A stretch of 41,668 nucleotides of DNA from the IMG/VR virus record IMGVR_UViG_3300028802_000036, positions 1 through 41,668 of that record; one strand, written 5' to 3'. Position numbers and translations under genes: made by a program. Within the stretch, counting starts at the first letter, position 1, and each line of letters opens with the position of its first letter. Positions 1 through 41,668 of the stretch are shown here, in pieces. The notes under the pieces are model-generated. The model did no database searches and was not told the origin of the DNA. It saw nothing but the letters and a program-made list of their open reading frames with translations. The stretch comes from a virus.

Positions 1-2
1 CG

Positions 3-212
3 ATCGGTGGTGAGACGGTTACGCTGGTCGCTGGCAACCTCCCGCCGCACGCGCACACGCTGCCCACGACGGTGGCCGTGCAGTCGGGCGCCGGCACCAA
101 CGTCCTCGGCACCGCCGGCGCCGGCAACAACTCGGGCAACGGCCCCGGCGCGAGCACCCCGGCGAACAAGATGCCCTGGGGCAAGCTCGGCACCTGGTAC
201 ATCAAACTGTGA
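3..212 (+). CDS. Tail-collar fibre protein, C-terminal part (cut by window edge)
   Basis: This open frame runs from the window edge to TGA and gives 69 residues ending in GTWYIKL. The segment LPPHAHTLPTT is typical of phage tail-collar fibres, whose His-rich LPxHxHT segment lies near the C-terminus. The missing N-terminal part is at the other end of the window (41010-41668), which stops just before where this part should begin. The frames do not join directly: two leftover bases on each side mean that 3n+2 bases are missing. The protein probably sits at the tail tip and contacts the host surface. The role comes from family resemblance, and the split is read directly from the sequence. Confidence 0.75.
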   Translation: MGGETVTLVAGNLPPHAHTLPTTVAVQSGAGTNVLGTAGAGNNSGNGPGASTPANKMPWGKLGTWYIKL

Positions 213-218
213 GGCAGC

Positions 219-611
219 ATGCTGCAAGGAACCCTCGCCCAGGCCTCCAATCGCACGACGTTCGAGCTCCGCGTCCAGGTGCTCGACGACGAGACCAAGT
301 CGCCCATGGACCTCACTGGGCTGACGCTCGTCTTCGCGCTCTGCCCGCGCGGCACGTTCCCCTATTGGTGGGGCGATGCCGGCAGCACCGCGACGCTGGT
401 GGCCTCGACGATCCCCGGCCAGGCGGGCGACATCTTCGTCATCGACCCGGCCTTCGGCGTGGCGCAGATCGTCTTCCCGGCGAGCGCGATGAAGGTCTGC
501 GCGCCGGCGGACTATGACGCGGGCTTCACCGCGAAGACTGACGACACCGACATTTGCCAGGTATTCATCGGCGGGATCTCCGTCGTCGAAGGGGTGGTGA
601 CATCGCCATGA
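219..611 (+). CDS. Hypothetical tail-associated protein (130 aa)
   Basis: The ATG follows GAGG and lies six bases after the fibre stop. The protein is beta-rich, with alternating hydrophobic residues (FELRVQVLDD, LTGLTLVFAL) and no membrane segment or signal peptide. The opening resembles the small N-terminal beta domains found in phage baseplate or tail accessory proteins. Its TGA overlaps the ATG of the next tail protein, so the two are probably translated together. Its position between the collar fibre and a receptor-binding-like protein suggests a tail structural or fibre-assembly role. I do not recognise a named family. Confidence 0.6.
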   Translation: MLQGTLAQASNRTTFELRVQVLDDETKSPMDLTGLTLVFALCPRGTFPYWWGDAGSTATLVASTIPGQAGDIFVIDPAFGVAQIVFPASAMKVCAPADYDAGFTAKTDDTDICQVFIGGISVVEGVVTSP

Positions 612-1858
612 CGAGCCTCAATCTCACTGTGCGGGCGCTGACCAAGTTTCCGGCGCGGGTCGCCGCCGGCGTCGGCATGCTCATCACCAAGGTGAACGGC
701 ATCTGGACCTTCGCCTTCTCGGGCGCCAACGTCCCGCCCGGCAACGTCAGCGATCCAGCCAACACCGACATCTTCGTCGAGATGCCCGACGGCTCGATCG
801 CCAAGGTGCCGGTGAGTGTCGTCAACCCGGGCCTGGTGCCGTTCCAGACCGGCCGGCGCAATGCCTTCATCAACGGCGGCTTTCAGGTCAACCAAAGGCG
901 TTTCGCGGCTGCCGACTTCGTCGCCGCGACGCGCCAGGTCGCGATCGATCGGTGGGGCTGCAAGACGGGCGCCGGCGTGCCTTCGTTCTTCAGCCAAAGT
1001 GCGTTCAACAACAATCCGCCGGCGCCCGACGGGCGGGCCTATCAGCTTCTCCAATTCAGCGGCAACGCTGGTATGACGACCTTCGACATCGATCAACGGA
1101 TCGAGGCGAGGAACATGGGCCCGCTTCTCCGCGGGACCGCAGTCACCTTCTCGGCCTACATCTTCAATCTTTCCGGCGGCGGCGCGACAGCCTTTACGCC
1201 GACGCTTTTCGTCGAGACGCCGACGGCGCTCGACAATTGGGCGGTGAGCAACGTCCAGAACGGCGGCGGCGCCGGCGAGGCGCTGCAATCCTGCCCGGTG
1301 AACGCCTGGACGCGGGTCACCTGGAGCGCCAACATCGCCGGCTACGCCAATATAGGCAACGGCATTGCCTTCCGGCTGCGCATTCCCAACGGTTCACTCG
1401 ACGCATCCGGCAAGAGCCTGCTGCTCGCTCAGCTTCAGGTCGAGGAGGTCAACGCGGTGGGCGATCCGCCGAGCCTCTTCGAGCCGGTCGACTTCGCCAC
1501 CGAGCTGGCTTCGTGCCAGCGGTTTTTCTCCAAGACGTTTCCCTACACGACGAAGCCGGCGCAAAATGTCGGCGTTACCGGCGGCTACTATTTCAGTCAA
1601 AATGTCGGGGCGGCAGCGGGGATGACTGGCGCCCCGGTTCGCTTCGGCACCGTCATGCGAACGCTGCCAACCCTTGTCCTCTTCAATCCGTCGGCCACCA
1701 ATGCCCTTGCTCGAAACACGACCGCTGCCGCTGATTGCTCCACCACGGCGCCGGTTGGCACGGCGGACAGCGGATTTGCCCTATCGGTGACGACGGCTGC
1801 CGGCAGCGCGGCAGGACAGGCAAACATTATCCACTACACTGCCGACGCGGAGCTCTGA
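608..1858 (+). CDS. Putative tail fibre / receptor-binding protein with carbohydrate-binding-like domain
   Basis: I chose the ATG at 608 because it overlaps the upstream stop (ATGA); an in-frame upstream extension is basic and unlike the rest. The product has 416 residues. The N-terminal 60-80 residues are short beta repeats. The segment NAFINGGFQVNQRRF (around residue 78) opens a jelly-roll-like domain of the kind seen in phage fibres that bind surface sugars. Near residues 278-310 is the phrase QLQVEE..LFEPVDFATELASCQRFF, and the pattern E-L-x-x-C-Q-R-[YF] is common in podovirus tail proteins. The C-terminus is a beta-rich tip. A host-adsorption role is inferred from these family features and from position. 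Confidence 0.7.
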   Translation: MTSLNLTVRALTKFPARVAAGVGMLITKVNGIWTFAFSGANVPPGNVSDPANTDIFVEMPDGSIAKVPVSVVNPGLVPFQTGRRNAFINGGFQVNQRRFAAADFVAATRQVAIDRWGCKTGAGVPSFFSQSAFNNNPPAPDGRAYQLLQFSGNAGMTTFDIDQRIEARNMGPLLRGTAVTFSAYIFNLSGGGATAFTPTLFVETPTALDNWAVSNVQNGGGAGEALQSCPVNAWTRVTWSANIAGYANIGNGIAFRLRIPNGSLDASGKSLLLAQLQVEEVNAVGDPPSLFEPVDFATELASCQRFFSKTFPYTTKPAQNVGVTGGYYFSQNVGAAAGMTGAPVRFGTVMRTLPTLVLFNPSATNALARNTTAAADCSTTAPVGTADSGFALSVTTAAGSAAGQANIIHYTADAEL

Positions 1859-1860
1859 TC

Positions 1861-2106
1861 ATGGCAGTCACCTACGCTCAGTGGACCGACGACAGTCGCA
1901 CGATGATCTCGGCGACGATCGACGACGTCGAGGGCATGTTCGTGCCCGATGATCCTGCGAACCCCCAGCGCCAGCGCATCGCTGAGTGGGAGGTCGGCCC
2001 GCCGCCGCAGCAGATCGAGGACCCGCCGCCGGTGGTGGCAACCAAGCCGGCGGGGCCGAGCATTGAGGAGCGGCTCGACGCGCTCGAGGCGAAGGTCGGT
2101 AAGTAA
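1861..2106 (+). CDS. Small hypothetical tail-region protein (81 aa)
   Basis: The ATG lies two bases after the fibre stop, and its TAA shares one base with the next ATG (TAATG). The N-terminal half is a compact domain (YAQWTDDSRTMISATIDD). A Pro-rich linker follows, and then a short amphipathic helix (IEERLDALEAKVGK) that could trimerise. Small proteins of this shape often accompany phage tail fibres as accessory or chaperone-like subunits. I do not recognise a named family, so the assignment rests on position and shape. Confidence 0.6.
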   Translation: MAVTYAQWTDDSRTMISATIDDVEGMFVPDDPANPQRQRIAEWEVGPPPQQIEDPPPVVATKPAGPSIEERLDALEAKVGK

Positions 2107-2666
2107 TGGTCGTCGTCGTCCCCAACATCCCGGTCGATCAGCAGACCGTCGTCCGCGGCGAGCGGGATGTTGCCGACGGCGACTGGTATCGCTTCTGGAA
2201 AGGCGAGGCGGACGCGATCCGCGAGCTGCAGACCGCCTACCCGGTCACCGACGGTGCAGCGGGGGTCGGATGGACGACGCCGGCGGTGCCGAACCTCACC
2301 TTCGGCGGGGCCGCCGTGGGCATCACCTACAGCGCGCGCCTCGGTCGCTACTACAAGCAGGGCCCCCTCGTGCATTTCTTCTACAATCTCCTCCTCACGA
2401 GCAAGGGCGTGTCGGTGGGCAATGCTTCGCTCGAGGGGCTGCCATTCGCGAATAGCACCGAGCTCGCTCCGGTCTTTCCGCTGCGGGTCAGCGGGATGAC
2501 GGCGGGCGTGGGGGACACGATGACGATGGCCCTGCTCGCTGCCGGCGCCAGTGCCATGACCCCGCAGAAGGGGAACCTCGCCGGCGGCTACGCCACCATG
2601 ACGGATGCTGACTTCGGTAACTTCGCTGTGATCCGCGTCAACGGGACGTACTACACGACACCATAG
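2106..2666 (+). CDS. Putative tail tip / fibre protein (186 aa)
   Basis: The segment from about residue 60 to 110 follows a pattern widespread in phage tail tips: a tryptophan-rich lead, LTFGGAAVGITYS, R-x-x-x-Y-x-x-Q-G, L-V-H-F, then LLLTSKGVSVGNASLEGLPF. Related domains are usually the C-terminal, surface-exposed part of long fibres; here the domain is a stand-alone gene with only about 55 preceding residues. It overlaps the upstream gene by one base and belongs to the rightward tail cluster. It may assemble with the 416-residue fibre or provide an alternative receptor-binding tip. Confidence 0.62.
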   Translation: MVVVVPNIPVDQQTVVRGERDVADGDWYRFWKGEADAIRELQTAYPVTDGAAGVGWTTPAVPNLTFGGAAVGITYSARLGRYYKQGPLVHFFYNLLLTSKGVSVGNASLEGLPFANSTELAPVFPLRVSGMTAGVGDTMTMALLAAGASAMTPQKGNLAGGYATMTDADFGNFAVIRVNGTYYTTP

Positions 2667-2675
2667 GAGGCTGAG

Positions 2676-3470
2676 ATGCCAATCGGACCAGACGGCATGC
2701 CGGTAAAAGTAGCGGGGCAGCGGCGCCCGATGCAGCGTATGCAGCGACCTCAGATGCAGCGCCCGATGGGCGGAGGCGCCGCCCGCGGGGCGGCACGCCA
2801 GGCCGCGGTCGCCGGCATGGAGCGGCCGATGGGCGGGCCACCGATGGGCGCCACATTGCCGCCGCAGAAGGGCCAGGTCATGGGGGCTCCGACGCCCGAC
2901 ATGGCCATGCGGCCTGGCGGCATCGGCTCGCCTCGGATCGCGCCGATCAACACGCCCGAGATGGCGGGCGGCGGCATCGCACCAGGCGGCGCCACATTGC
3001 CGCCACAGCCGCCGCAGAAGGGCCAGGTCATGGGGGCTCCGACGCCCGATATGGCCATGCGGCCTGGCGGCATCGGCAGCCCGCGGATTGCACCGATCAG
3101 CCTGCCCGAGGCGCAGCAGCCGCAGCCGCAGCCGCAGCCGCAAGTGCAGTCGGCAGTGCCGCCGCCACCGGCACCGCCGCCGGTGATGGGGGCGACCCAG
3201 GACCCCGGCATGGCGCAGGCTGGGCAGATGCAGGCGGCTGCGCTGGCGCGCGGTGCTGGCGGGATGCCGCCGCCGAACCCCATGAAGATGGGCATGCCGC
3301 CGGCAAACCCCGGCATGGCGCAGGCGGGGCAGATGCAGGCGCCGGGGGCGCCGGTCATGCGCCCGCCGATGAAGGCGGGGCTGGCCACCGGCGCCGCTCC
3401 CGGGGGAGCGATGCCGGCGCGGCCGATCAACTATGCGGCTGGTCTGGGCGGTCAGCGACCAGGGATGTGA
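2676..3470 (+). CDS. Met/Pro/Gly/Gln-rich low-complexity protein, possible internal virion protein
   Basis: The start follows a strong GGAGG. The product has 264 residues and is almost wholly low complexity, built of Met, Pro, Gly, Gln and Ala with little expected fold. It contains a 67-base direct repeat at a 150-base period (peptide KGQVMGAPTPDMAMRPGGIG twice) and a second repeat, PGMAQAGQMQA, at a 105-base period. Its C-terminus ends PINYAAGLGGQRPGM and carries the [ND]YAxGL motif that recurs in the ejection-type proteins at 32-39 kb, which links it to the virion interior. It is the last rightward gene of the tail block and overlaps the convergent leftward gene tail to tail by 44 bases. 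Confidence 0.6.
   Translation: MPIGPDGMPVKVAGQRRPMQRMQRPQMQRPMGGGAARGAARQAAVAGMERPMGGPPMGATLPPQKGQVMGAPTPDMAMRPGGIGSPRIAPINTPEMAGGGIAPGGATLPPQPPQKGQVMGAPTPDMAMRPGGIGSPRIAPISLPEAQQPQPQPQPQVQSAVPPPPAPPPVMGATQDPGMAQAGQMQAAALARGAGGMPPPNPMKMGMPPANPGMAQAGQMQAPGAPVMRPPMKAGLATGAAPGGAMPARPINYAAGLGGQRPGM
2861..3076 (+). repeat. Direct repeat, two copies at 150-base period
   Basis: The 66 or so bases beginning GCCGCAGAAGGGCCAGGTCA at 2861 recur at 3011 with about one mismatch through 3076. The repeat is in frame and duplicates a Pro/Met/Gly-rich peptide inside the 264-residue protein. It looks like a tandem expansion of a disordered region. Confidence 0.85.
3203..3341 (+). repeat. Direct repeat, two 34-base copies at 105-base period
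   Basis: Copies lie at 3203-3236 and 3308-3341, beginning CCCCGGCATGGCGCAGG and differing at one base. Both are in frame and encode PGMAQAGQMQA. This is a second, independent expansion within the same low-complexity gene. Confidence 0.8.
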
Positions 3471-3651
3471 GCGCCGGGAACGTCGCCTCCAGCTTTCCGA
3501 TCATGTCCTTGACGAGCGTCTCGATCAGCCCGTTGCTGTAGGCGGCGCTGGCGATTACCACGCGGAGTTTCTCGTTCTCAGCCTTCAGCCGGGTGATTTC
3601 GGCGCGGGCCTCGATAAGGTCGTCACTGTTGCTGCGGCGTGTTTTGCTCAA
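3427..3651 (-). CDS. Small coiled-coil protein (74 aa), TTG start
   Basis: I place the start at TTG (3651-3649) because a strong GGAGG lies just upstream. Longer in-frame extensions run through the neighbouring gene and look non-coding. The N-terminus is basic (SKTRRSNSDD). A clear heptad helix follows (EITRLKAENEKLRVVIASAA), then a hydrophobic helix (GLIETLVKDMIGKLEATF). It is the last gene of the long leftward operon and overlaps the end of the convergent Met/Pro-rich gene by 44 bases. The product probably forms a dimer or small oligomer; no function is recognised. Confidence 0.6.
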   Translation of the reverse strand: MSKTRRSNSDDLIEARAEITRLKAENEKLRVVIASAAYSNGLIETLVKDMIGKLEATFPALTSLVADRPDQPHS

Positions 3652-3670
3652 TGGACTTCCTCCCTCTTGT

Positions 3671-4129
3671 CTACCCCGGCCACGGGCATGCCGTGCGCTT
3701 ACGGGTTCCGCCGCGGAGCACCGTCCCGTCGGAGCTGCGATAGCTCCGGTAGTGGACCCGGCACCACTTGTCCTTCGCGGTCGGCACGATGTTGGTGTCG
3801 GGCGCCATGCCGGGGTCTGGCGCCGTGCTGTAGTCGCTCGACTTGTCGATGCGGACGACGACAGGCGGTTCGTCGAGGAGAATGCAGTGGGCTTCCGCCG
3901 ACATCTCGATGGCCTGCTGTAGATCGACGTCGTCGGTCGCGTCGAAGACGATCTTGCCGAGCTGCTGGCCAACCTGGTGGCAGGCGGTGGGGTCAGCGGC
4001 CCTGGCCTGCCGCACGGTGGTGTCATAGGCGGCCTCGATGACGAGGGCCCCGCAGCAAGCCCCGAAGACGAACCAGCGCGCTCGACGGGCATCGTGGTTG
4101 CGGCGGAAGAGGTGCACGAGCCAGATCAT
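3671..4129 (-). CDS. Membrane-anchored hypothetical protein (152 aa)
   Basis: The ATG at 4129 overlaps the stop of recT (ATGA), the usual arrangement in this operon, so I prefer it to an upstream ATG. Residues 1-16 are basic. One hydrophobic segment (WFVFGACCGALVIEAA) follows, so the protein is probably anchored with N-in, C-out topology. The soluble part has cysteines and a Lys/Arg-rich C-terminus (LRGGTRKRTACPWPG). It is transcribed after the recombination genes. A role in superinfection exclusion or the envelope is conceivable but not shown. Confidence 0.6.
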   Translation of the reverse strand: MIWLVHLFRRNHDARRARWFVFGACCGALVIEAAYDTTVRQARAADPTACHQVGQQLGKIVFDATDDVDLQQAIEMSAEAHCILLDEPPVVVRIDKSSDYSTAPDPGMAPDTNIVPTAKDKWCRVHYRSYRSSDGTVLRGGTRKRTACPWPG

Positions 4130-5418
4130 AGACGTGTGAACCTGTCGCGGATCATGTCGCACTCGCCGGGGGAGCCCTTGCCGGCGACGCGGGCGAGGTG
4201 AGCGTCGCGTATGGCGACGACTGCGGTCTCGGCATCGCTGCCCTCGGCGAAGCCTTCATCCTCGAGGAAGTTGACGGTGCCCTTCTGCACGGTGCGCTGC
4301 GACTGGGCGCCCATCAGCATGTCGGCAAACTTGCGGACCTTGGCGGCCTGCTCGGTCGTCAGCTTGAGGGCGGGGCCTGCCCCCGCTGCGGGTGCAGCCG
4401 CGGCGGGGGCAGTAGCGGCGGGCGGTTCCTCTTTGGGGGGCGCCGAGGCAGGATCCGCTTGCGCCGTATTGGTCGCCCCCGAGGCGGGCTCGACCGCCTT
4501 TTGCGAAGAGGACGGAGTTGCCGTCGCCTCGGGAGCTGCAGCGGCTGTCTGAGGCGCCGCTGGTTTCGTGGCTTCGCCTGTCTTCTTGTCGACGACGTCG
4601 CCGTCCTGATCAAGGTCGGTGTAGTCGTCATCCCCGTTGTCTTCGGTCGGGCCGGCGAGGGCCGCCATCTTCTCGGAGAGCGTCCGCTGGTCGACCTTCT
4701 TGACTTCGGCGCGCTCGGCCTCGTCCTGGAACATCTGTTCGTCGCGACGGAAGATAAATTCGAGGTCGGCCGCCATCGGCAGCACCTTGGAGTGCCGGCG
4801 GGCGACGGTCTTCCGCGCCATCTCCTCGTACCAGCTGACCCAGGGGCCGCTGTCCTTGGCCTTGGACACGGCGCGGACCTTCTCGACCTCCTCGCGCGTC
4901 ATAAACTCCCGGCTCTTCTCGCCGGTCTTCAGCACCGCGATCGAGTAGACCGCCACCATGGGGCCGGCGTCGGTCATGGCGGGGCGGTGGACGAGGCGCG
5001 GGTTGTCGCCGAGCTCGTACTCGAAATGGTCGTTCTTGTGGACGACGTAGGTCTCCCAGGTGGCGATCTCGTTCGACTGGCGGACCTTCTTCCTGATGCC
5101 GGCGATCATCGGCATGTACTGGACGACATCGCCGCCCTTGCCGCTGAAGATGACAAAGGCGGCCTCGCGGCCGTCGGGCATCAGCCCATCGCGGGCGCAC
5201 TTCATGGCGGCGACCCAGAGCGAGCGGCGGGTCAGCCGATTGAGGGCCTTTAGCTTGGGGTTCTGTGCGACCGCCGTCTGGATGATTTGCAGGAAGCGCT
5301 CGACCGGAACATGGGCGGGCAGGGCCTCGCGAAACTGTTCTGCGCGGGAGACGAGGTCATCGTCGAACGGGACGATGGCGTTGGCCTGGGCAGTGGGGTC
5401 GGCGGTGGTCTCGTTCAC
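4126..5418 (-). CDS. recT: RecT-family single-strand annealing protein
   Basis: Residues 20-230 match the RecT/Redbeta annealase fold: FLQIIQTAVAQNPKLKAL, then AAMKCARDGLMPDGREAAFV, YMPMIAGIRKKVRQS, and a conserved WYEEMARKTVARRHSKVLP block. RecT proteins bind ssDNA left by a partner exonuclease and anneal homologous strands. The partner gene lies directly upstream, and the GTG start overlaps its stop (GTGA). At 430 residues it is longer than typical RecT (270-330). The extra length is an Ala/Pro/Thr-rich linker (about 250-345) and a helical C-terminal domain (about 350-430) that I do not recognise. The pair probably supports phage recombination and concatemer formation. Confidence 0.92.
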   Translation of the reverse strand: MNETTADPTAQANAIVPFDDDLVSRAEQFREALPAHVPVERFLQIIQTAVAQNPKLKALNRLTRRSLWVAAMKCARDGLMPDGREAAFVIFSGKGGDVVQYMPMIAGIRKKVRQSNEIATWETYVVHKNDHFEYELGDNPRLVHRPAMTDAGPMVAVYSIAVLKTGEKSREFMTREEVEKVRAVSKAKDSGPWVSWYEEMARKTVARRHSKVLPMAADLEFIFRRDEQMFQDEAERAEVKKVDQRTLSEKMAALAGPTEDNGDDDYTDLDQDGDVVDKKTGEATKPAAPQTAAAAPEATATPSSSQKAVEPASGATNTAQADPASAPPKEEPPAATAPAAAAPAAGAGPALKLTTEQAAKVRKFADMLMGAQSQRTVQKGTVNFLEDEGFAEGSDAETAVVAIRDAHLARVAGKGSPGECDMIRDRFTRL

Positions 5419-6338
5419 TGGCGTGGCTCCTTCACGGTGAGGCTGATGTAGCTGTTCGCTTCGACGCTATACGCTTTCCTCTCGACGCGCTTGCGGATTA
5501 TGCACCGACCGTCGGAAAGATACCCGATGCCGGCGTCGCCCATGGCCGCCATGAAGCGGCCCTTGAGGATGGCGCGGCGCTCGTTGTCGAGCTTGATCCG
5601 AGCCTTCAGGTCTTCGTCTTCGTCGGCGAGCTCGACGAGCTGGTTATCGCTGCGGAGGTCGACGGTGCCGCCGATCGAGGTGTAGAGGCCGGCGAGCACC
5701 TCGGCATCCTTGGGGCTGGTGATGTCGGGCGGCCGGCTGTTCTCGACGCGCTGCCAGAACTCTCGCACCTCGCCCTCGATGTGGGTAATGAGCGTCGGCT
5801 CGTGCGGGATCTCGATCTCGTGGACCTCGATCGAGAAGCCGATGACGAGCGGCACGACCAGGGCGTAGGAGGCGCCGGTCAGCTCGCGCTCGATCGCGGC
5901 TTGGCAGACGATCCAGAGCGGCGGCTCGATGGCCCCGTCAGAATTACGCCAATTTCGCTTGAATATTGACGGTTCGACCGACTTGAACTGGATGACCCCG
6001 TGGCCCTCGCGCTCGGGCATCTGCACCAGGGCGTCGGGCGTGGCGCCGAGGCGCCGGGCGCCGTCGCGGTAGTAGGCCTGCGGGTTGCGGATGATCCAGT
6101 CGGGGTGGTCGCGCTGCAGCTTGGCGATCGCCACCGGCTCGAGCAGGATCCCGCGCTCCATGGGGCCGGTGACCTCGCCGGCGGGCCGGATGCTCGACTG
6201 GCGCTTCTCCACGTAGAGCTCGAACGCGCTGAGGTAGGGGTGGATGCCGAGGAGGGCTGCCGCCTGGCTGGCGGTGACGTCCTGGAGGCGGGTGTGCAGC
6301 CATTGATCGCGGCTGGTGATGGGGATGATCTCGATCAC
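5415..6338 (-). CDS. YqaJ-type (lambda-exonuclease-like) recombination exonuclease
   Basis: The product has 307 residues, and the GTG start overlaps the stop of the upstream gene (GTGA). The N-terminus has the YqaJ hallmark: W-L-H-T-R-L-x-D-V-T-A-S-Q-A-A-A-L-L-G, RGILLEPVAIAKLQ (E67) and GATPDALVQ (D102). The metal-binding motif is GVIQFKSVE (K119). Family members use D...E-x-K to bind metal ions and digest one strand of dsDNA 5' to 3', feeding RecT. Here a glutamine (Q117) stands where the E of E-x-K is usual. The C-terminal third is helical and charged. Pairing with recT makes a Red-like module likely. Confidence 0.85.
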   Translation of the reverse strand: MIEIIPITSRDQWLHTRLQDVTASQAAALLGIHPYLSAFELYVEKRQSSIRPAGEVTGPMERGILLEPVAIAKLQRDHPDWIIRNPQAYYRDGARRLGATPDALVQMPEREGHGVIQFKSVEPSIFKRNWRNSDGAIEPPLWIVCQAAIERELTGASYALVVPLVIGFSIEVHEIEIPHEPTLITHIEGEVREFWQRVENSRPPDITSPKDAEVLAGLYTSIGGTVDLRSDNQLVELADEDEDLKARIKLDNERRAILKGRFMAAMGDAGIGYLSDGRCIIRKRVERKAYSVEANSYISLTVKEPRQ

Positions 6339-6628
6339 TTGGCGAGCTCCCAGATGCGGTAGTGGCTCTCGTAGACATTGACGATGGTCACGAACCCCTC
6401 GCGGCCGAGCTGGCAGCGCGCATCGTCCGACAAGGCCTGCTCGTCCGAGCTGTGGATGACGAGGGTGCGGGCCTCGATGCCGCCGGCGTCGAAGGTGAGG
6501 TTGGTCTTCGTCTTGGCGGCCTGGTCGCGCATGGCGACGACATTGGCCTCGCGGCTTTCGCGGGTCGCTCCGGGGTCTGGCTGGCAGGCCAGGGCGGCGA
6601 TGGGGAGGAGGACTGCTGCGGCGATCAT
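6335..6628 (-). CDS. Small exported protein, possible lipoprotein (97 aa)
   Basis: I start at ATG 6628, which shares one base with the upstream stop. This gives the N-terminus MIAAAVLLPIAALACQPDPG: a hydrophobic signal segment followed by ALA-C, a weak lipobox. The mature part is soluble, with GREGFVTIVNVYESHYRIWE at the end. It is probably sent to the periplasm or inner face of the outer membrane. The lead lacks the basic residues normal for signal peptides, so export is likely but not certain. A spanin subunit is possible, but the protein is not Pro-rich and lies in an early-type operon, so I make no such call. Confidence 0.55.
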   Translation of the reverse strand: MIAAAVLLPIAALACQPDPGATRESREANVVAMRDQAAKTKTNLTFDAGGIEARTLVIHSSDEQALSDDARCQLGREGFVTIVNVYESHYRIWELAK

Positions 6629-6930
6629 CAATGGATTTCTCCTTTTTCGAGTTCGATGGTCTGCATCGCCATGATGGTGAGGTGGTCGCCGCCGCCGCGC
6701 ACGAGGGTGCTGGCGACGCAATCGAGGAAGAACTGGATCGCGCCGGGGTTACTGTTGGTGCCATAGAGGCAATAGGCGGAGAGGGCGCCGAGGGCGTTGA
6801 GCTCCTCCATTGCGAGCTGACGGGGGCCGGCGGTGGGCTTGCGTTTGACGGCCCACGCTTCGACGGCCTTCAGCAGGGCATCGTAGAGCTCCAGGGTGCT
6901 CGCGCGGTCAGGGCTGGGGAGTTCGTCCAT
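6628..6930 (-). CDS. Hypothetical protein (100 aa)
   Basis: The protein is helical throughout, with a central motif LGALSAYCLYGTNSNPGAIQ and no signal or membrane segment. Its stop shares a base with the next gene and its start lies inside the end of the upstream RMF-like gene (23-base overlap), so translation is coupled. No family is recognised. Helical proteins of this size are common among phage early genes that interact with host factors. Confidence 0.55.
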   Translation of the reverse strand: MDELPSPDRASTLELYDALLKAVEAWAVKRKPTAGPRQLAMEELNALGALSAYCLYGTNSNPGAIQFFLDCVASTLVRGGGDHLTIMAMQTIELEKGEIH

Positions 6931-7108
6931 GCTGCTCGCTCCTGTCTTTGATGCAGGCGATAGTGCCGACCTTCCAGCCGTTGAGATAGACGTCGAGGCA
7001 TTCGGGGTCGCGGAAGGCGGGCGGGCGGAAACGGGCGTCGTAGCCGTCGCGGTAGCCGCGCTCGGCCCAGACCTCGGTGCGCGAGCGCGGGGTGCGGATC
7101 GTTCTCAT
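6908..7108 (-). CDS. Ribosome modulation factor (RMF)-like small basic protein (66 aa)
   Basis: The core WAERGYRDGYDA (residues 14-25), a short spacer with an acidic/Cys turn (DPECLD) and YLNGWKVG (41-48) follow the RMF pattern A-x-x-x-G-x-x-A-G ... W-L-x-G-W-x-x-G. RMF binds 30S ribosomes and drives 70S dimerisation into inactive 100S particles. The N-terminus is Arg-rich, fitting an RNA binder. RMF-like genes occur in alphaproteobacteria and their phages. The gene overlaps both neighbours in the leftward operon. Resemblance is by eye and moderate. Confidence 0.5.
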   Translation of the reverse strand: MRTIRTPRSRTEVWAERGYRDGYDARFRPPAFRDPECLDVYLNGWKVGTIACIKDRSEQHGRTPQP

Positions 7109-7542
7109 TGATCGAACCCTTCGGGTGGATTGAGCAGATCGCAGATGCCACCGTAGGGGTCTTCCTCTGGCGACATAAACGACGCGGAGTAGCGGCCGTC
7201 GGCGCCGTACGTATCGACATCTTCGCGGCCGGTGCGGGGGTCGAGGACCGCGGCGACGATGGGGGCGCGAGGGTCTTTGATGTCGGTGGCCAGTATCCGC
7301 ACACGGTAATTGTAGAAGGTGCGAACCGGCTTCGTCGGATCGAATGGTGTCCCTTTCGGGATCACGTAGCTGGCGGGGCAGATGTAGGGGCGGCCGTCGT
7401 CGTCATCGCCCCAGTTAATCTGATAAGTTCCGTCGCGCTTGACCTTGGCAATCGTGGCCGGATACCAGGCCTCGTCGCCGGGCTCGACATAGTCGTCGAC
7501 TGATCCCGAGAGGAATGCGTAGACCTTGTCGCCTTTCTTCAT
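7105..7542 (-). CDS. Hypothetical protein with Tudor/SH3-like N-terminus (145 aa)
   Basis: The first 55 residues (GDKVYAFLSG, DEAWYPATIAKVKRDGTYQI, NWGDDDDGRPY) have the spacing of a Tudor/Agenet-type small beta barrel: a W-Y-P-A-x-I-x-x-V phrase, a G-T-Y turn and an acidic W-x-D loop. The remainder is mixed and ends in acidic turns. Such barrels bind peptides or nucleic acids. The gene overlaps both neighbours by four bases. The fold guess is from pattern only. Confidence 0.55.
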   Translation of the reverse strand: MKKGDKVYAFLSGSVDDYVEPGDEAWYPATIAKVKRDGTYQINWGDDDDGRPYICPASYVIPKGTPFDPTKPVRTFYNYRVRILATDIKDPRAPIVAAVLDPRTGREDVDTYGADGRYSASFMSPEEDPYGGICDLLNPPEGFDQ

Positions 7543-8324
7543 CCGCGCACCTGTGCGGATGTCATCTCGACGATCGAGGCGCCCTTGAGCTCGCGATGGC
7601 CGGCCTTGACGTAGGCGCGGACGGCCTGCTCGAGCTGCGAGCGGGTGAAGAACGGCCGCAGCCGATCCATGTCGAGCTCGTCGATGTCGATGATCTCGCC
7701 GACCCAGGTAGTGCGGAGCGTCGACAGCTTGCCGCTCTCGGAACGACCGCGGACGACGGCGGCCGGCTTCTGCTCGGCGAGCTGCGAGGCGGCCATGGCG
7801 CTTGCCGTGTGGCGGTCGGCCTCCTGGGTCTTGCGGGAGGCCTCCTCGTTGGCCTGGCGGCGTCGCCTGGCGTCGTCTTCGTCCCGGGCCGCTGCTCGGG
7901 CCTTGGCGGCCTCCTCCTCCGCTTCCTTGGCCCTCCTACGGGCTTCGGCGGCCTCGGCCTCCTGGCGGGCGCGCTCCTGCTCGCGGAGGCGGTTCAGATA
8001 GGCGGTGAGGCAGTTGTTGAGGTCGTCGGTGACCTCGTTCAACTTCCTCGCGATCGCGAAGAAGAAGCCGTCGACCGCTCGCTCGCTCGCCAGGTAGGGC
8101 GCCTTCTCCGCGGTGCGGACGCTTTCGATGTGCTTCGCCGTCTTCTGCATGCGCGAGATCATTTCGGCGAAGCGGTGGCGCTCGCTGTCGTCGAGCACCT
8201 CGGTGGGGAGCTCGGCGGCCTCGGCGTCGTAGGCGTCGACGGCCTCCTGCAGATGGGCGTAGTCGACCGCGAGGCGGGCGATGACGTCGGGCCCGGGGTC
8301 GGGCTGGTTGGTGCGGTCGTTCAC
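7539..8324 (-). CDS. Long coiled-coil protein associated with the RecT/exonuclease operon (261 aa)
   Basis: The GTG start overlaps the upstream stop (GTGA). Residues 1-100 are helical. Residues 105-180 form a long Glu/Ala/Arg coiled coil (EAAEARRRAKEAEEEAAKAR). The C-terminal 65 residues form a small domain with LRTTWVGEIIDIDELDMDRL and ASIVEM. The layout of coiled coil plus a W-x-x-E-I-x-D-x-x-x-L domain is common to unnamed phage proteins encoded next to RecT and YqaJ genes, which suggests a DNA-metabolism accessory role. It is not a recombinase itself. Confidence 0.65.
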   Translation of the reverse strand: MNDRTNQPDPGPDVIARLAVDYAHLQEAVDAYDAEAAELPTEVLDDSERHRFAEMISRMQKTAKHIESVRTAEKAPYLASERAVDGFFFAIARKLNEVTDDLNNCLTAYLNRLREQERARQEAEAAEARRRAKEAEEEAAKARAAARDEDDARRRRQANEEASRKTQEADRHTASAMAASQLAEQKPAAVVRGRSESGKLSTLRTTWVGEIIDIDELDMDRLRPFFTRSQLEQAVRAYVKAGHRELKGASIVEMTSAQVRG

Positions 8325-8437
8325 GGGCGGGGCTCCTTGTGTAGGAGCAGCCCCGGCGGTGGGAGCGGCGGGCTGGCCGCCGGGGCTGCGTTTGCCGACG
8401 CTGCGAGGACGCCGGCAATGAGAAGGGTGCGATTCAC
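8321..8437 (-). CDS. 38-residue exported proline-rich peptide (GTG start)
   Basis: The frame runs from a GTG that overlaps the upstream stop (GTGA) to a TGA that overlaps the next GTG, exactly the operon pattern. The N-terminus MNRTLLIAGVLAASANA has a basic residue, a hydrophobic core and an A-N-A cleavage site. The mature part would be about 20 residues, Pro-rich (SPPLPPPGLLLHKEPRP). It recalls Rz1-like outer spanins in proline content but has no cysteine for lipidation. A secreted or periplasmic peptide is the safest reading. Confidence 0.45.
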   Translation of the reverse strand: MNRTLLIAGVLAASANAAPAASPPLPPPGLLLHKEPRP

Positions 8438-8676
8438 GAGCGTTTCTCCAGTTCGATGATGACGTCGCGGCCGGCCTCGAGGCCGCCTTTGCTGATGCGG
8501 CAGACGAAGGCGCGGAAGAGGAGCGGATTGGCCGGCTCGGGCCGCACGTCGCGGACGTAGGCCTTCACCCCGAAATAGCGCCGGGCGATGCGCTCGGCGT
8601 AGACGCGGGCGGCCTCCTCCGGTGTCTCGGCGAGGACGAGCTTCATGCGGTCGGAACCCCAAAGGGACAGGGTCAT
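8434..8676 (-). CDS. Hypothetical protein (80 aa)
   Basis: I start at ATG 8676, which overlaps the stop of the upstream gene; longer frames are implausible. The protein is a mixed alpha/beta domain with an EEAARVYAERIARRYFGVKA helix and a strand pair ending GRDVIIELEKRS. No known motif, signal or membrane segment is visible. It is co-translated with its neighbours by four-base overlaps. Confidence 0.55.
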   Translation of the reverse strand: MTLSLWGSDRMKLVLAETPEEAARVYAERIARRYFGVKAYVRDVRPEPANPLLFRAFVCRISKGGLEAGRDVIIELEKRS

Positions 8677-8885
8677 CGGCTGATCTCCTTCTCGAGCATC
8701 TCGGCGCCGCGGCTGGCGTTCCACATCAGGGCCAGCTTCTCGAGCCGGATGCGGGTGAGGGGGTGGCGCCCCTTCTGGGACGCCACCGCGAAGAGGTGGT
8801 TGTTGCCGAGCACGAGGCACCAGCAGCCGCCCTCGAAATAGCCGACGTTTTTCCACCACTCGCATTTCATCGTTGGGATGTTCAC
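8673..8885 (-). CDS. Hypothetical protein (70 aa), GTG start
   Basis: The GTG at 8885 overlaps the upstream stop. The protein has aromatic and Cys residues in its first half (CEWWKNVGYFEGGCWCLVLG) and a basic helix in the second (RHPLTRIRLEKLALMWNAS). Three cysteines within about 16 residues (Cys8, Cys21, Cys23) could bind metal, but the spacing matches no zinc finger I know. Function unknown. Confidence 0.5.
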   Translation of the reverse strand: MNIPTMKCEWWKNVGYFEGGCWCLVLGNNHLFAVASQKGRHPLTRIRLEKLALMWNASRGAEMLEKEISR

Positions 8886-9133
8886 TTGCGTTGCTCCGTG
8901 AGCTGGTAACGGTAGCGCCGGATCTGGATGCCGGCGCGATCGACGCGCCGGGCGGCGCGCAGCATTTTGTCGAGCCAGCGGTCATGGTCGGCCTGGGCCT
9001 TGGCGAGCTTCTTCTCGATCGCGGCCTGCTTGGCCAGCTTGACGCCGACGGCGATGGTGACGGGCGCCCTCGGCCCCACCACCAGCGGGGCCTGGAGCAC
9101 GTCGTCGAGCGGGTCGTTGAGGTCGGCGGTCAT
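8882..9133 (-). CDS. Hypothetical helical protein (83 aa)
   Basis: I start at ATG 9133 (overlap ATGA with the upstream stop). A short acidic lead (MTADLNDPLDDVL) is followed by a hydrophobic stretch. A long basic amphipathic helix then begins AAIEKKLAKAQADHDRWLDK and ends RYRYQLTEQRK. The charge pattern would suit nucleic-acid or protein binding. No family is recognised. Confidence 0.55.
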   Translation of the reverse strand: MTADLNDPLDDVLQAPLVVGPRAPVTIAVGVKLAKQAAIEKKLAKAQADHDRWLDKMLRAARRVDRAGIQIRRYRYQLTEQRK

Positions 9134-9327
9134 ATGCCGCTCTCCTCGAGCTCGCGGGCGAGGTCGAAGAGCCGATAGGCCTGGCGCCGGTAGAAGTCGG
9201 CATCCTCGCAAGTGTCGCCGCCTTGGACGGCGCGCGGGTCGGCGGTCTTGAGCCAGAGCTCGTCGAGCCGATCGGCTTCGGCGCGGTAGGCCCTGGCCAG
9301 GGCCTTCGTTTCGCGGAGGAGGCTCAT
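9130..9327 (-). CDS. Hypothetical helical protein (65 aa)
   Basis: This is an all-helical small protein: TKALARAYRAEADRLDELWL, a short turn containing one Cys, then FYRRQAYRLFDLARELEESG. It shares one base with the gene before it (TGATG) and four with the next, so it is translated as part of the operon. The two amphipathic helices suggest a helical hairpin or dimer. Function unknown. Confidence 0.55.
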   Translation of the reverse strand: MSLLRETKALARAYRAEADRLDELWLKTADPRAVQGGDTCEDADFYRRQAYRLFDLARELEESGI

Positions 9328-9464
9328 CAGAAGCCTCCCAGCAGGACGACGGTCCAGTAGTCGGAGCCGGGGGCGTTGTGGTCGACGCGGAAGGTGAGGC
9401 CTTCGCGCACGAGGCCGGCGATGATCTTGACGAGCTGGTCGGTGTGAACGTTGCGGATGGTCAT
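9327..9464 (-). CDS. First gene of the leftward operon, hypothetical (45 aa)
   Basis: I choose the ATG at 9464 because it follows a strong AAAAGGAGAG ribosome site; an in-frame longer start would run into the promoter region. The protein is small and soluble (NVHTDQLVKIIAGLVREGLT, then a strand pair ending DYWTVVLLGGF). Being promoter-proximal with the best ribosome site, it is likely strongly made early in infection. Function unknown. Confidence 0.6.
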   Translation of the reverse strand: MTIRNVHTDQLVKIIAGLVREGLTFRVDHNAPGSDYWTVVLLGGF

Positions 9465-9483
9465 TGGGGTCTCTCCTTTTAGT

Positions 9484-9528
9484 CCTCTTCGCCCCCTACA
9501 TCTACTACGTCGTGCATAATTCTGCAAG
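9484..9528 (-). promoter_or_regulatory. Leftward operon promoter with dyad operator, copy 1
   Basis: The stretch between the divergent genes at 9464 (-) and 9588 (+) holds TGCATAATTCTGCA at 9513-9526, a dyad TGCAnAATTnTGCA. Read leftward, TTGCAG (9527-9522) can serve as -35, and 17 bases on is a weak -10, TAGATG (9504-9499). GGCGAAGAGG follows at the expected transcript start. The same elements, with the same 28-base spacing between CCTCTTCGCC and GTGCATAATT, recur at 17858-17902. Overlap of dyad and -35 suggests repression, plausibly by the adjacent XRE protein. Confidence 0.6.
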
Positions 9529-9587
9529 CCCCCCTGGCGCCGATTATGTACTGGGGGCTATCATGCGTCGACACATAGGAGCGGACG

Positions 9588-9797
9588 ATGGTCCTGAAGA
9601 TTGCACACGATTGGAGCCTCGACGAGGGCCAGCGGCTGAAGCGCTCGCGCAAGGCCAAGGGCTGGTCGCAGTGGGAGCTCGCGAAGAAACTGGGTGTGGA
9701 TCAGTCTATGGTCTCGCGCCTGGAGAAAGGCAGGCCTCCGTCGACAGTGGTTGCGGCGGCGGTCAGGCTATACCTCAACCACTATTCTGGAGGCTGA
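9588..9797 (+). CDS. XRE-family (Cro/cI-type) DNA-binding regulator (69 aa)
   Basis: Residues 12-50 form a classic helix-turn-helix: GQRLKRSRKAKGWSQWELAK, KLGVDQSMVSRLEKG. Such proteins bind short DNA dyads as dimers. At 69 residues it is Cro-sized, with no cleavable C-terminal domain of the cI/LexA type. The ATG follows GGAG. It is divergent from the 15-gene leftward operon, with the dyad TGCATAATTCTGCA between them. It is therefore the prime candidate to control that promoter and its near-copy at 17.9 kb. Confidence 0.85.
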   Translation: MVLKIAHDWSLDEGQRLKRSRKAKGWSQWELAKKLGVDQSMVSRLEKGRPPSTVVAAAVRLYLNHYSGG

Positions 9798-9801
9798 AAG
9801 C

Positions 9802-10209
9802 ATGGTCAAGAAAGCGAAGGCGACGAATATGATCAATCCCGAGAAGGCGGCGCACTTCTTCAAGGAATTTGAGGATTTGGAGACCGAGCGACTGGCGCGA
9901 CACTCGAGCTACATGCAGGACATGAAGAGTGTGCGCGAGGACAAGCGGGAGGTCCGCTCTCGCGCCAAGGACAGCGGCATCCCGCCGGCGGTCTTCGACG
10001 CCGAGATCGCGGAGCGGGCCTGGGCGAAGAAGCGGGAGCAGAGGCTCGAGCAGATCCTGGCGATCGAGGATGCGGCCGTGCTCTGGCGGGAGCTGCGGGC
10101 GCATTTCCAGGAGGACGTCACCTTCATTCCGAAAGACCCGCCGCCGCCGCCGCGGAAGGACCCTGAGCTCGGCCCCGACGAGGTCGAGGAAGAGCAGGAG
10201 GATGCGTGA
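9802..10209 (+). CDS. Hypothetical coiled-coil/helical protein (135 aa)
   Basis: The ATG lies four bases after the XRE stop, with GGAGG upstream. The protein is helical and highly charged: a basic lead (MVKKAKATNM), a helical core with KSVREDKREVRSRAKDSGIP and RAWAKKREQRLEQILAIED, and a C-terminal Pro run followed by a very acidic tail (DEVEEEQEDA). The core resembles unnamed alphaproteobacterial phage proteins that couple a helix to a K-D-x-G-[IF] turn. A DNA- or RNA-associated role would fit, but no family is certain. Confidence 0.6.
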   Translation: MVKKAKATNMINPEKAAHFFKEFEDLETERLARHSSYMQDMKSVREDKREVRSRAKDSGIPPAVFDAEIAERAWAKKREQRLEQILAIEDAAVLWRELRAHFQEDVTFIPKDPPPPPRKDPELGPDEVEEEQEDA

Positions 10210-10472
10210 TGGGTGGCATGTCGCAAGCGCAAAACGGCTTCATGCACGCCAGGCTGCACGAGCTGGTCAAGCTTCGGGCTATGATCCGCGATGCGGGCCC
10301 GACCAGCCGGGAGCTATCGCTGGCCTTGACGAGTATCCAGCAGGGCGAGCTGTGGCTGGCGGAGGCTCTCCGCATTGGGGATCCGTTCAACCCCGACAAT
10401 CTTCGCATCACTCCTGAGCAGATCGCGGCGCTCATAGTCGAGAAGCCGGATGCTGATCCTGGCTCTCGATAA
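10209..10472 (+). CDS. Acb2/Tad1-type hairpin-domain protein, candidate cyclic-nucleotide sponge (87 aa)
   Basis: I prefer ATG 10209 (TGATG overlap, AGGAGG seven bases upstream) to the GTG at 10206. Residues 10-56 form a two-helix hairpin; the second helix begins SRELSLALTSIQQGELWLAE. The phrase S-R-E-x-S-L-A-[LI]-T-x-[LI]-[EQ] with a following W is the hallmark of the small Acb2/Tad1 hairpin domain. Acb2 and Tad1 are phage proteins that bind cyclic nucleotides and so blunt CBASS or Thoeris immunity. The tail after residue 60 is extra. The early position next to the regulator fits an anti-defence gene. Sequence resemblance is by eye only. Confidence 0.5.
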   Translation: MGGMSQAQNGFMHARLHELVKLRAMIRDAGPTSRELSLALTSIQQGELWLAEALRIGDPFNPDNLRITPEQIAALIVEKPDADPGSR

Positions 10473-10956
10473 CGGTTATCGGACGGGCTTTGCCGAGGGG
10501 GAGGCCGGTGGCCGGCCCTCTCGGTCGGGCTCCGAGAAGGTCGACGTGCCCGAGCTGCTCCGGTGGCTCAACAAGGCGTTCAAGCGGCAGCTGCCTCGCC
10601 TGGTGGTGGTTGAGGATGTGCTGCCGCTGAAGGCCTACGCGCGGCTCGGGACGGCCGAGCATTCGGTCTATGACGCGCTCCGCCGGCGGGGCGTCGTGGA
10701 GGCCTGTTGCGGCCTGTGGGGCGTCGAGCTCAGGGCGGCGCCGGTGCTCGCGGTGCGGAAGCATTTCACGGGCCGCGTCAGCCATGGCAGCCAGAAGGAT
10801 GGCAAGCGGGCGACGATCATGCGGTGCCGGCAACTCCGGTACATCGCGAACGACGAGGCGGACGAGGATCGCTGTGACGCGCTGGCGATCTGGGATTGGG
10901 CGAGCGCGACGATCGCGCGGCGACCGCCGCGGGAGTTGGTCCTATTCGGAGGGTGA
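10450..10956 (+). CDS. RuvC-like Holliday-junction resolvase / RNase H-fold endonuclease
   Basis: The product has 168 residues. It opens LILALDNGYRTGFA, a D-x-G strand with acidic D7. VVVEDV (E55) follows mid-protein, and near the end comes an acidic cluster with DRCDALAIWDWA (D143 likely catalytic). These are the RuvC/RNase H-fold acidic positions that bind two metal ions to cut four-way junctions. Phage members resolve branched replication and recombination intermediates before packaging. It overlaps the upstream gene by 23 bases and belongs to the rightward early/middle block. Confidence 0.8.
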   Translation: MLILALDNGYRTGFAEGEAGGRPSRSGSEKVDVPELLRWLNKAFKRQLPRLVVVEDVLPLKAYARLGTAEHSVYDALRRRGVVEACCGLWGVELRAAPVLAVRKHFTGRVSHGSQKDGKRATIMRCRQLRYIANDEADEDRCDALAIWDWASATIARRPPRELVLFGG

Positions 10957-10961
10957 ACCCT

Positions 10962-11153
10962 ATGACTGACAGGTGCAAATTCTGCGGGCTACGGCACATT
11001 GACCTATGCCCGCGCATCAAGGCGATCGAGTACGACCAGATGCGCGACCTTCGCGAGGATGATGGGGCCGGGCCCCTTTGGGGGGTGAAGCGGATCGAGT
11101 TCCACGGCGCCAACTGGCGCGAGCGGGTGACGGGAGTAATGGACGATGGGTGA
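10962..11153 (+). CDS. Small Cys-containing protein (63 aa)
   Basis: I start at ATG 10962, five bases after the resolvase stop. The N-terminus CKFCGLRHIDLCPRIK has a C-x2-C-x8-C arrangement with a nearby His, which could form a compact zinc-binding knuckle. The rest is charged and contains GPLWGVKRIEFHGAN. Its end overlaps the next gene by eight bases. Function unknown; a small nucleic-acid-binding role is possible. Confidence 0.5.
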   Translation: MTDRCKFCGLRHIDLCPRIKAIEYDQMRDLREDDGAGPLWGVKRIEFHGANWRERVTGVMDDG

Positions 11154-11613
11154 GGCGAAGGCGAAGGCGGCGATCGAGGCCAAGGCGCAGGCCGAGGCGC
11201 TCGAGAAGATGCTCGAGATAGCGGTGAGCGAGGACGACATCCTCATCGGGGCGGCGTGCATCGCGGTGCTCGGCGACTTCTGGCCGAAGGACATCGCCGG
11301 CGTGTCGGCCGAGGATCAGCTTGGGCAATACTGGGCGTACATGCGGCGGGCGCTGCGGCGGGAGGCGGTGCCGGTGGTGTGGAACCGGATCCGCTGCCTG
11401 ACCGAGGCGATGGCGCACGACCATGATCTGCTCGTCCTGCTCAAGGGCGAGGAGACGGGTGAGGGCATCCGCTTCGATCTCCAGAACCGCACCTTTCGGC
11501 GGGTGTGCGCGACGATGCCGATCTCGCTCAATCGGGAGGGGGCGAACAGCGTCACCTCGAACGTGTTCGTGCCCTACGACGTGCTGCGGTCTCTGTGTGC
11601 GGGGCCGACGTGA
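11146..11613 (+). CDS. Hypothetical protein (155 aa)
   Basis: The N-terminal 30 residues form an Ala/Lys/Glu helix (GEAKAKAAIEAKAQAEALEK). A soluble alpha/beta domain follows, with AACIAVLGDFWPKDIAGV and LGQYWAYMRRALRREA. The C-terminus (SVTSNVFVPYDVLRSLC) is strand-rich. No catalytic motif, signal or membrane segment is visible. It is flanked by overlapping genes on both sides. I do not recognise a family. Confidence 0.6.
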   Translation: MGEAKAKAAIEAKAQAEALEKMLEIAVSEDDILIGAACIAVLGDFWPKDIAGVSAEDQLGQYWAYMRRALRREAVPVVWNRIRCLTEAMAHDHDLLVLLKGEETGEGIRFDLQNRTFRRVCATMPISLNREGANSVTSNVFVPYDVLRSLCAGPT

Positions 11614-12146
11614 TGGGGCGGATCAGGAGGCACTTCACCAAGGGCAAGCGGAAGCCCAAGCCGCCGACCTGGGAGCAGGAGCGGGCCACGCTGCGAGCGA
11701 AGATCGCCGAGCTCGAGGAGCGCGTGAAGACGAGGGACCAGGAGCTCTTCAAGGAGTATCGCCGGCGGAACCGGGCGAACGAGCGCGTCAACCAGATCCA
11801 GTACCAGCTGCGGCGTGCGCTGCCGGCGGAGGCGCTGGCGAAGCAGGGCGCGATCGACCTGTTCGCGCATGTGTTCGCCGACATGATGAAGCAGGCCACC
11901 GACAACCGGGTCTGCGAGGCGCTCATGCAGATCGGGCCTCACGTGATCAGCGACTTCAGGGTGGGCGGTGACATCGACGAGGAGAAGCAGCCGCCGAGCC
12001 TCTGGCTGACGCTGCCCGAGCTCGAGATACGCATCCGCGTCGACGAGCGGCTCTACCCTGCCGGCCGGCTGACGCGGGAGGCTGCAGAGAAAATCCTGGG
12101 GCGGCCGGTGCCGCAGATCGAGGACAAGTCCAATGGCCAAACGTGA
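11613..12146 (+). CDS. Hypothetical coiled-coil protein (177 aa)
   Basis: The ATG shares its A with the previous stop (TGATG). The N-terminus is strongly basic (GRIRRHFTKGKRKPKPP), and a long heptad helix follows (LRAKIAELEERVKTRDQELF to about residue 70). A C-terminal globular part contains LWLTLPELEIRIRVDERLYP. The architecture suits a DNA- or RNA-bound oligomer. The gene precedes the PC4-like ssDNA-binding gene and overlaps it by 14 bases, which hints at a role in DNA metabolism. Confidence 0.6.
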   Translation: MGRIRRHFTKGKRKPKPPTWEQERATLRAKIAELEERVKTRDQELFKEYRRRNRANERVNQIQYQLRRALPAEALAKQGAIDLFAHVFADMMKQATDNRVCEALMQIGPHVISDFRVGGDIDEEKQPPSLWLTLPELEIRIRVDERLYPAGRLTREAAEKILGRPVPQIEDKSNGQT

Positions 12147-12396
12147 GCGAAATAAATTCCCGATGCTCATCGGGTCGTTTGAGAAGAGCGACGCGGAGGA
12201 TGTGCGGGTGGAGCTCGACCAGTTTCACGACTGGAACGTCGTCTCTCTGGCGGTGTGGTACATGACCAAGGGCGGGACGTTAGCCCCTCGCCACGGCGGG
12301 GTGGTGATGCGGGTTGAGCGGCTTCCTCGCCTCATCACGCTCCTCGAAAAGGCCTTGGAGGAGGCGATCGCGCTCGGGATGTTGGCCGATGACTAA
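12133..12396 (+). CDS. PC4/p15-family single-stranded DNA-binding protein (87 aa)
   Basis: Residues 17-75 follow the PC4 coactivator fold: an E-D-V-R-V-E-L-D strand, W-N-V-V-S-L-A-V-W-Y, M-T-K-G-G-x-L-A-P-R-H-G-G-V-V-M-R, then a closing helix LPRLITLLEKALEEA. PC4-like proteins dimerise and bind ssDNA. Prokaryotic and phage members act in replication or recombination and are not eukaryotic-style coactivators. The pattern K-G-G-x-x-x-P-x-x-x-G is the most diagnostic part. The gene sits between a coiled-coil protein and the replication-initiator-like gene, so it may protect or present ssDNA for RecT or replication. Confidence 0.72.
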   Translation: MAKRERNKFPMLIGSFEKSDAEDVRVELDQFHDWNVVSLAVWYMTKGGTLAPRHGGVVMRVERLPRLITLLEKALEEAIALGMLADD

Positions 12397-13279
12397 ACCA
12401 TCTGGCGGCTATCTGAAGCTATGGGACTACTCCCAAAATCTGAAGGTTCGGACCCTTGATGATTTATGCTTCCGTGCATGGGTGAACGCTCTCGTAGCGG
12501 CCTACAAGTGGAGGCAGAACGGTGTCCTACCGCCTGTCGAATGGTTGGTGCTTTGGTTCGGAATGGATGCGTTTCGGTGGGATGCCGCCCTCATAATGCT
12601 GGCCGAACGGGGTCTGATCGACCGTCAACCGGGTGGCTCTGGAGGGGTGCGATACGTCGTTCACGATTGGGGCGAATGGCAAGAGAATACAACGCCATCA
12701 GCCGATCGGATGAGACGAAAGCGAGAGCGCGATCGAGGGCGTAACGGTGACGTCACCGCTGTCACCAGTGACACCCCCTCTTCAGCTTCATCTTCAACAT
12801 CATCTTCAACATCAACATCAAAAGAGCGCGCAGGCGCGCGCAAGACGGCTTCGCCGGTTTCGACTTCGTCTCAATCAACACCACAAAAACAAGGCCTCCG
12901 CCCGATCGACGACGACGAGCCCGAACCAGCCGCCCCGCTTCAGGCCCAAAGCGCCGATCCCCTCTTCGCCGAGGTCTACCGGCGCTACCAGGAGTTCGGC
13001 GATGCCCGCTCCCCGATCGACCGGGCCCGGGCGGCTTGGGACGCCATCGACGCCGGCGAGTGGATCACGGTCCTCGAGGGCCTCGTCGTCTGGGCCCTGA
13101 TCGAGGGCAAGGCCAAGCGGGCCGAGCCGGATCGCAAGGTGAAATACCTCGACACCTGGCTCCGCGATCGGCTGTGGTCGCAGTACCGGCCGAGCGCTCA
13201 CCCCGAGTTCGCTCAGGTGGCGAAGCGGCTGTCGCAAAAATGGCTTGACGACGCATTCCGACAGGTGGAGGCTGGGTGA
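12389..13279 (+). CDS. Replication-initiator/organiser-like protein with winged-helix N-terminus (296 aa)
   Basis: I start at ATG 12389, overlapping the previous stop. The N-terminal 100 residues (KLWDYSQNLKVRTLDDLCFR, MLAERGLIDRQ, VVHDWGEWQ) have the winged-helix layout of phage replisome organisers, in which small-domain helices are followed by a terse D-W-x-x-x-Q ending. Basic (MRRKRERDRGR) and Ser/Thr-rich linkers follow (about 117-170); the linker DNA is markedly less GC-rich than its surroundings. A helical C-terminal domain begins near residue 190. With no polymerase or primase in the window, it probably recruits the host replication machinery. Confidence 0.6.
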   Translation: MTKPSGGYLKLWDYSQNLKVRTLDDLCFRAWVNALVAAYKWRQNGVLPPVEWLVLWFGMDAFRWDAALIMLAERGLIDRQPGGSGGVRYVVHDWGEWQENTTPSADRMRRKRERDRGRNGDVTAVTSDTPSSASSSTSSSTSTSKERAGARKTASPVSTSSQSTPQKQGLRPIDDDEPEPAAPLQAQSADPLFAEVYRRYQEFGDARSPIDRARAAWDAIDAGEWITVLEGLVVWALIEGKAKRAEPDRKVKYLDTWLRDRLWSQYRPSAHPEFAQVAKRLSQKWLDDAFRQVEAG

Positions 13280-13959
13280 TGGCGGACGAGCTACCGCTGG
13301 GCGATACCGAGGAGGATATTCTCAATGTTGCCAAGGTCTTACGGGTAGACTTCCTTGATGTCTTCGCCGCCCATCCCGTCCACAAAAAACAGGCTGCTCG
13401 CCAGGATTTGGACGCGCTTGCGCTCTGCATTGCGCGCCTCGTCCCGGACTTATCCACAGCTAACATCGAACCCCTACGGCAAGCCGGGCACGGCCTTGCC
13501 AACCACGTCAACGCCTGGCCGACGACCAACAAGTTCGCCGATGCCGTCAAGCGGGTCGCAGTTGCCGCCCGAATGGTTCGAGCTCAAGCGCCCGATGGAT
13601 GGCGCTGGAGGCGTGGGCTATCCCCACCTGAGGGCGTAAGCCCCTCGGACTGGTACATCGCCAGCCTCAAGCAGGAAACACGCGCCAGGGACTATCTCAG
13701 GTCCGATGTGGCCGGCCGTGCGCTCGCCGGCATTGCGCTCGACGAGGGCTGGCTCTGCACGCTCTACTGGTTCGTCGTCGACGAAGGCCGGCTACCGTCG
13801 CCGCTCGAGGAGAAGCATCTCGTCGCCATCGCCCGCAAGGCTGACCTGGCGGCGCTCGAGCCGGGGGCGTTCAGCGAGCAGCTGCTTGCACTCCGCCAGG
13901 CGATGCACGATTATGCATCGCGTCAGCTCGGGCTTCCTGCTCGAGCGATCGCGGCGTGA
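13279..13959 (+). CDS. Hypothetical protein following the replication gene (226 aa)
   Basis: I prefer ATG 13279 (shares A with the upstream stop, GGAGG seven bases before) to GTG 13276. The protein is helical, with segments KKQAARQDLDALALCIARLV, NHVNAWPTTNKFADAVKRVA and GWLCTLYWFVVDEGR. No Walker motif or other ATPase signature is visible, so it does not look like a DnaC-type loader. Its adjacency to the initiator-like gene suggests a replication accessory role, but this is inference. Confidence 0.6.
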   Translation: MADELPLGDTEEDILNVAKVLRVDFLDVFAAHPVHKKQAARQDLDALALCIARLVPDLSTANIEPLRQAGHGLANHVNAWPTTNKFADAVKRVAVAARMVRAQAPDGWRWRRGLSPPEGVSPSDWYIASLKQETRARDYLRSDVAGRALAGIALDEGWLCTLYWFVVDEGRLPSPLEEKHLVAIARKADLAALEPGAFSEQLLALRQAMHDYASRQLGLPARAIAA

Positions 13960-13969
13960 GGAGGGCTTG

Positions 13970-14353
13970 ATGCCAGAGACGGAATATGCGGCTGAGGCTG
14001 GCCCGCCCCTGCAGGCGCCGCGGGACCTGACCGACAAAGATGTCGCCGAGAACCTCCTCAAGGACGCGCACCGCGAGCTGAAGATGATGCGGGAGCAGCT
14101 CGCCTTGTGTCACGCCAAGCTGGGCGTGCTCGACCTGGTCGACAGGCTGGTGGGACAGGGCAACCGCCCCATGAGCATGGTCACCTATGGCGGTGTCGAG
14201 TACACGATCGAGCGCTGGCTCCAGGAGAAAAAGCGGCGGTCGGATTACTATGAGCGAATGGAGAAGTTCAAGCAGCAGACCGCGCAGCCGTCGCGGTTCG
14301 ACGAGGTGGGCGACGAGCTCGGTCGCGACACTGCAGGGCGGGAGGGCTACTGA
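13970..14353 (+). CDS. Hypothetical coiled-coil protein (127 aa)
   Basis: The ATG follows a strong GAGGAGGG site, ten bases after the previous stop. The protein is helical and charged (DVAENLLKDAHRELKMMREQ; EKKRRSDYYERMEKFKQQTA), with a short strand insert (MSMVTYGGVEYTIERWL). The stop shares a base with the next ATG. No family is recognised. Confidence 0.58.
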   Translation: MPETEYAAEAGPPLQAPRDLTDKDVAENLLKDAHRELKMMREQLALCHAKLGVLDLVDRLVGQGNRPMSMVTYGGVEYTIERWLQEKKRRSDYYERMEKFKQQTAQPSRFDEVGDELGRDTAGREGY

Positions 14354-15330
14354 TGGCGCTCGACTACGTGAAGAGCCTGCGCGAGATGGACGCCACCGGC
14401 GGCGAGGTGACCCGCCCGACGGTCAAGCGCACTGACGAGGACATCGCCAAGGTCGAGGCGACGACCAGGGCGGTCGAGGCCGAGAACGGGCGCTATGGCC
14501 GGTTCGTCGATCAACGCGGCAAGTGGGCCACTGCCTGGCAGGCCCACGGGCCCAAGACGCCGCTCGTGGCGCCGCGTTTCGTGGCGCCCGGTGTAATCCG
14601 TCGGTCGAGCACCGGCGAGCTCACCTTGGTGCCTCCAGAGGGCGAGGCGCTGCTAATCAATCCGCAGCAGTGGGTGGTGATGTACGATGGCTCGGGCGAC
14701 GCCATCATCGCGGACGACGATCAATTCCGGGCGGTGATGACGTCGGAGGCGACGGTGCGCCGGAAGGTCCAGGCTGAGGTTGAGGAGGTCGAGGAGCAGG
14801 AGGAGCCTCAGGAGGCCGGCCCCGACGTTTACGCTCAACCTACCCCCGGTTCCGCCCCGGGAAACCCGGTTCCCTACCAGATGGTGCCGAGCGTCTCGAT
14901 CGACGGCTTCGTCGCCCAGGTGCTGATCGACAACCAGCGGCTCCGCCAGGAGCTCGCAATCGCCAACACGCTCAAGGTCAATGCGATCGCGGAGCGGGAC
15001 AGGGCCGAGCAGGCACAAGAAGGCTTGAGCCTTGAATACGGCAACATACGCAATCGAGCGGTGCGGCTATGGACGCACGTCGTGAAGGCGATGGGCCATG
15101 ACCCCGACAAGCCTGGCGTAGAGGATCGCGACATCGAGGAGTTCCTCGACGAGGCCGGCCGGCTCTGGGCCGAGGACCAGGCCAAGGTCGAGGAGGCGAA
15201 GAAGGCGCGGGTCGACGAGCCGGCGCCCGCTGTCGTCGTCACGCCCCAGGAGGCCGCCGAGGAGCTGATCCAGCGCCACCCCGAGAAACGATCGAAGTTA
15301 TCCACACCGCAGCCCCGAAAGGAGGGTTGA
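14353..15330 (+). CDS. Hypothetical protein with acidic linker and coiled coil (325 aa)
   Basis: The N-terminal domain (about 1-125) is globular, with a strand-rich middle (LTLVPPEGEALLINPQQWVV). An extremely acidic linker (EVEEVEEQEEPQEAG) and a Pro-rich stretch follow. A coiled coil runs from about 180 to 235, and the C-terminus is charged. The middle recalls small domains that read the MALLINPQQ-type phrase in head or replication proteins, but not convincingly. Its opening MALDYVKSL loosely resembles the YAxGL motif of the virion proteins. Function unknown. Confidence 0.55.
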   Translation: MALDYVKSLREMDATGGEVTRPTVKRTDEDIAKVEATTRAVEAENGRYGRFVDQRGKWATAWQAHGPKTPLVAPRFVAPGVIRRSSTGELTLVPPEGEALLINPQQWVVMYDGSGDAIIADDDQFRAVMTSEATVRRKVQAEVEEVEEQEEPQEAGPDVYAQPTPGSAPGNPVPYQMVPSVSIDGFVAQVLIDNQRLRQELAIANTLKVNAIAERDRAEQAQEGLSLEYGNIRNRAVRLWTHVVKAMGHDPDKPGVEDRDIEEFLDEAGRLWAEDQAKVEEAKKARVDEPAPAVVVTPQEAAEELIQRHPEKRSKLSTPQPRKEG

Positions 15331-15332
15331 CC

Positions 15333-15965
15333 ATGAAAAGCGCTGACGAATATGCAGGAGCTGCAGGCCGGCTGCCGTCGGACGGGCCCACCGAGAAACC
15401 ATCCTCGGCCGAATTGGGGTCTGATGGGGCTGATTTGGCCCAGTTCCGGCCTGCGCCTTCTGCCGAGGGCGTGGCGGTGATGACGCTGAAGCCCGGCGAT
15501 GTCCTGTCGATCGAGCAGCTCCTCGGCCTGCAGAACTACAACGCCGTGCCGGTGCGCGTGGTCGACGAGCTGCCGCCGGAAACGCCCGTAGGAGAGGCCT
15601 GGAGAGCGTATCGGGCGCTCGAGGATGCGGAGCACCAGCGCAACCTCAATCGGCGCGCCAGCGCCGCTGTGGAGCTCGTCAACCGGCGTCGCATCGAGGC
15701 CGACTACGAGGAGCGGCTCCGCGAGCAGCAACGGCACGTGGCGGAGGCCATGGTTCTCGAGATGCACGAGGGCGTCGCCGACGTCGGGCTGCAGTACGGC
15801 GCGCACCGCCTCACCAACTGCTCGCCGGGGCGCTCGGCTTATCTCACCCGCACGTCGATCGCCCGCAACATCCTGGTCGGCGCTGCGATGGGCGCCGTCA
15901 TGGGCGCATCGGTCGCGATCTTCGCCGTCGGCGTCTACACCGTGCTGAGGGCGATCTTCGGATGA
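15333..15965 (+). CDS. Hypothetical protein with C-terminal membrane anchor (210 aa)
   Basis: I choose ATG 15333, placed seven bases after GGAGG; an in-frame TTG at 15327 is too close to it. Residues 1-60 look disordered. The centre is charged and helical (NRRRIEADYEERLREQQRHV). The last 28 residues form a hydrophobic helix (ILVGAAMGAVMGASVAIFAV), so the protein is probably tail-anchored in the inner membrane, facing the cytoplasm. Its stop overlaps the next start. A host-takeover or membrane-tether role is possible. Confidence 0.58.
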   Translation: MKSADEYAGAAGRLPSDGPTEKPSSAELGSDGADLAQFRPAPSAEGVAVMTLKPGDVLSIEQLLGLQNYNAVPVRVVDELPPETPVGEAWRAYRALEDAEHQRNLNRRASAAVELVNRRRIEADYEERLREQQRHVAEAMVLEMHEGVADVGLQYGAHRLTNCSPGRSAYLTRTSIARNILVGAAMGAVMGASVAIFAVGVYTVLRAIFG

Positions 15966-16162
15966 GCGCGTTCTGGCGGGTGCCCATCAGGGGCGGCGGC
16001 TTCGCCTACCACTGGGGCACGAAGCGCGACAACGTCGACACCGGCATCCGCGAGCAGGATGTGCGCCCCCAGCGGTTCGTGCGGCGCGGTGTCGAGTATC
16101 GCAACGAGCAGGCGGCGCTCGACGCCTGGAAAGCAGAGCAAAAATCGGAGGCCGCAACGTGA
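15962..16162 (+). CDS. Small basic hypothetical protein (66 aa)
   Basis: The ATG overlaps the previous TGA (ATGA). The protein is basic and aromatic (SAFWRVPIRGGGFAYHWGTK; RPQRFVRRGVEYRNEQAALD). No motif is recognised. Its end overlaps the following GTG start. Confidence 0.52.
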   Translation: MSAFWRVPIRGGGFAYHWGTKRDNVDTGIREQDVRPQRFVRRGVEYRNEQAALDAWKAEQKSEAAT

Positions 16163-16839
16163 AAAACGTCCTTCCGCTCAACATCCACAACGTCCACGTC
16201 AAGACCGCCGATGTGCAGCTCAAGGTGCTGACGGTCGGGGGTAAACAGGTCACCCTGGCCGTTTTTCGTCAGCTCCTCCGCCAGCCGCTGATCACGTACG
16301 AGGGCGACCTTGCCGGCATCCCGTGGGGCGTCGTGAACTATCACCCCGACAAGTGCGAGGGCGGCCGTTCGCACTACCATGTCGTCTGGCAAATCGGTGA
16401 CCAACTGCGCCGAGACAACATTCTCGCTGAGCCATCCTTCTTCGACGAAGAAGGGCCTCTTCTGGAGGCCGCTTTCCCGTGGGTGCGGGCGAGGATCAGA
16501 AACTGGATGTGGGGCGGCGACGCTGTCGAGGTCTCAGGAACGAACTACGCCGGCATGCTCGTTCACACAGTCGTGTCTGGCATCCGCCTACACGTTCCCC
16601 TCGATGAGCTCGAGGCAGCAGTGGTGGCCATTTTCCAGCGCAGCCATATCGTCAACACGTACTACACCGACACAGACAAGATCGAAGAGTTTCACTGGGC
16701 GACAGATGGTCAGCCAGGGCTTGAGGCTGCGCGCCAGAGGCTGATCGCTGCCGGCATGAAGGAAGCCGCCCGCCGCCGCAAGGTGCTCGAGACGACGGCG
16801 GGCATCGCTGCACTGCCGCAGCTCTTCATCGCGCTATGA
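16159..16839 (+). CDS. Hypothetical protein (226 aa), GTG start
   Basis: The GTG at 16159 overlaps the previous stop (GTGA). The protein is mixed alpha/beta: VKTADVQLKVLTVGGKQVTL, GVVNYHPDKCEGGRSHYHVV, then helical segments ending in LETTAGIAALPQLFIAL. The phrase Y-H-P-D-K-C-x-G-G-x-S-H-Y-H has closely spaced His and Cys that could bind metal. The same set of residues is not in any family I know. It is the last rightward gene of the middle block and overlaps the convergent leftward gene by six bases. Confidence 0.58.
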   Translation: MKNVLPLNIHNVHVKTADVQLKVLTVGGKQVTLAVFRQLLRQPLITYEGDLAGIPWGVVNYHPDKCEGGRSHYHVVWQIGDQLRRDNILAEPSFFDEEGPLLEAAFPWVRARIRNWMWGGDAVEVSGTNYAGMLVHTVVSGIRLHVPLDELEAAVVAIFQRSHIVNTYYTDTDKIEEFHWATDGQPGLEAARQRLIAAGMKEAARRRKVLETTAGIAALPQLFIAL

Positions 16840-17058
16840 GTTAGGCTTGGCTTGGTTCAGCATCGCGATCAACTGATTGACCTGGGCGACCAGCTTCTGC
16901 TGGTGCGCGGCGATGTCCTGCAGCGACCAGAACAAAAACTCCGCCTTGTCGGTCATCGACATCTGGTGAAAGTCATTCAGCATCTGGCTCGCGACCGAGC
17001 TGCCGCGAGCGCGGATGCGCCCCGCCATGATGATGTCGTTCGGGTGGGGCAGCTTCAA
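16834..17058 (-). CDS. Hypothetical helical protein (74 aa), TTG start
   Basis: The TTG at 17058 overlaps the upstream TGA (TTGA) and has GGAG upstream. An alternative ATG lies ten residues in (MAGRIRARGS). The protein is helical (QMLNDFHQMSMTDKAEFLFW; AAHQQKLVAQVNQLIAMLNQ). It is the last gene of the short leftward operon and is convergent with the 226-residue gene. No function is recognised. Confidence 0.52.
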   Translation of the reverse strand: MKLPHPNDIIMAGRIRARGSSVASQMLNDFHQMSMTDKAEFLFWSLQDIAAHQQKLVAQVNQLIAMLNQAKPNS

Positions 17059-17141
17059 TTCAGTGCTCCGATCATACCGAGGATCGTGAATATCACGATG
17101 AGCCAGAAGATGCTCTGCCCGCTCACGGCTTGGGCCTCCAT
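17055..17141 (-). CDS. Single-helix membrane peptide (28 aa)
   Basis: I place the start at ATG 17141, preceded by AGGA. It leaves an 18-residue hydrophobic stretch (SIFWLIVIFTILGMIGALN) after a short polar lead. The longer frame upstream overlaps the zinc-ribbon gene in another frame and is less plausible. The stop overlaps the next TTG. Membrane peptides of this size are common in phages and may modulate host membrane proteins or lysis; no specific role can be given. Confidence 0.42.
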   Translation of the reverse strand: MEAQAVSGQSIFWLIVIFTILGMIGALN

Positions 17142-17290
17142 TCGTCCTGTCTCAGGCGCATAGCCGCGACGCGACAGCGTACCGAACAATACTTGGCCCC
17201 GCGGGATCGAGAAGTGCCAGTGCCGGCAATCCACTGCCGGCCGCAATGCCGGCATATCATCCGCTGCGTCTCTCGCGGGCGGTGCTTCAC
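17123..17290 (-). CDS. Small basic zinc-ribbon protein (55 aa), GTG start
   Basis: Short reading frame from a GTG that overlaps the upstream stop (GTGA, 17290-17287). The lead is MKHRPRETQRM. ICRHCGRQW (C-x2-C) and KYCSVRCRVAAMRLR (C-x3-C) follow, a four-cysteine zinc ribbon with a basic helix, similar to small DNA-binding ribbons. The product is 25-30% basic. It overlaps the membrane peptide gene by 19 bases in another frame. A DNA- or RNA-binding early protein is likely; the target is unknown. Confidence 0.6.
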   Translation of the reverse strand: MKHRPRETQRMICRHCGRQWIAGTGTSRSRGAKYCSVRCRVAAMRLRQDEWRPKP

Positions 17291-17556
17291 CCGGTGCTCC
17301 TGATCTTCACGCCGGCACAGTAGAACCAGCAGCCGCGGGTGAGGAGCGGGTCGCTGGTGCCGCCGACGTGGAGCTCGGCGTTGGTCTCGCGCTCCAGCCC
17401 GTGATGCAGCTTGATCCAGTCGAGGTAGGGGAGCTCAAGCGTGGGCATCTCGCGGATGCCGAGCGACTGGAGCCGCGCGGAAAGCGCGGCCAGCATGTTG
17501 AGGGTCGGGCGCTCGATGTCGGTCTTGCTGGCCTTGCGGCGGTTGCTCTCGGCCAT
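17287..17556 (-). CDS. Hypothetical protein (89 aa)
   Basis: I start at ATG 17556, which shares a base with the preceding stop. A basic lead (MAESNRRKASK) is followed by helices (TLNMLAALSARLQSLGIREM) and a C-terminal segment containing two cysteines (GCWFYCAGVKIRSTG). It lies in the five-gene leftward operon. Function unknown. Confidence 0.55.
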   Translation of the reverse strand: MAESNRRKASKTDIERPTLNMLAALSARLQSLGIREMPTLELPYLDWIKLHHGLERETNAELHVGGTSDPLLTRGCWFYCAGVKIRSTG

Positions 17557-17837
17557 CACCAGCCCTCCGAGAGATTGGCGCGCGCCTTGCTCTCGCGCGT
17601 CTCGTAGCCATCGCCCTCGTCGTCTTCGGGGATGGTGAAGTAGACTGCGACGCGAGGGGCAGCACCGCCACCGAAGGAAAGGGTACGTTGTTCGAGCTGA
17701 CGAAAGGCGGAGCGGAACGAGCCGAACTCGGCGAGCAGGTCCTCGGCGTTCTCCTGCTTGAACTCGTCCCAATCGTCCATGTTGTCGAGCTCGACGATGA
17801 TCGAGCCATCAGAAAGGGTCTGTGTGCGGATCGGCAT
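17556..17837 (-). CDS. First gene of the second leftward operon, hypothetical (93 aa)
   Basis: The protein is acidic and mixed: MPIRTQTLSDGSIIVELDN, a helical middle (DEFKQENAEDLLAEFGSF) and a strand-rich end (APRVAVYFTIPEDDEGDGY). No known motif is seen. The ATG at 17837 lies about 35 bases downstream of the conserved promoter block, and its stop shares a base with the next gene. Confidence 0.55.
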   Translation of the reverse strand: MPIRTQTLSDGSIIVELDNMDDWDEFKQENAEDLLAEFGSFRSAFRQLEQRTLSFGGGAAPRVAVYFTIPEDDEGDGYETRESKARANLSEGW

Positions 17838-17857
17838 TGCGGTGTCTCCGGTTGGTT

Positions 17858-17902
17858 CCTCTTCGCCGCCTCAATATAGGCGACGGTGCATAATTTGGCA
17901 AG
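17858..17902 (-). promoter_or_regulatory. Leftward promoter with dyad operator, copy 2
   Basis: This lies in the divergent gap between genes starting at 17837 (-) and 17930 (+). Read leftward it has TTGCCA (17901-17896), 17 bases, then TATATT (17878-17873), a good sigma70-like promoter. The dyad TGCATAATTTGGCA (17887-17900) covers the -35. CCTCTTCGCC lies 28 bases from GTGCATAATT, as in copy 1 at 9484-9528. Shared layout implies shared control of the two leftward operons. Whether it also influences the rightward terminase genes is unknown. Confidence 0.7.
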
Positions 17903-17929
17903 AACCGGCAAATCGCGTACGTTCCCGCC

Positions 17930-18562
17930 ATGGCCCGAGACCGCAAATTCCCTGACGCCAAGCGGGTGCGACCGCCGGTCGAGCCGCCGGCGCCGAAGCA
18001 GCTCGTCCGCCCAGGCCAGAGCTACGAGGGCCCGATACCGGCCAAGGCGCGCATCGTCGGCACCAGGCCGATGAAGTGGAAACCTGAGTTCGCCGAGATC
18101 ATCATGCGGTGCTGCGCGCAGGGCATGACCGACGCCGAGGCCGCCCGCATCGTCGGGGTCAGCCCGAACCTGATCTGGAAATGGAGGCAGCTCAAGCCCG
18201 AGCTCAAGAAGGCCATGGACCACTGGCGCGCCCAGGCCGACGAGCGCGTCGTGCGGTCGCTCTACGAGCGGGCGATCGGCTATACCTACGAGGCCGAGGT
18301 CATCAAGGTCATCGGCGAGCGCGTCGTCCGCGTGAAGACGCTCGAGCACGTCCCGCCCGACGTCCGAGCGGCCGAAACCTGGCTGATGAACCGGCGCGCC
18401 GGCGAGTGGCGGCAGAAGCAGGAGGTCGTCTACTCCCATGGCGACGATCCGCGCATGCTGACCGACGAGGAGCTCCTCGAGATCATCCACCAGGGCCAGC
18501 CGAAACAGCTCGAGCTCAAGGCGAACGGATCGCGCAAGCCTGGCAATGGCACGACGCACTGA
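17930..18562 (+). CDS. Terminase small subunit
   Basis: The product has 210 residues. Its middle carries a helix-turn-helix of the terminase small-subunit type: EIIMRCCAQGMTDAEAARIV, GVSPNLIWKWRQLKPEL. The C-terminus is helical and mixed (VRAAETWLMNRRAGEWRQKQ). A Pro-rich basic N-terminus (RPPVEPPAPKQ) precedes it. Small terminase subunits bind viral DNA at the packaging start and hand it to the large subunit, whose gene follows directly. No Shine-Dalgarno site precedes the ATG. Confidence 0.82.
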   Translation: MARDRKFPDAKRVRPPVEPPAPKQLVRPGQSYEGPIPAKARIVGTRPMKWKPEFAEIIMRCCAQGMTDAEAARIVGVSPNLIWKWRQLKPELKKAMDHWRAQADERVVRSLYERAIGYTYEAEVIKVIGERVVRVKTLEHVPPDVRAAETWLMNRRAGEWRQKQEVVYSHGDDPRMLTDEELLEIIHQGQPKQLELKANGSRKPGNGTTH

Positions 18563-18565
18563 TCG

Positions 18566-20053
18566 ATGGCCATATCAGTACCGGAGGCCGCAAAAACCCT
18601 CTACGAGCGGACAGCCGCCTCCGCAGGCGTCCGTCGATCCCTCGCCGCCTGGGCTGAGTATCGGGGGTTCCGACCAGCCCGCCACCACCGCTACATCATC
18701 GAGCAGCTCGAGCCCTTCATCCGCGGCGAGACCGACGACGAGATAATCCTCCTTCACGCGCCGCCTGGCAGCGCCAAGTCGACCTACTTCTCGGTGCTCG
18801 CCCCCGAGGCCTACCTCGCCCGCCACCCCCAAAACCTGATCCTCGCCGCGACGCATAGCGGGGACTTTGTGAACAGGTGGGGCAAGCGGGTCCGAAACGA
18901 CGTCGTGATGCACTCCCGGGCGCTCGGCCTCGACCTCCGACCAGGCGCCGGCGCCGCCGACAACTGGGGCCTCGTGCAGGGCGGCGAATACTACGGCGCC
19001 AGCCCGAGCGGTGGCGTCAGCGGCGTGCGCTGCGACTTCGGCATCTTCGACGACCTCTTCGGCAATCGAGCCGACGCAATGTCGCCCACGGTGCGCGCCA
19101 GCCGCTGGGAGTGGTATCTGAGCGACTTCTCGGGCCGCCTCAGGCCTGGTGCCTTTCGCGCCGGCATGAACACCCGCTGGCACCTCGCCGACGTCGCCGG
19201 CCACATCATCGATCAGATCGAGGCCGGCGTCATCAAGGGCAGGATCATCAACCTACGGGCCAGGGCCGAGGCTGACGATCCGCTCGGCCGGCGCATCGGC
19301 CAGTACCTCTGGGACGACGACGACTACGGCTACCCGAAGTTCCTGCAGCAGCGTGAACGCGAGCTCGATCCGCAGACCTGGGAAGCGCTCTACCAGCAGC
19401 GGCCGGTCGCCGAGAGCGGCGATTACTTCCGCGCCGCCTGGCTGCGCACCTACAAGGCCGACAGCCTTCCGCCAAAGAAAGAGATGATTTTCTACGGCGG
19501 CAGCGACTTTGCGGTGACGAACAACGGTGGCGACTACACCGTGCACATCATCGTTGGCCTTGATGCTGACGGCCGCATGTACGTCGTCGACTTGTGGCGC
19601 GGCCAGACCGACAGCAACACCTGGATCGACCATATGTGCACGATGATCAAGAAATGGGGGCCGCTCGGCTGGGCGGTGGAGAAGGGCCAGATCAACAGCT
19701 CGGTCGGACCCTTCATGCGGCGCCGGATGCAGGAGCGGCAGTCGTTCGTCGCGATCATGGAATTTCCGACCCGCGGCGACAAGGCAATCAGGGCGCAATC
19801 GATCCGCGGGCGCGTCGCCAATCGGGGCCTCTACCTCCCCGACTATCAGCCCTGGTACAAGCCGCTGGTGGTCGAATTATTGACGTTCGATAAGGGCGTC
19901 TCGGACGACCAGGTGGATGCCCTCGGTCTCGTCGGCCAGCTCCTCGACAAGATGATCCAGGGCCAGCGGCCCTACGACGAGCCGCAGCGCAATCCGCGCG
20001 ATGCGTACAAGCCCCTTGAAGACGAGCGCGTCGACAGCATGATTACGGGGTGA
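18566..20053 (+). CDS. terL: Terminase large subunit
   Basis: The product has 495 residues. Walker A is PPGSAKST (66-73), Walker B FGIFDD (158-163), and there is a RNase H-fold nuclease domain with FYGGSDFAVT (D314) and YVVDLWRG. This protein is the ATP-driven motor that packages phage DNA into the prohead and cuts the concatemer. It follows the small subunit by three bases. No frameshift or missing motif is visible. Confidence 0.95.
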   Translation: MAISVPEAAKTLYERTAASAGVRRSLAAWAEYRGFRPARHHRYIIEQLEPFIRGETDDEIILLHAPPGSAKSTYFSVLAPEAYLARHPQNLILAATHSGDFVNRWGKRVRNDVVMHSRALGLDLRPGAGAADNWGLVQGGEYYGASPSGGVSGVRCDFGIFDDLFGNRADAMSPTVRASRWEWYLSDFSGRLRPGAFRAGMNTRWHLADVAGHIIDQIEAGVIKGRIINLRARAEADDPLGRRIGQYLWDDDDYGYPKFLQQRERELDPQTWEALYQQRPVAESGDYFRAAWLRTYKADSLPPKKEMIFYGGSDFAVTNNGGDYTVHIIVGLDADGRMYVVDLWRGQTDSNTWIDHMCTMIKKWGPLGWAVEKGQINSSVGPFMRRRMQERQSFVAIMEFPTRGDKAIRAQSIRGRVANRGLYLPDYQPWYKPLVVELLTFDKGVSDDQVDALGLVGQLLDKMIQGQRPYDEPQRNPRDAYKPLEDERVDSMITG

Positions 20054-20086
20054 TATGCAGGGCCGCCCTTGCAGGGAGGCCCGACC

Positions 20087-20800
20087 ATGCCGACAGCGCG
20101 CGTCGTAGACCTGTCTCACCACAACACGATCCCCGACAGCCTTCACGACCTACGCGCGGCGGGCGTGTGGGGCGTGATCCATAAGGCGACCGAGGGCACG
20201 TCGTTCAAGGACAGCAAGCTCGACGCGCGCTACCACCTCACCAAGGACGCAGGCCTCCTCTGGGGCGCCTATCACTTCCTGCGGCCTGGCGACATGGCGA
20301 AGCAAGCGCAGTTCTTCTGCGAGACGATGCTTCCCTACACGGATCCGCAGACGCTCTTCGCATGCGACTTTGAGGTCAGCGGGATCTCGCTCGCCGAGGT
20401 CGATGATTTCATGGACAAGGTCGAGCTCCTCACCGGCCGCTCCTGCGTGCTCTACGCCGGTCACGCGCTCAAGGACGCGATCATCGCCGGCCAGAGCTCG
20501 GTCGCCCTCGCCGAGCGGCGCCTGTGGCTCGCGCAATACGCCGCGAGCCCGACGCTGCCGAAGGGGTGGAGCACCTACTGGCTCTGGCAGTACACCGACC
20601 AGGGCATCGTCTCGGGCATCACGCCACCGACCGACCTCAATGCCTTCCAGGGCACGATCGACGACCTCGAGAAGACCTGGAGCGGCCAGGGTGCGCCTGT
20701 GGTGAAGCCTCCGCCTGACGTCGATGTGCCGGCCATGGTCGGCATCACCGCCCGCGGCAAGGTCGAGATCATCGTCAACGGAAAGGTAGTCTACCCATGA
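20087..20800 (+). CDS. GH25-type lysozyme (endolysin)
   Basis: I choose ATG 20087, seven bases after GGGAGG. The product has 237 residues. RVVDLSHHN (D8), GVIHKATEG, WGAYHFLRP and ACDFEVSG (D94, E96) match glycoside hydrolase family 25, which cuts peptidoglycan. WLWQYTDQG closes the barrel. The last 40 residues (GITARGKVEIIVNGKVVYP) form a small beta tail, perhaps wall-binding. There is no signal peptide, so release probably depends on a holin; the nearest candidates are the small membrane proteins at 26.1-26.6 kb. It lies directly after terL. Confidence 0.88.
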   Translation: MPTARVVDLSHHNTIPDSLHDLRAAGVWGVIHKATEGTSFKDSKLDARYHLTKDAGLLWGAYHFLRPGDMAKQAQFFCETMLPYTDPQTLFACDFEVSGISLAEVDDFMDKVELLTGRSCVLYAGHALKDAIIAGQSSVALAERRLWLAQYAASPTLPKGWSTYWLWQYTDQGIVSGITPPTDLNAFQGTIDDLEKTWSGQGAPVVKPPPDVDVPAMVGITARGKVEIIVNGKVVYP

Positions 20801-21063
20801 CAACGCTCGCCGAGCACATCGCCGAGATCAAGGCCAAGGTCTACAACAACAGCCCGAGCGCGTCCGAAGCGCTCGACGCGATCTGGAACGGGGTCAGGGC
20901 CCTCGACAAGCTGAACTACGGCTCAGAGTACATCCAGCCGATGGAGGACGAGGTCGTCCACCTGATCTGGAACCTCCACGGCTGCCCCGAGGCCGAGCAC
21001 CCCTGGCCGGTGCCACCGCCGCCGCCGCCGGAAGAAGACACCAGGCGCAAGCGCCACGAATAG
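20797..21063 (+). CDS. Hypothetical protein (88 aa)
   Basis: The ATG overlaps the endolysin stop (ATGA). The protein is helical (EALDAIWNGVRALDKLNYGS; EDEVVHLIWNLHGC) with a Pro-rich C-terminus ending in charged residues (PPPPPPEEDTRRKRHE). Translational coupling to the endolysin is the only hint of function; no membrane segment supports a holin. Confidence 0.55.
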   Translation: MTTLAEHIAEIKAKVYNNSPSASEALDAIWNGVRALDKLNYGSEYIQPMEDEVVHLIWNLHGCPEAEHPWPVPPPPPPEEDTRRKRHE

Positions 21064-21258
21064 ACCGAGCTCAGCGGGCCGCGGCTTAAGCCGACGACAC
21101 TCCCCACGCCGCGACGGCGGCGAAAGAAGGTGACGAACCTTCGTCTTGCGCCTGAGGGACGGGATCGACCAGGAGGCTCGCTGGGACTGCTCTGGCGCTC
21201 GCGCGCAAATCAGGATAAACGGGGGACGGCAACGCAGACTGACTGAGGGGCGGACGGC
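21064..21258 (+). other. Intergenic stretch with possible RNA hairpins
   Basis: No gene is visible. A nested hairpin can form from GGCG (21119-21122), AAGA (21124-21127) and AGG (21128-21130), pairing with CCT (21138-21140), TCTT (21144-21147) and CGCC (21149-21152), with a three-base bulge. A smaller CGGC-TTAA-GCCG hairpin lies at 21082-21093. No run of T follows either, so neither is a standard terminator. It may be a leader for the portal operon. Confidence 0.35.
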
Positions 21259-21558
21259 ATGGATCGGGCCGACAAGCGCCGGCGTTGCCTTGACGCCGTG
21301 GACGAGGATCTGCGGCCCTACCTGACCATCCTGTTCGATCGTGCTGGCCTCCTCGAGCGGCAGGGCGCCGAGGGCGACTGGGTCGGCTTCTACGACGACG
21401 TGCTCGACCTCACCTGGCGCCACCTCGGCCGGCCAGGCGAGCGCAACGTCGAGCACTATCCGGCCGCGAAGCAGAGGCTGCACGAGGCCGCGCCGAAGCC
21501 CTACGACAGGCCGCCGGATGAAACGCCGAAGGGCGAGCAGGACCGGAGGCGGCCCTGA
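21259..21558 (+). CDS. Hypothetical protein (99 aa) upstream of portal
   Basis: The ATG follows GAGGGG. The protein is charged and helical (VDEDLRPYLTILFDRAGLLE; GFYDDVLDLTWRHLG) with a Pro/Lys-rich basic tail. The TGA shares a base with the next ATG. It lies in the portal operon; its function is not recognised. Confidence 0.58.
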   Translation: MDRADKRRRCLDAVDEDLRPYLTILFDRAGLLERQGAEGDWVGFYDDVLDLTWRHLGRPGERNVEHYPAAKQRLHEAAPKPYDRPPDETPKGEQDRRRP

Positions 21559-21758
21559 TGTTCCACTGGCGTCGCACGAGTGTCCTCGGGACGCTCGACC
21601 AGGTGCGGGCTCGGCGCTACCAGCGGCGCCACCGTCGCGCTCTGGCGCGGTGGGCGGAGTGGCACGGCATCGACGCCTATGGCACGCGGATCTGGATCGA
21701 TTGGGCGCGCTCCCTGCTGCGTGACGAAATGAAGTTCGCGCTCAAGGAGGTCTCGTAA
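21558..21758 (+). CDS. Small basic protein sharing a peptide with the capsid protein (66 aa)
   Basis: The protein is Arg-rich in the first half (RARRYQRRHRRALARWAEW), followed by YGTRIWIDWARSLLRDEM. YG-x-RIWIDWAR also occurs in the major capsid protein (around residue 82), encoded with different codons. The gene is one base from its upstream neighbour and one from the portal start. It may be a minor head component or assembly factor; this is inference from position and the shared peptide. Confidence 0.55.
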   Translation: MFHWRRTSVLGTLDQVRARRYQRRHRRALARWAEWHGIDAYGTRIWIDWARSLLRDEMKFALKEVS

Positions 21759-23869
21759 TGGCCTACGGCGCGGGTGGGGGCATGGCCGGATTGAGCGGGT
21801 ACGTACCAGGCGCGGCACGAGCCTCGCGTGACGTCTCGGGGCGTGACTACGAGGATCAGCGCCGCCGCCGGCGCCAGGGCAGTCAGGTCGACGACCCCGA
21901 GGAGGACGACGAGGACCACGGCTATCCGATCAGCCGGCTCCGTCGTCAGTTCACCGACTTCTCGAGCTCCAAGACCGCGGAGATCGAAGAGGCGCGCATC
22001 GCCCGCCACTACTTCCACAGCGACCAGCTCACCAGCGCCGAGCTGAAGATCTTGAAGGCCAGGGGCCAGCCCGCTGTCGTCCGCAACATGGTCGACAGGA
22101 AGGTCAATGGCGTCGTCGGCTTGATGGAGCGTTTGCGTCAGGATCCGAAAGCCTATCCACGCACTCCCGAGGAGGAGGCGCGCGGCGGCGACGAGCTCGC
22201 GACGGCCGTCGTGAGGTATGTCTTGGACAAACCAAACGACGACGCCCAGGACTGGCCCTCGACGGCCGCGGAGTGCGCGCGCCAGGGCGGCATCGAAGGG
22301 ATCTTCGGCATTGAGATGCTGCTCGAGGGCGGCGACACCTCGACACCTGAAGAGAAGGGCACCGACTACCCCTGGTGGGAGCAAGTCAACGGCCAGGACC
22401 CCGACATCAGCTACGCCAAAGTCGACGGCGACACGTTCTTCTACGACCCGCGCTCGATGCGCCCGACCTTCTCCGACGCCCGCTTCATGGGCTCGGCGAA
22501 GTGGTTGGATGTCGAGGTCGCGATCGACATGTTCCCCGATTTCGAGGAAGAGCTCGAGGGCATGTGCACCTCGGGCGGCACGCTCGAGAGCTGGCAGCAG
22601 CAGGACCGCGAATATCGCTGGGTTGATGTAGAGGAAAAGCGCGTCTTCTTGATCGAGCACTGGTACATCTTCAAGGGAGAGTGGTATTTCTGCTATTACG
22701 TAGGTTATCAGATGCTCCATCGGGGAAAGTCTCCCTTCCTCGATGAAAAGGGCAAGACGTTCTGCCGCTACATTATGGCGAGCGTCAACGTCGACCACGA
22801 CGGCGATAGATACGGCATAATCAGACCGCTAAAGCCCCGCCAGGACGAGATCAACGCCCGTGCCAGCAAGGCACTCCACATCCTCAACGCTCGCCGGATC
22901 ATCGCCGACAAGGGCGCGGTGACCGACGTCGAGAAGGCGCGCCGGGAGGCCGTGCGCGCCGACGGCTACCTCGAGGTGACGCCCGGCTTCCGGTTTGAGT
23001 TCGACGACAACAAGATGGCCCAGGAGTTCGAGGGCCAGCTCCAGCTTTTCCAGGAGATCAAGACCGAGATCGACAACTTCGGGCCGAACAGCTCAATGCT
23101 CGGCGAGGATATACAGAACAAATCGGGCCGCGCCATCGCATTACTGCAGCAAGCAGGCATAGCGGAGTTGGGGCCGTTTATTCTCGTGTATAGGGCCTGG
23201 AAGCTCAGGGTCTATCGCGCGATCTGGAACACCGCGCTCCGCTACTGGAAGGCCGAGCGCTGGATCCGCGTCACCGACGACCAGGAGAAAAACCAGTTCA
23301 TTCAGCTGAACGCCATGCAGATCGACCAGTTCGGCCGGCCGCAGATGGTCAACATGATCGGCCAGCTCGACGTCGACATTTTGCTCGACGAGGGGCCCGA
23401 CACGCTGACCATGATGCAGGATGTCTACGACACCCTGGTCACGATGATGCAGAACGGCGCCCAGGTGCCGCCCGAGATCATGCTCGAGCTCGCGCCCATC
23501 CCCGGCCGCACCAAGAAGGCGATCCAGGCGAAGATGGCCGAGGCCCAGCAGGCCCAGCAGCCCGACCCCGAGCTCGCACAGCTGCAGAAGGCCGGCATGC
23601 AGGCCGGCGTCGCCAAGACGCAGAGCGAGGCGGCTCGGAACCAGGCCGAGGCGGCCAACACCCAGGCGCAGCTCCCCGGCAACGTCGTGAAATTGAAGGC
23701 CGACGCCAACAAGCAGCGCGCCGCGGCGTTCAAGGACGTCACCTCGAGCATCACCGACCTCAAGCGCGCCGGCAACGATGCAAAATTCCGGCAACAGGAT
23801 CTCTACAATCGCGCCGACGGCGGGCTGGGCTCACTGAGCCCCGGCCGCACCCAGGCGCAGGCCGCATAG
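21758..23869 (+). CDS. Portal protein, P22 gp1-like
   Basis: The product has 703 residues, close to P22 gp1 (725). After an acidic and basic lead it has PISRLRRQFTDFSSSKTAEI, PAVVRNMVDRKVNGVVGL, VDGDTFFYDPRSM and LIEHWYIFKGEWYFCYYV, the pattern of P22-type portals. The C-terminal 100 residues are Gln/Ala-rich helix (AEAQQAQQPDPELAQLQKAG), fitting a barrel. The portal is a dodecameric ring at one capsid vertex through which DNA is packaged and released. GGAGG precedes the ATG. Confidence 0.88.
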   Translation: MAYGAGGGMAGLSGYVPGAARASRDVSGRDYEDQRRRRRQGSQVDDPEEDDEDHGYPISRLRRQFTDFSSSKTAEIEEARIARHYFHSDQLTSAELKILKARGQPAVVRNMVDRKVNGVVGLMERLRQDPKAYPRTPEEEARGGDELATAVVRYVLDKPNDDAQDWPSTAAECARQGGIEGIFGIEMLLEGGDTSTPEEKGTDYPWWEQVNGQDPDISYAKVDGDTFFYDPRSMRPTFSDARFMGSAKWLDVEVAIDMFPDFEEELEGMCTSGGTLESWQQQDREYRWVDVEEKRVFLIEHWYIFKGEWYFCYYVGYQMLHRGKSPFLDEKGKTFCRYIMASVNVDHDGDRYGIIRPLKPRQDEINARASKALHILNARRIIADKGAVTDVEKARREAVRADGYLEVTPGFRFEFDDNKMAQEFEGQLQLFQEIKTEIDNFGPNSSMLGEDIQNKSGRAIALLQQAGIAELGPFILVYRAWKLRVYRAIWNTALRYWKAERWIRVTDDQEKNQFIQLNAMQIDQFGRPQMVNMIGQLDVDILLDEGPDTLTMMQDVYDTLVTMMQNGAQVPPEIMLELAPIPGRTKKAIQAKMAEAQQAQQPDPELAQLQKAGMQAGVAKTQSEAARNQAEAANTQAQLPGNVVKLKADANKQRAAAFKDVTSSITDLKRAGNDAKFRQQDLYNRADGGLGSLSPGRTQAQAA

Positions 23870-23878
23870 GAGGGCCAG

Positions 23879-24502
23879 ATGGGACAGAACGCACGCGGTC
23901 AGTGGCACGGCGCGACCGACGCCGAGGATCCCGACTACGCCGCCGGGTTCTGGTACACGTTTCACGGGGCGACCGGCCTCTCGGCGGGCGCGGTGCTGCC
24001 GGCGAACACCCTTCGGCTTCTGCCCTTCAAGCTTCGCCAGCTCGTCAACATCTCGGGCCTGGGCCTCCGCATCTCGACGCTCGCCGCCGGCGGCAATGTC
24101 CAGCTCGGCATCTACGGCGCCAATCGCGACACGCTGCTCCCGACCGGGATAGTGAAGGCGTTTTCGCCCAACTTCGCGACCGATGCAGCCGTGACGCTCG
24201 CGGCCAACCTCGCTTCAGGGCCGGTGCAGTTCCCGCGCGGCATCTACTGGCTCGGTGTCAATGCCGACGCGACGGCCGGCGGTGTGGTGGCGGCCCAGAC
24301 GGTTGCAGCCTCGGGGCAAGAGGTCGCCAATCTGGTCGGCGCCGCGGCGCTCGGCAGCATCTTGAGCGGCGCACTCGCGGCCTTGTTCTGTCGCTCGGTC
24401 GCGGCGACCTTCGGGACGTGGCCCGATCTCACATCGCCGACCGCCACCACCGAGACGGCCACCACGGCATGCGCCACGGGCGCGTTCCTGGTCCAGGCAT
24501 AG
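23879..24502 (+). CDS. Putative head/tail fibre jelly-roll protein (207 aa)
   Basis: The ATG follows GGAGGG ten bases after the portal stop. The protein is beta-rich, with RQLVNISGLGLRISTLAAGG, VQLGIYGANRDTLLPTG and FPRGIYWLGVNADATAGG. The pattern [LI]-x-I-Y-x-x-[DN]-R-x-x-x-P-T-G ... P-x-G-x-Y-W-L is common in small phage appendage domains. Its position next to the portal and a spike-like gene suggests a head or neck appendage. Confidence 0.55.
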   Translation: MGQNARGQWHGATDAEDPDYAAGFWYTFHGATGLSAGAVLPANTLRLLPFKLRQLVNISGLGLRISTLAAGGNVQLGIYGANRDTLLPTGIVKAFSPNFATDAAVTLAANLASGPVQFPRGIYWLGVNADATAGGVVAAQTVAASGQEVANLVGAAALGSILSGALAALFCRSVAATFGTWPDLTSPTATTETATTACATGAFLVQA

Positions 24503-24511
24503 GAGGCACGC

Positions 24512-24811
24512 ATGGCCACGCTCTACGTCGCGGAATTTGGCTCGGTGGGCGACACCTTGCAGGGACCAATCCCGATCGCTCAGGCCTCCCCTGTGGCCGA
24601 GCAGGCCGTCGCGATCGGCGGCGCCTCGGTGCAGTCGGCCGCCTTCAGCAACGACACTCAATTCGTCCGCCTGCACGCCGACGCAATCTGCTCAGTCGCC
24701 TTCGGCGTCAACCCGACAGCAACGGCAGTGAAGATGCGGATGGCCGCCGGCACGACGGAATACTTCGGCGTCACGCGTGGCGAGAAGGTGGCTGTCATCG
24801 TCAATGTTTGA
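24512..24811 (+). CDS. Hypothetical small beta-sandwich protein (99 aa)
   Basis: The ATG follows TAGGAGG. The protein has a regular strand pattern (TLYVAEFGSVGDTLQGPIPI; QFVRLHADAICSVAFG; TEYFGVTRGEKVAVIVNV). Its last residues overlap the next start by eight bases. Small beta proteins in this position among alphaproteobacterial phages look like head appendage or decoration subunits. I do not recognise a defined family. Confidence 0.55.
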   Translation: MATLYVAEFGSVGDTLQGPIPIAQASPVAEQAVAIGGASVQSAAFSNDTQFVRLHADAICSVAFGVNPTATAVKMRMAAGTTEYFGVTRGEKVAVIVNV

Positions 24812-26117
24812 GCTCGCCCACCACTTCAGCCAGCTCGGGGTGATTGGCGGCGGCGGCGCCGGCGGCGGCTCGCCGGGCGTCTACGAGCAGGCGGCGCTCT
24901 ACATGGATTTCCGCAACAATGCCGCGCGGCTGTCGGGGGCGTGGTCGAGCGCCGTCTCGCTGCTCACGACGACCCGCGCCAGCGTCGCGCAGATGGACAA
25001 CAGCGCCGGGTTTTGGGGCGAGTTCGCGGCCAATCAGCCGCGCTGGTCTGACAAAGGCCTGCTCGTCGAGGAGGCCCGGACGAACTCGATCCGCAACAAT
25101 ACGATGGTCGGCGCGGTGGCGGGAAGCCCGGGGACACTGCCGACAAATTGGGCGGGCTTCGTCCTCGGTGGTCTGACCCAAACCATCGTCGGCGTCGGCA
25201 ATGAGTTGGGGATCGACTACGTCGATATTCGCTTCAGCGGCACGTCGAGCGGCACGTCAATCGGCCTCTTTTTCGACGGCCCGACCGGTATAGCGGCGCT
25301 GAATGGGCAAGTATGGACCAGCAGCATCTTCGCCAAGCTGGTGGCGGGAAGTTTCGCCAACGTCAGCGCCGTCGTCTTGACCTTCTCTCAGAGGGATGGC
25401 GGCGGTGCATCGATTGCGTCTCTTGCGGGTGCAGATTTCCTGTCGACGATCCTGTCGACGCTGGCCCGGTTCCCGGCGACGGTTACGCTCAATCAGCCAA
25501 CGACGGCGTTCGTGTTGCCCGGTCTCACCTTTACAATGGCAAACGGCGCGGCCATCGACTTCACCCTCCGCATTGGCTGGCCGCAGCTCGAGTTGGGCGC
25601 GTTCGCGACGAGCCCGATCAAGACGAGCGGAGCAGCGGCAACGCGGGGGGCGGACATCGTGTCAACGCCGCTCGCAGCGGCGGGCGCCGCTCCGGGCACG
25701 CTGTTCTCGGAAGCCTTCGCAGATCATGCCCTCGCCGCCGCCACCAATGCCCATGTCTTGAGCCTCAACGACGGCACAACCAATCAAATCATATTCGAGC
25801 GCATTCTCAACAACGGAAGCTTCGTCAGCGGCGTTGTCGATGGCGGTGTTACGCAGGCGGTTTTCACGCACAGTCCTTTCGTCGTGGGCTCGCCGTGGAA
25901 GCAAGCACTTGCCTTCGCGGTGAACGACTTCGCTGGAACGGCTGGCGGGCAAGCAGTCGCCACCGATCCCCTTGGCACTATACCGGCGGTTACCACTCTT
26001 TCGCTCGGAACGGCCAGCGTCGGAGGAGCCCAGCCGCTCAACGGCTATATCCGTCGCGCTGCGTACTGGTCGAGCCGTCTGTCGAACGCTCTCCTGCAAG
26101 CCATGACCGCCCCGTGA
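24804..26117 (+). CDS. Putative phage head-spike fibre protein with sugar-binding-like domains (437 aa)
   Basis: I start at ATG 24804, overlapping the previous stop. After a Gly-rich lead, GLLVEEARTNSIRNNTM opens a beta domain. Later QLELGAFATSPIKTSGAAAT precedes TRGADI, the sequence of phrases typical of phage head-spike fibre proteins. The C-terminal part (LFSEAFADHA, IFERILNNG, GYIRRAAYWSSRLSNA) is a second LamG/concanavalin-like module. Such proteins decorate heads or tails and often bind glycans. The role is family-based. Confidence 0.65.
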   Translation: MFELAHHFSQLGVIGGGGAGGGSPGVYEQAALYMDFRNNAARLSGAWSSAVSLLTTTRASVAQMDNSAGFWGEFAANQPRWSDKGLLVEEARTNSIRNNTMVGAVAGSPGTLPTNWAGFVLGGLTQTIVGVGNELGIDYVDIRFSGTSSGTSIGLFFDGPTGIAALNGQVWTSSIFAKLVAGSFANVSAVVLTFSQRDGGGASIASLAGADFLSTILSTLARFPATVTLNQPTTAFVLPGLTFTMANGAAIDFTLRIGWPQLELGAFATSPIKTSGAAATRGADIVSTPLAAAGAAPGTLFSEAFADHALAAATNAHVLSLNDGTTNQIIFERILNNGSFVSGVVDGGVTQAVFTHSPFVVGSPWKQALAFAVNDFAGTAGGQAVATDPLGTIPAVTTLSLGTASVGGAQPLNGYIRRAAYWSSRLSNALLQAMTAP

Positions 26118-26126
26118 GGTGACACA

Positions 26127-26276
26127 ATGACCGGCATCGTCCTCGCGCTCGTCTGCATCATCGTCTCGGCGGTGTGGGCCGTCATCGAGCCGTCGAACCT
26201 CAAGAGCCCGCAGCTCTGGGCGCTGTGGGCCATCTTCGTCGCGATCTTCCTCCAGGGACACTTCGTCCTGCCATGA
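26127..26276 (+). CDS. Small two-helix membrane protein (49 aa)
   Basis: The ATG follows GAGGTG. Two hydrophobic segments (GIVLALVCIIVSAVWAVI and LWALWAIFVAIFL) flank a short polar loop (EPSNLKSPQ). The size and two-helix shape are compatible with a small holin, but equally with other phage membrane proteins. It begins a run of three overlapping small membrane genes. Its stop overlaps the next ATG. Confidence 0.55.
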   Translation: MTGIVLALVCIIVSAVWAVIEPSNLKSPQLWALWAIFVAIFLQGHFVLP

Positions 26277-26440
26277 GCATGCTCGGCATCATCCTCGTCG
26301 TCGTCCTGATCGTCGTTCTGATCGGTGTGATCCCCGGCGGCCCGGCACCTTGGGCGTCGAACTGGGGCCCCTGGCCGGGCGGGGTTCTCGGCATCGTGCT
26401 CCTCGTCGTGATCATCCTGCTCTTGATGGGACGCCTGTGA
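26273..26440 (+). CDS. DUF3309-type small membrane protein (55 aa)
   Basis: I start at ATG 26273 (ATGA overlap). The layout is a hydrophobic helix (LGIILVVVLIVVLIGVI), a Trp/Gly/Pro-rich loop (PGGPAPWASNWGPWPGG), a second helix (VLGIVLLVVIILLLM) and a closing G-R-L. It is the exact plan of the DUF3309 family, common in Proteobacterial chromosomes and rarely noted in phages. Function is unknown. It may be a host-derived gene, perhaps acting in lysis or membrane stress. Confidence 0.7.
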   Translation: MSMLGIILVVVLIVVLIGVIPGGPAPWASNWGPWPGGVLGIVLLVVIILLLMGRL

Positions 26441-26649
26441 AGCTCGATCACCGGGGGATCATCGCGATCATCCTGGCGACGGCGATCGGCCTGGTGCTCG
26501 TGCTCGCCGTTGCCGGCGCCGTGTTCTCTGGTCGAGCGATGTCCGAATTTGGCCGCGACGTGCTCCTCGCGCTCGGCGGTGCAATCGTCGGCGCACTCGC
26601 CGGCTACTTGAGCAGCAAGGCGGTCAATGGACATCAGCTGCCGAAGTGA
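26437..26649 (+). CDS. Small two-helix membrane protein, holin candidate (70 aa)
   Basis: The GTG overlaps the previous stop (GTGA). Two hydrophobic helices (GIIAIILATAIGLVLVLAVA and VLLALGGAIVGALAGYL) are separated by a polar turn (SGRAMSEFGRD), and the C-terminus is short and basic. This is class II holin-like in topology. The endolysin gene lies 6 kb upstream, so the holin call rests only on shape. Confidence 0.5.
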   Translation: MKLDHRGIIAIILATAIGLVLVLAVAGAVFSGRAMSEFGRDVLLALGGAIVGALAGYLSSKAVNGHQLPK

Positions 26650-26960
26650 TATTCTCCCCGGGCTGAGTAGCCCCGGGGTCCGCAGGAGGGGAGCCAACCC
26701 CCACGTCCCGGGTGAAACTGATGTGGTGGATGTGCCCACCCCCTACAAAGCCCTCGGCACAGCCACTTCGGGCCGGCAGAAAACCGGCTGACGCGTGGCA
26801 CCGAGGAGTAGGCGGCGCGCTCACCGTGACCCTCGGGCCCACGGGCGCGTCGCCGAAAGCCCCGAGATGCACGTCGGAAGCCCCGGGGCGGGACGATCCC
26901 TGTCGATAGAGGGCAACGGCCCGCCCCATCCCACACCCCATTGACAACTGTGCTATTGTG
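26650..26960 (+). ncRNA. Candidate structured RNA region in a 414-base gene-free stretch
   Basis: No gene is visible between 26650 and 27063. Four hairpin groups can form: CCCCGGG with CCCCGGGG near 26660; CCTCGG (26752-26757), GCCAC (26762-26766) and GCCGG (26772-26776) nested with CCGGC, GTGGC and CCGAGG (to 26806); a 10-base stem GGCGGCGCGC with GCGCGTCGCC around an inner CCGTG/CACGG; and GGGGCGGG (26885-26892) with CCCGCCCC (26920-26927). The 10-base stem needs a G-T pair, which supports plus-strand RNA. GC content alone makes some pairing expected. Confidence 0.45.
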
Positions 26961-27063
26961 GGACGATCCTCCGCGCCACGCTGCGGTGAGCGACATCACC
27001 GGACTTTCGCGATTGACGGGCCGGCGAGACAGGCCTGACGGGTAGGGAAACGGACTACATTCC
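26961..27063 (+). other. Leader of the scaffold/capsid operon
   Basis: This gap holds no gene. TTGACA occurs at 26941-26946, just upstream, but no matching -10 lies at 16-18 bases. GGGACGATCC occurs at 26890-26899 and again at 26960-26969. The stretch may carry a phage promoter of unknown type; I see no firm signal. Confidence 0.3.
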
Positions 27064-28032
27064 TTGGCGGGCCCCGACGATCCCAGCGACCGTGAATTGT
27101 TCGATGACGCCGTAGGCGGCCTCGACCAGGTCGACGACGATCGCCAGGATGACCGCAATCAACGCCAACCGCAGCCACGAGATCCTCCGACGGGGCGCTT
27201 TGCCACGCGCGAGGATGACGGCGACGACCAGGTCGACGACGACGGCGAGGACGAGGACCAGCCGCGAGGCTCAGTCCCATCTCATCGCCAGCGCCAGGAG
27301 GCCCAGCGCCGCCGGGAAGCGGAGGATCGCGAGCAGCGCTCTCTCCGCATGTTCGACCAGCTGGCACAACGCTTCGGCTCGCTCGAGGAGGAGCTGCGCT
27401 CACTGCGCCAGCCCCAACGAGAGCAGCAGGCGCGGCCCGACGTGTGGCGCGATCCCGACGGGTTCGTGGCCGACATCGACGAGCGGTTCCAGTCGGTCGA
27501 CGAGAGGGCCGAAGCCCTCGTCCGCGACAAGATGATCAACCTGACTTTCAGACGCGAACACCGCGCCCGTGGTCAGGAGTTCGAGCAGGCGTATCGGGCC
27601 TTGCAGGGGATGACCCGGCGGGGCGATGCGGCTGCCGACGAGATCACCAACGACGCGGACCCTGGTGCCGCTCTGATGGAGTGGTACGACGGCGAGCGGG
27701 TACGTCAGGAGGTCGGGAGCGATCCCGATGGGTTTGCCGAGCGACGCGCTGTCGAGCGGATGCGAAGCGACCCCAACTTCAAGCGGCGGATGGCGGAGGC
27801 GCTCGGCTTCGAGCTCCTCGATGATGGCGGCGGCTACGAGCCGCGACGGAATGGCAGAAACGGTTCTCAGACCCTCGTCAGGTTGCCGAGCGTCAACAGG
27901 GCCGGCGGTGGTGGCGGTGGTAACCGTCGCACCGGCGGAAACATGCCTGTGACGGATGGCGACTTCTTCTCGGACGCGGTCGCCGGTCTGCCCATCGCGA
28001 GAGCCCAGGAGAGGGCCCGCCACAGACAATAG
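27064..28032 (+). CDS. Putative scaffolding protein (322 aa), TTG start
   Basis: The TTG at 27064 is the first usable start after an in-frame TAG at 27043. The N-terminus is acidic and disordered (DRELFDDAVGGLDQVDDDRQ), the middle is a charged coiled coil (RQRQEAQRRREAEDREQRSL), and the C-terminus is Gly/Arg-rich. Scaffolds of this type guide coat assembly and are then lost. The position directly before the major capsid gene supports the call. Helices with RREHRARGQEFEQAYRALQG match no enzyme. Confidence 0.75.
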   Translation: MAGPDDPSDRELFDDAVGGLDQVDDDRQDDRNQRQPQPRDPPTGRFATREDDGDDQVDDDGEDEDQPRGSVPSHRQRQEAQRRREAEDREQRSLRMFDQLAQRFGSLEEELRSLRQPQREQQARPDVWRDPDGFVADIDERFQSVDERAEALVRDKMINLTFRREHRARGQEFEQAYRALQGMTRRGDAAADEITNDADPGAALMEWYDGERVRQEVGSDPDGFAERRAVERMRSDPNFKRRMAEALGFELLDDGGGYEPRRNGRNGSQTLVRLPSVNRAGGGGGGNRRTGGNMPVTDGDFFSDAVAGLPIARAQERARHRQ

Positions 28033-28062
28033 CCGGCGACCTGACCCCAAGGGGTTCGGGCC

Positions 28063-29229
28063 ATGGCTACGTCAATCATTCAGACTAACAACAAGCTCGT
28101 CCAGTATAGGCGCGAGATTATCCGCGAGTATGTGCGCGAAAACCTGTTTTCGCCGTACATGGGCACGGAGATCACCAGCATCATCAGGATCATCAACGAC
28201 CTGAAGAAGGGCGGTGAACAGATTAACATGCCGCTCGTTACTCGGCTCACCGCAAAAGGCAAGGGTAAAGGCACCCTGGTGGGCTCTGAGGAGCGTATTG
28301 ACAACTACGGAATGAGAATTTGGATTGATTGGGCAAGAAACGCAGTCAAGACAGACAAGTCAGAGCAGCAGAAAGACAGTGCCGACGTCTTCGGTGAGGC
28401 CCGTCCTCTACTGTCAGACTGGGGCAAGGAACTACAGCGCGACGAGATTATTCTTGCGCTGATGGCCCTGCCTTCGGAAAGCCCGCCGGCGGCGCTCGGC
28501 TCCGACGACGGTCAGCGCGTCAATGGCATTTTGTTCGAGCAGTCGACCGCGGCCCAGAGGAACACCTGGAACGCCGACAACAGCGACAGGGTGCTCTACG
28601 GCGCGACTTCGCTGAACTACAACGCGACCTTCGCCACCGCTTTGCTCACCGTCGGCCCGTCGCCGACCGATGACCTCACGGCGCCGACCGTCTCGCTGGC
28701 AAAGCTGCTCGCGAAGAAGGCCAACCCGCGTATTCGTCCGTTCAAGCTGACTGACGGCAGAGAATATTTCGTGATGTTCAGCGGCTCGCTGAGCTTCCGC
28801 GATCTGAAAATCTCACTGCAGACAGTAAATAAAGACGCTCGCCCGCGCGAAAACTCGAGCGGCGAAGGTGATGCACCGCGGAACCCAATATTTCAGGATG
28901 GGGACCAGATCTATGACGGTGTCATCGTCCGCGAAGTGCCTGAGATCGACATCATGCTCGAGGAAAACTGGCCGCTCCTGCTGACCGGCGGTGCCGGCGG
29001 CATCAGGGCGAACCCGAACTTCCTCTGCGGACAGATGGCGGTCGGCCTCTGCTATGGCCAGATGCCTCGTCCGACGTTCCTCAAAGAAGATGACTATGAC
29101 TTCTTGACGGGCGCCGGAGTAGATATGTGCTACGGCATAGCAAAGGCGTTCAAGAAACACCCGATGGATGGTACAGCGCTCAAGCAGTGGGGCGTCTTTA
29201 CTGTCTTCACGAGCAACAGCGCGACTTGA
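28063..29229 (+). CDS. Major capsid protein, N4-gp56/DUF4043 family
   Basis: The product has 388 residues. QINMPLVTRLTAKGKGKGTL, then GSEERIDNYGMRIWIDWARN, DVFGEARPLLSDWGKELQRD and YFVMFSG follow the N4 gp56-like coat family. This is the HK97-fold shell subunit. Codon choice is less GC-rich here than in neighbouring genes (for example GGAATGAGAATTTGGATTGA), as often seen in highly made coat genes. A strong hairpin follows the stop. Confidence 0.88.
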   Translation: MATSIIQTNNKLVQYRREIIREYVRENLFSPYMGTEITSIIRIINDLKKGGEQINMPLVTRLTAKGKGKGTLVGSEERIDNYGMRIWIDWARNAVKTDKSEQQKDSADVFGEARPLLSDWGKELQRDEIILALMALPSESPPAALGSDDGQRVNGILFEQSTAAQRNTWNADNSDRVLYGATSLNYNATFATALLTVGPSPTDDLTAPTVSLAKLLAKKANPRIRPFKLTDGREYFVMFSGSLSFRDLKISLQTVNKDARPRENSSGEGDAPRNPIFQDGDQIYDGVIVREVPEIDIMLEENWPLLLTGGAGGIRANPNFLCGQMAVGLCYGQMPRPTFLKEDDYDFLTGAGVDMCYGIAKAFKKHPMDGTALKQWGVFTVFTSNSAT

Positions 29230-29245
29230 TCTCGCGCCAAGCAGG

Positions 29246-29275
29246 GCCGCGGGAGAAGGTTCACCCTCCCGCGGC
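29246..29275 (+). terminator. Strong hairpin after the capsid gene, possible attenuator
   Basis: GCCGCGGGAG (29246-29255) pairs perfectly with CTCCCGCGGC (29266-29275) around a 10-base loop. It is followed by TTCGT and lacks a long T run, so it may be a partial terminator or an RNA-processing/stability element that raises coat mRNA relative to downstream genes. Confidence 0.6.
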
Positions 29276-29335
29276 TTCGTCGCCGGCCTGGTGGGTCGGC
29301 TTATACTTCGCCCAAACAGGAAGGACGACCAATCA

Positions 29336-29746
29336 ATGCCCCGTACATTCCCCGGCAAAAATCCGCCTCCCGACCACATCATCTGGGGCGGCGGCCTGAT
29401 CGACTGCGCCATCCACGCCGCTCAGCTCGCGGTCGGTAAGCAGCTCGGCTCGCTGCCGATCGGCGCCCTGGTCATCGGTGTGCAGACCCAGTGCGAGACG
29501 GCGCTGGCGGGCGGTGCTCCTGCGCTGAAGTTCGGCACGACCGCCGCCACCGCCACCGAGCTCGTCGCCAACTCGGCCTATGCCGCCGCGGCCATCTCGG
29601 CGATCATCGCGCCCAACACCGTCGCGGGCTTCGTGGCGCCGCTCGCGGCCGAGACCCCGATCTACGCCAAGGAGACCGGCGCTGCGACCAGCGGCAAGGT
29701 GCGTCTCAACGTGCTCTACCGCATGGCCAACCCGCCAGGCTCGTAA
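29336..29746 (+). CDS. Putative capsid decoration/stabilisation protein (136 aa)
   Basis: I start at ATG 29336 with AGGAAGGA upstream. The protein is beta-rich (IIWGGGLIDCAIHAAQLAVG; AETPIYAKETGAATSGKVRL) with an Ala/Gly-rich middle. A 100-150 residue beta protein immediately after the coat gene is typically a decoration or head-stabilisation protein. No diagnostic motif is visible, so the call relies on position and size. Confidence 0.55.
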   Translation: MPRTFPGKNPPPDHIIWGGGLIDCAIHAAQLAVGKQLGSLPIGALVIGVQTQCETALAGGAPALKFGTTAATATELVANSAYAAAAISAIIAPNTVAGFVAPLAAETPIYAKETGAATSGKVRLNVLYRMANPPGS

Positions 29747-29757
29747 CAGCTCGACGC

Positions 29758-29818
29758 GCCCCGGTCGCAGTCATCACCCGACCCAAGCCCAAGACCAACT
29801 TGGCCGGGGCGTTTTTTT
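29758..29818 (+). terminator. Rho-independent terminator after the decoration-like gene
   Basis: GCCCCGG (29758-29764) pairs with CCGGGGC (29804-29810). Inside, CCAAG (29783-29787) pairs with CTTGG (29799-29803), which abuts the outer stem. Seven T residues follow (29812-29818). This is the clearest intrinsic terminator in the window and separates the capsid genes from the tail genes. Confidence 0.82.
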
Positions 29819-29841
29819 CACGTGAAACATAGGAGGCCGAC

Positions 29842-30174
29842 ATGGCCAAAGTGACTTTCCTCGGCGGTGACGAGGCGATCCTCGGTAACGTGGGTTTCAT
29901 CAAGTGGCCCTACGGCCCCCCGGGGAACCAGACGGAACTGATCCTGCCGCTCAACAAGGCGGTGGAGGTGAAGAACCCGCACATCCTCTCGAAGCTCCGC
30001 GGGATGGCTCACACCGGCTACTTCGAGATCGAGGAGGACAAGCCGGAAGAGAAGCAGATCGAGAAATCCGCTCATGGAACTGGCGCAAAAGACGAGCATG
30101 GCGCCAGCGACGAGGAGGAAAGCGACGAGAAGGGCGGCACCCTCAAGGGTAGCCGGGCTCGCAAGATCACATGA
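29842..30174 (+). CDS. Hypothetical head-tail region protein (110 aa)
   Basis: The ATG follows GGAGG, 23 bases after the terminator T run. The N-terminal 55 residues look globular (AKVTFLGGDEAILGNVGFIK), and the last 50 are charged and disordered (EEDKPEEKQIEKSAHGTGAK). Its stop overlaps the gp4-like adaptor start (ATGA). Position suggests a head-completion role; no family is recognised. Confidence 0.58.
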   Translation: MAKVTFLGGDEAILGNVGFIKWPYGPPGNQTELILPLNKAVEVKNPHILSKLRGMAHTGYFEIEEDKPEEKQIEKSAHGTGAKDEHGASDEEESDEKGGTLKGSRARKIT

Positions 30175-30527
30175 GCAAGACCCGCGCGCAGCTTATCCAG
30201 CGCACGCTGCAGCGGCTCGGCGTCGTCGCCGAAAATCGGCCGGCGTTTCCCAATGAGACGGCGATCGTCGACGACGGCATCGAGCCTCTGATCGGTGAGC
30301 TGCAGCAGCGGGAGATCATCTATGTGGGCGATCCCGACGACATCGACGATGCCGTCTACGAGAGCCTCGCACTCCTCCTCGCCGATGCCGTGAAGGGCTT
30401 CTTCGGCGTGGCGGCATTGCCGCTCGATGCCGACGGAACCTCGCCGGTGCCTGTGGCCGAGGCGAAGCTTCGCCAGATCGGCTACGGCCGCTATTCGGGA
30501 GCGGTCCAGCAGGGAGAGTATATGTGA
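30171..30527 (+). CDS. Head-to-tail adaptor, P22 gp4-like
   Basis: The product has 118 residues. The opening TRAQLIQRTLQRLGVVA, then VDDGIEPLIGELQQREIIYV and GDPDDIDDAVYESLALLLAD follow the helical pattern of gp4-type adaptors (the family member in P22 is about 166 residues). Such proteins form the ring between portal and tail hub. The next genes include the gp10-like hub, which fits. It is somewhat short for the family. Confidence 0.62.
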   Translation: MSKTRAQLIQRTLQRLGVVAENRPAFPNETAIVDDGIEPLIGELQQREIIYVGDPDDIDDAVYESLALLLADAVKGFFGVAALPLDADGTSPVPVAEAKLRQIGYGRYSGAVQQGEYM

Positions 30528-30886
30528 TGAAGACCGACAGCCTGGAAGCAAGCGAGCAGCTCGGCGGAGCCGGTGCCACGCACCCCCGCGTCAAGCTGAG
30601 CGACATCGAAGACGCGATCGAGAGCGTCTACTACATCACCGCCGGCCAGGCGCTCGGGCTCGAGGACGATCCATCGCTCGGCCTGCTCACCGTCTGCTTC
30701 GTGAAGATGGAGAACGGCTTTATCGTCATCGGCAAGGCGGCGCCGGCGTCGCCGGAAAATTTCGACCGCGAGAAGGGCCGCACCTTCGCGTACGAGGACG
30801 CCGTGAGACAGCTCTGGCCGCTCATGGGCTTCGCGCTCCGCGATCGGCTCGTCGCCTCCAACGCCGCGGGGGTCGTCAACCAGTAG
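30527..30886 (+). CDS. N4 Gp49 / Sf6 Gp66 family protein (119 aa)
   Basis: I prefer ATG 30527 (shares A with the upstream stop) to GTG 30524. TVCFVKMENGFIVIGKAA, then NFDREKGRTFAYEDAVRQLW and GFALRDRL match the Pfam family named for N4 Gp49 and Sf6 Gp66. The family has no firmly known function. Here it lies within the head-tail block, between the adaptor and hub genes. Confidence 0.85.
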   Translation: MKTDSLEASEQLGGAGATHPRVKLSDIEDAIESVYYITAGQALGLEDDPSLGLLTVCFVKMENGFIVIGKAAPASPENFDREKGRTFAYEDAVRQLWPLMGFALRDRLVASNAAGVVNQ

Positions 30887-30887
30887 C

Positions 30888-32315
30888 ATGGTCGACATCG
30901 TCTTCCCCCCTTCGACGGCACCAGCGCTCTTGCCGGCCGAGAGCGGGGGAAGGCTGATCAATGCGTACGGGGAGCCCCTCGCCGGGGCCCCTCCTGCCCA
31001 GTACGTCATCCGCCGCACCAGCGGGCTGAGCAAGTTCAGCGGCACCGGCATGACGCGGCCCTACCGCAGCTCGTTCTTCGACGGCACGCTCTTCTACAGC
31101 GCCTGGAACGGGCAGCTCGTAAAAACCGACAGCGCCGGCCTCTCGACGAACTACACCGCGCTCGCCGGCACCGACTGGGTGACGTGGGCGAGGAACCAGA
31201 AGACCCCGACCGCCGACAACGTGCTCGTCTGCGGCGCCGGTGCGTTCACGTTCGACGGCGCCGGCAAGGCGGCCTGGGCGGCACCGCCGGCAGCACCAAA
31301 TTCAGTGTGCTTCGGTGAGGGGTATTTTTTTACGACCATTGCAGACGGCAGGGTTTATGCCAGTGGCCTAAACAGTACGACCATCAACACGCTCGACCGC
31401 GTGCAGATCCAGAGCCGCTCGAATGATGGCCTGGTGCGCGGCGTCTGGTGGGGCGGCGAGCTGTGGGTCTTCTCCAACGTCCACTGCGAGGTCTGGGGCA
31501 GCGGCGGCAATCCGAACCTCACCGGATTTCCGCTGCGCCGCACGACGGTCATCGACCGCGGCCTGCGGGCGATCAGCTGCATCACCGGCTGGGAGAAGGG
31601 CTTTGGCGGCAAGCTCTGCTTCCTCTCCGACGACAACACCATCCGCGCGATGGACGGCTATACGCCGACCGTCATCAGCGAGCCGTGGCTGACGACCTTC
31701 CTCGAGAACGTCACCGACACGACGACGCTGTCGATGGGCTGCTTTATCAGGCGCGGCCACCAGTGCATCTACATCCGCGGCGATGACTTCTGCTTCTGCT
31801 ATGACTTCTCGACGGGCTGGTGGCACGAGCGTGCCTCGTATCTCTCGAACACCTGGCGCTGGATGGGCGGCAGCTCGCTCGCCTTCAATAATTGGCTGAG
31901 CGGCGACGCCTTCACCGACAACATCAGCGCGATCGATTTCACGCGCTTCGACGAGTACGGCAACTCGCTCCTCTGGCAAGTCGAGAGCGGGCCGGTGCAA
32001 GACTTCCCGGCACGCACGGCCGTGGCGCGGGCGACGTTTCAGTTTCAGCAGGGGACCGGCATCCTCGACGTCGTCGGGGCCCAGCAGGCCGACGTCAACC
32101 CGCAGCTCGAGATCAGCTGGAGCGACGATAACGCCGCGAGCTGGTCGAACCCGCTGCAGCGGCCGATCGGCCGCCTCGGCGAATACAAGAACGTCATCGA
32201 CCCGCGAATGCTCGGCATGACCGGCTACGTGGGCCGGCGCTGGCGCCTTCAATGTAGCGCACGGGTCGCCGTGTCGCTCCTCGGCGGCATGTGCCTGATG
32301 GAGGAGAGGGCGTAA
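30888..32315 (+). CDS. Packaged-DNA stabilisation / tail hub protein, P22 gp10-like
   Basis: The product has 475 residues, against 472 in P22. Key phrases: AESGGRLINAYGEPLAG, RGVWWGGELWVFSNVHCEVW, CYDFSTGWWHERASYLSN, SWSDDNAASWSNP. The pattern of a long beta-propeller-like protein with W-H-E-R and S-W-S-D-D matches the phage stabilisation family. Gp10 closes the portal channel after packaging and anchors the tail needle and spikes. It follows the adaptor and Gp49-family genes, as expected. Confidence 0.85.
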   Translation: MVDIVFPPSTAPALLPAESGGRLINAYGEPLAGAPPAQYVIRRTSGLSKFSGTGMTRPYRSSFFDGTLFYSAWNGQLVKTDSAGLSTNYTALAGTDWVTWARNQKTPTADNVLVCGAGAFTFDGAGKAAWAAPPAAPNSVCFGEGYFFTTIADGRVYASGLNSTTINTLDRVQIQSRSNDGLVRGVWWGGELWVFSNVHCEVWGSGGNPNLTGFPLRRTTVIDRGLRAISCITGWEKGFGGKLCFLSDDNTIRAMDGYTPTVISEPWLTTFLENVTDTTTLSMGCFIRRGHQCIYIRGDDFCFCYDFSTGWWHERASYLSNTWRWMGGSSLAFNNWLSGDAFTDNISAIDFTRFDEYGNSLLWQVESGPVQDFPARTAVARATFQFQQGTGILDVVGAQQADVNPQLEISWSDDNAASWSNPLQRPIGRLGEYKNVIDPRMLGMTGYVGRRWRLQCSARVAVSLLGGMCLMEERA

Positions 32316-34303
32316 TGGCCACGAAAAAGAAGGCGGCGGCAAAGAAGAAGGCGGCTTCCCCGAAGGTCGACTATGCCAAGGGCCTGGCCGCAGCGAAGCC
32401 GGCCGCCAAGGCCGCCGCAGCTCCAGCGAAGAAGGCCGCCGCCAAAGCGCCGCCTCCGAAGGTGGCCGCGAAGGCGCCGGGGAAGAAGGTCGTTTCGGAC
32501 CCGCCGAAGAAGCCGAAGGGCAAGAGCAGCGGTGGCGGCAAGAGCCCGAACTACGCCGGCGGCCTCAAGGGTAAGGGCAGTAACAGCCTCAACCCCGCTC
32601 TCGGCGGTGGACGCACGGCCACCGGCAAGGGCGGCGGCGGCGGCAAGGGCAAGAACCAGGGCGCCGGCGGCGGCGGTGGTGGCGGCGGCGGAAGCAAGGG
32701 CAAGAACCAGGGCGCCGGCGGCGGTGGCTCGCTCTTCGCGCCGTTCAACACCAAGGCCGAGGAGGCGATCCGCAAGATCACGGTGAAGGGGCTGAGAAAG
32801 GCCCAGCACCAGGTCGTCAACAACCTCACGAAAGGCCAGGAGAACTACAAGAACCGGATCGACAAAGGCGAAAAGGCGATCACAACCGGCGAAACCACCG
32901 GACGCCAGGACATCAAGTCGAGCGTCAACAAGGCGGTCTCGGGCGTGACCCGAGCGGCCGATCGCGCCCGCGGTGACGTGACCTCGTATAACACCCTCGC
33001 CAGGAGCAACATCCGCGGCGGCGAGACCAAGGCCCGCGGCGACATCTCGAAAGGTGCGGCGACCGGGCGGAGCGACATCAAGACGGGCCTCTCTGGCTCG
33101 GAGGGCGCGCTCGGCAGCGGCCTGTCGAAGAGCACGGGAGCTCTCACCACCGGCCGCGACAAGTCGCTCAGCGCTCTCTCTGCGGGCAAGGGCGAGACGC
33201 TCGGCGCGCTCGGCGCTGGCCGCGCGAAGAGCCTCAGCGCGCTCGACACGGCGCACACCGCGGCCAGGGGTGACATCACCTCGGCGCGCGATACCTCGCT
33301 CGGCTACTACGACCCCTATGCGGCGGCCGGCGCGAAGGGCAGCAACAGCTACGCCGACGCGCTCGGCCTCAACGGTCCCGAGGGCGTGGCGCGCGCCAGG
33401 GCGCAATTTCAGACGGGCCCGGGCTATGACTTCGCCATGGAGCAGGGGTTGACCGGCGTCGACCGGCGGGCGGCTTCGCGCGGCGAGCTCGGTGGTGGCG
33501 GCAACACCATCGACAGCATCACCTATAGCCAGGGCCTGGCGAACCAGGAATGGCAGAACTACCTCGGCCGCCTTGAGGGCGAGCAGGCTCTCGGCGCGAC
33601 CACCGCCGGCAGCATGGCGGACATCACGGGCACTGCGGGCTCGGCGCTCTCGGGCCTCGACACGGGCTATGGCCACGATGTCGCCGGCGTCGAGACACAG
33701 TACGGCCAGAACGTCGGCGATGTCGCGACCGGCTACGGCCACGACGTGGCGGGCCTGCAGACGCAGTTCGGCCAGGACGTCAGCGGCCTCAACACCGACT
33801 ACGCCAAGGGCCTCGCGGACCTCCGCACGGGGGCCGCTACCGGCCTCGCCAACATCGCCGGCCAGGAGGGCACCAACCTCGCCAACATCTCGAGCGCTGC
33901 GGCGGGCGACGTCGCGGCGAATGAGGTAGCCGCCGGCAACCAGCTCGCCAGCATCGGCACCAACGCAGCGACCACTGCCGGCGGCTACGAGACGGCCGGC
34001 GGCAAGGACATGGCCAACCTGACGGCGGACGCCTCGGGCCGTGTCCTCAACGCCGACGTGCTCGCCGGCAACCAGAACTACAATTTCGCCACCGATCTCG
34101 CCAACATCAAGAACGCCACCACCACCGGCATCGCGGCGGCGAACAGCGCGAAGCAAGCGGCGAAGGACGCCACCGGCGCCAACATCTGGGGGACCGTCCT
34201 CGGCGTCGGCAACACTGCGGCCAACCTCGCCACCGGCCGCCTGCCGACGACCAACGCGACGAGCGGCGTGCAGACCAATCCTCCCTCGGTCGTGAGGGTC
34301 TGA
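32315..34303 (+). CDS. Internal virion / DNA-transfer protein with histone-like N-terminus and 11-residue repeats (662 aa)
   Basis: I start at ATG 32315. Residues 1-70 are Lys/Ala/Pro-rich (KKKAAAKKKAASPK), like histone H1 tails. A Gly/Lys-rich segment follows, then 11-residue repeats at 196-327 (for example ARGDISKGAAT, SLSALSAGKGE). A conserved phage ejection segment (RARAQFQTGPGYDFAMEQGL, GVDRRAASRGELGGGG) comes next, then more 11-residue repeats from about 450 (TGYGHDVAGVE, TQYGQNVGDVA, TGYGHDVAGLQ). The motif [ND]YAxGL occurs at 19-24, 79-84 and 495-500. Such proteins travel with DNA during infection. Hendecads suggest a long helical rod. Confidence 0.75.
   Translation: MATKKKAAAKKKAASPKVDYAKGLAAAKPAAKAAAAPAKKAAAKAPPPKVAAKAPGKKVVSDPPKKPKGKSSGGGKSPNYAGGLKGKGSNSLNPALGGGRTATGKGGGGGKGKNQGAGGGGGGGGGSKGKNQGAGGGGSLFAPFNTKAEEAIRKITVKGLRKAQHQVVNNLTKGQENYKNRIDKGEKAITTGETTGRQDIKSSVNKAVSGVTRAADRARGDVTSYNTLARSNIRGGETKARGDISKGAATGRSDIKTGLSGSEGALGSGLSKSTGALTTGRDKSLSALSAGKGETLGALGAGRAKSLSALDTAHTAARGDITSARDTSLGYYDPYAAAGAKGSNSYADALGLNGPEGVARARAQFQTGPGYDFAMEQGLTGVDRRAASRGELGGGGNTIDSITYSQGLANQEWQNYLGRLEGEQALGATTAGSMADITGTAGSALSGLDTGYGHDVAGVETQYGQNVGDVATGYGHDVAGLQTQFGQDVSGLNTDYAKGLADLRTGAATGLANIAGQEGTNLANISSAAAGDVAANEVAAGNQLASIGTNAATTAGGYETAGGKDMANLTADASGRVLNADVLAGNQNYNFATDLANIKNATTTGIAAANSAKQAAKDATGANIWGTVLGVGNTAANLATGRLPTTNATSGVQTNPPSVVRV
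32900..33295 (+). repeat. Twelve degenerate 33-base (11-residue) coding repeats
   Basis: The segment encodes twelve consecutive 11-residue units with recurring A-R-G-D-[IV] or S-L-S-A-L starts and small residues at fixed places. DNA identity is low, so the period shows mainly in the protein. It would suit a right-handed coiled coil. Confidence 0.7.
33662..33859 (+). repeat. Six 33-base (11-residue) coding repeats
   Basis: The units read TGYGHDVAGVE, TQYGQNVGDVA, TGYGHDVAGLQ, TQFGQDVSGLN, TDYAKGLADLR and TGAATGLANIA. The first four are clearly related in DNA as well as protein. More degenerate 11-residue units appear to continue past the region. Confidence 0.82.
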
Positions 34304-35802
34304 TGGATCCGAAGACCAACTACGCGGCAATGCTGAAGGCGCGGAAGAAGCCGCCGCGCAACTCCGAACCCTCGTCGCTCGATCTGCTGCGCGATCGGTT
34401 CGGCCCGCCGGTCTCCGATCTGTTCGCGGAGCCGCAAATCCCGCGCCTGGACGAGGCCGGAATACAGCAGGCATTGGACGAAGCCGGCAACCTCATGTTC
34501 GAGGGGACGATCGGCGGCAAGGGGATCAAGGCGCCGAAGGGCAAGGGCAAGAAGGCGCCAGTTGACGACGCCTTCGATCCCGAGGCGCGGATGCGGGGGA
34601 AGACCGGCGAGGAGAGCGCCGGCGATCTCTTCGATCTCAGCCGCGAGACGCTCGAGAAGCGGCCCGACCGTCCGCAATTCGATCTGCCGCGGAACGTGCC
34701 GGCGCGCGGCGCGAGCGAGCGCATCCTCGACCTCACCTCGCGCGGCGATGTGCGCGACGAGATGAAACGCTACGCCCTCGAGGGCGTCGAGAAGGGCGGC
34801 AAAGGCTGGTATAACCTCCAGCAGCTCCGCGACCGCTTCGTCAGCGAGTACGGCGAGGACCGCGGCGACCAGGCCTTCCGCCGCTACGTCGACATGATGT
34901 CGGCCACCTCGCCACGCTCCAAGCTGCCGGCGAACATCAAAAATGCCTCGCTCTACTATCACCTGTCGATGGGCGGCAAAGAGGTTCCCCGCGGTGGCAA
35001 CGAGCCTTTCAGGACCGAGATCCCGCCGGAAGACTACACGCCGAAATACGGCTCCGAGAGCGCGCCGGAAGGGTCGCTATACTCGCCGGCACAGCCAGGC
35101 TACGGCCACCTGGCGCAGAACCTCCACCGCATCAACGTGCGGGAGGCGCTCTCGCCTGAGGGCTGGGATGTCTTCACACATCCGAAGCCGCCGAGCTACG
35201 GCGAGAACCTCTACGGCAACTGGCGGCCTGCGACGATCGACGCGCACGCCATCAAGCTGCCGGCGATGATCTCGGGCGACCCGCGGTTCCTGATGGGGTC
35301 GAACACCGTCAAGGACAAGTTCGGCAACAAGATCACCACCAACCCGGCGAAGGACTACAAGGAAGGCCGCCTGACGCTCGAGGAGGCCGCCAAGGATCCG
35401 AAATATTGGGAGGTCCAGCCGCGGGCGAACGAATACCCGGCCATGGAGCGCTACTACAAGGACATCGCCGACGAGCTCGGCATGGACCCGGCGCAGTTCC
35501 AGGCCTCGGGGTGGACCGGCGGCGGCGAGCGCACCGGCCTCGGCTCCGACGAGAACAAGAGCGCGCTGGAGTTCTTCGCTGACGCGGCGATCGCCGCAGC
35601 CAAGAAGCGGGGCGTGCCACCGCGGCAGATCGTGCGCGACTTCATCCGCGGCAAGATCCCGCTCGCCGTCGCCGGCGGCGGCGCCGCAGTCACCGTCGAC
35701 GCGCTCGACAACGACACTAAACAGCAGCTCGGCATCGGCGGCCGTGACGCGCCTCCTCGCGGCGACTGGGCTGCCGGCCTCAAGGAAGGGGAGGTCTACT
35801 GA
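34303..35802 (+). CDS. Virion-associated protein with DUF7178-like domain (499 aa)
   Basis: The opening MDPKTNYAAMLKARKK carries the YAx[GM]L motif, and the end GDWAAGLKEGEVY repeats it with W for Y. The core (about 150-330) has GWYNLQQLRDRFVSEYGEDR, MMSATSPRSKLPANIKNASL and YGHLAQNLHRINVREAL, resembling a phage domain I recall as DUF7178, of unknown function. A C-terminal hydrophobic stretch (IPLAVAGGGAAVTVDAL) may touch the membrane. It sits between two ejection-type genes, so it is probably an internal virion protein. Confidence 0.6.
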   Translation: MDPKTNYAAMLKARKKPPRNSEPSSLDLLRDRFGPPVSDLFAEPQIPRLDEAGIQQALDEAGNLMFEGTIGGKGIKAPKGKGKKAPVDDAFDPEARMRGKTGEESAGDLFDLSRETLEKRPDRPQFDLPRNVPARGASERILDLTSRGDVRDEMKRYALEGVEKGGKGWYNLQQLRDRFVSEYGEDRGDQAFRRYVDMMSATSPRSKLPANIKNASLYYHLSMGGKEVPRGGNEPFRTEIPPEDYTPKYGSESAPEGSLYSPAQPGYGHLAQNLHRINVREALSPEGWDVFTHPKPPSYGENLYGNWRPATIDAHAIKLPAMISGDPRFLMGSNTVKDKFGNKITTNPAKDYKEGRLTLEEAAKDPKYWEVQPRANEYPAMERYYKDIADELGMDPAQFQASGWTGGGERTGLGSDENKSALEFFADAAIAAAKKRGVPPRQIVRDFIRGKIPLAVAGGGAAVTVDALDNDTKQQLGIGGRDAPPRGDWAAGLKEGEVY

Positions 35803-36803
35803 TGGCGCTCGACACGCGGTTCAATCTCGACCCGGCGAAACTGCAGCCGAATAGCGATTACGCCAGGCTCCTCTACGAGGGCACCGCAGGCATCGGCGAC
35901 ACGATCCAGAAAAACCGGGCGACGAGGGCAAAGCTCAATCTCGAACGGGAAGCGGAGCGCAATCGCGTCGCGCTCGCCGGCCAGGAGAGCGAGTGGCGGC
36001 GCCTCGAGGCCGAGCGCGAGCAGCGCAATTGGGACGCCACGATGGCGCTCAACACGCGCAAGGAAAACTTCGACGAGGCGCACCCGCCGCACACCTCGCC
36101 CGATTTCTGGCAGCCTGACCCCAACAAGCCCGGCGCGCTCATGCCAACGGTCGGCGGTCCATACGACAAGGACAGGATCGCGGAGATAGCCAAGGCGAGG
36201 TATCGCACGCCTGGCACCAAGCTGCTGCCGAAACCGCTGCAGGACGACCTCACCGTTGACGGTCAGGATCTCGGGAACATGGGCCGCATCACCACAACGT
36301 GGAAGCCGGACTACGGCGGCCACACGGCGACCGGCGAGTTGACGAACGATCTGGGAAGGATGGGCTTCGGCGCCAGCAACAAAGACCAAGCCAACTGGTG
36401 GGCCGACTACCGGGCCAACATCGCCTCGATCAAGCGGAACCGGCTCTATGGCGCGAGCCTGACCGACAACGAGCGCGCGGACTTCGATCGCAACGACATC
36501 AACCCGGGAATGGACGCCGGACTGATCCAGAAGAACCTCACGCGGCAGCGGGACATCCTCCGCATCGCCGCCACCAGGAAGGCCGGCGGGCTGATCGCGC
36601 AGCAAGCCGATCCGACGGCGGTCGAGCAGTACCTGGGCATTCACCTCGAGGATCTCGGCTTCAAGATCAAGCGCGGCAACGACAACAGAATTAGCGAGAT
36701 CACCGAGTTCCCTGTCATCGAGGGCATGGACTTCGGCTCGGGCGGCTACAGCACCGCCGGCAGCGATCCCAATAGCCTCGGCACTATCCAGCCGTCCGAG
36801 TAA
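35802..36803 (+). CDS. Putative internal virion protein (333 aa)
   Basis: The ATG shares its A with the preceding stop. The N-terminus PNSDYARLLYEGTAG holds the YAx[GL]L motif, and a long charged helix follows (KLNLEREAERNRVALAGQES). A middle domain contains SLTDNERADFDRNDINPGMD, and similar phrases occur in unnamed podovirus internal proteins. No enzymatic motif is visible. Location in the ejection block makes an internal virion role likely. Confidence 0.6.
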   Translation: MALDTRFNLDPAKLQPNSDYARLLYEGTAGIGDTIQKNRATRAKLNLEREAERNRVALAGQESEWRRLEAEREQRNWDATMALNTRKENFDEAHPPHTSPDFWQPDPNKPGALMPTVGGPYDKDRIAEIAKARYRTPGTKLLPKPLQDDLTVDGQDLGNMGRITTTWKPDYGGHTATGELTNDLGRMGFGASNKDQANWWADYRANIASIKRNRLYGASLTDNERADFDRNDINPGMDAGLIQKNLTRQRDILRIAATRKAGGLIAQQADPTAVEQYLGIHLEDLGFKIKRGNDNRISEITEFPVIEGMDFGSGGYSTAGSDPNSLGTIQPSE

Positions 36804-36815
36804 GGGCACCAGGTC

Positions 36816-38930
36816 ATGGTCGACTATCCCAATAACGCGCCCGCGGGTGTCAGCTTCACCGACGACCCGCAACTGACCTCGCTCGCGGGGAGCAGCCTTC
36901 CGCGCGGCGTGAACTATGCCCAGGGCCTCGCCGCGCAGGCCGCCATGGCGCAGGGCGGCTCGGGAGGCTCTACGGCGGCACCGGCGGCGCCGGCCGCGTC
37001 AGCGGGCTCCCCAGCCCCCGCAGCGGCCTCGTCGGGCACGTACCAGCCGCCGGCGCGCATCGACCTCGGCTACCGCGCCCCCGAGGCCAAGGGCGCCGCG
37101 GACAGCGCTGCCCGCATGTCCGATGTCGGCAAGGTCTTCGCGGGCGAGGTGCCGTTCCACGCGCTGCCGCCGAGCTGGCAGGGCCGCCTGCACGAGGCCT
37201 TCGGGCCCACGGCGCCGGCGCACTACGATGCGTTCCGCGCCAAGGTGGCTGCGGTCTCGCCGCAGGCCCAGATGGAACGCGACTTCGGCAACATCGCCGC
37301 CGGCCGCGGTCGCTCGGCCCTCCCCGACCGGGACTACCGCACGACGGCCGGCCAGGAAGCCTCAGGGCCGCCCTCTGGCACGATCATGCAGCCGCGCGGG
37401 CCCTCGGGCACCATCCTGCAGCCGGGGCAGCCGGATGCCGTGGGCGGCACCATCTCGCCGCCGCAGTCGACAGTGACCATGAACCCGCATCAGCCGGTCG
37501 GCTTTGAGGGCAACCCGGCGTTCCAGCCGTCGAACACCGGCGCCATCTCGCCGAGCGAGGTCACCGCCACCGACGCCTTCGGCGGGGCGCAGGCCAACGG
37601 CCCCGGCACGGCCGGCGGGCCACCTGGTGGAGCTCCTCCCGCTCCCGGCGCCGCCGGTGGCCCGCCCGATCCGCGCCTGCGGCCCGGCGATGCCGAGCAG
37701 CCCCCGGGCCCGGGCTCGAGCATCACAGTGAAGCCTGGCGACAATCTCTGGACGATCGCGCGTGACACCCTCGGCGATCCGCGCAAGGCCAAGGAGATCG
37801 CGCAGCTCAATAACATCCGGCACCCGTCAATGATCCACCCGGGCCTGGTGTTACGGCTACCCGGCGGGATGGATCCGGCGAACGTTGCCACGCCGATTAT
37901 GAGGCCGGGTGCCCCCACTACCGCGGGACCGCCGCAGCCAGCTCCACCGCAGCCAGCTCCTCCTCCGCCGGCTCCGCCGGCGCAGCCTCCGCCAGCGGAT
38001 TTTTCCGGCGGCGGTGGCGGCAACATCGGCCAGATGGGCCAGGGCGACGAACTCGACGACCTCACCCAGGCCGCTGCGGTGCGGGCGCACGAGATGCTCA
38101 GCGGAGACACGTCCGACCACCTGGACGAATACCCTTTTCACCCTGGCGGAGGCGACGTCGGCGCGCCCCCGCCGGTTCGTCCTTCGCCGGCGGCCTCCAG
38201 TGAGCCTCTCACCCATACCGGCGGCCCGGGCACCGGGCGCTACGCCGCGCCGCCGGCGGCGGTCATCCGCGAGCCTGGCTACCAGCGCTCGCTCGAGATG
38301 CAGCCCGCCGTCGATCGTGCGGCGCAGGAGCGGGCACGGGGCCTTGAGCCCTATCGCGACCCCGGTGCGCTCGGGACCGACCCGGCGAGGATGGAGCGGA
38401 TGCGGCAGGAGCTCCGGGCGGGCGGCAAACATGCTGACTACTCTGGCCCCCTCAAGCTCGCAGGGATGGGAGACATCCTAAAATCTCATCCCTACCCGCG
38501 CTCGCCCGGCTGGCGGGATCCGATGCTCGACATGCAGCAGCAGTTCGAGGATACGACCATTCCAGGCGAGTTTCCGCATGGTCGCCCGCCGGAGATCCTG
38601 CTTCGGCCGGAGACCCCCAACTTTTACCGGGATCGCCAACTGAATAGAGGCTACGGCGATCAGCCAGACCTCCATCTCAGCCGGCAGGCGGCGCTCTCTG
38701 CCAACGACAACGGCCTGCCTGGCGTGCCGGCGATGACCAACCCTGGCCGGCCGCTGCCGAGAGCGCTGCAGCCCAACATCATGCCCGACTATCTGCGCGG
38801 CCAACGTCCGCTGCCGGTCGGGCGGCCCGCCAACCAGGCGGCGCTGAGTGAGATCCTTCAGGCGCGCCAGCACCGCTTTGGGCTGCCCGAGAGCATCCGG
38901 CGGCAGCTCGAGCTCGAGGGGTATGCCTGA
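36816..38930 (+). CDS. Large virion protein with LysM domain and disordered Pro/Gly-rich regions (704 aa)
   Basis: Near residues 304-350 is a LysM domain: SITVKPGDNLWTIARDTLG, IAQLNNIRHP, IHPGLVLRLPGG. LysM binds peptidoglycan. The flanks are Pro/Gly/Ala-rich and disordered, including GVNYAQGLAAQAAMAQ (YAxGL motif, residues 33-38). The C-terminal 200 residues have Arg/Pro-rich repeats. A wall-binding role during DNA ejection fits a LysM inside the ejection block. No muramidase motif is seen, so it may anchor other wall-active proteins. Confidence 0.72.
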   Translation: MVDYPNNAPAGVSFTDDPQLTSLAGSSLPRGVNYAQGLAAQAAMAQGGSGGSTAAPAAPAASAGSPAPAAASSGTYQPPARIDLGYRAPEAKGAADSAARMSDVGKVFAGEVPFHALPPSWQGRLHEAFGPTAPAHYDAFRAKVAAVSPQAQMERDFGNIAAGRGRSALPDRDYRTTAGQEASGPPSGTIMQPRGPSGTILQPGQPDAVGGTISPPQSTVTMNPHQPVGFEGNPAFQPSNTGAISPSEVTATDAFGGAQANGPGTAGGPPGGAPPAPGAAGGPPDPRLRPGDAEQPPGPGSSITVKPGDNLWTIARDTLGDPRKAKEIAQLNNIRHPSMIHPGLVLRLPGGMDPANVATPIMRPGAPTTAGPPQPAPPQPAPPPPAPPAQPPPADFSGGGGGNIGQMGQGDELDDLTQAAAVRAHEMLSGDTSDHLDEYPFHPGGGDVGAPPPVRPSPAASSEPLTHTGGPGTGRYAAPPAAVIREPGYQRSLEMQPAVDRAAQERARGLEPYRDPGALGTDPARMERMRQELRAGGKHADYSGPLKLAGMGDILKSHPYPRSPGWRDPMLDMQQQFEDTTIPGEFPHGRPPEILLRPETPNFYRDRQLNRGYGDQPDLHLSRQAALSANDNGLPGVPAMTNPGRPLPRALQPNIMPDYLRGQRPLPVGRPANQAALSEILQARQHRFGLPESIRRQLELEGYA

Positions 38931-40999
38931 TGCAGGTCCACTTCAACTATCCCGACGGCACGAGCGACACGGTTGAGGCGCCCGACAAGGCGACCGCCGC
39001 GGCCATGGCCCAGCAGAAGGTCAACGCCTGGGCTGCCGGGCGTAGCGGCGGCCGTAACGACGACGCGCTCGGCCCCGTCCTCGAGGGCATCACCGGCGGC
39101 TGGCTCGACGAGGCCTCGGGCGGCGTCGGCGCGCTGATCAGCGCCATGGGTGGCGGCACCCTCGAGGAGGGCTATCGCCGTGGGTTCGAGGGCAGCAAGG
39201 GCCGGCGCGAGGGGTTCGCGAAGCGGAACCCGAAGACCTCAACGGCGCTCGAGCTCGCCGGCGGCGTCGGCTCCTTCGCGCTCCTCCCCGAGGTCAAGGC
39301 TGCCCAGGCGCTCGGCGGTGCCGCCAGGCTTGGCCGCGTCGGTGCGCGTCTGACCGACGCTGCAGCGACTGGCGCGGCCTATGGCGGGGCGGCTGGCGCC
39401 GGCTACGCGGAGAGCCCCGAGGGCCTCGACAGTAGGCCTATCGATGTGGCTGCCAGCACGGTCGGCGGCGCGCTCACCGGAGCGGGCCTCGGTGCGGGCC
39501 TCGGTGCGGGCGGCGAGGCGGTGCTCGGCGGGGCAGCGGCTGCCGGCCGCGGGCTGCGGCGCGCTGTCATGGGCGACGTCACCCGCGCCGATGTCGAGCG
39601 CACCGTCGGCCGCAACGTGCGCCGTGAGCATGGCGGCACAGTCGACGACCTCGTCAACGAAATGCGCGGCCTGCAGGGTGAGGGCTACGACGTCCGCATC
39701 GGCGACATGGGCGGCGTTCGCACCCGGCGCATGGCGCGGGCGGCGGCCGACATCAGCCCCGAGGCGCAGCAGACGCTCGAGGGCGTCACCCGGCCGCGGT
39801 TCGAGAGCCAGAGCGGGCGCACCCAGGCGGCGATCGAGCGCGAGAGCGGCGGCGTCGGCGAAGAGACCCGTTTCGGCATGGGCGACCGCATCCGCGCGGC
39901 AGAACGTGAACGCGGCGCGCTCTACAACGAAGCCTACCAGCGCGGCGACGAGGGCATCCCATGGTCGCCCGAGCTCGCCGACCTGGCGCACGACGACCCG
40001 ACCTTCCGCGAGGTCATGCGGACGGCTGCCCAGCGGCTGCAGCAGAACAATCATGCGGCGCGGGCACGCGGTGGGCGGCAATGGGATCTCTATGGCCGCG
40101 AGCCCAGGCCGGCCCGGGGCATTGGCGACAACAGCGGCAGCGGCTCTGGACCGCGTGGCACGCTCGCCTACTGGGACCAAGTCAAGCGCGAGCTCGACCG
40201 CCGGATCAACGTCGCCGGCACCAACGAGGGCGGCCGGCAGACGGAAGAGGCCCGCGCGCTCGACATGATGCGGCGGACGCTCGTCGAGCACCTCGACAGC
40301 CACGTGCCGGCCTATGCCCATGCCCGTGGCCGGGCGCACGATCTCTTCGGCGGGCGCGATGCGCTGCAGATCGGCGAACACGCCTTCGACACCGGCATGA
40401 CCGGCACCGAGATCCGCCGCGTGCAGGCCGAGCTGACGCCGTCGGAGCGGCGGCTGTTCCAGATGGCATGGATCAGCAAGATGCAGACCCACGTCCGCCA
40501 GATGGGCGACACCACCGACATTGGGAAGAAGATCGCGGCGAGCGACCATGCGCGCGACCAGCTCGTCGCCGTGTTCGGCCGCGACCGGGCCGAGAACCTG
40601 ATCCGCCATCGCGACATCGAGCGGCGGCTGAACCTCCTCGACATGGAGGTGCGCGGCAACAGCAAGTCGGTGCGCTATGCCATCGGCGCGCTCGGCGGCG
40701 CCGGCATTGGCGCGCTCAGCTCGGGCGGCAATCTCTTCGACACGCGGACATGGATAGGCGCTGGTCTCGGTGCGGCTGCAGCTCTCGGCTTCGGGCGCAC
40801 GCGGGCCGCGCTGTCGGGCATGATCAACGAGCGAGCGGCGCAGTGGGTCGCGCACGCGCTGACCAGCCGCGACCCCGAGCTGCTCCGCCGCATCGCGAGT
40901 ATGGGACAGCGCGACCCGCAGATCCGCGAGGCAATTTCACGGCTCGGTCGAGTGGGCGCCGGCGTCGGCACCATGGGCACCGAGCAGGCGATGCATTGA
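38930..40999 (+). CDS. Putative DNA-ejection / pore-forming internal virion protein (689 aa)
   Basis: The ATG shares its A with the preceding stop. Residues 1-35 form a small domain (VHFNYPDGTSDTVEAPDKAT) seen at the start of several phage internal proteins. Gly/Ala-rich hydrophobic stretches follow (GGALTGAGLGAGLGAGGEAV; AIGALGGAGIGALSSGG), and long helices with TRPRFESQSGRTQAAIERES. Gly-zipper segments suit insertion into a membrane, as in ejection proteins such as P22 gp16. No enzymatic motif is obvious. It is the last gene before the collar fibre. Confidence 0.7.
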   Translation: MQVHFNYPDGTSDTVEAPDKATAAAMAQQKVNAWAAGRSGGRNDDALGPVLEGITGGWLDEASGGVGALISAMGGGTLEEGYRRGFEGSKGRREGFAKRNPKTSTALELAGGVGSFALLPEVKAAQALGGAARLGRVGARLTDAAATGAAYGGAAGAGYAESPEGLDSRPIDVAASTVGGALTGAGLGAGLGAGGEAVLGGAAAAGRGLRRAVMGDVTRADVERTVGRNVRREHGGTVDDLVNEMRGLQGEGYDVRIGDMGGVRTRRMARAAADISPEAQQTLEGVTRPRFESQSGRTQAAIERESGGVGEETRFGMGDRIRAAERERGALYNEAYQRGDEGIPWSPELADLAHDDPTFREVMRTAAQRLQQNNHAARARGGRQWDLYGREPRPARGIGDNSGSGSGPRGTLAYWDQVKRELDRRINVAGTNEGGRQTEEARALDMMRRTLVEHLDSHVPAYAHARGRAHDLFGGRDALQIGEHAFDTGMTGTEIRRVQAELTPSERRLFQMAWISKMQTHVRQMGDTTDIGKKIAASDHARDQLVAVFGRDRAENLIRHRDIERRLNLLDMEVRGNSKSVRYAIGALGGAGIGALSSGGNLFDTRTWIGAGLGAAAALGFGRTRAALSGMINERAAQWVAHALTSRDPELLRRIASMGQRDPQIREAISRLGRVGAGVGTMGTEQAMH

Positions 41000-41009
41000 G
41001 GGCAACGAC

Positions 41010-41668
41010 ATGGCCGGCTTCTGGCACCTCTCCTCGACGATGATGTTTGACGAGCTCGGCGTCCCCGCGCCTGGCGCACAGGCCTACTTCTATGCGGCCG
41101 CGGTCCTCGACGAGCTCGCCGTCTACAAGGACAGCTCGCTCACCACCAAGTGGAACCAGCCGGTCACGGCGGACGGCTTCGGCCGCATGCCGAACGTCTA
41201 CCTCGACGACACCGCCGCCAGCTACTACCGCTTCCGCGTCACCAGCGCCCAGGGCGTGGAGCTGATCGCGCTCGCCTCGATCCCCATCAACGCCGGCAGC
41301 GGCGGTGGTGGCGGTGGCAGCGGCGTCGACCCCACGACGATCTTCTCGACCGGCTTCGTCATGTGGGGGCTGAGCGCGCAGCAGATCGCGGGCTTCGTGC
41401 GGCTGAATGACCGCACGATCGGCAGCGCCACCTCGGGCGCCGTGGAGCGCGCCAACGCCGACTGCAATGCGCTGTTCCTCTACCTGTGGAACAACTTCAC
41501 CGATGTCGTCTGCCCGGTGTCGACGGGCCGCGGCGCGAGCGCTGCAGCGGACTGGGCGGCGAACAAGAACATCGGCCTGCCCAACATGCGCGGCAACACC
41601 GCCTTCGGTGTCGACGGCATGGGCAACGTGCTCAACGGCAAGATCACTGCATCGACGACGGCGACGCC
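41010..41668 (+). CDS. Tail-collar fibre protein, N-terminal part (runs off window end)
   Basis: The ATG follows GAGGG. 219 complete codons are present. The N-terminus (FWHLSSTMMFDELGVPAPGA; YKDSSLTTKWNQPVTADGFG) is the small beta domain that joins podovirus fibres to the tail. After a Gly/Ser linker, a collar domain begins (TIFSTGFVMWG; LPNMRGNTAFGVDGMGNVLN). The phrase LPxxRG...G.DxMG normally precedes the His-rich C-terminal segment found at positions 3-212. The fibre would be about 290-300 residues. Confidence 0.8.
   Translation, partial: MAGFWHLSSTMMFDELGVPAPGAQAYFYAAAVLDELAVYKDSSLTTKWNQPVTADGFGRMPNVYLDDTAASYYRFRVTSAQGVELIALASIPINAGSGGGGGGSGVDPTTIFSTGFVMWGLSAQQIAGFVRLNDRTIGSATSGAVERANADCNALFLYLWNNFTDVVCPVSTGRGASAAADWAANKNIGLPNMRGNTAFGVDGMGNVLNGKITASTTAT

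Follow-up and report, generated by a model that had tools for sequence, protein, structure and literature searches.

A six-residue motif, [ND][YW]A.[GML]L, recurs mostly near the ends of late proteins of a P22-type podovirus. It is probably a short linear docking tag by which internal proteins, ejection proteins and effectors alike, are loaded into the assembling procapsid, a reading to which we give a probability of roughly 0.6. The motif was detected in a 41,668-nt stretch of viral DNA, positions 1 to 41,668 of IMG/VR record IMGVR_UViG_3300028802_000036, which is called the window in the following. The observations behind this reading are the recurrence of the motif, its terminal position, its location on tails outside the folded core of one carrier, the gain of new sites in a relative, the concordance of lineage-specific dialects, and the absence of the motif from homologous domains elsewhere. 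All genes were called as ORFs in contigs from metagenomes, and the presence of their products in the virion is a prediction from sequence.

The window encodes a P22_portal protein, a Phage_capsid_3 coat protein, Hc3, and a DNA-ejection protein in this order (PF16510, PF13252, phrog_578, phrog_598), which identifies a P22-type podovirus with the gene order of the ejection module of P22-like phages. The portal gene is located at 21758..23869 (PF16510, E=7e-96) and the coat gene at 28063..29229 (PF13252, E=5e-37; phrog_334). A scaffolding protein is predicted at 27064..28032 from family alignment and from its position directly upstream of the coat gene. These genes, like all features listed below, are on the plus strand. 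The contig ends overlap by 1 nt and join into an ORF for a 289-aa tail fibre, which aligns along its entire length with an intact gene of the relative G001 (62% identity), and the map is therefore complete and circular. Consequently, the gene at 2676, placed 30 kb away by the sequence-only reading, actually follows 38930 at a distance of about 5.4 kb and terminates the late operon to which 38930 belongs. This operon consists of the genes for portal, scaffold, coat, Hc3 (30888), and a gp7-like protein (32315), the genes at 34303, 35802, 36816 (LysM), and 38930, the tail fibre gene spanning the contig ends, four fibre or other genes, and finally the gene at 2676. Related coat genes in bacterial genomes are found mostly in Rhizobiales, and no close relative of the window was found among known phage records. 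For comparison, five relatives were used: G001 (IMGVR_UViG_3300025936_000049; identities to the window of 96% for the coat, 87% for the portal, and 52-62% for the ejection genes), G002 (IMGVR_UViG_3300045051_000730; coat 80%), L151 (a partial contig of the same species as L163, 99.5% identical in nucleotides; coat 82%), and G005 and G006 (coat 54%).

All eight strings originally noticed in the window were confirmed. The gp7-like DNA-ejection protein of 662 aa (32315..34303; phrog_598 DNA ejection, E=2e-10) contains DYAKGL at residues 19-24 (32369..32386) and NYAGGL at residues 79-84 (32549..32566), both in a low-complexity N-terminal stretch. The first site reads IDYAKGL in G001, IDYAKGI in G002, and VDFHGDL in L151, and the place of the second is LNYAAGL in G001. 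A third match in this protein, DYAKGL at residues 495-500 (33797..33814), had also been listed as a tag; it belongs to an internal T.YG..V.GL repeat array as one of its units, aligns with GYGRDV in G001, and was judged not to be a tag. The following gene (34303..35802) specifies a putative cargo protein of 499 aa with a DUF7178-like domain (Pfam PF23802, below cut-off) and is tagged at both ends. NYAAML at residues 6-11 (34318..34335) is the same in G001 and absent in homologs from other phages; DWAAGL at residues 488-493 (35764..35781), 12 residues from the C-terminus, corresponds to GWAAGL in G001 and GDYAAGL in G002. In the 333-aa protein at 35802..36803, assigned by position as the gp20-like internal protein, DYARLL occupies residues 19-24 (35856..35873). 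The LysM-domain late protein of 704 aa (36816..38930; PF01476, E=7e-8) has NYAQGL at residues 33-38 (36912..36929) and a degenerate copy, DYSGPL, at residues 541-546 (38436..38453), which aligns with a C-terminal DYAGGL of G001. The last match, NYAAGL at residues 252-257 (3429..3446), is in the Met/Pro/Gly-rich protein of 264 aa (2676..3470) whose gene closes the late operon. This protein is without a family match, and neither G001 nor G002 encodes a homolog. That this protein may be virion-internal, as already suggested, has become more plausible with the corrected map. The last gene of the ejection module (38930..40999; phrog_5880) is without a tag in the window phage.

In four window proteins, N-terminal tags begin at residues 6, 19, 19, and 33, the arrangement of a capsid-targeting signal of the T4 or P1 type, and C-terminal copies exist as well. 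No homology was detected between the tagged proteins in all-against-all blastp comparisons (E>1), in agreement with the initial impression that they share nothing else. Non-homologous carriers and a location in flexible regions outside folded domains are typical of a short linear motif. The codons at each tag copy differ, which rules out recent copying at the DNA level; the tags are therefore either old or convergent.

In the 2,462 aa of the five late proteins, eight matches were obtained, while within-protein shuffles preserving composition predicted 0.02 (maximum one match in 2,000 shuffles). Six of the eight are located within 45 residues of a protein end, compared to 1.5 expected (P=0.0007). 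Terminal placement, originally proposed for the motif in general, applies to these six but not to TDYAKGL at residue 495 or to PNYAGGL at residue 79, which lies in a low-complexity stretch rich in K, G, and A. The remaining 51 ORFs of the window (10,907 aa) yielded a single match, residue 129 of 226 in ORF 16159-16839, which was taken as chance. Among 237 other loci from related or partly related phages, comprising 1.12 million aa, eight matches were found, at most one per locus, and several of these (L164, L175, L245) represent an internal segment of the gp7 family, NYAQGLA. The phages Pam5, Pam1, P26218, ct2G2228, and MJing1 were searched for the tag and yielded none, CRP-901 has a single isolated NYAGAL, and the tag is absent from rhizobial and other prophages with a 57-63% identical coat.

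The regular expression had been defined post hoc on the window, and G001 and G002 served as held-out sequences, although some of their sites are orthologous to those of the window. Eight strict matches were present in G001 against 0.02 expected, and three in G002 against 0.01. Counting matches against shuffled sequences, as suggested at the outset, rejected chance in the window phage and in these two relatives, some of whose sites are shared with it. Most tag sites of the window are kept in G001, and VDYAKGL, RDYAAGL, TDYARGL, and a C-terminal LDYAGGL are added at four sites untagged in the window: residue 35 of the 34303 ortholog, residue 40 of the 35802 ortholog, and residue 610 and the extreme C-terminus of the LysM protein. 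In G002, the protein in the 34303 position is just 24% identical to that of the window and carries the tag at both ends. A 67-aa protein of G002 ends with VDYAAGLKRGG, and a 68-aa ORF of G001, which emerged only after the size cut-off of the first scan was lifted, ends with LDYAAGLRR. The end of the L151 ortholog is IDYYGDMKAAMR. Homologs of this small domain in phages outside the group are without a tagged end, and comparable terminal tags were absent from all DUF7178-type relatives checked. The cargo slot is occupied by non-homologous proteins, all of them tagged: the DUF7178-like protein in the window and G001, the 24%-identical version in G002, and an ART-PolyVal protein in G006 (PF18760). 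In G002, a protein which is encoded upstream of the terminase genes and is not virion-like in appearance also begins in a tag-like manner (MTDYAAGL); this counts against a packaging tag and is either another cargo protein or a chance match.

Structure predictions were obtained for two of the tagged proteins. For the 34303 protein, AlphaFold2 predicted a confident core of about residues 102-456, flanked by tails of low confidence, about 101 residues long on the N-terminal side (1-101) and 23 on the C-terminal side (477-499). Both tags (6-11 and 488-493) are placed on these tails at pLDDT values below 50, and the tails are, judging from the model, probably disordered. A Foldseek comparison of this model with the PDB gave no significant match. 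The model of the 35802 protein is of low confidence (mean pLDDT 57) and places the tag where a long predicted helix begins. Proteins in the gp20 position are alignable in their N-terminal segment even between phages in which the bodies barely align.

In the other relatives, the tag appears in altered form. L151 has no strict match; its sites follow D[FY]xx[DE][LM] instead, with VDFHGDLK at the N-terminus of the gp7-like protein, IDYYGDMK at the C-terminus of the small protein, and RDFYGELK at the second site of the gp20-like protein, all orthologous sites. A further small ORF contains VDFFTDLK, and the 148-aa instance of this contig was picked by eye. G005 and G006 use [NDST]YAx[EQR]L: MQDYASRL is found on a protein of 83/85 aa, NYAAQL or NYAGEL at the N-terminus of the gp20-like protein, and NYAAQL plus SYAQRL or TYADRL in the LysM protein. 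The 462-aa ART-PolyVal protein of G006 contains NYAAEL and TYAERL. Among six phages in three groups, tags of non-homologous proteins resembled each other more if they came from one dialect group than if they came from different ones (P=0.0006 from permutation of the labels inside each protein family), so that the instances co-vary within a lineage, another property of short linear motifs. When protein ends were searched de novo with residue classes and without knowledge of the motif, the top pattern was [ND][FYW][AGS]..[LMIV] in the window, G001, G005, and G006, and [ND][FYW][FYW]..[LMIV] in L151. Empirical P values for this set were 0.01-0.02, and the scores exceeded every shuffle with the exception of the window. 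Fifteen of 16 controls, untagged relatives and other phages, gave no pattern at P<0.05; the remaining one, L245, gave an unrelated pattern (P=0.04). In G002, a different pattern was returned.

Several other explanations may be considered. The proteins are rich in A, G, K, and P, and with a post hoc regular expression, convergence of low-complexity sequence in high-GC, Ala/Gly/Leu-rich proteins might produce such strings by accident. This is extremely improbable, because shuffles keeping the composition produced 0.02 instead of eight matches, orthologous sites are recognisable within variable sequence, no similar clusters were seen in the 237 loci, and a further two phages, the initially overlooked ORF, and the altered dialects all conform. 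Inheritance from the gp7-like family (phrog_598) by copying of a conserved internal segment, NYAQGLANQ, is hardly more credible. The segment is also present in gp7-like proteins from G005 and from untagged relatives, and it accounts for several background matches (L164, L175, L245), but it reads FAQGT in L151 and YSQGV in G006, unlike the tags of these phages, and the tagged proteins are mutually non-homologous. As the segment does not follow the dialects, it was also rejected as a tag itself. Internal proteins of T4 and phiKZ-like phages are cut near their N-termini, and the motif could mark a processing site or a propeptide boundary cleaved during head maturation. We regard this as very unlikely, since no prohead-protease domain was detected in the head genes tested (Pfam, PHROGs), tags are found near N- and C-termini alike and in multiple copies, and C-terminal cuts would free just 9-14 residues. 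An ssrA-like degron was dismissed because the tag is not at the extreme C-terminus.

More serious, though still unlikely, is the possibility that the tag acts after procapsid assembly, joining internal proteins in an ejectosome or core or docking them on the portal barrel, rather than in recruitment. The four main tagged genes are all part of the ejection module, more than one copy per protein is frequent and would fit multivalent cross-linking, and P22 ejection proteins cluster near the portal barrel according to excerpts of the P22 literature (PMC8402733). On the other hand, apparent effector cargo, the ART-PolyVal protein and the 67/68-aa protein, is tagged too, for which a role in the conduit is not needed, and incorporation in P22 is independent of the portal. 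Ejected proteins act in the host envelope, so that the motif might also work after ejection, by binding a periplasmic or membrane component of the host or by holding the proteins together in the periplasm, and a host receptor could drive the change of the motif between lineages. The tags on a probable cytoplasmic effector, ART-PolyVal, are less readily explained in this way than by packaging, and a function after ejection appears improbable.

Loading into the procapsid remains the preferred reading, and the tag is best explained, by analogy, as acting in the manner of the T4 and P1 capsid-targeting sequences, yet it is shared by many proteins and used at either end. In T4, the capsid-targeting sequence is N-terminal and removed by the prohead protease. 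The tag of the present phages is found at either end and is often repeated, and a protease gene was not found in the head genes searched. Short N-terminal capsid-targeting sequences are known from T4 and P1 (PMC9024508); that of T4 brings internal proteins, as the present tag is proposed to do, and also foreign fusion proteins into the head (PMC9024508, and excerpts of PMC8402733). In P1, the N-terminal 30 residues of DarB, about 6-10 of them critical, are sufficient to direct this large effector into the head, and an N-terminal consensus of Dar proteins was sought by the authors and not found (PMC9024508), in contrast to the one consensus across many proteins described here. Lineage dialects are a further difference to T4 and P1. 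The cargo-loading peptides of encapsulins are likewise short, terminal, and attached by a flexible linker, and they load cargo into a shell of the HK97 fold. That system is a non-phage assembly with another motif, and its receptor is the shell, while the coat is one candidate here. For polyvalent proteins with effector domains such as ART-PolyVal, whose genes are located among those for virion proteins, packaging and injection have been predicted; the excerpts of this work (Iyer et al. 2017; PMC5512222) describe no packaging signal for them, whereas one such protein bears the tag of its clade here.

The module of the window resembles that of P22 gp7, gp20, and gp16 in position and in the type of portal, coat, and Hc3. 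Excerpts on P22 (PMC8402733) state that incorporation of ejection proteins requires the scaffolding protein and that the portal is dispensable, and that the N-terminal parts of gp7 and gp20 mediate entry into the procapsid and are sufficient for it; a motif common to these proteins is not mentioned there, while the tag is shared here. Each ejection protein of P22 seems to possess its own binding site, which speaks against a common tag. A docking or packaging tag, as first suggested, is well supported by sequence, namely by non-homologous carriers, tails at either end, new sites, dialects, and absence from homologous domains in other phages, but the portal or ejectosome as its partner is not. 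Since scaffold is needed in P22 and portal is not, the tag is proposed to bind scaffold or coat during procapsid assembly, and both proteins are candidate receptors favoured over the portal by analogy to P22 genetics. A partner gene unique to the tagged phages was not found by gene presence. The scaffolds of this family have their own repeated terminal motif, DFFxDAVxGL, which resembles the dialect of L151/L163 (DFFTDL compared to DFFNDA). As a relative of the tag it is suggestive in L151/L163 only, and the likeness fails in G005/G006.

According to this proposal, each tag would be exposed on a flexible N- or C-terminal tail and be bound by one phage-encoded receptor, most likely scaffold or the inner surface of the coat. 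The receptor would read an aromatic residue together with a leucine that follows after about one turn of a helix, [ND]-aromatic-x-x-x-[LM]. The tag would stay uncleaved and be usable at either end, and every protein equipped with it would be packaged along with the others and leave the particle later with the DNA upon ejection. The receptor would co-evolve with the tags, giving each lineage its own dialect, and new cargo genes would be added through acquisition of a tag. More tentatively, with the odds falling somewhat short of even, the tag may be an address code in which one procapsid receptor reads the six-residue tag on all internal proteins, horizontally acquired effectors included, whichever end it occupies and whether it is single or repeated. 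Co-evolution of tag and receptor would then result in lineage dialects, a captured gene plus a tag would become cargo, and particles of related phages would not mix their cargo.

A shared tag with dialects makes the question of how P22-like phages select ejection proteins for the procapsid directly testable. The tag predicts which uncharacterised proteins are packaged and points to ART-PolyVal, DUF7178, and the Met/Pro-rich protein as candidate effectors. It could also be used to load chosen proteins into phage shells.

The gp7-like DNA-ejection protein (32315-34303) comprises 662 to 719 aa in the clade of the window and in the related phage locus L151, versus about 210 to 255 aa in relatives without the six-residue tag, the extra length being due to short helical-looking repeats. 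In G005 and G006, two relatives with altered dialects of the tag, this protein is shorter than in the window clade and L151. The slot of the cargo protein in the ejection module, 34303-35802 in the window, is occupied in G006 by an ADP-ribosyltransferase-domain (ART-PolyVal) protein of 462 aa with two N-terminal tags (L238:6664-8049). The folded core of the window protein is similar to predicted proteins from other phages, some of which are embedded in very large polypeptides. Matches of this core to PDB entries, among them several 8-oxoguanine DNA glycosylases (E>=1), were below significance.

In relatives lacking the tag, the final gene of the ejection module often opens with a short motif, mostly aromatic and present twice, which differs from phage to phage. 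NFFDQFD, NWWxAAPLA, NWWESAPLVEQ, SFDDLIP, GPWxKY, and PRFxGxPV were detected, the loci being L164:8239, L172:13882, L245:17576, L246:16523, L247:17522, and L242:13302. A small domain, MPFxKxGPDxYxSPSGRxxNxAQVRLYYA (L002:13443-13649, L227:13938-14141, L151:6041-6349, L251-L256), is present across several unrelated phages and bears a C-terminal tag in the tagged clade only.

A tag-like start also occurs outside the virion gene set, in a protein whose gene lies upstream of those for the terminase: it reads MTDYAAGL in the tagged relative G002 (L226:15481-16527) and MALDYVKSL in the window counterpart (14353-15330). A lone NYAGML (16543-16560), internal to the ORF at 16159-16839, was taken as a chance match.

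In many members of the family (window 27064-28032; L150, L163, L179, L153-L181), the N-terminus and the C-terminus of the predicted scaffolding protein each show a similar short motif, [ST][DN]xx[LF]FxxA. This motif varies by lineage, and its two copies are possibly paired coat-binding ends.
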